Assembly (NCBI GenBank): GCA_024275575.1 | Contig: JAJRYV010000089.1 | Location: forward strand, 1-49,892 | Direction of reading: 5' to 3' | Length of the DNA stretch: 49,892 nt | Origin: a bacterium | GTDB lineage: Bacteria > Zhuqueibacterota > Zhuqueibacteria > Zhuqueibacterales > Geothermadaptataceae | Shown: in pieces, positions 1 to 49,892 of the stretch | How positions within the stretch are numbered: the stretch's first letter is position 1 | Layout: each line of letters starts with the position of its first letter | Program-made: the position numbers and the translations under genes | Notes under the pieces: generated by a model | The model's input: only the letters and a program-made list of their open reading frames with translations | Told to the model about the DNA's origin: nothing | The model's database searches: none

Positions 1-73
1 CTGCGATCGATTTGTTTTTGTTGACGTCATCCTTTTCGTTGTTTTCTTTTTCCTCGGCATCGAAGAAATACAT
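1..73 (-). CDS. Start of an unknown protein, cut by the window edge
   Basis: An ATG at 73-71 on the minus strand is preceded by a good ribosome-binding site (AGGAG five bases upstream) and opens a frame that stays open to base 1. Only 24 residues are visible, beginning MYFFDAEEKENNEKDD and very rich in Glu, Asp, Asn and Lys. This looks like a charged, probably disordered N-terminus of a cytoplasmic protein, but the family cannot be recognised from so little. It lies downstream of yggX on the same strand, 158 bases away, so the two could be co-transcribed. Confidence 0.55.
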   Translation of the reverse strand, partial: MYFFDAEEKENNEKDDVNKNKSIA

Positions 74-231
74 AGAAACTCCTCGTTTATTTATCCTGTT
101 TTGATGCAATAACTATATTGACAAATTTCGACGTAAACTTGAAAAGATAAATCCTTAAATATACAATCGACGATTGTCGTGCGGAAGGCAATTTTTTGTA
201 ACAATCCCTGGTGATGAATCTTCACAAACCA

Positions 232-501
232 TCATTTTTCAACAACGTGATCAGGCGGCTGCATCGAACCCTCACCGAAAAAGTATTTTTCCATTTCCCG
301 ATCGAGAAATTGCTGTGCTTCCGGATCAGCCAGATTCATACGATACTCATTGATGATCATCACCTGGTGGGTCAGCCACATTTGCCAAGCTTCTTTGGAG
401 ACATTTTCAAAAATGCGCTGCCCCAGTTCTCCGGGTTGTGGCGTTTCGTCGAGTCCTTCGCTATCTTTGCCTAATTTTACACAAAATACAGTACGGGCCA
501 T
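232..501 (-). CDS. yggX: YggX family probable Fe(2+)-trafficking protein
   Basis: This 89-residue protein is close to the usual length (about 90) of the YggX family. The sequence shows the family pattern: [11 protein letters not shown] at the N-terminus with the single conserved Cys7, then [17 protein letters not shown], the [12 protein letters not shown] stretch, and MEKYFFG near the C-terminus. Family members are small cytoplasmic proteins linked to iron handling and protection of Fe-S clusters from oxidation in enteric bacteria; the function here is taken from the family. The start follows a GAGGGAAAG ribosome-binding site. It is the only recognisable gene between the left edge and the large surface protein at 821, which is divergently transcribed. 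Confidence 0.93.
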
Positions 502-820
502 CTTTCCCTCAGATCTTCATTTTTTTTGAATAAAGTCTGCCAATGTATTTAATTCCCGCCAGAGTTTCAAGGCTTATTTCGGTTCAATATCTCAAATTGT
601 ATTGCTCCGGCAGACATGCCGCGCAACAGGCGGTAGAAAACACAAAACCCCGGTAAAAAATTCCCACCGCATGCTGCATATTGTAGAAACTGAATTGTGT
701 TTGTAAAAATTAACAATTCTGCGATTTTGGGCGACAATAAAAAAGGATGACCGACGCGTGAATTGTTGATTTTTCCATAGGCTGACTTTTGTGTGCGCTT
801 ATTTTGCAATGGAGCCCCTG
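502..820. other. Divergent intergenic region without a recognised gene
   Basis: This 319-base spacer separates yggX (minus) from the repeat-rich surface protein (plus) and must hold both promoters. I see no convincing paired -35/-10 elements and no plausible gene; a minus-strand frame at 567-809 has no family resemblance and no ribosome-binding site. Confidence 0.4.
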
Positions 821-3800
821 ATGATCGATTCGTTGAAAATGCAAAGATTTGTTCTTCCGCTCATTGTCGTTATTTACCTTTTGTTATCGGCTGTGGCAAT
901 TTTCGCCGCGGATGAGGGAAAGGAGCGAGTGAAAAAGCTGCCGCTGGATTCAAAAAAGTTCAAGCACACGATAACCAGGACGCAGTCGACATTTGCCTGC
1001 TCCCTGAATGTCATTTCACCTGAAAACCGCACCATCACCTGCAGTGACAGCATTGCGGTGGTGCTGCAAGCTTTTGTCGCCGGCGGCATCGCACCCTATG
1101 ATTTGCAGTGCACGGTCAACGGTAAAAGCGTAACGGCGCAGCAGGATACGCTGCAAACATTTGTGGCCCTGCTGGAAGGTGAAAATCTGATCGGTATTCA
1201 TTGCATCTTTACAGATGCTGAGGGAGACATCACCCAGTGCGCCGATACACTCGTGGTGGAAAAATGCACGCCGTTGACTGGAACGGCAAGAATTATCAGC
1301 CCGCTACAGAATGCATTTGTTTGCGACGATAGTGTGGATGTCGCTGTTGTCGGCGCCGCCAGCGGTGGCGTGCCCGGGTTTTCTGTCGAGTGTTTTGTTA
1401 ATGGTGTGGCCGCAAATGTTGCAGGGGATACGATGCTTGTACGCATCCCGCTCAACGCCACAGCGCCGCTTATCGGCACGACCTGCATCTGGACTGATGC
1501 CGAAGGAAACAGCACCGAGGCCAGCGATGTCATCATCATAAACAAATGCGATCCACTGACTTCCAGCGTGAGCATTATTTCACCTTTGCCGCAATCCACA
1601 GTCTGCGGCAACGAAGTGGAGGTGACTGCCGTTGTCCGGTTCTCCGGTGGTGTCGGACAGGTTTCAGGCGAGTACACTATCAATGGTTTGATTGCCGGGT
1701 TGCAGAACGATACCTTGCGCGCCACGGTGCCGCTTGTCGATACGGCGCCAAATATTACCGTGTTTTGTGTTTTTACCGACTCTCTCGGCAATGTGCACCA
1801 GAGTGCGGACACGGTCGGTGTGCAATTTTGCCCACCGTTGCAAGCTGGTTTCACCATCATCTCTCCTGATAATCGTGCCGTGGTTTGTGAAGACAGCGTC
1901 ATTGTTACTGCGGTACACAATGTTTCCGGGGGACAACCGCCCTATCGTTTTGCTGCAACAATTAACAATATTCCCGCCACCATAAACGGCGATACCCTGC
2001 GCGCTGTTGTCCCTCTGCCCGAAAAAACCAACTTTATCGGTCTGCACAGCCTGATCAGTGATGCGGCCGGAAACCTGAGCCAATTTGCCGATACGCTTTA
2101 TATCGAAAAATGCAGCGCACTGCAAAGTCAAATCGACATCATCTGGCCGGTGGATGAGGCTTCCGTTTGTGCAGACAGCATCGAAGTGATCGCCGTGGCC
2201 AAAGTCAGCGGTGGTATTTTGCCGGTCAGCGTTGAAGGTGCGATAAATGGCTTCCCGGCGGTTTTCAACGGTGATACGTTGCACGCCAAAATACCCTTTT
2301 CCAGCGAAACAACACTGCTTGCAGCCTATGCCGTTTTTACCGATGCGCAAGGTGACCAGTCTTTCAGTTCCGATATTTCGATGCTCCGCCCTTGCGACAA
2401 TTTTAAAGCAGCCGTGCAAATTCTCTATCCCGCTGCCGGTGCGGTTTTGTGCGATGATAGTGTGACGGTGAAAGCCCTGGCACGATTTGACGGCGGCGAA
2501 AACCCGGTTTCGGCTGTGGGTACGATAAACGGCGTGCCGCTGCACATGGAAAATGATACGCTTTCAGCAACCATTCCGCTTTTGCCCGATGCAACTTTCA
2601 TCGGCCTGTATGTTTTATTTACCGATGCAGCGGGCAATATCGCGCAGGCAGCCGATACAACGACTGTTTTAGAGTGTGCAGAAAATGCCTTTCAGGGTGA
2701 GGTGAAAATTCTCTACCCTAAAAGTGGCCAGCTCATCTGCGAAGACAGCATATCAGTGACAGCGATCGTGCGATCACAGGGCGGGATCGGCATTGTTGCG
2801 AACGATTGCAAACTCAACGGGAAGTCGGTATCGGTCACCGACGACACGGTACAGGTTACGATTGTCACACAGCCCGGCACGGCCACTTTTCTCGGTTTGC
2901 ACAATTTTTTTACCGATGCAAACGGCAACATCACCCAGGCTGCAGATACGGTGACCGTTTTGCATTGCGAGGGGCAAGAGTTTCGCAGCAGTGTTGCTAT
3001 TTTTTCACCCCTCGATGGTGCGGTGATTTCTACCGACAGTATTTTGGTAAAAGCGCGGGTATCTTCCCGCGGCGGTCGGGGGATTGTTACGCCTGAAGCA
3101 AAAATCAATGGCAAGGCAGTCGTTGTTCAGGATGATTCAGTGCAAGCGTGGGTGCCGGTTTTTCCAGGGCCGAATTTTATCGGTGTGCATTGCATTTTTA
3201 CCGATGCTGAAGGTAATATCACCCAGGCTGCAGATACGGCGACAGTTTTTCAACAGGGATTGACATGTGATCTGGTGATTATATCACCGCAAGATAGCCG
3301 CATGATTTGTCACTTCGATTCTGTTGACGTCACAGTATATTCCACAGTTGCGGGTGTTGTTGGCGGTGTACGTATGAAATACACAATTAACGGGCGTACA
3401 CTCAGCGGTAAACCCGGTGAGTTCACTATCAAAACCGCGATGAAACCGGGATGGCTGCCCATCATCGCCAGTATTGGTGTTACTGATAGCGCAGGGGTTA
3501 CAGCGAACTGCAGCGATTCCATCATCGTGTTTTTTGATAAAACACCGCCGCAAGCCGATATCAATTTTGAGAATTTACCGGAAATAAGCGGCACGGTCTG
3601 GGATGATGAAAGCGGCATCGACTGGATAAAAATGGTCAGCGTGAAAAACCGGACGGTGGAGTTCGATGAATTTGAACCTGGCGCCCGGAAAGTATCCTTC
3701 CGCAGCCTGCCCATCGATCGCAACAAACCCAGTGGATTTACATTTAAAGTGAAAAATCTCGCTGGTTGTTTTGAAGAGGTCGATCCCATCTATCTGCAGC

Positions 3801-4447
3801 TCGCGCCCGGTGGCGAGCCATTGAAATATACTTTCAAATTACCGCCGCAAGACCGCTTCATGCGTATCCAAAACCGCGGGGTTGACAGAATAACGCTGGT
3901 GATCAACGGAAAGCCGGTTCACTTTCTGTTGGATGTGAATCGTTTTAATGGCGCTGATCCGGTTTATCGCCTGCCGCAATACGGCCGTCTCGCGATCGAC
4001 ATCCATCGTTTTTTGAGCAGTGATTCAACCGACTTTGAACTCATCTGCGAAGGGCTGGCGGGCACAACCGCCGATTTTCTCATAGCCGATCGTGAGACAG
4101 ATCAGGTAATCACCGAGATCAGAGAAGATCATTTCCCCGGGCAAATTTTGTTGAGCGAGCTGAAACTGGGGCAGAATTATCCCAACCCGTTTAATGCTAA
4201 CACCTTGATTGAATATCAATTGCCGCAGACTGCGGCGGTGCGTTTGCGTATTTTTAATCTGCTCGGGCAGGAGATCATCACTCTGGTCGATGAACGGCAA
4301 ACGCCGGGAATTCGCCGTGTGCGCTGGGATGGCCGCAATCACTTCGGAAAAATTGTCGCGAGCGGTGTTTATATTTACACCATCGAAGTTAATACCATCT
4401 CCCGCAAACGCCAGGTGCAGGTACAAAAACTGAATTTCCTGCGCTGA
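821..4447 (+). CDS. Secreted repeat protein with nine Cys-containing ~90-residue repeats and a type IX-style sorting domain
   Basis: A 1208-residue exported protein. The start at 821 is chosen because GGAG sits six bases upstream; in-frame starts at 791 and 809 lack this. A hydrophobic signal segment (LPLIVVIYLLLSAVAIFA) comes first. From about 1002 to 3535 there are nine tandem repeats of 85-95 residues, each with IISP near its start, VCxDSV, a central SGG, ING, DTL, then FTDAxGN, QxADT and a closing Cys. Such repeats resemble HYR/Ig-like beta-sandwiches, but I cannot name a family. A unique region of about 190 residues follows, then a C-terminal sorting domain (LGQNYPNPFN, then LLGQE, GIRRVRWDG and SGVYIY). 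The likely role is a surface stalk or adhesin delivered by a type IX-like route. No such secretion genes are in the window. Confidence 0.82.
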   Translation: MIDSLKMQRFVLPLIVVIYLLLSAVAIFAADEGKERVKKLPLDSKKFKHTITRTQSTFACSLNVISPENRTITCSDSIAVVLQAFVAGGIAPYDLQCTVNGKSVTAQQDTLQTFVALLEGENLIGIHCIFTDAEGDITQCADTLVVEKCTPLTGTARIISPLQNAFVCDDSVDVAVVGAASGGVPGFSVECFVNGVAANVAGDTMLVRIPLNATAPLIGTTCIWTDAEGNSTEASDVIIINKCDPLTSSVSIISPLPQSTVCGNEVEVTAVVRFSGGVGQVSGEYTINGLIAGLQNDTLRATVPLVDTAPNITVFCVFTDSLGNVHQSADTVGVQFCPPLQAGFTIISPDNRAVVCEDSVIVTAVHNVSGGQPPYRFAATINNIPATINGDTLRAVVPLPEKTNFIGLHSLISDAAGNLSQFADTLYIEKCSALQSQIDIIWPVDEASVCADSIEVIAVAKVSGGILPVSVEGAINGFPAVFNGDTLHAKIPFSSETTLLAAYAVFTDAQGDQSFSSDISMLRPCDNFKAAVQILYPAAGAVLCDDSVTVKALARFDGGENPVSAVGTINGVPLHMENDTLSATIPLLPDATFIGLYVLFTDAAGNIAQAADTTTVLECAENAFQGEVKILYPKSGQLICEDSISVTAIVRSQGGIGIVANDCKLNGKSVSVTDDTVQVTIVTQPGTATFLGLHNFFTDANGNITQAADTVTVLHCEGQEFRSSVAIFSPLDGAVISTDSILVKARVSSRGGRGIVTPEAKINGKAVVVQDDSVQAWVPVFPGPNFIGVHCIFTDAEGNITQAADTATVFQQGLTCDLVIISPQDSRMICHFDSVDVTVYSTVAGVVGGVRMKYTINGRTLSGKPGEFTIKTAMKPGWLPIIASIGVTDSAGVTANCSDSIIVFFDKTPPQADINFENLPEISGTVWDDESGIDWIKMVSVKNRTVEFDEFEPGARKVSFRSLPIDRNKPSGFTFKVKNLAGCFEEVDPIYLQLAPGGEPLKYTFKLPPQDRFMRIQNRGVDRITLVINGKPVHFLLDVNRFNGADPVYRLPQYGRLAIDIHRFLSSDSTDFELICEGLAGTTADFLIADRETDQVITEIREDHFPGQILLSELKLGQNYPNPFNANTLIEYQLPQTAAVRLRIFNLLGQEIITLVDERQTPGIRRVRWDGRNHFGKIVASGVYIYTIEVNTISRKRQVQVQKLNFLR

Positions 4448-4634
4448 GAGAATTATCCCGATGTGAGCGAAAATGAGATTTTTTTACCTGTTCAGCATAC
4501 GCCAGAAAAGGGCTCCCTGGGCCTGAAAAAATATTTTGGACAAGTAGAAGATATCCCGCTCGATACTTCGGCACGCTCAGCACAAACAGGTTCACCGTCA
4601 ACCTGATGCGCTAAACAGATACCTCTATTCATGA

Positions 4635-4661
4635 ATGATGCAGGTTAGTTGGTTGCATCAT
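4635..4661. terminator. Inverted repeat between convergent genes, possible terminator
   Basis: Perfect 8-base arms ATGATGCA (4635-4642) and TGCATCAT (4654-4661) flank an 11-base loop. They lie between the convergent ends of the surface protein (4447) and the SDR gene (4679). There is no strong T-run on either strand, so a rho-independent terminator is only a possibility. Confidence 0.3.
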
Positions 4662-4678
4662 GCAGCGGACCTGTTTTC

Positions 4679-6169
4679 TCACGCCCGCCGATCGATCTGC
4701 TTGATCAGATTTGTAAAAATAAAATAGTGAAACGGCAGAAAATTGTACCAGTAAATTTTACCGGGCAGGCCTTGAGGTTCAAAATAGGCGGTGACGATCA
4801 ACCGGTTTTTATCGCCTGCTTTTTTGATATTAAATTCGAGCCAGGCTTTACCGGGTAATTTCATTTCCGCTCGCAACAGCAGGCGGCTGTTTTGCCGCTT
4901 TCCTTCAACGCGCCAGAAGCCCACCACATCGTTCACCCGTAAATTCGAACGGCTACGCCGGCCGCGTGCATCACCGACGCCGAAAATCAGGCGGTCGACC
5001 ATACCGCGAGCACGCCACATCCAGTTGGCGTGAAACCAGCCATCGTCGCCGCCGATTTTACATACCGATTGAAACAGTGCCGATTCGTTTTTTTGCGAAA
5101 TCAGGGAGTAGGAACTGATGTAGGTCGGCGGCTTCTCCAGCTCCTTCAGTTTGATCGCCAGTTCGTGAGCGCGCGGGTACTGATCTGACCAGCGCGTGCG
5201 CACATCATCCTGTTCTTCGCGTGTCATGGCGCGCAGCAGCGCCTCTTTATAGCTGATGGGATGGTAGAGCGTGTCCGGCAATACGTCGTTGTTGCGGCAG
5301 ACAACCTCATTGACCGTACTGGCCATGAGTGAACGAATGATCGCTGCCGGTACCGGCGTGAGCAAACTGGCGATATAGGAATAAAATCCGATGTGGGAAA
5401 ATCTGGTGTTAAAAAAGAATTTTTTCTTGTTTTGCAATTCAGCGAGAATGCGAATCATCTCCTCGTAAGTCAGAATTTCCGCCCCACCGATATCATAGGA
5501 TTTTCCTGCAGTCTCATCGGTTTCAAGACAACCGATGAGGGTATTGACCAGATTGCGAATACTGATCGGCTGGCATTTCGTATGCGCCCAGAACGGCATA
5601 AAAAAAACCGGACTGCGCTTCACCAAATTTTTGATGATTTCATAAGAGGCGCTGCCGGAGCCAATGATTATCGCAGCGCGCAGCACCGTTGTCTTAACCG
5701 CCCCTTTTTGCAATTCATCGGCGACCTGAATGCGGCTGCGCAAATGAGGTGATAAGGGCGCTTTTACATCGCCAAGGCCGCCAAGATAGATGATGCGTTG
5801 CACGCCGCATTTTTCAGCTATATTACGAAAGTTAACCGCGGCTTGCACATCGACAGATTCGAATTTTTTTTCCCCGAGCAATAACGCATGAAGAAGATAA
5901 TATGCGGTGTGAACCCCCTGCAACGCCTGTTGCAATTGATCGATATTCAAGGCATCGGCGGCGACGACTTCGACGCCAGGCCATTGCTCTTCCACATCTT
6001 CGACCGCCACACGTGTCATCACCCGAACACGATAACCCCGGTGTAACAATTCCGGAATGAGCCTGCCCCCGACATAACCCGTCGCCCCGGTCACGAGAAT
6101 CGTACCCAGCTCCGGTTTCGGTGTTGTCAACAGATCATCGGTTAAAAATTTTTCACTGTTCCAGTTCAT
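4679..6169 (-). CDS. YbjT-like SDR oxidoreductase with C-terminal DUF2867 domain
   Basis: A 496-residue cytoplasmic protein. Residues 22-50 give an atypical-SDR Rossmann motif (TILVTGATGYVGG, then GYRVRVMTR), and the fold runs to about residue 300 with the NmrA-like features YLGGLG and YDIGGAEILTYEEM. The C-terminal part, about 340-490, matches the DUF2867 pattern (GWFHANWMWRARGMVDRLIFG, then RVNDVVGFWRVE and AWLEFNI). This two-domain layout and length match E. coli YbjT (476 aa), whose reaction is not established. Substrate is unknown. The gene stands alone, convergent with the upstream surface protein and about 600 bases from the Kdo transferase gene. No strong ribosome-binding site precedes the ATG at 6169. 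Confidence 0.85.
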   Translation of the reverse strand: MNWNSEKFLTDDLLTTPKPELGTILVTGATGYVGGRLIPELLHRGYRVRVMTRVAVEDVEEQWPGVEVVAADALNIDQLQQALQGVHTAYYLLHALLLGEKKFESVDVQAAVNFRNIAEKCGVQRIIYLGGLGDVKAPLSPHLRSRIQVADELQKGAVKTTVLRAAIIIGSGSASYEIIKNLVKRSPVFFMPFWAHTKCQPISIRNLVNTLIGCLETDETAGKSYDIGGAEILTYEEMIRILAELQNKKKFFFNTRFSHIGFYSYIASLLTPVPAAIIRSLMASTVNEVVCRNNDVLPDTLYHPISYKEALLRAMTREEQDDVRTRWSDQYPRAHELAIKLKELEKPPTYISSYSLISQKNESALFQSVCKIGGDDGWFHANWMWRARGMVDRLIFGVGDARGRRSRSNLRVNDVVGFWRVEGKRQNSRLLLRAEMKLPGKAWLEFNIKKAGDKNRLIVTAYFEPQGLPGKIYWYNFLPFHYFIFTNLIKQIDRRA

Positions 6170-6773
6170 ATTTGCCGAATATTTTTAGTCTGTAATCTTC
6201 ACAAAGCGAAGATTGAATTATGATTAAAACGTTTATCGCTAATGGACTACGGTATGTCATGGATGGTCCAGGTTAAATAATAATAAATCCTTGTTTGGGA
6301 ATTGTAGCAATCAACTGCCTTTCATAGCAATTGCAGCATGAGGAATTGATGTAATAAACTGATACGATAATGCGGTGCATCGGTCGTTCTGCCCGTTTAT
6401 GAAGAAAAGCCGAAAAACGAAGCAGTTCAGGCTGACGGTGCTATCAGTTACATGTGCATGACTTTTACAAATCAAAAGTCGATCGACAAGAAATTCTGTA
6501 TCCGGGAATCAGGCTTGGCTAAACGCACTGACGACAGCGATAAACCCTGCACTTTTATGTGGTGAGTTAAAGTATTTTAAACATTCATTTTTTTTAATAA
6601 CCTTAATAACGGAAATTAAAATAAAATCAATATAAAATAACGGTTGCCCGCATTTAAGTCAAGCGATATGAAACGAGATGAGAGAATATAACCCCTAAGA
6701 GCTGAGTTTTCCGCGCCTGGCGTAGTTTTAGCTTGGCGAGGTATTAAGAAAAACCGGGAAAAATAAATGGGAA
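6170..6773. other. 604-base intergenic region, nothing recognised
   Basis: The stretch is AT-rich, carries stops in all frames and has no gene-like frame. I looked for tRNA, riboswitch and terminator structures and found none I can support. It follows the end of the Kdo transferase gene (minus strand) and should include the promoter of the SDR gene. Confidence 0.4.
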
Positions 6774-8075
6774 TCAACGAATTGTTGCCGGGGGGTGCAC
6801 GTTTTTTTGAATGAGCCTGATGATTTTTTCACTGGCGCCGGCCTGGGATGCGACAAATTGTGCAGCAGATTGCGAGAGATGTTGCAGTTTATCAACATCA
6901 CCAAACCAGGCGACGAGATGTGCGGCAAGCTCATCAGCATCTTGTATCATAAATCCGCATTGTTGATCGACCATCGCAATGGCCTCGGCGCTATTGCGCA
7001 TGCGTGGCCCAAAGGTCACCGGGATTTTATGCGCTGCCGCTTCGATCACACTATGCACACCCGGACCAAAACTGCCGCCGACATAAGCGACCTTACCGGC
7101 ACCGTAAATATTGGCCAGAATTCCCATTTTATCGACCAGCAGGGCGTTTATGCTACCGCTTGATGTATCAAACGTCGACAATTTTTCACATTTAATCCCC
7201 AGATTTCGGCATTGCTCCATCGCCTGATCAAGGTGCGCCGGGGTGAGTTCGTGGGGCACGAAGATAAGTTTAAGGCCGGTGATTTTTCGCTGCGCGGCGA
7301 GATATGCAGCAAAGACGATTTGCTCATCTTCAGGCCAGGTGCTGCCGGCAATAAATACCTGTTTGTGCGAGAGAAATTTTTCCGGCAATAGTTCGGCAAC
7401 CGGTTTCTCGGCTGCACGTGCGACAACCTGATCAAAGCGCGTATCACCGGCAATGACGATTTTTTGTTCCTCGTTGAGAAATTTTTGCATCAAGGGCAAA
7501 GCGGCTTCACTGATCACACAAATATAATCGAATAATGAAAACAGATGGCGGTTAAAATTACGGATTAGCGGTTTGTGTCTCAGGCTGCCTTCGTGCACCG
7601 AAGCATCGATGAGAAAATTGATTGTGCCGCGTTTTTTTGCCAGGCGCACGAGGTTCGGCCAGATGTCATGCCGGGTGATGAGTAGAACCTGTGGATCGAT
7701 CAGTTGGAGAAATTTGTTCATCGCAAACAGGCTATCGAAAGGCAGGTAGGTGATGATATCAACATCCGGATTTGTCGGGATATTATCGAAAGCCGAGGGG
7801 GAAAAGAGGCTGAGAACAATGCGTGAAGCAGGATATCTTTTGCGCAATAATTTGATTACCGGGCGGGCCTGTTCGTATTCTCCCATCGATGAAGCGTGGA
7901 TGAGAAAACAATTTTCAGCAGCAGGGAGTTGAGCAATTTTTTGTTTCAGTGCTACAAATAATACGGCGCGCCCACGGATTCCACAGGCAATTTTTTGATT
8001 GAAAAATCCAAGAATTCTGAATATGAGATAAAGCAGCTGGATGATGATGTTATAAAAAAAAAATGCTAAATTCAT
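6774..8075 (-). CDS. waaA: 3-deoxy-D-manno-octulosonic acid (Kdo) transferase
   Basis: A 433-residue GT-B glycosyltransferase with a membrane-anchoring N-terminus (residues about 5-25). The enzyme transfers Kdo from CMP-Kdo to lipid A precursor on the inner face of the inner membrane, an essential step of LPS core synthesis. The family catalytic base is the Glu of ASxGE, here Glu66 in HASSMGEYEQARP. The acceptor-side motif around RHDIWPNL and the donor-side YVGGSFGPGVHSVIEAA and VTFGPRM are visible; the last differs from the usual GGHN wording. It is the third gene of a minus-strand operon, 29 bases after the LytR_C protein gene. Its presence implies an LPS-bearing outer membrane. Confidence 0.93.
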   Translation of the reverse strand: MNLAFFFYNIIIQLLYLIFRILGFFNQKIACGIRGRAVLFVALKQKIAQLPAAENCFLIHASSMGEYEQARPVIKLLRKRYPASRIVLSLFSPSAFDNIPTNPDVDIITYLPFDSLFAMNKFLQLIDPQVLLITRHDIWPNLVRLAKKRGTINFLIDASVHEGSLRHKPLIRNFNRHLFSLFDYICVISEAALPLMQKFLNEEQKIVIAGDTRFDQVVARAAEKPVAELLPEKFLSHKQVFIAGSTWPEDEQIVFAAYLAAQRKITGLKLIFVPHELTPAHLDQAMEQCRNLGIKCEKLSTFDTSSGSINALLVDKMGILANIYGAGKVAYVGGSFGPGVHSVIEAAAHKIPVTFGPRMRNSAEAIAMVDQQCGFMIQDADELAAHLVAWFGDVDKLQHLSQSAAQFVASQAGASEKIIRLIQKNVHPPATIR

Positions 8076-8104
8076 GCAAGAACGCTTCTGCTGCAGGAGC
8101 TCCT

Positions 8105-8650
8105 TTACTGGTTAGCGATGTTGCGTAAAAACTTCGCTTTTTGATAATCTTTCCCGAGAATAATTGAGACATCGACCGGGCTGTTTTCTTTGGCTTGATA
8201 CACAACCGCGGTTGACGGCAAGCCCAGTGTTTCAGAGACTTTGAGCCCAAAGAGCCGGTTCTGGGATTTGCGGTCGAAAATGATAGTTTGCGGCATATCA
8301 AAATTATCAAAATTACCGATTTCATGTTTCTGAAAACCGGCATTTTCGAGGCAGGTCGCAAACTTTGCAGCAACGCCGTAGGAGCCACAACCATTTAGTA
8401 CCTCGAAGGCGATAACATGTTCAATATTGCGGGTGATCACCGGCTCCGAAACACTGATGACCTGTTCATCACCGGAGCCCATATGTTTCATGACAAATGA
8501 AGCGATCAGCACGACATTAAATAAACCCAAAATCCAGAGACCAAGGCCCATCAAAGTTTCATACATTTTACCTTTTTTATTGCTTCTTTTGGCAGCCGAA
8601 CGGTTCCTTCCACCGGCTGTACGTCTGGCCATCGGTTTATTTTTATTCAA
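8105..8650 (-). CDS. LytR C-terminal-domain membrane protein
   Basis: A 181-residue protein with a basic N-terminus (KPMARRTAGGRNRSAAKRSNKKGK), one transmembrane segment at about residues 33-53, and an extracytoplasmic LytR_C domain at about 72-172 (FEVLNGCGSYGVAAKFATCL, then IIFDRK and the VVYQ strand with DVSIILGKD). The domain usually follows LytR-CpsA-Psr catalytic domains, but here it stands alone with a membrane anchor, a form found in many FCB genomes. Function is unknown; cell-wall or glycan binding is a guess. The start is a TTG at 8650: GGAGG at 8660-8656 lies five bases before it, whereas the next ATG (8632) would be too far away. It lies between a small exported protein and Kdo transferase. 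Confidence 0.82.
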   Translation of the reverse strand: MNKNKPMARRTAGGRNRSAAKRSNKKGKMYETLMGLGLWILGLFNVVLIASFVMKHMGSGDEQVISVSEPVITRNIEHVIAFEVLNGCGSYGVAAKFATCLENAGFQKHEIGNFDNFDMPQTIIFDRKSQNRLFGLKVSETLGLPSTAVVYQAKENSPVDVSIILGKDYQKAKFLRNIANQ

Positions 8651-8719
8651 GTTGACCTCCGCTGGAGTGCATTGAAAACCCGCTTACGTCCCGTAGCAAG
8701 TCTCGAACTGGATTTGAAC

Positions 8720-9208
8720 CTAATCAAACAAACTGTTTTGTCTGCGCGAATATGGGTTCATGTAATAATCATATCGGGGATAACTGGAAATCCCGAGCTC
8801 AAGTTTCATATTGCTCGTCGGTTGATATTCCAGAGAGGCGCCTGACAGGAACAAACCGCTCTTGAGCGGACTTTGAATTCCGGATGCCTGCAACGGATTA
8901 TGAGCCATACCCCATTGTAATTGCAGCTTGAGCGGCATTTTGAAATCGTATTGCAGGGTGTTTAAGTAGACCCCCTGAGACAGGCTGCGACCGCCCATCA
9001 TGCCATAACTCATTTGATAACTCTGGGTCATGTGCAAGCGGTTGGGATCGATGCCCAGCAAACTGGAAATTTCACGCACGGATTTTGAGCCATCCATGAG
9101 CAATGATGAGATATTTACTTTTTTCGAATCTTTGTTTTTGTATTGTGCGCTAAGGTGCTGCGAAACAGTGAAAGACAGAATCAGTAAAAAGAATGCTGTA
9201 CGTCTCAT
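8720..9208 (-). CDS. Small exported protein of unknown function
   Basis: A 162-residue protein with a clear signal peptide (RRTAFFLLILSFTVSQHLSAQ) and a ribosome-binding site CGGAGG seven bases before the ATG at 9208. The mature part contains GGRSLSQGVYLNTLQYDF, then several alternating strands (LKLQLQWGMAH, LFLSGASLEYQPT, MKLELGISSYP) and ends in LFD. The alternating hydrophobic strands and terminal aromatic residue suggest a small outer-membrane or periplasmic beta protein. No family is recognised. It is the first gene of the likely operon with the LytR_C protein and Kdo transferase (69-base gap) and diverges from lexA. Confidence 0.7.
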   Translation of the reverse strand: MRRTAFFLLILSFTVSQHLSAQYKNKDSKKVNISSLLMDGSKSVREISSLLGIDPNRLHMTQSYQMSYGMMGGRSLSQGVYLNTLQYDFKMPLKLQLQWGMAHNPLQASGIQSPLKSGLFLSGASLEYQPTSNMKLELGISSYPRYDYYMNPYSRRQNSLFD

Positions 9209-9320
9209 CGCGCCTCCGACTTAAGTATAAAAAAAGTTTGTATTTACAAGGAAATGATCAACCTGCAAATGTAAGTTGAACAAAGTAATAAAATGAAAAA
9301 ACATAGTCAAACAATATTTA

Positions 9321-9351
9321 GCCTGCCGGTTTAGCGACTGGCTAAACAGGC
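9321..9351. repeat. Hairpin-forming inverted repeat in the lexA divergent region
   Basis: GTTTAGC (9329-9335) and GCTAAAC (9341-9347) form a 7-bp stem with a 5-base loop. Flanking GCCT and AGGC can extend it across a four-base bulge. There is no T-run. It could be a regulatory hairpin in a leader or a protein-binding site; the role is unknown. Confidence 0.35.
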
Positions 9352-9539
9352 ATATTATTTCTTGTTTGTTAATAGTAGAACTGTACCAGCGGATTCCGGC
9401 GGCGGATTTCTTGACAAATGAGCAGGTGGGCTTAAATCCCCGATGAGCATATTGGGGCTGAATAGATACCAGTATCTGTCTGTAAATCCTGAGAAAACAG
9501 CCCCCTTTAGGATAAAAAAACTTTCTACAAAAATTTATC

Positions 9540-9568
9540 TTGACATTGTGTTCACCTTGTCTTATACT
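9540..9568 (+). promoter_or_regulatory. Sigma-70-type promoter of lexA
   Basis: TTGACA at 9540-9545 and TATACT at 9563-9568 are separated by exactly 17 bases, a near-consensus housekeeping promoter 59 bases upstream of the lexA ATG. Confidence 0.75.
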
Positions 9569-9578
9569 GCTGGTGAAC
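9550..9578. promoter_or_regulatory. Candidate LexA operator overlapping the lexA promoter
   Basis: Perfect inverted arms GTTCACC (9550-9556) and GGTGAAC (9572-9578) are 15 bases apart and bracket the -10 hexamer. lexA genes are usually self-repressed, so this is a natural operator candidate. The arm order (GTTC outward, GAAC downstream) and wide spacing differ from the well-known GAAC-N4-GTTC and CTGT-N8-ACAG boxes. Confidence 0.5.
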
Positions 9579-9626
9579 AAAAAGCCACTTTATAATTTAC
9601 CCTTTAATTATAACGCGGAGGAGAGA

Positions 9627-10247
9627 ATGAAACAACTTACCGAAAAACAAAAAACCATTTTGAGCAAAATTGCACAAAATGTTAAAACCATTGGTTACCC
9701 GCCAACAATGCAGGAATTAGCTGATGACCTTGGCGTTAAATCAAAAAATGCGATCTTCAAGCATTTGGAAGCATTAGAGAAAAAAGGCTATATCAAACGC
9801 TCAGCTGGTGGCGCACGCGGCATCACCATTCTCGAAAGTATGGGTATGCTGGAAACCAATATCAACGCCACTCAAATCCCCGTCGTTGGTCAGGTGGCCG
9901 CCGGTTCGCCAATTTTAGCCGAGCAGAATGTCGAGCGCTATATCTCAGTGCCGGATTATCTCACTAACAATCCCGGCACTTATTACGCGCTGCGCGTTCA
10001 GGGTGACAGCATGATCAATGCCGGTATTATGGAAGACGATCTCGTCATCGTGCGTTCAACCAATCATGCCGATCATGGCGATATTGTCGTTGCCCTAAAT
10101 CAGGAAGATGCGACGGTAAAACGCTTCATTGCGCGCGGGGCGGATAAATTTTTAAAACCGGAAAATCCCCGCTACTCCGATATTCCCTTGTCTTACGACT
10201 GGACGATTCAGGGTAAAGTTGTTGCACTCATACGCGAGCATTTGTAA
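9627..10247 (+). CDS. lexA: LexA SOS-response repressor
   Basis: A 206-residue LexA of normal length. The start at 9627 follows GGAGGAGAG; the frame extends upstream but without family similarity. An N-terminal winged helix-turn-helix (residues 1-65, TEKQKTILSKI and GYPPTMQELADDLGVKS) is followed by the S24 autoprotease domain. The self-cleavage bond is Ala92-Gly93 in VAAGSP. The catalytic dyad is Ser128 (QGDSM) and Lys165 (ATVKRF). By family knowledge it represses DNA-repair genes and cleaves itself when RecA filaments form. Control is probably autogenous through the inverted repeat over its promoter. It faces the large surface protein gene, which ends ten bases after the lexA stop. Confidence 0.96.
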   Translation: MKQLTEKQKTILSKIAQNVKTIGYPPTMQELADDLGVKSKNAIFKHLEALEKKGYIKRSAGGARGITILESMGMLETNINATQIPVVGQVAAGSPILAEQNVERYISVPDYLTNNPGTYYALRVQGDSMINAGIMEDDLVIVRSTNHADHGDIVVALNQEDATVKRFIARGADKFLKPENPRYSDIPLSYDWTIQGKVVALIREHL

Positions 10248-10256
10248 ATGTTGCCC

Positions 10257-13200
10257 TCAGCGCAGCAAGAGCATTTTTTTTACGGCAGTGAATTCACCGG
10301 CCAGTAGCTTATAGAAATAGTTACCTGAACTCACCGATATTCCTCCATCATTTTTGCCATCCCAAATAATATGATAGCGGCCTGCCGGTTGTTTTTTATC
10401 GCGAATGAGATGGCGCACCAGCATACCGCGGATATCATATATTTTTAAAGAAACAACAGCAACCCGCGGTAAATCAAACTGGATTGCAGTTCTCGGGTTG
10501 AAAGGATTGGGAAAGTTCTGCTGCAAGGCAAAAGTTTTAACAACGGTAAAATCACTTCCTCTGGAGACAGCGCTTTCTTTCGGCTCGTGGAAAAAATTAC
10601 CGAGTATGTATTCGATGTTCCGGCGCAACTGGTTGTGGTTGTAGCGATAAGGCCTGCCGCTGATGAAAACAAATTGCCCGCCGCTTTGCTTCAATCTGCC
10701 ACCCGCCACCGGCCTGCGCCATGCACCCAGCCCGCGGTAGCCGTTAAAAGAAACTGTCTCACGGAACAAGAGCTTACTTTCCGGATTGGTCAAAGCGGCA
10801 TCGAACACCGATACCAATGATTGTGGCCCGGTGATTATCATACTTTCCAGACTGCCGTGCACCGCGTTACAGTTTGAAATTCGCGTCCGTTTTTCACGCC
10901 ACGACACTCCAAGATAATCCGTTAAACCAGGATCGAGGAAACTATCACCAAGACGGGCCATCAGCAGGACGTTGCCGCCGAGTTGCAGGTATGGCAGAAT
11001 AGGTGTCTCCTGCCAGCTCGCCAGATCCCCGCCATAATTATTGCCGACCCAGATGATAGCGCTATACTGAAAAAGTACTTCCCGGGGCACGGCGCCATGT
11101 CCGACAGGCTGTGAAATATAGGCCGGATAACCATCATCCGGGGCAGCAAAACAATCCCAGAAGGTGATCGGATAATCGCCGTAAAACGCCTTATCCCAAT
11201 AGGCTGAGTAAATTTCTTCGCCATAGGTACCGAAGGAAACACCGTTGACCAGCAAAATGCCTTTTTGCAGTACTCGCGAATTGTCATTGCTCGATCCCGG
11301 CGTCGCAACCTGCAATGCGCTCACATTTTCACTGCCATCCGGCAAACGCCCCACTGAAGCATCGACAGCCTGCGGCCCGAAAGTCAGGTCATCGATGACA
11401 TGTGCCGAATCAGCGACAGCCTGGCTCAGAAAAATGTGCTCGCCATCGCCGTTGAGCTGAAATCCGAGATGCAGCACACCTTGTGATTCATCATTATCCG
11501 CCCAGAGGACTTTGAACTCACCCGGCTGAATAGTTGTCTCCTGCGCTGCGGTGGTCTGGATCCGGTACTGATTTCCACGTGCAGAATCCTCACTGAAAAA
11601 CAGCCCTCCGAGATCGACGGGGCGATCGCCTCCGTTATATATTTCAATCCAATCGTCAAATTCGCCATTTTCATCCGCGATGAATGAACTGTTGCGCGCC
11701 ATAATTTCATTGAGATAAAGCTTTGAGATGGAAGTCACTTTATTTGCAGCCCCCGGGCTGCCGCCATCAGTAAAACTGGCGCGCCAATTGGCATAATAGA
11801 GATTCTCCTGCTGCGTATCGCGCAATTCGAGCGAGGGCCCGCCACCGTTGGCAACCGCAGGCCAGCCGGTAATTTGATTATAGTTTACGAGATCGACGAC
11901 TTTTCCGGCGCTGTTTTTCAATTCGACATTACCCCAATTATCTGCCAGTCCGACACCATCCCAGGTAAATGTGCGGTAACCTTTGCCGCTATAGCGATCG
12001 CCATCCCGCGCGACGATGATATACTCTCCTGCTTCTAATATACTGCCCAGAGGAAAAGTAAAATCGATGGGAGATGAAAGCGTATAACCTGAAATATCCA
12101 TCTTTTGGGCTGAAGCGTTGAATATTTCGATAAATTCGTCATTTTCGCCTTGTGCCGGGGCGTAGTGAATTTCAGTGATTAGCGCCGAGAACTTTTCCGT
12201 GATATCGAACGGATATGCGCCCATATCAGCACGCGTGCCATCAGGATCGTTTTCGTTGGCCGGATCACCGGAATCGATCGCCGGAGAATTGACCTGCAAA
12301 CGAAATTCATTTGCCAGCAACGGGTCGCTGAAAATATTGCTGGCGCCCGGAATTTCCATCGTAGCGCAAATCGAATAATTGATGCTCAGGTCTGATAAAT
12401 TATCAACAAAATAGGGTGAATTTTTCGAACGGCTGAAAATGCTGTTTACCACATCTGCACTGCCCCCGCCGGCGCCGATATTTTTCTCAAAAACTGCGAT
12501 GCCGATCGCATTGCCGTAAAAAGTATTGCGATCGACTTTGGCGTAGGAACCGCTATCTTTAATGCCGATCCCCTGCCCGCAATTGACGAGGACATTATTT
12601 TTCACCACCGCCGTCGATGCCTGACCGATGGATATGCCCTTGTCGGCACAGTTAAAAATCAGGTTGTTTTCAATGCGCACATTACGGCAGGTCTCGCCGA
12701 GATCGATGCCGTCGCTGTTGAAACCCATAAAATTGTAGATGCGGTTACTCCGCACGATGGCAGAATCGACGCCATCGAGATCGATAGCGTCTGTATCGTA
12801 AGAACGATAGCCGCGCAAATCGTTATTTTCGATGAGCGCCGAAGCGGCGTATTTAATATTGATGAGATCTGCGGTTTTTTCGATGTAAAATAAACATTCA
12901 CGGATAATCACCTCACCATACTGCACAAAAACCGGAAAAACGGCATCGATAATTTCAACATTTGAAAGCGATAGCTTCGAGCGATAGGCTGAAATGGCGC
13001 CGGTATATTTCTGACGATCCACACCGTTGGTTGCCCCCTGTAATTTAACATGCGAAATGACGGATGAATCACCGGCGCTATCGAAACAGAGCGCCCCCCA
13101 GCGCTCGACACCCGAAGCGCTGTTCGCCCGGATGATAATCGGCAGTCGTGCCGTGCCGCGCATCTGTATTTTGCCGCGAACGTAAATACTGGCCTTTTCC

Positions 13201-15644
13201 GGCATGAGAATTTCAACGCCAGGCTGCACAATCAACGTAGCACCGGATTCGATCGTGACATCGCCTTTTGCGAGATAGGGTGATAACGCCTGCGTAAGAA
13301 TTCGGTCGGCGCTAATGACCGGCGGTAAAAACTGCGCATTAATCGACTCAAAAACTGCGGTCAGGTTGGTATTGGCATTCAGGGTCAGGGATGCAGAATC
13401 TTTCGTGCTATTGAGCGCTCCCTGCCATTTTACAAAACGGTAGCCAATTGCCGGTACCGCTTTAGCCACGATTGGCACATCGCGAAAATAGGTCAAGGAT
13501 TTATTCAACGGCATTTCGACGCCATTGATAACAATGCGTCCGGATTCACTTTGCGCAACGGCGAGCTGCAATTTGGCAGTGCCGCTGAGGTTAAAAAAAT
13601 CGACGATGTGCCGGGTCATGATATCCTGTCGCCGGAGTGCAAAATCACGCATAACTTCAACATAGCTGTTCCACTGGGTCATATTAGCGATGGGCGGATC
13701 GCCACCGAGCGCCGGTTGGGTAAATTCATCCCAACGATCGATGTGACGCGGCATTTCTTGCAGCAGGTTGGTCTTCAGGCTGTCGGTGATATGCACAACC
13801 CGGTCTTTGTGGAAAGTCGTATTCAAATGGCCGGCAAACCGCTGGATAAATTCATTGGTAAATTCCGGACTTTTGAACATCTTACGCAGCAGAAATGTCG
13901 ACCACTCCTGCTTGAACACGGGATTGCCTGGCGTGCCCACAGCCATTTCCAGTGTCCGGTTATTGACATTCGAGGAAAAATTCGGCCACGGTGTGCCAAA
14001 ACCCCAATCCATGTCGAGAAGAATCCAGCGCCATTTGCCGTTTTTCGTGCGTTCGCGCCACCATTTTACGTTGGTATCGAGCCAATTGATATTATCGCAG
14101 AAAATTTCTGTGATGAGATAATTCATATATTCATCAATATCGATTTGGGTCTTGATGTAGTCGTAATTCTCCGCATTTTGCAAACTGTTTTGTTTGAGAT
14201 AGTTTAATAATTGGTTGTAGTTTTCTGCATCCCCTTTGATTTCCACCGGTACGGGACTGAAATCATACTCCAGTAAATCGAGATTGCGCGGATCGACGCC
14301 GTGCAGCGTAGCGAGATATTTTGCGTTGATCTTGTCACGAATATTGTAAATACCCCAGTACCGTCCATTGATAAATGTCGAGGCCGGGCGGTAAGCCTGC
14401 AGGTCCAAATCCATGCGATTGATGACGAGACTGTGCTGCAGTGCGTCGCGAAACAGGGTGAAGCGGTTGTCCGGGCTGCCGGAGTTACGCAAATAAAGGG
14501 CGTTGAATTTTTGCAATTCACGGCTGGGGAAAACGGGATAATTGATTTCCTCCGGGCCAAAGCGATCGCGAAAATAAAACGTCAGCGGTTTTTGCGGATA
14601 TTTGAACGAAGCCTGACCTGAAATTTTCAGCCCGGCATCAATTTGAAATCCACGTTTTTTGTTCGGCTCAAAAAACTCGACACTGACAGGCAATTCGCGG
14701 TCTTTCAATAAATTAGGATAAATACCTTTTTCCGCACCGAACATTACATCCGGAAAAACACCGATGGACAGGGTAGCGATCGAGGGTGACTCATCAACAA
14801 AATAAGTTCGTGTTACAATCGGTCCGGGCAGTTTGTCGCCATCGAAAACACGGGTGCGCACCACTTTCGTGCTGCTGAGGGAAAAAGGCGAGTTGTATTT
14901 TGCAGAATGGCTGCCCGGGCGTGAGCCATCGAGGGTGTAGCGGATTTCAGCCGTCGGTGTGGAAGCAGAAAGTTGAACCAGCGCGCTGCCGTCAAAATAG
15001 CTCGCCTGGGCGATAAATTCCGCCTTCCCGGCAACCTCGGTATTCAAAGTGGCCGGCGCCGAGTTTGTTGCCTGCGGCGTCGGTTCGCCAAAATAAAACC
15101 AGCTTGCTGCGCCATCGGGTTTGCGACCGAAAGAGACGTCCGGAATTTGCAAAGTAAATTCGATAGCGTCGATTTGGGAGGTATCCGGCGCGAACAAAGC
15201 CAGCGCTTCGCCGGCCCGGCTCAGCTTGAAATTCAAATGGTAGTATTGTGTCGTATAGGGCGAATAAGGTTCAGCATCGCGCACATAATTGTTACCGGGT
15301 TGATCATCCATACCGTCAGCCCAGAATAGCAAAAAGCCGTGCGGAGCAATGACTGCACCCGCGGGGATTTGCCATTTTGTTGGATTGCTCAAATTATCGG
15401 TGAGGAAATAACCCCCGAGGTCGATCGAATAATCTTCACCGTTGTAAAGCTCAATCCAGTCTGAGTAATCATCAAAATCGAGAATCTCGGCATTGGTGGT
15501 TGTGTTCGAGGCCAGAAATTCATTGATATAAAGTTTTTGCGCATGAGCTGTGTTCAGCAAAAAAAATGCGGTAATCAGGATAAAAAATTGACAGCAGTTT
15601 TCAAAAACTGAAATTATGGTTCCCTCGTTCGACCGGTAAATCAT
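10257..15644 (-). CDS. Giant secreted lamin-tail / CotH-kinase / beta-helix protein with sorting domain
   Basis: A 1795-residue exported protein. The ATG at 15644 is preceded by GGGAGAGG; the frame extends 12 codons further without a ribosome-binding site. After the signal peptide (to AHAQ) come a lamin-tail domain (about 38-170, LYINEFLASN), a chitobiase C-terminal-like strand domain (IRYTLDGSRPG), a CotH kinase-like domain (about 300-670, with YRPASTFINGRYWGIY, NWLDTN and ILLDMDWGFG), a repeat domain ending AVFE, a right-handed beta-helix (about 770-1120, many NNxxxNCxxGI turns), two more lamin-tail domains (YAPAQGENDEFIEIFN; LYLNEIMARNSS), a Rossmann-like region (ILLVNGVSFGTYG), and the sorting domain (QQNFPNPFNPRTAIQF). 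It is probably surface-attached after type IX-like secretion. Substrate and role are unknown. Confidence 0.85.
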   Translation of the reverse strand: MIYRSNEGTIISVFENCCQFFILITAFFLLNTAHAQKLYINEFLASNTTTNAEILDFDDYSDWIELYNGEDYSIDLGGYFLTDNLSNPTKWQIPAGAVIAPHGFLLFWADGMDDQPGNNYVRDAEPYSPYTTQYYHLNFKLSRAGEALALFAPDTSQIDAIEFTLQIPDVSFGRKPDGAASWFYFGEPTPQATNSAPATLNTEVAGKAEFIAQASYFDGSALVQLSASTPTAEIRYTLDGSRPGSHSAKYNSPFSLSSTKVVRTRVFDGDKLPGPIVTRTYFVDESPSIATLSIGVFPDVMFGAEKGIYPNLLKDRELPVSVEFFEPNKKRGFQIDAGLKISGQASFKYPQKPLTFYFRDRFGPEEINYPVFPSRELQKFNALYLRNSGSPDNRFTLFRDALQHSLVINRMDLDLQAYRPASTFINGRYWGIYNIRDKINAKYLATLHGVDPRNLDLLEYDFSPVPVEIKGDAENYNQLLNYLKQNSLQNAENYDYIKTQIDIDEYMNYLITEIFCDNINWLDTNVKWWRERTKNGKWRWILLDMDWGFGTPWPNFSSNVNNRTLEMAVGTPGNPVFKQEWSTFLLRKMFKSPEFTNEFIQRFAGHLNTTFHKDRVVHITDSLKTNLLQEMPRHIDRWDEFTQPALGGDPPIANMTQWNSYVEVMRDFALRRQDIMTRHIVDFFNLSGTAKLQLAVAQSESGRIVINGVEMPLNKSLTYFRDVPIVAKAVPAIGYRFVKWQGALNSTKDSASLTLNANTNLTAVFESINAQFLPPVISADRILTQALSPYLAKGDVTIESGATLIVQPGVEILMPEKASIYVRGKIQMRGTARLPIIIRANSASGVERWGALCFDSAGDSSVISHVKLQGATNGVDRQKYTGAISAYRSKLSLSNVEIIDAVFPVFVQYGEVIIRECLFYIEKTADLINIKYAASALIENNDLRGYRSYDTDAIDLDGVDSAIVRSNRIYNFMGFNSDGIDLGETCRNVRIENNLIFNCADKGISIGQASTAVVKNNVLVNCGQGIGIKDSGSYAKVDRNTFYGNAIGIAVFEKNIGAGGGSADVVNSIFSRSKNSPYFVDNLSDLSINYSICATMEIPGASNIFSDPLLANEFRLQVNSPAIDSGDPANENDPDGTRADMGAYPFDITEKFSALITEIHYAPAQGENDEFIEIFNASAQKMDISGYTLSSPIDFTFPLGSILEAGEYIIVARDGDRYSGKGYRTFTWDGVGLADNWGNVELKNSAGKVVDLVNYNQITGWPAVANGGGPSLELRDTQQENLYYANWRASFTDGGSPGAANKVTSISKLYLNEIMARNSSFIADENGEFDDWIEIYNGGDRPVDLGGLFFSEDSARGNQYRIQTTAAQETTIQPGEFKVLWADNDESQGVLHLGFQLNGDGEHIFLSQAVADSAHVIDDLTFGPQAVDASVGRLPDGSENVSALQVATPGSSNDNSRVLQKGILLVNGVSFGTYGEEIYSAYWDKAFYGDYPITFWDCFAAPDDGYPAYISQPVGHGAVPREVLFQYSAIIWVGNNYGGDLASWQETPILPYLQLGGNVLLMARLGDSFLDPGLTDYLGVSWREKRTRISNCNAVHGSLESMIITGPQSLVSVFDAALTNPESKLLFRETVSFNGYRGLGAWRRPVAGGRLKQSGGQFVFISGRPYRYNHNQLRRNIEYILGNFFHEPKESAVSRGSDFTVVKTFALQQNFPNPFNPRTAIQFDLPRVAVVSLKIYDIRGMLVRHLIRDKKQPAGRYHIIWDGKNDGGISVSSGNYFYKLLAGEFTAVKKMLLLR

Positions 15645-15984
15645 CACCTCTCCCTCAATATTTAATGCGAAATTATTCAAACAGGAATCTGAAATTCTTG
15701 AAATTTCTCAATAGCAGCAGATTGCAGATACAAGTTAGACTAAAAAGAAAGTCGATGGTTCAATTTTGAAATGTAAGCTACACTTTTTTCGCGTCACTGT
15801 TCAGCAAGTCATCTGCACCATTGCGGGCTTGATATAAAAGTAATTGCAGCAGGGTTAAACCTTTCAGGTTAATTTAACTGTTGGCCTTTTGATATTTTTT
15901 TCGAAATTTGTCATGTGTACTGCTGCAAATGACTTTCCACTTTATTTTTCAAAACTATTTTCAAAGAAGGCAGGAGCGAGAAAA
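15645..15984. other. Divergent intergenic region
   Basis: This 340-base spacer lies between the giant CotH protein (minus) and the NTF2-like gene (plus). It is AT-rich. I see a direct GGTTAA repeat near 15855-15875 but no convincing promoter pair, hairpin or gene. Confidence 0.35.
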
Positions 15985-16587
15985 ATGAAAGTATCAAAAA
16001 TGTTGTCGTTTTTTATGGTTTTCACTGCTCTGGGTTTCACCGCCTTGCAACCCAGTCCCGGTGGTGGTTCGGAAGTGCTCGATCAATTCATTACTGCGGC
16101 GAACAAACACGACCTTGCCGCCATGCAGCGCCTTTTGGCCGATGAAGTGATCTGGTATTTCGGCGAAGATACGCTCTCCGGCAAAGCTGCCGTTATGCGG
16201 CAGTTAGAATTTGATGCGAGCGTAAAGACAACTTACCGCGCAGTTGATGTGGTTGTGCGTGGAGATGCAATCGATTTTGAACTCATCGAACGCAGCGATC
16301 TTTTGCAGACACTCGGCATCTCTGCACTGCATCGTTTCCCCCGTTTTATTTTGCGTGATGGTTTAATCTTTCGTCGCCTCGCCCGGCAGCCGATTCGGGA
16401 GGAAAAGTTATTTACCGAACGTATGATGCATTTTATCAACTGGATCAGCCAAAACAGGCCCGAGGCGATGCAAAAGCTGTGGCCGCAAAACCAATTTATC
16501 TACGGAAAAGACGGCGCCCAATTGATGTTGCGTCTGGTGAGAGAATGGAATCAGGCGGCGACGCTGCCAGGGCATGGCAAGAAATAA
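15985..16587 (+). CDS. Exported SnoaL/NTF2-like protein
   Basis: A 200-residue protein starting at 15985 after an AGGAG-containing leader; the frame runs 32 codons further upstream without support. The N-terminus (MKVSKMLSFFMVFTALGFTA) is signal-like. Residues about 28-130 fit the NTF2/SnoaL cone fold: VLDQFITAANKHDLAAMQRLLADEVIWYF followed by GKAAVMRQLEFD. The C-terminal 60 residues (ERMMHFINWISQNRPEAMQKLW) have no match I recognise. These domains bind small ligands or act as simple enzymes or immunity-type proteins; nothing identifies the ligand here. It lies 118 bases upstream of the nucleoside hydrolase and could share its transcript. Confidence 0.7.
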   Translation: MKVSKMLSFFMVFTALGFTALQPSPGGGSEVLDQFITAANKHDLAAMQRLLADEVIWYFGEDTLSGKAAVMRQLEFDASVKTTYRAVDVVVRGDAIDFELIERSDLLQTLGISALHRFPRFILRDGLIFRRLARQPIREEKLFTERMMHFINWISQNRPEAMQKLWPQNQFIYGKDGAQLMLRLVREWNQAATLPGHGKK

Positions 16588-16705
16588 TTAGATTCGGCCA
16601 CTGATTTATATTGATTGATATGGATAAATGAGGAGCACGACTTTTAACAGGCAAAATGATTATCTGGCAAATAATTGAATTTTTTTAAAAAAAGCAGGAC
16701 TTCCA

Positions 16706-17686
16706 ATGATAAAAATTAAAAGAAACGTGCTCATCTTATTCCTTTTCACATGCCTGTTGGCGGCACAACCAAAACAAAAAATCATCTTCGATTGCGATGT
16801 CGGCGGGGATGTCGACGATGCTTATGCTATCGCACTGCTTTTAACCAGTCCGGAATTTGATATTCTTGGCATCGTGATGGATTCCGGCGATACACCGAGA
16901 CGGGCGCAAGTCGCTTGCCGGCTGCTTTATGAAACCGGCCGCGAAGAAATTCCGGTCATCGTCGGGCGCAAAACCTGGGATAATTACGACAATCAATTCC
17001 ATTGGGCCGAGGGCTTCGACAAACTTAAACCATCGCCGGGAAATGCTGCAGATTTTATTTTGAAGAATTTACGCAAATATCCGGGCGAAATCATTCTCTT
17101 TACCGTCGGCCCGGTCAGCAACATCGCCGATATTTTAAAAAAGGACCCACAGGCGTTGAAATTGACGAAACGTGTGGTGTCGATGTTCGGCTCCTTTTAT
17201 ATGGGTTATGACGGCGGCGCTAAAACCGATGCCGAATGGAATGTCAAAGCCGATATTGCGGCATCACAAATATTCGTTAATTGTGGTGCCGATCTGACAT
17301 TCGCCGGCTTGGATATCACGACTTTTGTGCGTTTTAACCAACAACAGTTGCTAAAAATACTCATGCGCCAATCACCGCTGACCAACGCTCTCAGCGGTTT
17401 GTATCAGTTGTGGCAGTACGAATCTTACGCTCAGCTGGAGCCGACGCTCTTCGATGTCGTCGTCGTCGGCATGGTGCTGTGGCCGGAGCTGTTCAAAACG
17501 AAAGAGGTGCATGTCGCTGTCACCGACAGTGGCTTTACCGAAATTCTTCCGCATAAAAAAGCAAACATTAAAATCGGCGTCACAATCCAAAAAGATGAAT
17601 TTGTCCAACGGGTGATCGACCGCTTGATCAAACAAAACCTGGGACGTAAGTCAGGGAGCGCTCATGAAAATCGTAGTCATCGGTAG
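16706..17686 (+). CDS. Exported nucleoside hydrolase (inosine-uridine preferring family)
   Basis: A 326-residue protein with a signal peptide (MIKIKRNVLILFLFTCLLAAQ) and AGGA upstream of its start. The family's N-terminal Ca-binding Asp cluster is present as FDCDVGGDVDDAYA, the wording used by the DxDxGxDxDD subgroup. Further family features are ILGIVMDSGDT, ILFTVGPVSNIA and the C-terminal active-site region near EPTLFDVVVVGMVLWPE. The enzymes split N-ribosides into a base and ribose. Export would place the reaction in the periplasm or outside. The last 23 bases overlap the ribokinase gene, so the pair is translationally coupled and fits ribose salvage. No ribose or nucleoside transporter is nearby. 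Confidence 0.88.
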   Translation: MIKIKRNVLILFLFTCLLAAQPKQKIIFDCDVGGDVDDAYAIALLLTSPEFDILGIVMDSGDTPRRAQVACRLLYETGREEIPVIVGRKTWDNYDNQFHWAEGFDKLKPSPGNAADFILKNLRKYPGEIILFTVGPVSNIADILKKDPQALKLTKRVVSMFGSFYMGYDGGAKTDAEWNVKADIAASQIFVNCGADLTFAGLDITTFVRFNQQQLLKILMRQSPLTNALSGLYQLWQYESYAQLEPTLFDVVVVGMVLWPELFKTKEVHVAVTDSGFTEILPHKKANIKIGVTIQKDEFVQRVIDRLIKQNLGRKSGSAHENRSHR

Positions 17687-18584
17687 TTCCAATACGGATA
17701 TGATCATCAATGTGCCGCGCATTCCTGCGCCCGGCGAGACGATTCTTGGTGGCAAGTTTGCCATGGCCGGCGGCGGCAAAGGGGCAAATCAGGCTGTGGC
17801 GGCAGTGCGTGCCGGTGGAGAAGTCGCTTTCGTCGCGCGCATCGGTGATGATTTATTCGGCGAACGGGCATTGGCAGGCTTTCACGCCTGTGGAATCGAC
17901 ACAGAATTTGTACAAATCGATGCGCAGATGCCCTCAGGTGTGGCGGAAATTTTTGTCGCGGAAAGCGGTGAAAACAGTATCGCCGTGGCCCCGGGCGCCA
18001 ACGCCAATCTGAGTCCGGCTGATGTGCATAAGGCGGCTGGAATAATCGCTGCTGCACAGGTTATCGTGCTGCAACTCGAATCCCCGCTCGAAACGGTGCA
18101 GGCTGCTGTGGATCTGGCATATCAGAACGGTGTCAAAGTAATTTTAAACCCCGCGCCTGCCCGCGAATTACCTGATGACCTGTTGCGAAAAATTACTCTT
18201 TTAACACCCAACGAATCTGAAGCCGGCACCCTTTGCAACCTCGTGGTGCAAGATGACAAAAGCGCTGCTCAGGCAGCAACAATGTTAAAGAATAAAGGCG
18301 TAGCGCAAGTAATCATCACCTGTGGTGCGGCGGGTTGTGCTGTTGCAACACAGGAGTTTTGCGGTTTTGTGCCGGCTTTTGCAGTCGATGTGGTGGATAC
18401 TACTGCTGCCGGAGATGTCTTCAACGGTGCGCTGGCCGTCGCTCTGACAGAAGACCGGATTTTAGTTGAAGCGATCAAATTTGCCGGCGCTGCGGCAGCG
18501 ATATCGGTGACGCGCAACGGCGCCCAGCCCTCTGCTCCCTCTCGCGACGAAATTGAGACTTTTCTAAAAAATAACATCACCTGA
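17664..18584 (+). CDS. rbsK: Ribokinase (PfkB family)
   Basis: A 306-residue cytoplasmic sugar kinase, normal for ribokinase. PfkB signature 1 is at residues 34-50 (MAGGGKGANQAVAAVRAG), with the substrate-binding start GSSNTDMI. Signature 2 is DTTAAGDVFNGA with catalytic Asp251. The family phosphorylates D-ribose to ribose 5-phosphate with ATP. Context supports ribose rather than fructose or adenosine, since the gene overlaps the end of the nucleoside hydrolase gene by 23 bases. The ribosome-binding site GGGAGCG lies inside the upstream gene, indicating coupled translation. Confidence 0.93.
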   Translation: MKIVVIGSSNTDMIINVPRIPAPGETILGGKFAMAGGGKGANQAVAAVRAGGEVAFVARIGDDLFGERALAGFHACGIDTEFVQIDAQMPSGVAEIFVAESGENSIAVAPGANANLSPADVHKAAGIIAAAQVIVLQLESPLETVQAAVDLAYQNGVKVILNPAPARELPDDLLRKITLLTPNESEAGTLCNLVVQDDKSAAQAATMLKNKGVAQVIITCGAAGCAVATQEFCGFVPAFAVDVVDTTAAGDVFNGALAVALTEDRILVEAIKFAGAAAAISVTRNGAQPSAPSRDEIETFLKNNIT

Positions 18585-18662
18585 GCTTGCCCGGCCAGCG
18601 GTAATTTATCAACAACAAATTTTAACTTGTAACAGTAGGGGACATTCAGCTTTGTAAGATTA

Positions 18663-18681
18663 TTATTGACAAAGACAATAA
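18663..18681. promoter_or_regulatory. 19-bp inverted repeat, candidate PerR box
   Basis: TTATTG (18663-18668) and CAATAA (18676-18681) are perfect inverted arms with seven bases between them, giving the 19-bp size typical of Fur-family operators. It overlaps a -35-like TTGACA (18666-18671); a weak TAAATT -10 follows at 18688-18693. It lies about 70 bases before the regulator gene, so autoregulation is likely but unproven. Confidence 0.5.
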
Positions 18682-18751
18682 GAATTCTAAATTTGTAACT
18701 ATTACAGATTTATAGATATTCTTATTTGTAGGCAACTGAGAATGGTAAATT

Positions 18752-19186
18752 ATGGTGAAAAATGAAAACACCTCAACGGAAAATGTAAAAAACCTGCTGG
18801 TGGAAAAGGGTGTAAAACCATCCTTTCAGCGTATCAGTGTTTTGAAATATTTACTGCGGGAAAACAATCATCCTTCGGTGGATACGATTTATAAAAACCT
18901 GGTACCGTATATTCCGACACTTTCGCGCACAACGGTTTACAATACTTTGAAATTGCTCAGTGAAAAAGAAGTTATCTCGACTTTGACCATCAACGATACC
19001 GATTTGCGATATGATTTCATCAACGAGCCGCACGATCATTTTCAGTGTAAAACCTGCAACGCCATTTTCGACGTGAAAGTCGGTGTGGATATTTCCGGGC
19101 TCAAGTCGATTGATGGACATCAGATTCAGGAAATACAGCTTCATATGAAAGGGGTCTGCCGCCAGTGTCTTAAAGAGAAGAATTGA
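18752..19186 (+). CDS. perR: PerR-type peroxide sensor (Fur family)
   Basis: A 144-residue Fur-family repressor. The winged-helix DNA-binding domain spans about 10-80 (PSFQRISVLKYLLREN, then SRTTVYNTLKLL). The structural zinc site is intact: Cys99, Cys102 (FQCKTC) and Cys136, Cys139 (GVCRQC). Regulatory metal ligands expected for PerR are His40, Asp88 in RYDF, His94, His96 and Asp107. The Asp at position 88 favours PerR over Fur, which carries Glu at this place. By family knowledge PerR senses peroxide through iron-catalysed His oxidation and then releases its targets. The downstream ferritin and peroxiredoxin genes are classic PerR targets. The start has only a weak ribosome-binding site. 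Confidence 0.86.
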   Translation: MVKNENTSTENVKNLLVEKGVKPSFQRISVLKYLLRENNHPSVDTIYKNLVPYIPTLSRTTVYNTLKLLSEKEVISTLTINDTDLRYDFINEPHDHFQCKTCNAIFDVKVGVDISGLKSIDGHQIQEIQLHMKGVCRQCLKEKN

Positions 19187-19296
19187 GTTCCATCGTTAAC
19201 CATCGTAGTTTTTAACTGAGTGAATTTATCGCATCAACTATCAAACAGACTTCCAAATAATCAAAAAAATAACATTTTAAAAAGGTAAACCAAATC

Positions 19297-19809
19297 ATGC
19301 TATCCGATAAAATTCTTGAAAGATTGAACGAGCACCTGGTGTATGAGTTACACTCCGGCCATTTGTATCTTTCCATGGCTGCCGCTTGTGCAGCGATCGA
19401 CCTCAACGGATTTGCCAATTTTTTTATTGTCCAGGAGCAGGAGGAACGCTTCCATGCGATGAAATTTTTTCATTACATTGATGAACGAGGCGGTGACATC
19501 AAAATCACCGGCCTGGAAAACCCGGAGACTGCTTTTAACGGTATTCAGGATATTCTCGAAAAATCCCTCAACCATGAACGGGAGGTCACGCGCCGCATCA
19601 ACGAGCTCATGGCGCTGACGCATGAGGAAAGAGATTTTGCGACACAGGATTTTCTACAATGGTTCGTGCGTGAGCAGGTCGAAGAAGAAGCGACATTATT
19701 AACATTGTTGAACAAAATAAAACTTGTCAATGGCGAGGGGCAGGGTATATTAATGCTTGATGACCAGGTTGGGCAACGCCAGTTCAGCCCGCCGGCGACT
19801 GCTGAATAG
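19297..19809 (+). CDS. ftnA: Bacterial non-haem ferritin
   Basis: A 170-residue four-helix ferritin of usual length. The ferroxidase centre ligands Glu17 (VYEL), Glu50 and His53 (QEQEERFHAMKF) are in place, with more acidic ligands in the HERE and VREQVEEEA helices. Family members store iron as a ferric core in 24-subunit shells, oxidising Fe(II) with oxygen or peroxide. It sits 110 bases after the PerR-type gene and 49 bases before the peroxiredoxin gene, all on one strand, so the three probably form one stress response unit. AAAAAGG upstream serves as ribosome-binding site. Confidence 0.94.
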   Translation: MLSDKILERLNEHLVYELHSGHLYLSMAAACAAIDLNGFANFFIVQEQEERFHAMKFFHYIDERGGDIKITGLENPETAFNGIQDILEKSLNHEREVTRRINELMALTHEERDFATQDFLQWFVREQVEEEATLLTLLNKIKLVNGEGQGILMLDDQVGQRQFSPPATAE

Positions 19810-19858
19810 AATTTATGGAGTAAAACCCCTATAACACTAAATAAAAAGGAAATTTAAC

Positions 19859-20443
19859 ATGAGCGTTTTAGTAGGAAAACAGGCCCCAGATTTTACTGCA
19901 ACTGCAGTGAAGAGCAACGAAATTATTGAAAACTTTACCCTGTCGGATTTTAAAGGGAAGTATGTGCTTTTGTTTTTTTATCCACTTGATTTCACTTTTG
20001 TCTGTCCAACCGAATTGCATGCTTTTAACGACAAACTCGATGAGTTCAACAGCCGAGGTGTCGAAGTTATCGCCGTCAGCACTGACAGCCATTTTTCCCA
20101 CGCAGCATGGTTGAACACGCCGAAAAAGAATGGCGGCATCGAAGGTGTCCGCTACCCGCTTGTTGCTGATCTTACCCATAAAATTACGGCTGATTATGAT
20201 GTGATGGTCGAAGGTGAGGGCATTGCCTATCGTGGTCTCTTCCTGATCGATCGTGATTTTGTTGTGCGCCATCAGGTTGTCAATGATAATTCTCTTGGTC
20301 GCAGTGTTGAGGAAGCATTGCGTATGGTTGATGCTCTGCAATTTACCGAGGAGCACGGCGAAGTTTGCCCGGCTGATTGGCATAAAGGCGACAAGAGCAT
20401 GAAAACTTCAGCGGATGGGCTTAAGGAATATTTTAGCGAATAA
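19859..20443 (+). CDS. ahpC: Typical 2-Cys peroxiredoxin (AhpC/Prx1 type)
   Basis: A 194-residue peroxiredoxin. Peroxidatic Cys49 lies in the motif DFTFVCPTE, and resolving Cys170 in GEVCPADW. The presence of both and the length mark the typical 2-Cys Prx1/AhpC class, which forms dimers and decamers. It reduces hydrogen peroxide and organic peroxides in the cytoplasm; the electron donor (AhpF or thioredoxin) is not in the window. The GGIEGVRYPLVAD segment near residue 92 resembles the loop tied to sensitivity to overoxidation. AAAAAGGAAA precedes the start. A strong terminator follows the gene, ending the PerR-ferritin-peroxiredoxin group. Confidence 0.94.
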   Translation: MSVLVGKQAPDFTATAVKSNEIIENFTLSDFKGKYVLLFFYPLDFTFVCPTELHAFNDKLDEFNSRGVEVIAVSTDSHFSHAAWLNTPKKNGGIEGVRYPLVADLTHKITADYDVMVEGEGIAYRGLFLIDRDFVVRHQVVNDNSLGRSVEEALRMVDALQFTEEHGEVCPADWHKGDKSMKTSADGLKEYFSE

Positions 20444-20470
20444 AAAGAAGCTGGTGACACTTGCATTAAT

Positions 20471-20506
20471 AAAAGAAACTTCGCGAAATTTCGCGGAGTT
20501 TCTTTT
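20471..20506 (+). terminator. Strong rho-independent terminator after the peroxiredoxin gene
   Basis: Two 15-base arms, 20471-20485 and 20492-20506, pair completely (one T-G wobble) around the loop AAATTT. The stem has a CGCG core and an A-rich 5' and T-rich 3' side, which makes it able to act in both directions. Confidence 0.85.
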
Positions 20507-20806
20507 GTAACTCGTATCCCAAACCTGGCAACGCCGGCTCCCAAAAAAAAAATTGAGGATAAGGCTCGGGGGGTTTCAGATAGGTTCTAAACCGATCGAG
20601 TTGCATAGTTTTACAGAAATTTTTTTTAAAATTCTATCCACAGCCCAGCTTTCCTTACAATCTCTTTGCCTTTTTATGCTTTTTCGTGAAACAGTGCTTA
20701 CATTGGTTTGGTGAACATACAGGTAAATTCCCGCCGAGCATCTAAGCTGAACTTACATTTTCAAGTTTCAACAACAGCTAAACATTGTGAGCTTTTGCAG
20801 AAAAAC
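20507..20806. other. Spacer between convergent genes
   Basis: After the terminator, 300 bases separate the peroxiredoxin gene from the convergent propeller-like gene. The stretch holds A and T homopolymers but no gene, RNA or second hairpin I can support. Confidence 0.35.
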
Positions 20807-21937
20807 CTATTTTCCAGCCACTGGCACAATATCATAGGCTTCGATGCGATAATTCGGCGCATAACCGAGCACATACACTTTATCCTGCAAAAAGGCGAAG
20901 CGGCTGATGCCGTCCATCAGTGCAAACCTTTGCAGAAATTCTCCCCCGGGGCTGAAGATTTCCAGCCATTGCGGTGCTTTGCCCATTTCCGATGAAATCA
21001 ACGCCCACAATAATCCATCGTGCCACAAAATATCAAAAACGACTTTCTGGTAAGCAACCTTTGTAATTTCGCCTTTTTCCCGTTCGATGATCGGTTCTGC
21101 TACCTGAAAATTTGGTATGATATCTAACGCTTTCAGGGCTTTGCCGGCCGTGTTGTAGAAAAAGAGTTTATAGGGTGTTTTATAGGCAAAACAGATTAGA
21201 TTTGAACTGCGATCGATTGCGAGAATACCCTGCAGCAAAAATTTTGCTTGCGCACTATCCGTGAAAATATGTGGAGCAAGTCGTGATTGAAGTACGCCAT
21301 TATCGCTGACCCGCGCCAGAAGGAAAGGCAACGCACCGGTGGAATGCATGAGAAAATCGCCATCTGCTAAAACAGCAAAATCGCGTACCGGTTCGGGCGC
21401 TGCGAAATGATCGATTTCTACGCCGCTGAGATTCCAGCTCGCCACGGTGCCCCGGCGGTCGATTGCATAAACTTGTTCATCCCCAACTTCGAGATCGATG
21501 GGGGCGTCGAATTTTACTCCATTGCGCAATTGTGCCGGCCATATTTTTACCACACGCAAATTCGGCGATAAAATAAGCATTTCATGATTGCGCCGGTGGT
21601 AGGTGACTAAAAAATCTTTACCAGCTCGAAGAAAGTACAAATCGTGCAAACGAACGATATCCTTTTCCGCCTGCAAGGGTTCGTATTTGAATTTGGAAAC
21701 CAGTTGCCGTTGTCTGGCCGGATCGGCGAGCCACTTTGGCTGTGGCATAATCATTTTAATCGTATCGGCCGGAAAACTGGAAATTGTCACTGCGGCATGG
21801 GCTGCAGGGCGGGTATTGTCAATAACAGAATCCGGCAGCAGCGCTGCAACAGGCCGAACCATGTGAAGCGGTGCATAACGCAAAAAAAGCAACAACAGAA
21901 CCAGTGGGTACAGCACAAGGCGTAGATATCGTTTCAT
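20807..21937 (-). CDS. Exported or membrane-anchored propeller-like protein of unknown function
   Basis: A 376-residue protein with a strongly hydrophobic N-terminus (RLVLYPLVLLLLFLRYA) that could be an uncleaved anchor or signal peptide. From about residue 100 the sequence repeats beta-rich units of about 45 residues: DFLVTYHRRNHEMLILSPN, QVYAIDRRGTVASWNLSG, DGDFLMHSTGALPFLLARVS, SNLICFAYKTPYKLFFYN, LLWALISSEMG and VYVLGYAPNYRIEAYD. This is the look of the 6-bladed beta-propeller family common in FCB bacteria. Function is unknown. It follows the small membrane protein gene by 44 bases on the same strand and starts after AGGAAAAC. Confidence 0.68.
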   Translation of the reverse strand: MKRYLRLVLYPLVLLLLFLRYAPLHMVRPVAALLPDSVIDNTRPAAHAAVTISSFPADTIKMIMPQPKWLADPARQRQLVSKFKYEPLQAEKDIVRLHDLYFLRAGKDFLVTYHRRNHEMLILSPNLRVVKIWPAQLRNGVKFDAPIDLEVGDEQVYAIDRRGTVASWNLSGVEIDHFAAPEPVRDFAVLADGDFLMHSTGALPFLLARVSDNGVLQSRLAPHIFTDSAQAKFLLQGILAIDRSSNLICFAYKTPYKLFFYNTAGKALKALDIIPNFQVAEPIIEREKGEITKVAYQKVVFDILWHDGLLWALISSEMGKAPQWLEIFSPGGEFLQRFALMDGISRFAFLQDKVYVLGYAPNYRIEAYDIVPVAGK

Positions 21938-21981
21938 GTTTTCCTGGTCTAATATTTAGTAAAGATTGACTGCGGGCAGGG

Positions 21982-22377
21982 CTATCCCTTGTCCGAGGTG
22001 ATTTCTTCCTGGGTGACGACCCAGGTTTCATACAGGGAGACAGCCATGGCGATGATAAAAGCGAGATAGCAGATCAACACTGCAAAGACAGGGATGACAG
22101 AGGTGTTAAAATAGCCGAGAAGAAATTTCAGCACACTGGCCGGGACGGGTAACGAGCCGATAGCAATGAGCGTGGAAGCAACGACCGTGATGACAAATAC
22201 TTTTTTATGGTCTTTAATGCCGCCAAACCAGCCAATGACATAAAGCAGGAGCCAGGCTGTTAGCGCCATATAAAAAGCCGGTTCAGGGATCCGGTCGACC
22301 ACTTCAAGAAGTTGCGAAATGGTGATGTTGTTTCCTGCAGTGGCCGCTTCGGCCAGGCTCGAGGGGTCTTGTATCAT
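21982..22377 (-). CDS. Small membrane protein of unknown function
   Basis: A 131-residue protein with three hydrophobic segments, at about 35-53 (FYMALTAWLLLYVIGWFG), 62-82 (VFVITVVASTLIAIGSLPV) and 95-118 (VIPVFAVLICYLAFIIAMAVSL). A GAAGGATGAC leader precedes the ATG at 22377. No family is recognised. It lies 44 bases upstream of the propeller-like gene and probably shares its transcript. Confidence 0.65.
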   Translation of the reverse strand: MIQDPSSLAEAATAGNNITISQLLEVVDRIPEPAFYMALTAWLLLYVIGWFGGIKDHKKVFVITVVASTLIAIGSLPVPASVLKFLLGYFNTSVIPVFAVLICYLAFIIAMAVSLYETWVVTQEEITSDKG

Positions 22378-22453
22378 GTCATCCTTCTATCCCTTATTGC
22401 CGGTTTATGGCGATCTCTTTAATTCGTGTCCGTTCGGAAACGCACCTTTTTTA

Positions 22454-22586
22454 GTCATTCCCGCATGTTGTTAACGGGAATCCATAACGCGTTGAGGCGG
22501 AAAGAGAATTGATTTTACTTTGTGGTTGCTGAGAAGCGCAATTGCTTCGCCGAACTTCGTTTCGTCTAAAAGTATGACGGAATGAC
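22454..22586. repeat. Candidate miniature inverted-repeat element
   Basis: The 133-base segment begins GTCATTCC (22454-22461) and ends GGAATGAC (22579-22586), perfect 8-base terminal inverted repeats. Inside are a hairpin ATTCCCG/CGGGAAT (22457-22481) and a small hairpin with GAAGC/GCTTC arms near 22531-22546. It has no coding capacity. GTCATTCC ends of this kind are common in dispersed bacterial repeats. Confidence 0.4.
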
Positions 22587-22795
22587 GTTCGCCCGGATGG
22601 ACACTATTTTAGAGAACGCAAATTTTTTTGAACGAGTTAGTTCCTGATCCGGGAGAGACCCACCGTAATAAATCGGCATAATTCAATTATTGCAATGCAG
22701 TTAAGGAATTAAAAATTCATGTAAAAGTCAATTGAAAACAAAAACTTGTTGCAGGTTTGCCGTATCTGTTGAGCCAGCACATTTTTCAATATTGC

Positions 22796-22853
22796 AGCGA
22801 AGGTGTCCTCGCCGAGTGGCACGCGCGTTACGTTCGGCGAGGATGCCTTCGCT
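22796..22853. repeat. Long inverted repeat / stable hairpin
   Basis: Arms 22796-22815 and 22834-22853 pair over 20 positions, with only two T-G wobbles in the middle (left core CCTCGCCGA, right core TCGGCGAGG). The 18-base loop is GC-rich. It sits in a 627-base non-coding region upstream of the DUF2914 gene, which also holds the candidate miniature element. No T-run follows, so it is more like a dispersed palindromic repeat than a terminator. Confidence 0.6.
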
Positions 22854-23004
22854 CTATTTATCGAGTGTGAGTTACGGTTTGCCCGTAGCAGGCCCACCGT
22901 GTTTCCCGTTTGCAAGCTCCATTTTTCCTAACAAAAGATTCGTTTGAAATTAATGGACTGGTTTATTATAATCAAGCAACAATTTTAACGGAGGGTTGGA
23001 AATA

Positions 23005-24285
23005 ATGTTACGCCAGGCAAAAGAAAAAATCGATCCGTTGTTACAACGTGGCCGCGAACAACTTGACCCCCTGGTCGATCAGGGGAAAAACTGTTACAAA
23101 CGATATGAAAAGTTTTATCCCGTACTGTTTTTCCTGAGCGGATTTATTTATGACAGCCTGACTTTGCAAATTGAAAATACGTTCGATCATTTTGCCCTGT
23201 TATTCTATATTCTTCTCGCCGGTATCATGATTCTTCTCATCGGCATGATAGAAACCGGCCAGATCATTGATAAAAAAATCCTGCAGTTTAAAAAGTGGTA
23301 TCCCAATTTTTTGCAATTTTTACTGGGCGGGCTTTTTTCTGCCTATGTGGTGTTTTATTTCAAAAGCGCAGCCATCAGCAAATCGCTGCTATTTGTCAGT
23401 TTGTTAGTCATTTTGCTGGTTTTAAATGAATTTTTTCACCAGAAAATGGTCAATATCACTTTTTTATGCACGTTATACTTTTTCTCCACTTTTGCCTTCC
23501 TGACATTTTTTCTGCCCATTCTCACTCACAAGCTGGATACCGCAACATTTTTCTCCAGCGGCATCATCGGTTTTTTAATTACCGCAGCCATCGTCACCGT
23601 TATTTACCGGCAAATTTTTAAAGACGATCCCAGGACGATTCTTAAAAAAGCCAGCCCACCAGTCGTCGTTTTCGGGGTGATGAGTTTTTTCTATTTGGCA
23701 AACTGGATTCCCCCCGTCCCACTTTCAATGAAAGACGGTGGAATCTATCATTATGTAAAAAAAGACCACGGCAGCAAGACTTACACGGTGAAATACTATA
23801 AAGACTGGGGACTCAAATTCTGGGATGACAGCGATACTATTTATCCCTGGGCGCCGGGGGACACCGTCTTTTGCTACGCTTCAGTTTTTGCACCGATCGA
23901 CTGGCAGGCGACGGTTTTTTATCAATGGTACAAATACGATGATACTGCTGAAAAATGGCGGCGGCGTGACCGCCTGAGTTATAAAATCAGCGGCGGGCGC
24001 AAGGGTGGCTATCGCGGTTATACCTACAAAAAAACATCGAAGCAGGCGAATGGCGGGTCGATATTGAAACGGACCACGGACAGGTGCTGGGGCGCATCGA
24101 TTTTGAAGTCGTCGAATCCGGCATCGAAAAAGGTGAAGAATTTATTTCACAAAAGTAAGGCGCGGGGGCCTCAGGCAAGAAGTACTCCGGGGGTTATGCG
24201 CTCGTCTTTTCCAAATCCGAATACCGGTTTAAAAAAAGGCAGCAGTTTCCTGATGCCCTTTTTTATTTTCAGCTTTGACGTGTAA
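23005..24285 (+). CDS. DUF2914-type membrane protein with a frameshift near its C-terminus
   Basis: The start at 23005 follows GGAGGG. The frame encodes a cytoplasmic Lys/Arg-rich head, then about seven hydrophobic segments (roughly residues 40-235), then an extracytoplasmic domain (HYVKKDHGSKTYTVKYYK, WYKYDDTAEKWRRRDRLSY, GGRKGGYRGYTYKK) that resembles DUF2914. At a run of seven A (24028-24034) the family-like sequence jumps to the -1 frame, where it continues EAGEWRVDIETDHGQVLGRI and ends at a stop at 24156-24158. The frame given here instead runs to 24285 through low-similarity residues and overlaps the convergent gene by 17 bases. One extra A would restore a 384-residue product. Sequencing error, a real mutation or slippage are all possible. 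Function unknown. Confidence 0.72.
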   Translation: MLRQAKEKIDPLLQRGREQLDPLVDQGKNCYKRYEKFYPVLFFLSGFIYDSLTLQIENTFDHFALLFYILLAGIMILLIGMIETGQIIDKKILQFKKWYPNFLQFLLGGLFSAYVVFYFKSAAISKSLLFVSLLVILLVLNEFFHQKMVNITFLCTLYFFSTFAFLTFFLPILTHKLDTATFFSSGIIGFLITAAIVTVIYRQIFKDDPRTILKKASPPVVVFGVMSFFYLANWIPPVPLSMKDGGIYHYVKKDHGSKTYTVKYYKDWGLKFWDDSDTIYPWAPGDTVFCYASVFAPIDWQATVFYQWYKYDDTAEKWRRRDRLSYKISGGRKGGYRGYTYKKTSKQANGGSILKRTTDRCWGASILKSSNPASKKVKNLFHKSKARGPQARSTPGVMRSSFPNPNTGLKKGSSFLMPFFIFSFDV

Positions 24286-25624
24286 AACCAATAGGATAAA
24301 CGATAGTGACCTCGCCTTTTGAAATCGATGCATATTTGAAACGGCGCACAGCATTGATAATCTCTTTTTCAAAATTGGGATTACCGAAATTGGAAGATAG
24401 TACGGTAACCGTCTTCACCTTACCGCTGGGAGAAATCACGACTTCGAGCCGCATCAGCCCACCGAAATTGGGGTCTTTTTTCAAGTAGCGATTATAGATA
24501 AAGCGCAGCCGTCCCATGTTGGCCTGGATGACGTCGAGCAGGGAAGTTTCGTTGCGGGCGCCGCGGGCTTCTGCAGAGCCTTTCACGCTTTCAACACGGT
24601 CCAGTTTGACCATCGGTCGTTTTTTCAGATCGACACTGCTTTCGATACCAGCCGGATCACCAAGCAAATCTTCAATACCGCCAGAAGCGAGGGCGCCGAA
24701 GATATCATCATTATCGAGAATATCGTTGCCAGCGTTTCTCTTTGTTCCCACGGTCAATCCCTGCGAACCACTGACGGTGCTCAATTGTGCAGCAAGGTTA
24801 TTGTTGAGCAATTTCTCAGCGACAGAGCCTGTTTTGCTGGTACTCGAGCTGCCGATGAGCGCCATCAATCCGCCTGCCGGGGCGCGGCGTTTTTTAGCTC
24901 TCGAATTATTGCGTGATTTACGCTGCGGTTTTTTATTTTTACGGGATTTCTTTTTTTCGGTTTTTTTGTCTTCTTTATCTTCTTCCAGAGGTTTGATATC
25001 TTCGACAAGCGGTTTTTCTTCAACTTTTGGTGGTTCGATGATAAACCGCGAAATGCGCCGGATGACCTCATCCGTGCTTTGCTTCGGTTTTGGGGGCGGC
25101 ACATAATCGCGCAGGCTGTACAAAGCAGCGCTGTGAAAAAGAATCATGCTCGTAACCAGACCTTTGAACAACGCGTCTTCTTTCAGTTGCATCCAAAAGA
25201 CGCGGCTCTTTTTAAAACCGTAAAATTCGAGCGGCCGTATCGACGGCTGCGCCGCTTTTTGTTCGATTAAAAAATCGATACGGGTGTTGCCGAAAAAAAC
25301 ATAACCCATTTTCTCCGGTTTGATCGGCAGCAAATAAACACCCTGCCGGCGCGGCAGCAATTCGTGCTCGATGAGATCCGCAAATTTCAGACTTGATTGT
25401 TTGGTGCTGATCTCGCCCTGAACCCCGGGGGGAATTTGCATTAAGAACTGGCCGTTTTGGGCAATAAACAAAGTATGTCTGCCGGGCAATCCAGCTTCGC
25501 GCAGCCGCAAATCATTGCGGTCATCGCGACCAATAGAGAACGCGCTTTTATCGCGCACATAATGATGCCGGATTTCGCCGTGTTGCTCTATTCGAAGATG
25601 TAAAACTGTATTTTGATTAGACAT
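24269..25624 (-). CDS. FHA domain - transmembrane - TonB-like (AgmX/PglI C-terminal) protein
   Basis: A 451-residue inner-membrane protein. An N-terminal cytoplasmic FHA-like domain (about 8-118) shows FSIGRDDRNDLRL with Gly32-Arg33, His50 and Asn57-Gly58; the usual phospho-binding Ser of SxxH is Pro47. One transmembrane segment lies at about 153-170. A Pro-rich, then Lys/Glu-rich linker (174-250) follows, as in TonB-type spacers, then a Gly/Ser-rich stretch, and a TonB-like C-terminal domain at about 362-448 (VIQANMGRLRFIYNRYLKKD, then GLMRLEVVISPSGKV, FKYASISKGEVTIVYPIGF). This composite is that of Myxococcus PglI/GltG and NfsG proteins, which couple a proton-driven stator to outer-envelope parts. 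It is the last gene of the operon, eight bases after an ExbD gene. Confidence 0.85.
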   Translation of the reverse strand: MSNQNTVLHLRIEQHGEIRHHYVRDKSAFSIGRDDRNDLRLREAGLPGRHTLFIAQNGQFLMQIPPGVQGEISTKQSSLKFADLIEHELLPRRQGVYLLPIKPEKMGYVFFGNTRIDFLIEQKAAQPSIRPLEFYGFKKSRVFWMQLKEDALFKGLVTSMILFHSAALYSLRDYVPPPKPKQSTDEVIRRISRFIIEPPKVEEKPLVEDIKPLEEDKEDKKTEKKKSRKNKKPQRKSRNNSRAKKRRAPAGGLMALIGSSSTSKTGSVAEKLLNNNLAAQLSTVSGSQGLTVGTKRNAGNDILDNDDIFGALASGGIEDLLGDPAGIESSVDLKKRPMVKLDRVESVKGSAEARGARNETSLLDVIQANMGRLRFIYNRYLKKDPNFGGLMRLEVVISPSGKVKTVTVLSSNFGNPNFEKEIINAVRRFKYASISKGEVTIVYPIGFTRQS

Positions 25625-25632
25625 AGACGCTA

Positions 25633-26139
25633 TTATTCCACCTTATAGACGGCGAGAAGAATATCACTGTACCCGACTACACCGCACGTTACCATGATCT
25701 TTTTCAAGATACGAAACGGGATTTCTTTATCCCCTTGAATTGTCACCTGCCCTTTAAAGCCGAAAGCGGCATTTTGTCGCCCCAGGGCTTCAGCGATTTC
25801 TTTTTTCTTCATCAACCCGGCTTTCAGGTTGGGAATTTCGTTGCTGTTGCTATTGGCCACTTGCGCCGTTCTGGCAACCGTCTGATCCTCAAGTACAATA
25901 AACTTTTCGGTGACTACGATGACCGGTGTTTGAGCGGGCTGCTTCTGTGCCGTAGAATTGGGCAAAACAAGATCTTCACGCACGGTCATAATTTGATCGG
26001 CTGAAAAGTTTTTCAGCAGGAAAACGAGCAAAATTGTAAACATGTCGATCATCGAGGTTAAACGAAGGCTGGGCGAGCCTTTTGCGCCACGGCGGTTCCG
26101 CGCGCCCAGGGTAAATTTATTTCCACTTAAATTCAGCAT
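25633..26139 (-). CDS. ExbD/TolR family proton-channel subunit with intact Asp
   Basis: A 168-residue protein with a basic N-terminus, one transmembrane helix at about 28-44 (LTSMIDMFTILLVFLL) and a periplasmic domain ending in IPFRILKKIMVTCGVVGYSDILLAV, the classic ExbD/TolR fold. Asp32 in SMIDMF is at the place of the proton-carrying Asp of ExbD, TolR and MotB-like stators. A periplasmic insert of about 50 residues (about 50-115) is longer than in ExbD. It follows the other ExbD gene by nine bases and precedes the FHA-TonB-like gene by eight. With ExbB it should form a stator complex that turns proton flow into movement of the TonB-like partner. Confidence 0.9.
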   Translation of the reverse strand: MLNLSGNKFTLGARNRRGAKGSPSLRLTSMIDMFTILLVFLLKNFSADQIMTVREDLVLPNSTAQKQPAQTPVIVVTEKFIVLEDQTVARTAQVANSNSNEIPNLKAGLMKKKEIAEALGRQNAAFGFKGQVTIQGDKEIPFRILKKIMVTCGVVGYSDILLAVYKVE

Positions 26140-26148
26140 AAAAAAATC

Positions 26149-26604
26149 CTATCCGGAAATGGAGACATTAGGAAAACCGTTATCACGGCATGCATCCATG
26201 ACATGCACAATCGTATCATATTTTATATTATCCGTCGGTTGCACGGTTACTTCCCGGATGTCGGGAAATGATTTCTTGAGTTTTTTCAATTCCTGTACTA
26301 GCTTATCGAATTGATAATCCGCACCGTTTTTTTTCACCATGCCGTTGATACGCGGCGCTTTGATGCGAATCTGGTTATCCTCAATTCGCAACATGATTAA
26401 AACAAGTGGTTTATTGCTTTTTTTCTTTGGTTGTTGCGGCATTGCAGCGGCTGAAGGCAGATTAAGTTCGAGGACAGCGATTCGAACAAATTCGGCTGTC
26501 AGCAAAAGAAACGGGATGAGCACGAGAAAGAGATTCATCACCGGTGTGATGTTGACCTCGTCATCCCCTCTGCCGCTTTTTGCTGAAGATCGTCTGTAGT
26601 TCAT
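26149..26604 (-). CDS. ExbD/TolR family subunit lacking the usual proton-carrying Asp
   Basis: A 151-residue ExbD/TolR homologue: basic N-terminus, VNITPVMNLFLVLIPFLLL helix (about 17-36), then a periplasmic domain with INGMVKKNGADYQFDKLVQ and VTVQPTDNIKYDTIVHVMDA, ending GFPNVSIS. In the family motif (VTPxxD) the acidic residue is strictly needed for proton flow in ExbD and TolR; here it is Asn24, coded AAT. The second ExbD in the operon keeps Asp, so this may be a structural partner in a mixed dimer. The gene starts three bases after the ExbB gene ends. It is not a pseudogene by any other sign. Confidence 0.9.
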   Translation of the reverse strand: MNYRRSSAKSGRGDDEVNITPVMNLFLVLIPFLLLTAEFVRIAVLELNLPSAAAMPQQPKKKSNKPLVLIMLRIEDNQIRIKAPRINGMVKKNGADYQFDKLVQELKKLKKSFPDIREVTVQPTDNIKYDTIVHVMDACRDNGFPNVSISG

Positions 26605-26607
26605 CTA

Positions 26608-27234
26608 TCAGTTCCTTGCGCTCACCATGCGACGATAAATTCGGGCGATATTTTCATTTATGTTGTCGATTAACGCATTGGTTTTTTCCTGAATGTAGGA
26701 ATAACCCAGCAGCGCCGGAATGGCGGCAATCAAACCGAATGCCGTTGTGTTCATCGCCACAGCGATACCCTGTGAAAGCAGCGTCGCTTTTTCTGCGGCC
26801 GGAGCGTTGGCGACCGCATCGAAGGATGAGATCAGCCCGAAGATCGTTCCCAGCAGGCCGAGCAGTGTCGCGATATTGGCGAACATGCTCAAATACTGGG
26901 TGCGTTTTTCCAGTTTGGGAATTTCTGCCATGGCAGCGAGCTCGAGGGCATTCTGGATATCGTTGGCGCTTTTGCCGTATTCTTCCAGGCCGGCGCGCGT
27001 AATTTGCGGCAAAGCGGCATCAGATGAATTGCAGATGCGAATGGCATCATGTACATTGCCGCGCTGCAGCAATTCGATCATCTTGTTGACGAATGCCGAG
27101 GTGTCGATGCGATTTTTCACGCTGATAAAAAGGAATCTTTCAATGATAATGGCAATGTTGATAATGAGTACGCCAAGAATGGCAAACATAAAAACACCGC
27201 CGCCGTCGAATGCACGAATTGCGTTGTCAAACAA
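26608..27234 (-). CDS. ExbB/TolQ/MotA family proton-channel protein
   Basis: A 208-residue inner-membrane protein with three hydrophobic segments: about 13-33 (GVFMFAILGVLIINIAIIIE), 118-138 (FANIATLLGLLGTIFGLISS) and 155-180 (GIAVAMNTTAFGLIAAIPALLGY). The family pore threonines correspond to Thr130 (LLGTIFG) and Thr163/164 (AMNTTAFG). The cytoplasmic loop includes the usual AMAEIPKLEKRTQYLS. It is shorter than E. coli ExbB and closer to TolQ and AglR in layout. It probably forms a pentameric channel around an ExbD dimer. It lies 118 bases after a small exported protein gene and three bases before the first ExbD gene. Confidence 0.94.
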   Translation of the reverse strand: MFDNAIRAFDGGGVFMFAILGVLIINIAIIIERFLFISVKNRIDTSAFVNKMIELLQRGNVHDAIRICNSSDAALPQITRAGLEEYGKSANDIQNALELAAMAEIPKLEKRTQYLSMFANIATLLGLLGTIFGLISSFDAVANAPAAEKATLLSQGIAVAMNTTAFGLIAAIPALLGYSYIQEKTNALIDNINENIARIYRRMVSARN

Positions 27235-27352
27235 GGTACGACCTCCTTTATTCTCTCAAGAAATATTGATTTTTTAGAAATTAAACTGTTTTCAGAACCA
27301 CAAAATAGATAGCCGCTTTAATATAAAAAAACTGTCGAAGAAAGATTTTACT

Positions 27353-27727
27353 TCACCAGGGAATGGTGCCGCGAAATTTTCGCCGTCCTTTTTGGGGGAA
27401 AAAATCTTTTTCCACCGGTCGAAAGATGTCATCGAGAAAAGAACGATCGATCTTCAGGCCATCTACTCTGGGATCACTTCCCGGAAGGATAAAAATAGCT
27501 TGCGGTTTTGAAAGTCTTCCAATGACATCGATCTGATCGAGCAGTATTTTAGAACGCTTCCCCGAAGATTTAATGTCAGGTTCCGGAAGATTTTCATAGT
27601 TACCAGAGGGTTGTTGGGTTGCTTTCGGTTTGGAAGGTTGCTTTTCCGGTTGCGTCTGTGCATTCCCTGCACCGACTGCAGCGCCCATGAGCAGAAGAAC
27701 CAACAACGTTGTGGCTGCAGTTTTCAC
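27353..27727 (-). CDS. Small exported protein in the Agl/Glt-like operon
   Basis: A 124-residue protein with a signal peptide (MKTAATTLLVLLLMGAAVGA, ending GNAQ). The next 35 residues are rich in Gln, Pro, Lys and Ser and look disordered. The C-terminal part (KILLDQIDVIGRLSKPQAIFILPG, then DDIFRPVEKDFFP) is more conserved in character. No family is recognised. It lies between the large TPR gene and exbB, so it is probably a periplasmic accessory part of the same machine. Confidence 0.68.
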   Translation of the reverse strand: MKTAATTLLVLLLMGAAVGAGNAQTQPEKQPSKPKATQQPSGNYENLPEPDIKSSGKRSKILLDQIDVIGRLSKPQAIFILPGSDPRVDGLKIDRSFLDDIFRPVEKDFFPQKGRRKFRGTIPW

Positions 27728-27802
27728 TTTAAAAACACCTCAAATCATCATTCATTTTTGTGGTTTTATTGCCAATCCATTGGCTTATACGCTAATTTGT
27801 TT

Positions 27803-30688
27803 TTAAAAATCACTTGTCATCTGACTGTTCGCCTGGGCTAAGCCGAGGACATTTTCCAATGCAGCAAGCCGGGTTCGGCTGCGGGCGATCCAGTCGTTTT
27901 CTATGTCGTTTTCTTCTCCCAGCTTAATGTTCGACCGGTAAAATTCCAGCGCTTTCTTTTGAAAGGGTTCCACTTTATTCCCTTTCAAGGTAGCTTCATA
28001 GGAAGTCATTTGCGTAGCATCTAATCCATCGGGACGCTCTGAAGTCCACCAAAAATGACCGAATTCTTCGAATGCTTCGCCGAGTTTGTGCAAAGCCGCC
28101 GTTTTCCAGTCGGCGATTTGATATGTCGCTGCATCATTGTACGCCTTTACAATGATTTGCAGAGAAGATTCTTTGCGTTTAATACTTTTTTGTAGCGGTT
28201 CCACCAGCCGAATTTTTAAATAATGGGTAAAGTAAACTTCGCCGAGCATGAACTGTGCCTGTGCGGCGTAATACTCATCGAGCACAACACCGGCATTGGC
28301 GTTGCGGCGGAAATAACGCAATGCTAATTCAAAAATACTTTTGGCGCGTTTGTAGTCTTTGCGTTTATAGGCTGCATCACCGGATTTGCACAAGGCTTCC
28401 AGGCGTTTTTCCGGGTCATCTTTATAAGTTGCTGCATAGGTTTCGAAGAGCTCGCCAGCGCGATTGTGGTTGCCTAGGTTTTCATAACACAGAGCAGCGT
28501 TGTAAAGTGCGGTCGAGGCAAATTCAGAATGCGGGCGCACCTTGACCAGTTCGAGATAATCTTCGGCCGCGCGGCGATAGTCCGGCAATTGCTCCGCTAA
28601 TTGCGCTGCTTTCATCAGGCTTTTATCCACTTGCTCCGATTCGGGAAAACGATGGCGCAGGTTCTCCAGTAAAATGATGGCTTTGCGAATATTGCCCGCT
28701 TCTTCATAACCTGTTGCCGATTGTATGATGGCTTTCTCCGCAACCTCCATTTTATTCGATGTCGAGGCGATAACCGCAAGCGCCCGTGAAGCCATCTCAA
28801 TATTGCCCTCTTCTTTCAGTTTTTCAGCAATTTTAAATTTTGCCGAAGCCACCATATCTTTGGCTTTGTCGACGTAGTACAACGAATCCGGGTAATCACG
28901 GGTGATGCGACGATACCAGCCCTCGGAGATCATATAATCGCCACTCTTATAATAGCTCTGCGCAATCATGCTGATCGCAGCAAGATTATACGGTGATTCT
29001 TCACCGCGATTGATCACCATTTTGTAGGCTTCCGCAGCCAGCTTATAATAGGAGAGCTGAAAAAGCGCTTCACCATATTTCATCATCACTTCAGGTAATT
29101 TTTCATCTCTTTTCAAAAAACGGGCAAAATCGTTACAAGCATGCAGCAGACTAGCGTAATTCTGATGTGGGATATTGAGTGTTTCACTGCGACCGGAACC
29201 GATAAAATCACCGATATAAACCACTGAAGAATCCGAGGTTACAGCGGCTGTCTGATCCATCATTTGCAGCGCTGAGATTACCCGGTTGTACCCGGCCATC
29301 GGTGCATATTTTGATTTGGAATAATTGACCACGACTTTTTCATAAGCCGTCATCGCACTGTTATAAGCACCTAATTCATAAAAACATTCTGCCTGATAGT
29401 ATTGCACCTTGGCTGCATCTTTGCTTTCGGGAAATTTTTCCAGATACATCATATAACGGGCCAGGGCAATTTTATAATCATCCGTAGATTTATTATCCCG
29501 TGCGCGTGCCTGGGCATCGGTGGCCAAAACATACAAATTTTTGCTCACTAGCTTCATCGTTGTGTCATAAAATCCACCTTCCGGGAATTTTTCCGCCCAA
29601 GCGCTGCCCGGCCCATAAGATGCAACCATGACATCGCGGGCTTTGTCAGCCTCGGCTTTTTTCCCGGCACGCACATAACCCTGGATTATCTTTTCCTGCG
29701 TTTCCGGCGCACGCGGCGCCATAGGCCAGATTCTCAGCATCAATTCATAGGTTTGCGCGGCTTCTTCGTAAAACGTGCGCTCTTCATAGAGTTCACCGAG
29801 ACGGATAAAAATGGCGCCGCTATATTCTTTCTCACCCATATCGATGAGAAATTTTTCCGCTGTTTTGGCACCGCCGATTTCAACAAAACATTCCGCCACG
29901 TAAGTAATCGCTTCCTCGCGCAGATCGCTGGCTTGCCCGCGCATACTATCTTCGCTGGCAGCAGCCGCACGGCTCAAATCGTCGATGAGAAAAATGAACG
30001 AGCTGATGGCCTTCTCATAGCGGTTTGTGTTATAATAAGACCAGCCTAGCTTATACAGAGCCATGTTAAAAAAGGGACCTTCGTAACTCGTCAGCAGGTT
30101 TGCATAAATCGCCGAAGCTTCTTCATATTTATGGTTTTCGAAATAGATTTCGCCGAGACGAAAACGGGCTTCATCTTTATATTCGCTTTCCGGATAATTG
30201 GCGATCAAGCGGCTGAAATATTCGGTTGCTTTATCTTTATCACCGGATTCAAAATGGCAGAATGCGATGCGATAAAGAACGCGGTCCAAGAAATCGGCGG
30301 TCGGGAAAGCCTCGATCAGTTCGAACGCTCGTTGAATGGTCGGCGTATAAGAAACGGTCGGCAATTCAGGTTGGGTCGATCGCTGCCCCCGATCGAACTC
30401 ATCCATTTCCTGCTCATATTTGCCCATTTCATGTTGATAAATGATCGTTGCTTTGCGATAATTCAACTCCATCAACTGATACATCACCGTCGGTGTAAAA
30501 TCACTATTGGGGTAATTTTCGATTAGCAGCTCATTGGCTTTGATCGCCTCATCAAGCTCGCTCAGCATTTCTGCTGTTTCAACGAGCACACCAATATTTG
30601 CCGAATCAGGCACTGTCTGCTCCTGCTGCGCATATAGTGTGCCGGCAAAAGCAGCGAGAATTAACATTACTTTTATCAGTTGTTTCAT
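27803..30688 (-). CDS. Large exported tetratricopeptide-repeat protein
   Basis: A 961-residue protein with a signal peptide (LIKVMLILAAFAGTLYAQ). Almost the whole mature chain is made of TPR-type helical pairs, for example ARFRLGEIYFENHKYEEASAIYANLL, ALYKLGWSYYNTNRYEKAIS, YYQAECFYELGAYNSAMTAYEKVV and ALYNAALCYENLGNHNRAGELFE. Outer-membrane-assembly-type spacing (FP-x-S, YPDS) between repeats is frequent. In the Myxococcus Glt and Nfs systems a similarly large periplasmic TPR protein (GltD/NfsD) is encoded with a shorter one (GltE/NfsE). By position and length I suggest this is the GltD-like part; direct sequence similarity is not shown. Confidence 0.83.
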   Translation of the reverse strand: MKQLIKVMLILAAFAGTLYAQQEQTVPDSANIGVLVETAEMLSELDEAIKANELLIENYPNSDFTPTVMYQLMELNYRKATIIYQHEMGKYEQEMDEFDRGQRSTQPELPTVSYTPTIQRAFELIEAFPTADFLDRVLYRIAFCHFESGDKDKATEYFSRLIANYPESEYKDEARFRLGEIYFENHKYEEASAIYANLLTSYEGPFFNMALYKLGWSYYNTNRYEKAISSFIFLIDDLSRAAAASEDSMRGQASDLREEAITYVAECFVEIGGAKTAEKFLIDMGEKEYSGAIFIRLGELYEERTFYEEAAQTYELMLRIWPMAPRAPETQEKIIQGYVRAGKKAEADKARDVMVASYGPGSAWAEKFPEGGFYDTTMKLVSKNLYVLATDAQARARDNKSTDDYKIALARYMMYLEKFPESKDAAKVQYYQAECFYELGAYNSAMTAYEKVVVNYSKSKYAPMAGYNRVISALQMMDQTAAVTSDSSVVYIGDFIGSGRSETLNIPHQNYASLLHACNDFARFLKRDEKLPEVMMKYGEALFQLSYYKLAAEAYKMVINRGEESPYNLAAISMIAQSYYKSGDYMISEGWYRRITRDYPDSLYYVDKAKDMVASAKFKIAEKLKEEGNIEMASRALAVIASTSNKMEVAEKAIIQSATGYEEAGNIRKAIILLENLRHRFPESEQVDKSLMKAAQLAEQLPDYRRAAEDYLELVKVRPHSEFASTALYNAALCYENLGNHNRAGELFETYAATYKDDPEKRLEALCKSGDAAYKRKDYKRAKSIFELALRYFRRNANAGVVLDEYYAAQAQFMLGEVYFTHYLKIRLVEPLQKSIKRKESSLQIIVKAYNDAATYQIADWKTAALHKLGEAFEEFGHFWWTSERPDGLDATQMTSYEATLKGNKVEPFQKKALEFYRSNIKLGEENDIENDWIARSRTRLAALENVLGLAQANSQMTSDF

Positions 30689-30801
30689 TTTACCTGCTTT
30701 TTTTTCTCTTCCGTCGAAGGTGCAAAATCAAGCTGATGGGCTATTTCACTTCAATCAAATCAAAAAAACTGTATCCTGCTTGCAAAATTCCGTGTATTCT
30801 A

Positions 30802-30914
30802 TTCAGCGTGCGCGCGAGAAACGCTCACAGAGCTTGCTGAAGGAAGGTGCGTTTCGGACAAGATGAGAGGATGCTCCCGCTTCGGCAGGCTCAGCGTCCG
30901 CATTATGCGCTGAA
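30802..30914. repeat. Dispersed-type palindromic repeat inside the operon
   Basis: Two nested inverted repeats: outer TTCAGCG (30802-30808) with CGCTGAA (30908-30914), inner GAGCTTGCTGAAG (30830-30842) with CTTCGGCAGGCTC (30880-30892), 13 pairs with two wobbles. The right arm CTTCGGCAGGCTC is a well-known wording of repeats scattered through many bacterial genomes. It occupies the 316-base gap between the two TPR genes; the rest of the gap holds nothing recognisable. Confidence 0.6.
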
Positions 30915-31004
30915 CGAGATACTATTCCGTGCGATAATTTGTTGTCAGGCCACGATGAAAACGGCCCCACGGTCTGTCGCTTGCCGCAATGATATAAATA
31001 CATA

Positions 31005-32366
31005 CTATGGGATGGTTTTTAAGAAATATGCCCGCGCTTTTCCATATTCCGAGTAGGCGCGCCAGTGCCGCCTGCTTTGTTTGATAAAAATATCCTCGCG
31101 TAATTGCAGCAAATTCCATTGAAACTCATCAAAAACAAGGCGCTCGTCGAGTAATTTTTGCATGAGATTATCCTGCGTTTTTTCGACACGATCCTGTTCC
31201 TGCTTTAAGTATAGCGGCACCTCATTGCGGTCATCGAGGGGCATAACATGCATGAGATCGCCTTCGAGAATGATCAGCCGAACACGCAACGCTTCAGCCA
31301 CTTTTTGTTGTTCAGCCAGCCCTTCTTTCACCTGTTCAATACGCTTTTCGATGTTGGCTTTGCGCGGATAGCGCTCGATGATATAATTGTATTCCTGAAT
31401 GGCAAAATCATAAAACTCGAGTTCGGTGTAGCATTGCCCCAAAAGGAAATGAGCTTCTTCATTATATTTGGGATCATCCGTGCGTTTCACCAGTTCATTT
31501 AGCGAGATGATCGCATGCTGATAATCGCCAAGTTTGATGGAAGCCCAGGCGCTGGCAAGCAATGCTTCAGGATAGGTTTCATCATGCACGGGAATTTTTG
31601 CATAGTGTTTGATTGCCTCACGGTAATAGCCCAATTCATAATACAGATAACCAAGCGTCAGATGTGTCATACGAATGAGGGCCTGCCGTTCCTGATTGAC
31701 CACCGGCAGCGTGAGCACGGCACGAAAAATATCCACCGCCTGCTCCATCTCTTTTTTCTTGAGATAAGAAAGCGCCGTGGTGTAAAGGCCATAATCATAA
31801 AATTCGCTGCTGTTATTAATCTGACTAAGTGCTTCAATCGCCGGGTCAAACTCCTGCAAGTGGTAATAGGCCATTCCACAATAATATTGGGCGCCATCAC
31901 GGGCTTTGCTGTCGCCATAGTTTTCCACAATACGATTGTAAAACTGAATGGATTTTTCATAACCTCCGGCGCTGTACTGGATTTTCTGCAAGCCGAGATA
32001 GGCACGCGGTGTAAAATTGCTGCCGTGAAAATTCTCCACAAAATACTGATACATACGTTCCGCAGATTTGTACATATTCATCTTGTACAAGCATTCGCCA
32101 ATATAAAAAACCACACCGTCGATTTGACTGAATTCACTATAAAAATCGAGAATGATGACGAGCTCGCGCGCAGCTTTCCAGTATTCCTTGTTCTTATATT
32201 GTTCGATCGCGTTCTGGAAAATTCGCAACGAGGCTTTTTCGATGTCGCGGTCTTTGCCGCGCAGCAAATAGGATGAAGTGGCAGCGAAATTTTGCCCGAC
32301 AAAAGAAAAGAGCATGCCGGCAATAATAGCAGCGTTGAACCATTTTTTCAGGTTATTTTTTTGCAT
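31005..32366 (-). CDS. Exported tetratricopeptide-repeat protein
   Basis: A 453-residue protein with a signal peptide (KWFNAAIIAGMLFSFVGQNFA). TPR-type repeats fill about 45-330: GVVFYIGECLYKMNMYKSAERMY, AYLGLQKIQYSAGGYEKSIQFYN, YYCGMAYYHLQEFDPAIEALS, LLASAWASIKLGDYQHAIISL and AHFLLGQCYTELEFYDFAIQEY. The C-terminal 120 residues (KRIEQVKEGLAEQQKVAEALR, later QEQDRVEKTQDNLMQKLLD) look like a coiled coil. Size and place beside a larger TPR protein and a barrel match GltE/AglT or NfsE of Myxococcus. It starts nine bases after the end of the barrel gene. Confidence 0.83.
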   Translation of the reverse strand: MQKNNLKKWFNAAIIAGMLFSFVGQNFAATSSYLLRGKDRDIEKASLRIFQNAIEQYKNKEYWKAARELVIILDFYSEFSQIDGVVFYIGECLYKMNMYKSAERMYQYFVENFHGSNFTPRAYLGLQKIQYSAGGYEKSIQFYNRIVENYGDSKARDGAQYYCGMAYYHLQEFDPAIEALSQINNSSEFYDYGLYTTALSYLKKKEMEQAVDIFRAVLTLPVVNQERQALIRMTHLTLGYLYYELGYYREAIKHYAKIPVHDETYPEALLASAWASIKLGDYQHAIISLNELVKRTDDPKYNEEAHFLLGQCYTELEFYDFAIQEYNYIIERYPRKANIEKRIEQVKEGLAEQQKVAEALRVRLIILEGDLMHVMPLDDRNEVPLYLKQEQDRVEKTQDNLMQKLLDERLVFDEFQWNLLQLREDIFIKQSRRHWRAYSEYGKARAYFLKTIP

Positions 32367-32375
32367 ATGCGCTCA

Positions 32376-33431
32376 TCATTTATTGTCATTTGGGGCGCCG
32401 GCATTTTGCGGTTGACCGGCGGATTCCTTTTTCAGCACTTTTTCAATTTCCAACATCGAGTCGAGATAATTATCGCGAGATGATGATTTTGCGCCGGATG
32501 CAGCAGCCGGTTTCACAGGAATTTTTCCCCGTTTGCGGGTTCTGTTTTTCTTTTTTTGAATAGAAAACGGATAATTTAACCCGAAGATAAACTTCCAGTC
32601 TGCATATTGCTTGCGAAACTCATTGCCGGCATCGCACACCTCGGCATTTGCAGAAAGAGAAATATCAAAAGCAAAATCATAAATCAGATCCCAGGGCCCA
32701 AGAAATTTCAACCCCTGCGTCAGGCGCTGTGAATTCATGTTATAGGCTGTGATAAACGCATTATTGGCAAAAATTTCTGCGCTGTATTCACTATAGAAGA
32801 TGGCTGAATTCACCGGAAATTTCAGCCCTGTGGCGAGCAGATATTGATCTTCGATATTTAAAAAGAACCGGTCATGAATATTTTGGTCAAAATAGCCGAG
32901 ATTAAGATGCCATTTTAACGGAAATGAAGAAAATATTTCCATGAAATCAACCGTCAGTAATGCCATCCCCGCAACGCCGGCTTCACGGGATGAATACGGT
33001 TCGTATTTTATATTCAAATCACGCCCGGTCGGCAAGTTAACATACAACTGCAACGCCGTGTGTATCATTGCATTTGAAAAAGGCGTGCGGATTTTTAAAC
33101 CCAGGCGGCTATCACCGGGAGCGCCCCAAATATTATTCTGGTCGTCCTGATAGGGTTTAAAGTGAGCAATCAATTCGACATGGCGGTTCAGGCCGAGAGT
33201 AAAATTGGTCACAATGCCATAGTTTTTCGTCATACTGGTGGCGTCTTTTTCCAGCAGCATAAAAGCCGAAAAATACGAATTGACATAGAATTTATTGATG
33301 CCGATCAGTTCGGCGGATTGGGTGCGCAGCAGACCGCGCCCCCCGAACATCGTGGTTTGGGCTAATAGCTGATGGCTAAAAAAATATAAAAACAGAATAG
33401 CCAAAGCAAATTGCGAGCGTTTATTCATCAT
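32376..33431 (-). CDS. Putative outer-membrane beta-barrel protein, first gene of the operon
   Basis: A 351-residue protein with a signal peptide (QFALAILFLYFFSHQLLAQ). The mature part has alternating strands with aromatic ends: FYVNSYFSAFML, YGIVTNFTLGLNRHVELIAHF, SRLGLKIRTPF, MIHTALQLYVNLPTG, HLNLGYFDQN, WKFIFGLNYPFS. After a basic stretch (KKKNRTRKRGKIPVK) the last 60 residues look disordered. The pattern is that of an outer-membrane barrel of the type encoded with Glt and Nfs machines (GltA, GltB, GltH), but no named family is assigned. The operon probably begins upstream of 33431; the start could be either of two adjacent ATG codons. Confidence 0.72.
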   Translation of the reverse strand: MMNKRSQFALAILFLYFFSHQLLAQTTMFGGRGLLRTQSAELIGINKFYVNSYFSAFMLLEKDATSMTKNYGIVTNFTLGLNRHVELIAHFKPYQDDQNNIWGAPGDSRLGLKIRTPFSNAMIHTALQLYVNLPTGRDLNIKYEPYSSREAGVAGMALLTVDFMEIFSSFPLKWHLNLGYFDQNIHDRFFLNIEDQYLLATGLKFPVNSAIFYSEYSAEIFANNAFITAYNMNSQRLTQGLKFLGPWDLIYDFAFDISLSANAEVCDAGNEFRKQYADWKFIFGLNYPFSIQKKKNRTRKRGKIPVKPAAASGAKSSSRDNYLDSMLEIEKVLKKESAGQPQNAGAPNDNK

Positions 33432-33605
33432 TGATTTTCTTCTTCAATCATCCTGGTTGAACTCTCCAAAATGCGGAATTATTAAAAAAAATACCGTGGT
33501 TGCCTTTAAACAATTTACATGCCAAAGCAAATCGACTTTTGTTTATTTTTTCACTTCAATCTGATTGAGGCTGTTTCAATGGGATAAGTGTAAAAAACCA
33601 GCAAA

Positions 33606-33648
33606 TTCCCATGAGAAATTGTAATTCGTTTTTGTCCAAACATGGGAA
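33606..33648. repeat. Perfect inverted repeat TTCCCATG ... CATGGGAA
   Basis: Arms of eight bases at 33606-33613 and 33641-33648 with a 27-base loop, about 180 bases upstream of the operon start. It may bind a regulator of the operon or be chance. Confidence 0.35.
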
Positions 33649-33854
33649 CGGTTGACTCATGATGAGACAATGCGCCCCCTGAGTACTTCTATTGATGTTG
33701 TAATTTTAAAAATGAATATTTCCCCCGGCGTAAAGCAGAAATGAGGCATTCCGTTCAGATTTGATGAAACCGGGGCATGGCATTTTGCATATAATTATGG
33801 TCAAATTCATACTTTTACTGAAGATTGCGGCGCGCCGTCGAATTGACATTTTTC

Positions 33855-33883
33855 TTGATTTTTAAGCATTTAATAGGTAAACT
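33855..33883 (+). promoter_or_regulatory. Possible promoter of the outer-membrane protein gene
   Basis: TTGATT (33855-33860) and TAAACT (33878-33883) are 17 bases apart, about 148 bases before the ATG at 34031. Both hexamers are imperfect. Confidence 0.3.
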
Positions 33884-34030
33884 TCTGCATATTCCAGGAC
33901 GCTGGTTTCGAACTTGGTCATGCGTAAAATCTCGTGTCATTATAATGTAAATTGCAAACATTATCCGAATTTCTCGCCGCCACAGACTTCATAAAACTCA
34001 AAACCATCTATTTCATTTCAGGATAGGTCA

Positions 34031-34681
34031 ATGAAACTGCTCAAGATTTTTAATTTTGCCGTACTTTTTTGTTCCGTATTGTTTGCGAGCTCGGCTTCGC
34101 TCTATGCACAGTTTAAACCTTCTGCCATAAAAATCGGCTATTTGAATCCTAAAGATGCTGATTCCGGTTTGTTGCTGGGTTTCGACTTTGCAACGCCGAT
34201 CGATGAAACCGTGGAACTGGGGGTCTCGAGTAATTTTTTCTATACCAACTACAATAAGGTTTCCACTGTCGCCATCGCCGATCCGCAGGGTGGAATTCAG
34301 GAAACAACCAAACAGCAGGAACTGGAATATACCACCTTCTCAATCCCGTTGTATGCGATGATTAACATCGTGATTCCCTCAACTCGTTTTTTTGGCTATC
34401 AATTGCACGGCGGTTTGGGGTATGAGTTTTTGTTTAACAAAGAAAATAATTATAAAGAAAATACCAGTGAAAGAAGACGCTATAGCGGGTTGAGCTGGGA
34501 GACCAGTGCAGGTTTTCATTACATCATCGGTAGCCGCTCCGCTTTGACCGGTGAAATTCTCTATCACTCAGCCAAACCCTCGCGCAACAAGACTTCTTCA
34601 AAAGCGGGTTTGCCGACCTGGAGCGAAGTCAATTTAAGTGGTTTTGGTATTCGCTTCGGCATCCGTTTTGATATAATATAG
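34031..34681 (+). CDS. Outer-membrane beta-barrel protein
   Basis: A 216-residue protein with a signal peptide (FNFAVLFCSVLFASSASLYAQ). The mature part reads as an eight-strand-type barrel: AIKIGYLN, LLLGFDFATPIDETVELGVSSNFFY, TTFSIPLYAMINIV, FGYQLHGGLGYEFLF, WETSAGFHYIIGSRSALTGEILYHS and the closing strand FGIRFGIRFDII, whose hydrophobic end is usual for barrel insertion. It most resembles the generic outer membrane beta-barrel (porin-like, OmpX/OmpW size) domain. Ligand and role are unknown. It starts 599 bases from the divergent Agl/Glt-like operon and 157 bases before the rhomboid gene. Confidence 0.78.
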   Translation: MKLLKIFNFAVLFCSVLFASSASLYAQFKPSAIKIGYLNPKDADSGLLLGFDFATPIDETVELGVSSNFFYTNYNKVSTVAIADPQGGIQETTKQQELEYTTFSIPLYAMINIVIPSTRFFGYQLHGGLGYEFLFNKENNYKENTSERRRYSGLSWETSAGFHYIIGSRSALTGEILYHSAKPSRNKTSSKAGLPTWSEVNLSGFGIRFGIRFDII

Positions 34682-34838
34682 AATTTACCCGGCAAAACCG
34701 ATGACTAAGCTAAGGGTATTTTGCATGAAAAAGATAAACGTCATTACAAAAACCTGAACACCAGCGTCGTTGATCAGCATATTCCGAGTTTATCCATCCG
34801 GTTTTTGCTTTATATTTAATCCAGTTTGAGGAGAGAAA

Positions 34839-35684
34839 ATGAACTATCAGACCCAGAGATTCCAATTTGGCTTGGGGCCTGGAATGACACAAATGGTGAA
34901 AACACTGATTCTTGTGAACATCGGTGTTTACGTTATTCAAAATCTGTTCATTTCTTTCTTTGATATCGATTTTAATGGTCTTTTTGGGCTTGTGCCGGTC
35001 TATTTTCTCTACAATCTCTTCATCTGGCAAATCGTCTCATATATGTTTTTGCATGGCTCAATTTTACATATTCTCATCAATATGCTGATTTTGTGGATTT
35101 TTGGCGTTGATCTCGAGCGTGAATGGGGTGGTAAAGCATTTCTTAAATACTATTTTGTCTGTGGCATTGGCGCCGGCCTGATCCAGATTCTCTTCAACCT
35201 GCTCTTCTTCCCGGAAAATCAAGGTATCCCGATCATTGGTGCTTCCGGTGCAATTTATGGTGTGATCCTGGCCTTCGCGCTGATGTATCCTGAGCGTGAG
35301 TTGACATTCCTCGTCTTCTTTATTTTGCCGGTGCGCATCAAAGCCAAATACCTAGCGATGATCCTGGCCGGGATATCCCTTTTTTCCGGCGTATTCGGCG
35401 CAGATAACGCCGTTGCTCACTTTGCGCATCTCGGTGGAATGTTTGTAGGATTACTTTACTTAAAGTTCGACTGGCAAATGTATAGCATCGCAGCACAGTT
35501 TCAGAAACGGCGTGAAAACAAACACATCATCCAGCAGGCTAAAAAACGGCAGAAAGAAGAAGAAATCCGCGCCGAAATGGATGCTTTACTCGATAAAATC
35601 AATGAAGTCGGATACGAAAATTTGACTGAGCAGGAGCAAGCTGCTCTCAGACGAGCGAGTCAATATTTGAATGAAGAACAGTAA
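34839..35684 (+). CDS. Rhomboid family intramembrane serine protease
   Basis: A 281-residue membrane protein with six predicted transmembrane segments between about 20 and 210. Catalytic Ser136 lies in GASGAIYG and His197 in AHLGG; the oxyanion-helping Asn81 is in HILINML. It starts with GGAG upstream. The last 70 residues (QKRRENKHIIQQAKKRQKEEE) form a charged cytoplasmic helix. Rhomboids cut transmembrane segments of substrate proteins within the membrane; substrates here are unknown. The gene end overlaps the amidase gene by 14 bases, so the two are translationally coupled. Confidence 0.94.
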   Translation: MNYQTQRFQFGLGPGMTQMVKTLILVNIGVYVIQNLFISFFDIDFNGLFGLVPVYFLYNLFIWQIVSYMFLHGSILHILINMLILWIFGVDLEREWGGKAFLKYYFVCGIGAGLIQILFNLLFFPENQGIPIIGASGAIYGVILAFALMYPERELTFLVFFILPVRIKAKYLAMILAGISLFSGVFGADNAVAHFAHLGGMFVGLLYLKFDWQMYSIAAQFQKRRENKHIIQQAKKRQKEEEIRAEMDALLDKINEVGYENLTEQEQAALRRASQYLNEEQ

Positions 35685-37305
35685 TTGTACCAGCACAATC
35701 CGGCGTTATTCTCTTTTTGCATTTCTCATTCTGTTTTTCCATTTGCATGACGCAGTTTTCTGCCAGGCACGCAAAACCGCAATCATGCTGAACGGCGTCT
35801 ATGAAGATTTGCCCACCGTTCAGCTCAACCAATCACCGGATTTTGAATTTGTTGCGCTGAAAAAGCTGGCAAAAATTCTAAAAACCTACCCGATTATCAG
35901 CCAGAAAACACACAAAGCAATTTTTCACATCGGCGATACTGAAGTCAAAGTGACTGCGCTAAACCCATTCGTCATGCTGAATAATACCGTTCTGCAAATG
36001 CCGGTTGCCGTCGCCTACGAAGGCGGGGAAATATATCTGCCCGTTCCGTTTTTCGTCGATCTCATCGCACCGGTTTTTCCCGGGCAACTTACCAGTATTG
36101 AAAATCGCCGGTTCGTTTCCAACAAAGTTTCCCCGGCGCAGTCGTTTATCGCCGACATCACCCCCGATCCGATCGTTGCCTTACGCCAAAATACGGAAGA
36201 AAGCAACAACGAAAAGGAAGATATGGGGCCGGGGAAAAAACTGTTGCCCAGGGTCACGGGTATTTACACCGTCGAAAAAGCCAACGGGACGTTGATTCGT
36301 ATTAAAACCTCCAGCGTCATCCCGCAAACCTATATCAATTCGCGTTCAACCCGCGGTTGGTTATATATCGATATATTTGGCGCAGTTGTCGATACGCTCA
36401 ATGTTTATCAGGAGAATGAGAGCCGTTTTATTCAGGAAATCCGCCCGGTGCAACTGCCGCAGATCGCACAATTGTCATTTCTGCTGTCCGGTCCGCTGGA
36501 TTCAAAAAAAATCTTTTCCAACCCGAAATCGCAGGAAATCCTGGTTTCCCTGACAACACGTAAACAGATATCTGCCAACATTATCAAAACACTTGAGGAT
36601 GAGCGGAAAAAATGGCTGATCGACACCATTATTCTCGATCCGGGACACGGCGGCCGTGACCCGGGCGCCATCGGCCCGCGCGGGACTTACGAAAAAAATA
36701 TCACCCTGGCTATTGCCCGCCATCTCAAATCGATCATCGAAAAAGAAACCGATATGCGGGTGGTAATGACGCGCCAGAACGACCGGTTCGTCTCTTTAAA
36801 AGAGCGCACGAAACTGGCCAACCGTGAACAGGGCAAGTTGTTTATCAGCATTCATGCGAACTCGAATCGTAGCCATAAAGTTAGCGGCCTGACCACTTAC
36901 TTACTCGGGGCAGCGCGAACAGAGGAGGCTATCGAATCGGCGAGGCGAGAAAATGCGGTAATTCGCTACGAATCAGACAGCACGTCATATGCTGATTTTA
37001 ACACGGAGAACTATATCTTGGCCAGTATGGCACAAAATTCCTATCAACAGGAAAGCGAGGAATTTGCCGCATTGATGCAGGATGAAATTTCTCAACGCAC
37101 CTCGGTAAAAAACCGCGGCGTAAAACAGGCGGGTTATTACGTCCTCATCGGCGCCTCGATGCCCAACGTCTTGATTGAAACCGGATTTATCTCCAACCGC
37201 CGGGAAGAAAAACGCCTCAATTCCTATCAGTTTCAGAAAAAAATTGCCCGCGGCATTTTTGAAGGGATCATCAAATTTAAAACAAAATATGAGCGTGGTA
37301 TTTAA
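35671..37305 (+). CDS. N-acetylmuramoyl-L-alanine amidase (AMIN + Amidase_3)
   Basis: A 544-residue exported protein; a signal-like segment lies at about 11-32. Residues about 40-150 resemble the copper amine oxidase N-terminal-like stalk domain (VALKKLAKILKTYP, then MLNNTVLQMPVAV). Next is an AMIN domain (about 195-305), which in AmiC targets the division septum. The catalytic Amidase_3 domain (about 315-540) has the zinc ligands His in DPGHGGRDPGA, Glu in YEKN, and His in ISIHANS, with the catalytic Glu in IETGFIS. It cleaves the amide link between MurNAc and L-Ala in peptidoglycan in the periplasm. Its start overlaps the rhomboid gene by 14 bases and lacks its own strong ribosome-binding site. 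Confidence 0.93.
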   Translation: MKNSNCTSTIRRYSLFAFLILFFHLHDAVFCQARKTAIMLNGVYEDLPTVQLNQSPDFEFVALKKLAKILKTYPIISQKTHKAIFHIGDTEVKVTALNPFVMLNNTVLQMPVAVAYEGGEIYLPVPFFVDLIAPVFPGQLTSIENRRFVSNKVSPAQSFIADITPDPIVALRQNTEESNNEKEDMGPGKKLLPRVTGIYTVEKANGTLIRIKTSSVIPQTYINSRSTRGWLYIDIFGAVVDTLNVYQENESRFIQEIRPVQLPQIAQLSFLLSGPLDSKKIFSNPKSQEILVSLTTRKQISANIIKTLEDERKKWLIDTIILDPGHGGRDPGAIGPRGTYEKNITLAIARHLKSIIEKETDMRVVMTRQNDRFVSLKERTKLANREQGKLFISIHANSNRSHKVSGLTTYLLGAARTEEAIESARRENAVIRYESDSTSYADFNTENYILASMAQNSYQQESEEFAALMQDEISQRTSVKNRGVKQAGYYVLIGASMPNVLIETGFISNRREEKRLNSYQFQKKIARGIFEGIIKFKTKYERGI

Positions 37306-37521
37306 GAAAAGCACAACGATGGTACCTGTGCCGCCGCCTGGAAAATTTATACGCGCTGCCGCTTGCCATCAACAGCATAACACAGCCGTTTCGAATTACA
37401 ATTTGCCATCCGACTTGAGAAAACCGCACTCTAAAATCGCAGGCATTTGCAAGGCTTAATTAATTTAATTTTCACTTTAAAAAAACCTTAAAAATCGAGT
37501 GATTCGCAGTGTTTTTTATGC

Positions 37522-37550
37522 TTGTATCTTTCTCATCGCCTGCATATATT
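37522..37550 (+). promoter_or_regulatory. Sigma-70-type promoter of glutamate dehydrogenase gene
   Basis: TTGTAT (37522-37527) and TATATT (37545-37550) are 17 bases apart, 197 bases before the gdhA ATG, within a 442-base non-coding region that otherwise shows nothing I recognise. The long leader could hold a regulatory structure. Confidence 0.55.
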
Positions 37551-37747
37551 CGCCGCATTCAAATTTTCAGGATATTGTGTTAAATACGGCAAAGAATTGC
37601 ATATGTCAACGTAAAATCAAAGCTTACTGGTGTTGGGTCTATTTTACCGTGCTTTGTCCCGCGAACTGCAAATGAAAAAAATCGTGCAAATTGCCACGCT
37701 ATCCTGCTCACTTTATTAAAATCGATGCTTTTGCAAGGAGCACAGTA

Positions 37748-39028
37748 ATGAAGTACGTTGAACCCGCCCCCATTAACCGGAATGACGATGATCCGTTCGA
37801 GTCCATGATGTCGCGGTTTGAGATCGCGGCAGATATTCTCGGCCTCGATTCCGGAACCTTCGACTATCTAAAAACCCCGCAAATGCAGGTGACCGTTTCC
37901 ATCCCCATCAAACTGGATGACGGTACGATCAAGGTCTTTGAGGGATTACGTATTATTCACAGCTCGGTCCGCGGCCCCTCCAAGGGAGGTATTCGCTTCC
38001 ATCCGGATGTCAACGTTCAGGAAGTCAAAGCCCTCGCCGCATGGATGACCTGGAAATGCGCCGTGGTCAATATCCCCTTCGGCGGCGCCAAAGGCGGCAT
38101 CATTTGCGACCCGCGTAAACTGACTAAAGTTGAACTGGAAAAAATCACCCGCCGCTACACCGGCAATCTGCTCGATGTCTTCGGCCCCGAACGCGACATT
38201 CCCGCCCCGGACGTGAATACCGATGAACAAATTATGGGCTGGATCATGGACACCTACAGCATGCACATCCGCCATACTGAAAGCGCCGTCGTCACCGGGA
38301 AGCCGGGCAATCTCGGCGGTTCTGCAGGCCGCCGCAAAGCAACTGGCCGTGGTGTGCGCATCGTTTCCGAGGCCGCGATGGAGCAAATCGGGCTGCAGCC
38401 CGAGGGTGCAAAAATCTCTATTCAGGGATTCGGTAACGTCGGCGCGGTTGCTGCTGAGGAATTTTCCGAAATCGGCGCAAAAGTCGTCGCCATCAGCGAT
38501 GTGACCGGCGGTTATTACAACCCCGCCGGCATCGATATCGAGCATGCAATTCGGCACCGAAAAGAAAATGACGGCTTGCTGACGGACTTTCCTGGCGCTG
38601 AAAAAATCAGCAATGAAGCGCTTTTGGAACTGGAATGCGATATTCTCGCACCCTGCGCTTTGGAAAACGTCATCAACCGCAAAAATGCCGACAAAATCAA
38701 AGCCAAAATCATTATTGAAGGCGCAAACGGCCCGACGACGGCAAAAGCTGACGCCATTCTCGATAAAAAAGGGATTCTCGTCGTGCCGGATATTTTGGCA
38801 AACGCCGGCGGTGTTTCCGTTTCCTATTTCGAATGGGTGCAAAACCGCATCGGTTATTATTGGAGCGAAGACGATGTCAACGAACGGCTGCAGCGCATTT
38901 TAACTGAAGCTTATGCCTCAGTGCGCAAGCGCTCTGAAAAACACAATGTCAATATGCGCATTGGCGCTTATGTCCTGGCAATCGAACGCGTGGCCAATGC
39001 TTTGAAATTGCGGGGAATTTACGGTTAA
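37748..39028 (+). CDS. gdhA: Glu/Leu/Phe/Val family dehydrogenase, probably glutamate dehydrogenase
   Basis: A 426-residue enzyme, normal for hexameric short-chain GDH. The start at 37748 follows CAAGGAG; the frame runs 19 codons further upstream without support. Substrate-domain motifs are VFEGLRIIHSSVRGPSKGGIRFHPDV and the signature IPFGGAKGGI with the catalytic Lys, then PAPDVNTDEQIMGWIMDTYS. The Rossmann dinucleotide motif is ISIQGFGNVGAVAAE. The enzyme interconverts glutamate and 2-oxoglutarate plus ammonia with NAD(P). Coenzyme choice is not clear; an Asp (ISDVTGG) at the end of the second strand hints at NAD. It has its own promoter and terminator, so it is a single-gene unit. Confidence 0.93.
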   Translation: MKYVEPAPINRNDDDPFESMMSRFEIAADILGLDSGTFDYLKTPQMQVTVSIPIKLDDGTIKVFEGLRIIHSSVRGPSKGGIRFHPDVNVQEVKALAAWMTWKCAVVNIPFGGAKGGIICDPRKLTKVELEKITRRYTGNLLDVFGPERDIPAPDVNTDEQIMGWIMDTYSMHIRHTESAVVTGKPGNLGGSAGRRKATGRGVRIVSEAAMEQIGLQPEGAKISIQGFGNVGAVAAEEFSEIGAKVVAISDVTGGYYNPAGIDIEHAIRHRKENDGLLTDFPGAEKISNEALLELECDILAPCALENVINRKNADKIKAKIIIEGANGPTTAKADAILDKKGILVVPDILANAGGVSVSYFEWVQNRIGYYWSEDDVNERLQRILTEAYASVRKRSEKHNVNMRIGAYVLAIERVANALKLRGIYG

Positions 39029-39051
39029 AACTACCTGCCTTCGGCATGAAC

Positions 39052-39087
39052 AGCGGCGCGAGATTTAATTTCCCGCCGCTTTTTTTT
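39052..39087 (+). terminator. Rho-independent terminator after gdhA
   Basis: AGCGGCG (39052-39058) pairs with CGCCGCT (39074-39080), followed by a T-run to 39087, 24 bases after the stop codon. Confidence 0.85.
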
Positions 39088-39297
39088 CGGGTGGATATTT
39101 TTGCCGGACCTTCCAAGGATTAAACCTCACCAACACCTGACGGGCTGGGCTGCGAAACAGTTACGATTGAGCGGCACGGCCAGGGCCCCAGGATATTTCA
39201 CATCAGGGCAAAAAACAATTTTTCTTCATCATCTAACTTCTTAAAAATCAGTAAAAAACAGAGTAATACACATTATTTTTATCACACTCGTTAAATC

Positions 39298-39326
39298 TTG
39301 ACTTTTATTCTTCAAAGGCATATATT
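39298..39326 (+). promoter_or_regulatory. Sigma-70-type promoter of the secDF unit
   Basis: TTGACT (39298-39303) and TATATT (39321-39326) are 17 bases apart, 49 bases before the secD start. The same GCATATATT wording is seen at the gdhA promoter. Confidence 0.72.
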
Positions 39327-39374
39327 GCAGGCTGTTTATTTGAATCTAAAACTAATGATTTAGGGAATCTCAGA

Positions 39375-41429
39375 ATGCGAAGGAATAATCTGTTACGATC
39401 TATCATCGTTGGAATCGTGCTCGTTTGGGCTGCTGTCCAGATTTATCCAACAATCAAAGTCGCTCAGCTCCAAAAAGAAGCCAACATCTATTCAGAACAA
39501 TTGCAAACACTGAGCAATCTGGATTCGGATGAAATACGAGCTGGACTGAATGCAGGGGATCTGCCGGCACGGCTTGAAAAAGCCATTGAGGATGAGACCA
39601 AATTACAGGACGCCTACGCGCTTGCAGAAAAAGCTGCTCTGCTGCATGATGACATCGTCAAAGAAGAAAATCATGCGATAAAGCGAGGCCTCGACCTGCT
39701 GGGCGGAACCTATCTTGTCTACGAGGTCAATCTGCCTCAACTGACACAAAATATTGCCAAAAAACACGATGCCCGCCTCGATTCTTTGCTCGCCAAAATC
39801 GAAAAACAGAGCGGCGCTTCTGAAAGTGATTATTTCAATACTTTTAGCAACGTTTTCAACGAAGCGGGGATTCGCCTGAGTTTGTATTTTGGCAAACGAA
39901 TCCAGAAAAATGATGAAATTATCAAAGAGTTGAAAGAACAGGCTGCCGATGCCGTCAACCGCACACTCGAAGTATTGCGCAACCGCGTTGACCAGTTCGG
40001 TGTATCCGAACCCTCGATCACCAAACAAGGTGATAACCGGATTATTATCGAGCTGGCGGGAATTAAAGACGTACAACGTGCCAAAGAGATCATTGGTAAA
40101 ACAGCGTTGCTGGAGTTCAAGCTGGTGAAAGAGCCGGATGTCAACATGGCAATTCTGCAGGACATCGACAATGCATTGAAAGCAAAATTAAACCGCATGG
40201 ACAGCCAGACCAAAGTCGATTCAGGCAACGATTCCACCGCGACACGGCCGGCGGCTCGCAAAGATAAAGAAGTCAGTGTCGAAAGCCTGTTTGGCGAAGG
40301 CACCACCATCGGTGACGATTCGGCGACAGATTCAACCGTGCTTGTCGATGAAGGGCTCGTCAAAGAAAACCCGTTTCTCAGCCTGCTGACGAGCTTTCCC
40401 GGGTCGCGCAATTCCATGGGCTTGCCTGCCAAAAACCTGCAGGCGGTAAAACGCATCGTCAACAGCCCGGAGATATTGAAGGCCATTCCGGATAATGTGA
40501 AAATTCATTTTTCCAACGCCCCGATGATTATTGAGGAGCAGGAATATTACGAGATGTATTTTCTTAAGAAAAAAGCGGAAATCACCGGTAAATATCTCGA
40601 AGAAGCCAATGTTTCCATCAGTTCCGGTTCGCAGAGTTTTAATCAGGGCCAACCGCTGGTCAATCTCAAATTCAATACTGAAGGCGCACGAATTTTTTCA
40701 GTGGTTACCGGCGCCAATGTCAATAAACAATTAGCGATCGTGCTTGACGGCAAAGTTGCCTCGGCGCCAAATATTTCAGGAAAAATTCCCGGTGGCAGCG
40801 CACAGATCGAAGGATCGTTCACCATGGAAGAAGCAAAAGATCTCGCCATCGTCTTGCGCGCCGGCGCCCTGCCTGCGCCGATCCATGTTATCGAAGAACG
40901 TACGGTCGGGCCCTCTTTGGGGCAGGATTCGGTGCATGCCGGACAATTCTCGCTTGCCGTAGGTATTGTATTGGTTATTATTTTCATGGCTATTTATTAC
41001 AAAATCTCAGGCCTGATTGCCGATGTCGCATTGCTTCTGAACCTTTTCCTGATTCTTGCAGCACTGGCATTTTTCCATGCGACACTAACACTGCCGGGTA
41101 TCGCAGGTATTATCTTAACCATGGGTATGGCGGTTGACGCCAACGTTCTCATCTTCGAAAGAATTCGCGAAGAACTGGCAACCGGAAAAACAGTGCGCGC
41201 AGCCATCGACGCAGGATATGACCGCGCCTTCTGGACGATTTTTGACGCTAATATCACCACATTTCTAACCGCCCTGGTGCTCTATCAATTTGGTTCGGGC
41301 CCGGTTCGTGGTTTTGCCGTCACCCTGTCCATCGGTATTCTGGCCAGTATGTTTACCGCCATCGTCGTCACTCACTTGATCTTTGATGCGATGAATGGAA
41401 AACGCAGCTTGAGTAAACTCAGTATCTAA
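39375..41429 (+). CDS. secD: Protein translocase subunit SecD
   Basis: A 684-residue RND-type membrane protein. One transmembrane helix at the N-terminus (LRSIIVGIVLVWAAVQIYP) is followed by a large periplasmic domain and five helices at the C-terminus (from about 515). Family motifs are IKRGLDLLGGTYLVYEV, NRVDQFGVSEPSI, LDGKVASAPNISGKI, AGALPAPI and the fourth-helix region MGMAVDANVLIFERIREE. SecD with SecF uses the proton gradient to pull exported proteins through SecYEG. A low-complexity insert (about 285-320, Ser/Thr/Asp-rich) makes the periplasmic part longer than in E. coli (615 aa). It begins a secD-secF unit with its own promoter. Confidence 0.96.
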   Translation: MRRNNLLRSIIVGIVLVWAAVQIYPTIKVAQLQKEANIYSEQLQTLSNLDSDEIRAGLNAGDLPARLEKAIEDETKLQDAYALAEKAALLHDDIVKEENHAIKRGLDLLGGTYLVYEVNLPQLTQNIAKKHDARLDSLLAKIEKQSGASESDYFNTFSNVFNEAGIRLSLYFGKRIQKNDEIIKELKEQAADAVNRTLEVLRNRVDQFGVSEPSITKQGDNRIIIELAGIKDVQRAKEIIGKTALLEFKLVKEPDVNMAILQDIDNALKAKLNRMDSQTKVDSGNDSTATRPAARKDKEVSVESLFGEGTTIGDDSATDSTVLVDEGLVKENPFLSLLTSFPGSRNSMGLPAKNLQAVKRIVNSPEILKAIPDNVKIHFSNAPMIIEEQEYYEMYFLKKKAEITGKYLEEANVSISSGSQSFNQGQPLVNLKFNTEGARIFSVVTGANVNKQLAIVLDGKVASAPNISGKIPGGSAQIEGSFTMEEAKDLAIVLRAGALPAPIHVIEERTVGPSLGQDSVHAGQFSLAVGIVLVIIFMAIYYKISGLIADVALLLNLFLILAALAFFHATLTLPGIAGIILTMGMAVDANVLIFERIREELATGKTVRAAIDAGYDRAFWTIFDANITTFLTALVLYQFGSGPVRGFAVTLSIGILASMFTAIVVTHLIFDAMNGKRSLSKLSI

Positions 41430-41485
41430 TGTGAGTTCGAAGTTTCACTATATAAATAACAGACGATTTGGAGATTGTTCAACTC

Positions 41486-42409
41486 ATGCAATTTATTAAA
41501 AAAACCAACATAGATTTCGTGGCAAAACGGCGTTTTGCTCTGATTACTTCCGGTGTGCTCATTCTCATCGGGATGGTGAACCTGATCATCAAAGGTGGCC
41601 CTGACTACAGCATCGATTTTTTAGGCGGTACGGAAATTCACGTTCGCTTTTCCAATGAAGTTGCCGTGACCGAAATCCGCGATGCCCTGGCGAAGGTCGG
41701 TTATGCCAGCGCCGAGATTAAAAACTTCGGCAACGCAACCGATGTACTCATACGCATCGAAAAGCAGCAGGAAGGTTCCGAAGTTTCCGATACGATCATC
41801 TCTACCCTCAAAGATGATTTTTCAAATAATACGCCGACAATGTTGAGCGTCGAAAGCGTGGGACCGAAAATCGGCAATGAGCTGCGTACCCAGAGTGTCT
41901 GGGCGGTTATTTTTGCGCTGCTACTGATTCTCGTCTATGTCTGGCTGCGATTCGAATTCGTTTTCGGCATCGGCGCCATTGTTGCCCTGTTCCACGACGT
42001 GCTCTTTACCTTAGGTATATTTTCAATTCTCGGCCTTGAAATCAGCCTTTCCGTTCTCGCGGCTTTTTTCACTATCGTCGGTTATTCGCTGAACGATACG
42101 ATCGTTGTTTTCGATCGTATTCGTGAAAACTTGCGTTCGCGCCGAAGAGATGATTTTTTTACCGTCATCAACGTCAGTATTAATCAATCCCTCAGCCGTA
42201 CGATAATCACCTCGCTCACTACATTTTTTGTCGTACTGGTGCTTTATTTAAATGGCGGCGAAGTATTGCATAATTTTTCGTTCGCATTACTGGTTGGTGT
42301 CATCGTTGGTACTTATTCCTCTGTTTTTATCGCTACACCAGTTGTTGCCGAATGGGGTTACAAGCAAGTGCAGGCTTCTGTAAAGTCTGGGAAAAAACGT
42401 AGAAAATAA
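41486..42409 (+). CDS. secF: Protein translocase subunit SecF
   Basis: A 307-residue partner of SecD. The ATG at 41486 is preceded by TTGGAG at a long distance; the frame extends six codons upstream from a TTG. Family features are IDFVAKRRFALITSGVLILIG (first helix), YSIDFLGGTEI, VGPKIGNELR and the helix-4 region GYSLNDTIVVFDRIRENLR. Six transmembrane helices are expected. It lies 56 bases after secD. Together they form the accessory complex that completes Sec export, which fits a genome with many giant exported proteins. Confidence 0.96.
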   Translation: MQFIKKTNIDFVAKRRFALITSGVLILIGMVNLIIKGGPDYSIDFLGGTEIHVRFSNEVAVTEIRDALAKVGYASAEIKNFGNATDVLIRIEKQQEGSEVSDTIISTLKDDFSNNTPTMLSVESVGPKIGNELRTQSVWAVIFALLLILVYVWLRFEFVFGIGAIVALFHDVLFTLGIFSILGLEISLSVLAAFFTIVGYSLNDTIVVFDRIRENLRSRRRDDFFTVINVSINQSLSRTIITSLTTFFVVLVLYLNGGEVLHNFSFALLVGVIVGTYSSVFIATPVVAEWGYKQVQASVKSGKKRRK

Positions 42410-42448
42410 AAACAAACCAAAAGCCTTTGATCCTGCCAGGAGGAAAGA

Positions 42449-42790
42449 ATGAAACTTAAAGAAAAAATGATTGATAACGTCGTCGTCCTTGAGCTCTCAG
42501 GAAAAATCATGGGTGGTCCCGATGCCACATTGCTCAATGATAAATTGCATGAACTGATCGACCAGGGCAAAACCAATATCGTTGCCGACCTCGGAAAAGT
42601 CAATTGGATGAACAGCTCAGGTCTTGGAATTTTGATCGGCGGTCTGACGACCATGCGAAATAAAGATGGTGATATCAAACTGGCGCGCGCCACTGAACGT
42701 ATTCAGAGCCTGTTGATGATCACCAAATTACTCACCGTATTTGATACTTTTGACACACTCGAAGAAGCCGTTCAGGCATTCGATAAATAA
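42449..42790 (+). CDS. STAS-domain protein, anti-anti-sigma factor type
   Basis: A 113-residue single STAS domain, the size of SpoIIAA/RsbV-type antagonists. The phosphorylation site motif is VNWMNSSGLGILIGGL, with Ser58 or Ser59 as the likely kinase target. AGGAGG precedes the start. In known systems the unphosphorylated form frees a sigma factor from an anti-sigma kinase, or works in other partner-switching pathways. No anti-sigma kinase, phosphatase or sigma factor gene is in the window, so the partner is unknown. The gene follows secF by 39 bases and is separated from purA by a terminator. Confidence 0.88.
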   Translation: MKLKEKMIDNVVVLELSGKIMGGPDATLLNDKLHELIDQGKTNIVADLGKVNWMNSSGLGILIGGLTTMRNKDGDIKLARATERIQSLLMITKLLTVFDTFDTLEEAVQAFDK

Positions 42791-42796
42791 CTGTAG

Positions 42797-44152
<1,356 letters not shown>

Positions 44153-44196
44153 CTGCAGACACCTTATTAAGTTAATCATTGGCGAAAGATTTGAAG

Positions 44197-46623
44197 ATGA
44201 TAAAGAGATGGCCCGCAACGCGATCAAAGCCGGTTTTGTTGCTCTTGTGGTTTTTACTTTTTACCCCTGTGCATGCCCAACAATTGTTGATCAACGAATT
44301 CTGTGCTGCCAATACCTCGGTCTTGATTGATCCGGATTTTCACCAATTTGGCGACTGGCTGGAAATTTATAACCCAAATTTATCTCCACTGAATGTAAAG
44401 GGCTACTCTTTGACTGACGATCTGGCGGAAAAAATGAAATGGACCTTCCCCTCCGGCGTGACAATCGCTCCCCATGGTTTTTTACTCATCTTTGCCGATG
44501 AAAGGGATACCTCCGGCCTGGCGCTGCACACAAACTTCAGATTAAAACGCAGTGGTGAAGTGATCGGCTTGTTTAACGAGCAGGGGATGCTAATCGATTC
44601 TGTTTTATACAGCATGCAGCAACGGAATATCTCGATCGGTCGTTTTCCCGATGGCGCAAGTGAATGGCAGTTCTTTCAAAATGCCACGCCGGGCGAACGC
44701 AATGCCGGAGAGGTTTATTTGAAAACTGAAGCACCGGTGTTTTCCCTGCCGGGCGGTTTTTTTTCAGCATCTCAAACCCTTCACTTGTACACGAACATGC
44801 CGGGTACAAAAATTTATTATACAACCAATTGCAATGAACCAACCCAACAATCTGCAGAATTAACGGCGGATATATCGATACAAAGCCGCGTCGGGGAAGC
44901 GAACTACTTTTCCGAATTCGTTACCAATGCCGATCCCGAAGCCTGGCTGCCGGAGTGGACAGCGCCGGCGAGTGAGGTTTTTAAGGCCACTGTTGTGCGC
45001 GCCCGCGCCTACCGGCTGGGATATGCCCCCAGCGAAATCGTCACGCAGACTTATTTTATCGATCAAAATATGAAAAACCGCTATCCGACGCTGGCGGTGA
45101 TTTCACTGGTTTCTGATTTTAAAAACTTGTTCGATCCTGCTTCTGGTATATACGTTCCCGGGAAGACGCATCGCCCCGGGGTAACGCGCAGCGGCAATTA
45201 TTTCCAGAGCTGGGAAAAACCGGCCCATGTCGAATTTTTTGAACCCGGCGGCAAAATCGGGTTTTCGCAAGACCTGGGCATAAAAGTTCAGGGCGGCACC
45301 TCACAGGTAAGCCCGCAAAAAGGTTTGCACCTCATCGCTCGCTATATTTATGGCGACAACCGCATCAACTACCCTGTTTTTAAAAACAGAAGAACAAAAG
45401 CGAAAGACCTCACGGTATTCAAAAGATTTATCATTCGTGCCTGGGGCAGTGTTATCACGGCCGGCCTTTTTAACGACGCTTACGCCCAATTATTGATGGC
45501 TGAGTCCGGCCTCGATTTAAATGCTTATCGCCCTGCCATTTTATTTATCAACGGCGAGTATTGGGGTTTGCACGAATTGCGTGAGGCCAATAAAAATTCG
45601 TGGTATTATCAGTTTCACTACGGCATCGACCGCGATAATCCGGGATTGGACATGATCGCGCCGCGAGGCAATGCTCTGCCTGCTGTCGATGAGGGAGATG
45701 CTGCTCACTGGAATGCTATGCTTGATTTTTTGCGAACACAGGATATGCGTTTGCCGGCGAACTACGACTATATCAAAACGCAGATGGATATCGACAATTT
45801 TATCGCCTATGTCGGCCACGGCATTTACCTCTGCAAGTGGGATTGGCCGAACAATAACGAAGCCTGCTGGCGGCCGCGAACCGCAACGGCAAAGTGGCGC
45901 TGGACGGTTTATGACATGGAGACAAGTTTCGGGGTCGCAACGATCCTCTCGCCGCTTTATGCTTTTCTTGGAGCACCTTATAATATGCTGGCGCATACTA
46001 TCGACGGCACACCCATACCCGGTTTTGGCCAGTATGGACCGCATCCTGTTCTTGTCCGTCTTTTGCAGAACGATGCGTTCAAAAAGGCATTTGTCGGTTG
46101 GTTTATGCGACAAATGGAAACCACGTTTTCGCCGCAAAAAATGAACGATTTGCTGGATGAAATGGTCGCCGAAATATCACCGTATTATGAAGAGTACAGG
46201 CAGCGTTGGCCGTTTTTACCGGCTTTAAATGGCGAATGGCAGGTACATCTGCAGCGTATCAGGGATTTTAATCTGGCACGCCCGCAATACATGCGTCGAC
46301 ATCTTGAAGAAAGATTCGGTGATATCCTCGCTGTCGCAGATCGCAATAACCATGGGCAGCCGGAGGTGGTGCTCATGCAAAATTACCCCAACCCGTTTTC
46401 TGCGCAAACCCGGATTCGTTACAAAATTCAGCAGGAATCTACGGTGGAATTGCAAGTCTTTAATCTGCTGGGGCAAAAGGTCGCCACGGTATTTTCCGGA
46501 CGTCAGGCTGCGGGCTTGCATACGGTACGTTGGGATGCGCGTGGTAAAGCAACAGGTCTGTATTATATTCGCCTGCAATGCGGCGACGTTGTTCTGATGA
46601 AAAAAATGATCGTGCTGCTTTAA
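44197..46623 (+). CDS. Secreted lamin-tail / CotH-kinase protein with sorting domain
   Basis: An 808-residue exported protein. The ATG at 44197 opens a good signal peptide (SKPVLLLLWFLLFTPVHAQ); an upstream TTG at 44179 is possible. Order of parts: lamin-tail domain (about 30-150, LLINEFCAANTS, then DWLEIYNPN), chitobiase C-terminal-like strands (KIYYTTN), CotH kinase-like domain (about 290-700, with YRPAILFINGEYWGLHELRE, WDWPNNN and VYDMETSFG), and a sorting domain (LMQNYPNPFSAQTRIRYKI, NLLGQKVATVF). It is a shorter relative of the protein at 10257-15644. It keeps the Asp-Trp pair of the catalytic loop but has DME where that protein has DMD. It is probably located on the cell surface. Substrate unknown. 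Confidence 0.85.
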   Translation: MIKRWPATRSKPVLLLLWFLLFTPVHAQQLLINEFCAANTSVLIDPDFHQFGDWLEIYNPNLSPLNVKGYSLTDDLAEKMKWTFPSGVTIAPHGFLLIFADERDTSGLALHTNFRLKRSGEVIGLFNEQGMLIDSVLYSMQQRNISIGRFPDGASEWQFFQNATPGERNAGEVYLKTEAPVFSLPGGFFSASQTLHLYTNMPGTKIYYTTNCNEPTQQSAELTADISIQSRVGEANYFSEFVTNADPEAWLPEWTAPASEVFKATVVRARAYRLGYAPSEIVTQTYFIDQNMKNRYPTLAVISLVSDFKNLFDPASGIYVPGKTHRPGVTRSGNYFQSWEKPAHVEFFEPGGKIGFSQDLGIKVQGGTSQVSPQKGLHLIARYIYGDNRINYPVFKNRRTKAKDLTVFKRFIIRAWGSVITAGLFNDAYAQLLMAESGLDLNAYRPAILFINGEYWGLHELREANKNSWYYQFHYGIDRDNPGLDMIAPRGNALPAVDEGDAAHWNAMLDFLRTQDMRLPANYDYIKTQMDIDNFIAYVGHGIYLCKWDWPNNNEACWRPRTATAKWRWTVYDMETSFGVATILSPLYAFLGAPYNMLAHTIDGTPIPGFGQYGPHPVLVRLLQNDAFKKAFVGWFMRQMETTFSPQKMNDLLDEMVAEISPYYEEYRQRWPFLPALNGEWQVHLQRIRDFNLARPQYMRRHLEERFGDILAVADRNNHGQPEVVLMQNYPNPFSAQTRIRYKIQQESTVELQVFNLLGQKVATVFSGRQAAGLHTVRWDARGKATGLYYIRLQCGDVVLMKKMIVLL

Positions 46624-46707
46624 CTGCAGAATAGGCCCTTAAAAAAAAACGATCACTCCAGATGGAATTGCCGTTTTGTTTGATAAAATATTTAAAAGAC
46701 TATTCCT

Positions 46708-49700
46708 TTAGCGAATCAGGCTCAGCTTAATATTTTTTTGAAAATGTCCTGCCCGGACATGGAAAAAATAGATGCTGTTGGGCAAAGGCCTGCCGCTATC
46801 GTCATTGCCGTTCCAGCGCAATTGATGATAACCCGCCTGCAATCCGATATCCGCTAAAACTGTCGCGACTTTTTGCCCCAGCATGTTATAGATGGCTGCA
46901 GAAACCAGGCTTGCAGTGGGCAAACCAAGCTCGATTTTGACACCGGTAGCCTGCATCGCGGCAGAATTATCAGTAAAAGGATTTGGGTACGCATCGCTGA
47001 CACTGTACTTCTCTGGGATTGATTGCCCTGTCGCACTCCAGTCACCAATCCCTGTGCCGCTTTGGCTGACGGAGTATTGCACCGAGGCGCTATCTTTGAG
47101 CCCACCGCTATCTTTGACCACCAGCATCAACGTATAATCTCCGCTGTATTCCGGATGTATGGTTCCGGTTTTGATGCCGTTGGAAAGGGTGCTGAAAGCC
47201 TGACCTGCCCGTGCGATAAACCAGGTGAAATTCGTCAGTGGCAGGCCGCCGTCTTCCGGGTCTCTGCCCGTACCGGTATAATTGATGGCCTCATTTTGAT
47301 TGAAAAATGTATTCGCAACCGGCAAAATGATACTGGCGATAGGCGGCCGGTTAAGTCGGGCTGTGACGGTAATCGCTACCCGGGCTGTATCTGTCAAGCC
47401 GCTGTTATCGGTGACGATGAGCCGTACATCAAAATTGCCTTCTTTGATAAAAGTATGTTGTGGGTCTGCTTCCGCGTTGCGAATGCCGTCGCCGAAATTC
47501 CACTCATAAGTTGAAATAAAACCGTCCGAGTCGTTTGAATTGGAACCGTGAAAACTGACAGTGAAAGGTGCATTGCCGGAAGTCACATCGGCTGCAGCGA
47601 CAGCTTTCGGTTTATTGGTCGTTACCGAATTGACAACGACTTGCACCCAGGCTGTGTCCATCAGCGCCCCGGCATCTTTAACGATCAGCCGAACATTGTA
47701 ACTGTTGGCGAAGTTGTAAGTATGAGAAATGACGCTGCCAGTAGCGCTTTGCCCATCGTCGAAATCCCACAGATAAACCAGAATATTGTCTTCGGGATCG
47801 CTGGAACCGGTCGTTGTAAATTTAACCGTGAGCGGGGCGTTTCCGCTGTCCGGCGTCGCAGTGGCCACAGCATGAGGTTTCAGGTTTGGCGGGTCCGGCT
47901 CGATAGTGATTTTTTTTGCCCAGATTTGACTTTTATCGCTATTTTCAGCGGCTACAAATAAGCCGATATCAGTTGAACCGGCATGCTGTGCCAATGAAAC
48001 ATGAGCAAAATTATCGCTAGCGTTTTCAAAAATCGGAATGACTGTTTTTTCGGACAGACCTTCTTCCGTCCCCACTTTAACCTTTTTAAATTCACCGATA
48101 CGCGGCAAGCTTTCCCGAATGCCAAAAATAAATATATCATTATTTGTCTTATCGAAAGCGATTGCGGGGTGAGCCCAACTGGTGTTGATATTCACGGCAT
48201 AACGGTGCCAGCCGCTGGCATCTCGTTTAAATAGACCATTTTTAACGCTGTTTCCACCCGGGCTGCCGGTTTTTGTCACGATAAATATCCGTTCCCCGCC
48301 GTCACTGGTGATGGCGACCTGATTGTCTGCATGCACGTTTGGCCACATGCCCAGCAAATGGGTTTCATCAGTCCAGCTGGTTTCTGCAGCGCCGTCCTGA
48401 TGATAGAGAAAACCATAAACAGAATTGGCACCGGTTTCCTCACCATAGACCACGCCCACATAGTTCTTCGCGCCGATGCGGAAGGCGGTGGCATCCGTCA
48501 GACCGGTGGCTTGCTGCAATCCTGTTTTGACAAAGATTGTATTGCCCCATGTTTGCCCGCCATCATGGGAACGGCGGCTTTCAAGATTCTGGTTGTGGAT
48601 GCGAAACAACCAGATATCGCCGGATTTATCGACGGTCATGCTGATAACGTCGTCGTCCTGATGGTTGAAGCCGGTGATCATTACCGGAAAACCGGCATGG
48701 ACCACCCAGCTATTATTTGCATAACTAAGGCGTGTCAGTCGTGAGGCGGATTTATGGGAAAAAAGAATGTAACATCTATCATTGGCGACATCAACAAAAG
48801 CATCGGGGCGGCTATCGTTGGTCGTTTCAATTCGTAAAATTTTTGTCCACGTCTCGTTTTCATTTTTCCATAAATACCAGGCGCCATCACTTTTTGCTGC
48901 TGCCGTCAGCCACCAAAAACCTGCGTGATAAAACAATTTACTTTGATTGGATGAATTAAATCCATTGAGAGAACCGTTTAATGCACCACCAACCGGCGGG
49001 CTGCCAACCTGAATTGTCACCATAGAGGTGTCTTTTAGACCACCGTTATCAGTGACGATGAGCTGCACATCATAGATCCCTTCAGTATAAAAAGTATGCT
49101 GTGGATTGGCAGCGGTGCCCGTATCGCCGTCATCAAAATTCCAGGCATATTGTGCGATGATGCCATCCGGGTCGGAGGAGTTCGAACCGGTAAACTGCAC
49201 GATCAACGGCGCCTCACCAATACTGATATCGGCTTCAGCAAGAGAAGTGGGCCGCAGGTTTGAGGTCGGATTCACCGTGATGTTGACCGTTGCCGTGTCG
49301 CTATCCCCGGCGTTGTCGGAGACGACGAGTTGTACATCGTAAATGCCGTCATTTTGATATTCGTGTAACGGGTTTGCTTCGGTGCTGAAAAATCCATCAC
49401 GAAAATCCCATGAATAGCTCGAAATCGCGCCGTCTCTGTCGGTCGAATTTGAACCGTTGAACTGTACTACCAATGGCACTTCACCGGTAGTGATATCGGC
49501 TTCGGCAACGGCAACGGGTTTGATATTGGGCCTTGGGCCGACGGTGAAATTGACGAACGCCGTATCGGCAGCGCCTTTGCTGTCGGTGACGGCGAGTTTG
49601 AGGATATAAGCCCCGTTTTGCGGCGCGGTGCCGGTGCCCGATCTGGTTCCCTGGGCGATGACATTATTGTGCTGGCCGTTCGGCATGTCGATAAGCCAGG

Positions 49701-49892
49701 TGAAACTCGAAGCGGGAATGATGCCATCTTCAGCATCGGTGGCAGAGCCGGTAAACGAAATGCTGCTGCCGGCGTTAAAAATTGTGCCTTCAGACGGATC
49801 TGAAATAACCGCGATCGGCGGCTGGTTGTTGCTGATATGCACCGTCACCGTAGCGATGTTGGTTAAGCCGTCGGTATCTGTGACCGTGAGTA
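46708..49892 (-). CDS. Secreted PKD-domain / sialidase-like propeller protein, start beyond the window
   Basis: The frame is open to the right edge (LTVTDTDGLTNIATV precedes the first internal GTG), so the N-terminus is missing and about 1061 residues are seen. Order from the visible start: Ig-like domain, two PKD domains (SYSWDFRDG; YAWNFDDGD), a beta-propeller of about 370 residues at 47890-48990 with an Asp-box (SHDGGQTWG), two more PKD domains (YLWDFDDGQ; YEWNFGDG), another Ig-like domain, and the sorting domain (SDAYPNPF, then NMLGQKVATVLAD and PNSIYFFHV). PKD domains are surface-protein spacers that often bind glycans or proteins. The propeller may bind or cleave a glycan, but catalytic residues cannot be assigned. 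Convergent with the CotH gene. Confidence 0.85.
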   Translation of the reverse strand, partial: LTVTDTDGLTNIATVTVHISNNQPPIAVISDPSEGTIFNAGSSISFTGSATDAEDGIIPASSFTWLIDMPNGQHNNVIAQGTRSGTGTAPQNGAYILKLAVTDSKGAADTAFVNFTVGPRPNIKPVAVAEADITTGEVPLVVQFNGSNSTDRDGAISSYSWDFRDGFFSTEANPLHEYQNDGIYDVQLVVSDNAGDSDTATVNITVNPTSNLRPTSLAEADISIGEAPLIVQFTGSNSSDPDGIIAQYAWNFDDGDTGTAANPQHTFYTEGIYDVQLIVTDNGGLKDTSMVTIQVGSPPVGGALNGSLNGFNSSNQSKLFYHAGFWWLTAAAKSDGAWYLWKNENETWTKILRIETTNDSRPDAFVDVANDRCYILFSHKSASRLTRLSYANNSWVVHAGFPVMITGFNHQDDDVISMTVDKSGDIWLFRIHNQNLESRRSHDGGQTWGNTIFVKTGLQQATGLTDATAFRIGAKNYVGVVYGEETGANSVYGFLYHQDGAAETSWTDETHLLGMWPNVHADNQVAITSDGGERIFIVTKTGSPGGNSVKNGLFKRDASGWHRYAVNINTSWAHPAIAFDKTNNDIFIFGIRESLPRIGEFKKVKVGTEEGLSEKTVIPIFENASDNFAHVSLAQHAGSTDIGLFVAAENSDKSQIWAKKITIEPDPPNLKPHAVATATPDSGNAPLTVKFTTTGSSDPEDNILVYLWDFDDGQSATGSVISHTYNFANSYNVRLIVKDAGALMDTAWVQVVVNSVTTNKPKAVAAADVTSGNAPFTVSFHGSNSNDSDGFISTYEWNFGDGIRNAEADPQHTFIKEGNFDVRLIVTDNSGLTDTARVAITVTARLNRPPIASIILPVANTFFNQNEAINYTGTGRDPEDGGLPLTNFTWFIARAGQAFSTLSNGIKTGTIHPEYSGDYTLMLVVKDSGGLKDSASVQYSVSQSGTGIGDWSATGQSIPEKYSVSDAYPNPFTDNSAAMQATGVKIELGLPTASLVSAAIYNMLGQKVATVLADIGLQAGYHQLRWNGNDDSGRPLPNSIYFFHVRAGHFQKNIKLSLIR

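Follow-up and report, generated by a model that had tools for sequence, protein, structure and literature searches.

The window, i.e., the whole analysed stretch of 49,892 nucleotides, belongs to a Calditrichota genome and carries an operon of eight genes whose products probably form a proton-driven machine of the Glt-core family that transmits force across the envelope, with a general envelope task rather than gliding. All eight ORFs are located on the minus strand (positions 24269-33431), and the ORF listing confirmed the coordinates and strand given in a preliminary description of this DNA. The intergenic spacing, described there as mostly 3-9 bases, is that short in four of the seven gaps (9, 3, 9 and 8 bp), whereas the other three are 316, 75 and 118 bp long. 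Pfam analysis of the eight proteins revealed MotA_ExbB, two ExbD domains, many TPRs and a marginal TonB_C.

The protein encoded at positions 24269-25624 was classified as a GltG homologue (FHA-TM-TonB) using NCBIfam profiles and AlphaFold2/Foldseek. The NCBIfam GltG model gave 86 bits on this protein, which is under the equivalog cut-off of 650 bits. The C-terminus was attributed to the AgmX/PglI domain (myxo_SS_tail; 67.8 bits at a cut-off of 40) over TonB (32.6 bits), so that its proposed distinction from ordinary TonB families is upheld. Both the GltG and the AgmX/PglI models match all 41 of 41 family members. An FHA domain was not found in the window protein by Pfam; AlphaFold2 modeling followed by a Foldseek search revealed an FHA fold (residues ~5-121) and a TonB-type C-terminus (~388-448). 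The layout of the protein therefore includes a cytoplasmic FHA fold, a single TM helix (~150-169), a disordered linker and a TonB/AgmX-type C-terminal domain.

A large exported TPR protein (961 aa; gene position 27803-30688) was identified as a GltD homologue using a class HMM and a tree. In the myxobacterium-like genome G109, this HMM scored 304 and 319 bits against GltD/NfsD-type proteins and 559 bits against a third paralogue, and the alignment with the GltD-type proteins of G109 spans ~900 residues for the one examined in detail. This alignment speaks for the earlier assignment of the TPR proteins to Glt/Nfs families, whereas curated models score generic TPR families best, as they do for any TPR protein; of the outcomes named beforehand as speaking against the Glt/Nfs kinship, this was the only one observed. 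In the GltD and GltG trees (quick trees with long branches), the operon proteins form a clade of their own, outside the gliding Glt and the Nfs proteins, with SH-aLRT values of 98-99.

The second exported TPR protein (453 aa; gene position 31005-32366) is probably GltC, judging by the position of its gene and a weak TPR similarity. The NCBIfam GltC model matches 25 of the 30 family members, more weakly than generic TPR models do, and the class HMM gave 70 bits with the protein in the GltC position of G109. In the genome G095, the same HMM scored a GltE-like protein higher (43 vs. 29 bits), which is the reverse of the G109 preference, so TPR scores alone cannot arbitrate between GltC and GltE. 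The identification of this protein as GltE was rejected mainly because its gene stands in the GltC place. No GltE gene was found between the GltD-like gene and the small-protein gene, and a genome-wide search with the GltE model did not reveal one in the window genome at 1e-15; its matches in relatives were weak TPR matches of at most 90 bits. G109, the genome of the GltD- and CglF-type matches, also has a genuine GltE (772 bits).

The small exported protein (124 aa; gene position 27353-27727) contains the motif DKIE.xG.xxKPQAxFIIPG...RSFF..IFR and was attributed to GltF/CglF homologues by means of a class HMM. This HMM gave 37 bits (E 2e-12) with a G109 protein called CglF by NCBIfam (30 bits); NCBIfam gave no direct match on the window protein. 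The gene at the 5' end of the operon (32376-33431) encodes an outer-membrane beta-barrel of 351 aa with a signal peptide, 12 predicted strands and a C-terminal helix (family alignment of 31 sequences; AlphaFold2 model with pLDDT 84.7 and pTM 0.74). Its best PDB match found by Foldseek was FapF (TM (target) 0.55-0.65), which is a fold analogy only. The barrel gene is located where the GltA/GltB genes sit relative to gltC in Myxococcus, and the likeness is one of position. The GltG matches, the AgmX/PglI C-terminus, the GltD-type alignment and the CglF-type match bear out the kinship with the Agl-Glt/Nfs systems that had been put forward from the window.

The motor consists of an ExbB/TolQ-type, AglR-like protein (26608-27234; PF01618, 98.9 bits), an AglQ-like ExbD1 (26149-26604; PF02472, 77.2 bits) and an AglS-like ExbD2 (25633-26139; PF02472, 52.7 bits). 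The class HMMs retrieve the same trio of one ExbB and two ExbDs in G109, where the ExbB HMM reaches 196 bits at the best motor locus. At the proton-carrier position, ExbD1 carries an asparagine (Asn24, codon at 26533-26535) in place of the usual aspartate of ExbD/AglQ, while ExbD2 has a conserved Asp32. All 37 class members and five further Calditrichota share this asparagine (motif ITPVMNLFLVL), and the ExbD2 aspartate is likewise present in all 37 class members. The G109 homologues of ExbD1 have Asp at the Asn24 place, and both ExbDs carry Asp in the two myxobacterial pairs examined. In Myxococcus, D28 of AglQ is essential and the D28N change kills the motor (PMC3858216). The invariant Asn/Asp split between the paired ExbDs is a new point, and it bears on the open question of whether AglQ-AglS heterodimers exist (PMC9389320). 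Since no conduction would be expected of a homodimer with Asn alone, the work must fall to the mixed pair or to a homodimer of ExbD2.

The linkage of the eight genes is conserved: they were found in identical order in 30 of the 40 class loci. Four loci contain all but the three motor genes; in the remaining six, genes toward the barrel end of the cluster went unrecognised, for some of them because the contig stops there. The same operon is present in five Calditrichota outside the class, and nearly every Calditrichota genome examined has kept it; a scan of named genomes with one protein of the operon gave CLD2 as the only match. This conservation of gene order is far beyond chance. Conservation of the flanking genes stops at the genus or family level, which makes the eight genes a bounded module. 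The four loci without motor genes belong to one family (f10) and retain the barrel, the TPR proteins, the small protein and an FHA-less GltG variant. In three of these four genomes, no ExbB closer than ~94 bits was found genome-wide; thus, the module is not always driven by its own motor.

On sequence grounds, the operon represents a diverged version of the Glt 'core complex' (group B gltC, D, E, G and aglR, Q, S; PMC3169522). It shares with this core the homologues of GltG, GltD and probably GltC, one ExbB with two ExbDs, a GltF/CglF-like small protein, genetic linkage and occurrence in bacteria without known gliding, and differs in the absence of GltE, the single barrel gene at the 5' end, the Asn in the AglQ-type ExbD and its separate clade. 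The Myxococcus Agl-Glt gliding machine is similar in motor type, the FHA-TM-TonB GltG, GltD, GltF, the GltC position and the barrel; however, the operon has no GltE, its ExbDs are Asn/Asp rather than Asp/Asp, and its GltD score is only 304 bits. The nfsA-H genes of the Myxococcus spore-coat system form a single cluster with an order homologous to gltA-H (PMC3858216), resembling the single operon described here, but Nfs borrows AglRQS from elsewhere whereas the present operon includes its motor genes, and the Nfs-like GltD of G109 scored 319 bits vs. 559 for the third paralogue. The occurrence of the Glt core outside gliders, Fibrobacter included, was described in 2011 (Luciano 2011, PMC3169522), when its function there was left without assignment, and no later report of a function was found in the literature searched. 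A phylum with a compact, near-universal, single-operon core that includes the motor offers a clean system for studying core function.

The sequences establish the composition, the conserved gene order and the homology of the parts assigned to GltG, GltD, GltF and the ExbB-ExbD-ExbD motor; the mechanism is proposed by analogy with Agl-Glt, Ton and Tol. Protons would flow via five ExbB subunits that encircle one ExbD1:ExbD2 pair, with the Asp in ExbD2 alone, and the GltG-like protein would take up the motion through its TM helix. Its TonB-like end would then cross the peptidoglycan and tug the small GltF-like protein, which is predicted to sit at the outer membrane together with the barrel and a TPR scaffold of GltC/GltD-like proteins; the FHA domain may be an entry for cytoplasmic control. 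The likening of GltG/J to TonB and of GltF to a TonB box (PMC9389320) and the reported AglR-GltG contact (PMC3858216) fit this mechanism. Since almost the whole class has the operon, a general task in the envelope seems more likely than gliding; the best candidate is the movement or placement of an outer-membrane complex together with its cargo at the cell surface.

Near-universal presence would also be expected if the operon replaced Tol-Pal in outer-membrane constriction or maintenance, which we consider unlikely. TolB_N (PF04052) gave no match in the window genome and was not found in most of the class, and the TPR proteins score with CpoB/YbgF models. However, a YbgF match is expected for any TPR protein, weak TolB matches exist in many relatives (over the cut-off in 22 of 60 genomes, all weak), and the parts of the operon are nearer to Glt than to Tol.

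It is less probable still that type IX secretion draws its energy from this operon, in a phylum in which GldLM would be missing. The literature describes the type IX motor of the FCB group as likewise proton-driven and ExbBD-like; no sequence relation to the operon emerged. In favour of this reading, no GldM (PF12081) was found over the cut-off in 60 Calditrichota genomes, although the same model finds GldM in G142 (158 bits). A GldM-like match in G052 (L083) was rejected as sub-threshold and without a GldL-like neighbour. SprA was over the cut-off in 58 of the 60 genomes, the operon occurs almost everywhere SprA does, and the window genome encodes 131 type-IX tails. The premise of the preliminary description that gliding in this lineage is tied to GldLM and type IX secretion is therefore off for the phylum; the presence of SprA and many type-IX tails without detectable GldM is a new point and, beside an intact-looking translocon, a testable gap. 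Against a role in type IX secretion, SprA is located on another contig and is not linked to the operon, family f10 keeps SprA with the motor genes lost, other ExbB loci exist (including a second Glt-like system), and the match to PorW/SprE reflects generic TPR similarity. Family f1 alone has a paralogous motor near SprA (17-22 kb away), which was taken as local synteny. The suggested link to nearby adhesins was not supported, because 131 tails over 4.96 Mb make the window unremarkable. In a broader version, which is quite improbable, type IX secretion in all Calditrichota would run on a Glt-type machine whose ExbD heterodimer has one proton site, and many of these bacteria would tune the amount of the GltC-like scaffold through recoding programmed at the conserved A10 run.

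Even less credence can be given to a gliding machine equivalent to Agl-Glt, in which the motor would propel the cell by carrying the TPR-barrel complex along its body. Several parts are homologous to Glt, but the GltD and GltG proteins fall outside the gliding clade, GltE is missing, the AglQ-type subunit bears the very substitution that stops the motor in Myxococcus (PMC3858216), and the core complex by itself is not sufficient for gliding and is present in non-gliders (PMC3169522). Moreover, flagella and type IV pili are reported for Caldithrix abyssi in the paper on its genome (PMC5317091). The motility proposal made from the window is thus unsupported. A role as an ordinary TonB system that energises nutrient uptake, which the TonB-like C-terminus, ExbB and ExbD would allow, was rejected on profile scores and fold and is barely conceivable given the better AgmX/PglI score, the FHA domain, two unlike ExbDs, a 12-strand barrel without a plug and another ExbB-ExbD-TonB set in the same genome (locus C30) with a far better TonB_C (81.5 bits).

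In 15 genomes of seven families, a -1 frameshift at an A10/A11 run (LKKK site) divides the GltC-like gene, and both halves are under purifying selection; in the window, the gene is in frame and not split (AAG AAA AAA, 31752-31760). An assembly error was judged unlikely on account of the shared site, the shared direction and the purifying selection. Separate translation of the second half was rejected, since most of the 15 genomes have no start codon near the junction; the exceptions named are G008 and G013, with an ATG at that place. The shared frameshift is a further new point. These characteristics of the gene suggest programmed recoding, and the conserved A10/A11 site, if truly recoded, would be a deeply conserved case in an envelope machine.

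Eight open reading frames on the minus strand were found at positions 24269-33431 of the window, in exact agreement with the preliminary description. The intergenic gaps, from the barrel gene downward, were 9, 316, 75, 118, 3, 9 and 8 bp; the tight spacing of 3-9 bases described earlier thus holds for four of the seven gaps and fails for those of 316, 75 and 118 bp. Pfam analysis of the encoded proteins revealed MotA_ExbB, two ExbD domains, TPRs and a marginal TonB_C domain. The flanks (22996-24285 and 34031-37305) encode a DUF2914-like membrane protein, a small outer-membrane protein, a rhomboid protease and an N-acetylmuramoyl-alanine amidase. These genes are kept in close relatives only, and no flanking gene of the window was conserved beyond the genus or family, except for scattered single matches. 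The window genome (4.96 Mb) has Calditrichaeota MAG CLD2 as a close relative (82% identity of the FHA protein).

Each of the 60 genomes in the first survey had a match to the FHA-TonB protein. Larger stretches around these matches were queried first with the eight proteins of the window and next with HMMs built from the operon proteins of the class. The order barrel, small TPR, large TPR, small protein, ExbB, ExbD1, ExbD2 and GltG-like protein was found in 30 of 40 class loci, and an identical operon in five Calditrichota outside the class, which bears out the linkage of the eight genes in relatives. In six class loci the barrel end lacked recognised genes, in some of them owing to a contig end. 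The remaining four, all from family f10 (genomes G030, G051, G055 and G056), lacked the motor and had the order barrel-TPR-TPR-small-GltG-like.

The window FHA-TonB protein scored 86 bits against the NCBIfam GltG model. Its C-terminus is not that of an ordinary TonB, the alternative named in the preliminary description, since the AgmX/PglI domain scored 67.8 bits (cut-off 40) versus 32.6 for TonB. The GltG and AgmX/PglI models both matched 41 of 41 aligned members. Few of them gave a Pfam match to FHA or to the FHA-like Yop-YscD domain; the predicted structure contains an FHA fold (best match: Rv1747 FHA-1) as well as a TonB fold. A broad search reached other phyla, and among the genomes found was G109 (9.0 Mb), probably a myxobacterium, with a GltE of 772 bits, far above the cut-off, and an MglB adjoining another cluster. 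The class HMMs for GltD and GltG gave 304 and 118 bits in the cluster adjoining this GltE, 319 and 101 bits in an Nfs-like cluster, and 559 and 181 bits in a third paralogue. NCBIfam models matched the third cluster below the equivalog cut-offs (GltC 74, GltE 120, CglF 30 and GltG 181 bits), and its CglF-type protein was matched by the small-protein HMM (37 bits, E 2e-12). Because of these sequence matches, the large TPR protein, the small exported protein and the FHA-TonB protein are identified as GltD, GltF/CglF and GltG, respectively. The position of the small TPR protein suggests GltC, as does a weak sequence match. GltE is missing from the operon.

In quick trees of GltD and GltG, with some long branches, all Calditrichota proteins of this operon formed one clade outside Glt and Nfs. 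The Glt-type machine in the window is real, and its proposed kinship to Agl-Glt/Nfs stands; a gliding machine is not supported, given these trees and the missing GltE. The operon belongs, as a divergent representative, to a core complex described before; on present evidence, it does not encode a gliding machine. The barrel was predicted by AF2 to have 12 strands and a C-terminal helix. Its closest solved structure is the amyloid exporter FapF; as sequence identity is 10-14%, the predicted likeness is one of fold only.

In ExbD1 (AglQ-like), Asn replaces the membrane Asp in 37 of 37 class sequences and in five other Calditrichota, while ExbD2 (AglS-like) keeps the Asp in all of them. The ExbD1 Asn was also found in a paralogous second Calditrichota system and in four of five relatives examined from other phyla, the fifth having Ser. 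In contrast, the two G109 ExbD pairs that match the class HMMs best carry Asp in both subunits. The D28N substitution in Myxococcus AglQ abolishes motility and sporulation (PMC3858216), and AglQ-AglS heterodimer formation is an open question (PMC9389320). We infer that ExbD1 and ExbD2 may pair obligately as an Asn/Asp heterodimer that has a single proton site. In the f10 loci (L075, L076, L077 and L078), where ExbB-ExbD-ExbD is absent, the GltG-like protein has lost the FHA domain and gained an N-terminal coiled-coil-like stretch; its TonB-like TM helix contains a His in three of the four loci. It looks as if this protein were coupled to another motor.

The GltC-like gene was split by a -1 shift in 15 Calditrichota genomes from seven families (f1, f2, f7, f11, f15, f17 and f21; loci L042, L043, L044, L049, L050, L055, L057, L079, L167-L170, L172, L178 and L179). 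In all 15, the break lies at A10 or A11 in the same LKKK codons, and adding one A in silico gave a stop-free protein. Ten runs of at least 10 A were found in 728 kb of loci, nine of them at this site. Purifying selection acts on both halves (with finite dS, dN/dS was about 0.03-0.18), and the trait needed five changes on the GltD tree versus about ten with shuffled labels. Selection against long A runs is known, as is a transcriptional frameshift giving two lengths of TssM in T6SS (PMC1088944, PMC4256274). The shared split is likely a conserved recoding by transcriptional slippage or ribosomal frameshifting. In the window, the gene keeps its frame (AAG AAA AAA), and therefore this evidence concerns the family and not the window copy. 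Our searches of the open-access literature yielded no earlier report of the Asn/Asp motor, the missing GltE, the recurrent poly-A frameshift or the f10 motor loss.

The window genome encodes 131 type IX C-terminal tails. SprA_N was above the cut-off in 58 of 60 genomes and GldM_1st in none of the 60, with 158 bits in another genome as a positive control in the same search. It is possible that the operon serves type IX secretion; however, SprA is kept in f10, which has no motor genes, and the operon is not linked to SprA. Large surface proteins are encoded at 791-4447, 10257-15680, 44179-46623 and 46708-49848 of the window, including two CotH-kinase/lamin-tail proteins and one PKD-repeat protein. 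The second Glt-like system of Calditrichota (L117, L122, L171 and L173-L176) has a GltD-like protein of ~1500 aa and a GltG-like protein without FHA, and is found some 17-22 kb away from SprA in family f1. All that the window genome has of it is a motor with a divergent GltD-like gene (L108). Nine further MotA/ExbB-type matches were found in this genome, several beside large TPR genes; loci with such matches are on contigs C39, C76, C30 and C52 (L108, L110, L111 and L114), and the C30 locus looks like an ordinary TonB energiser.
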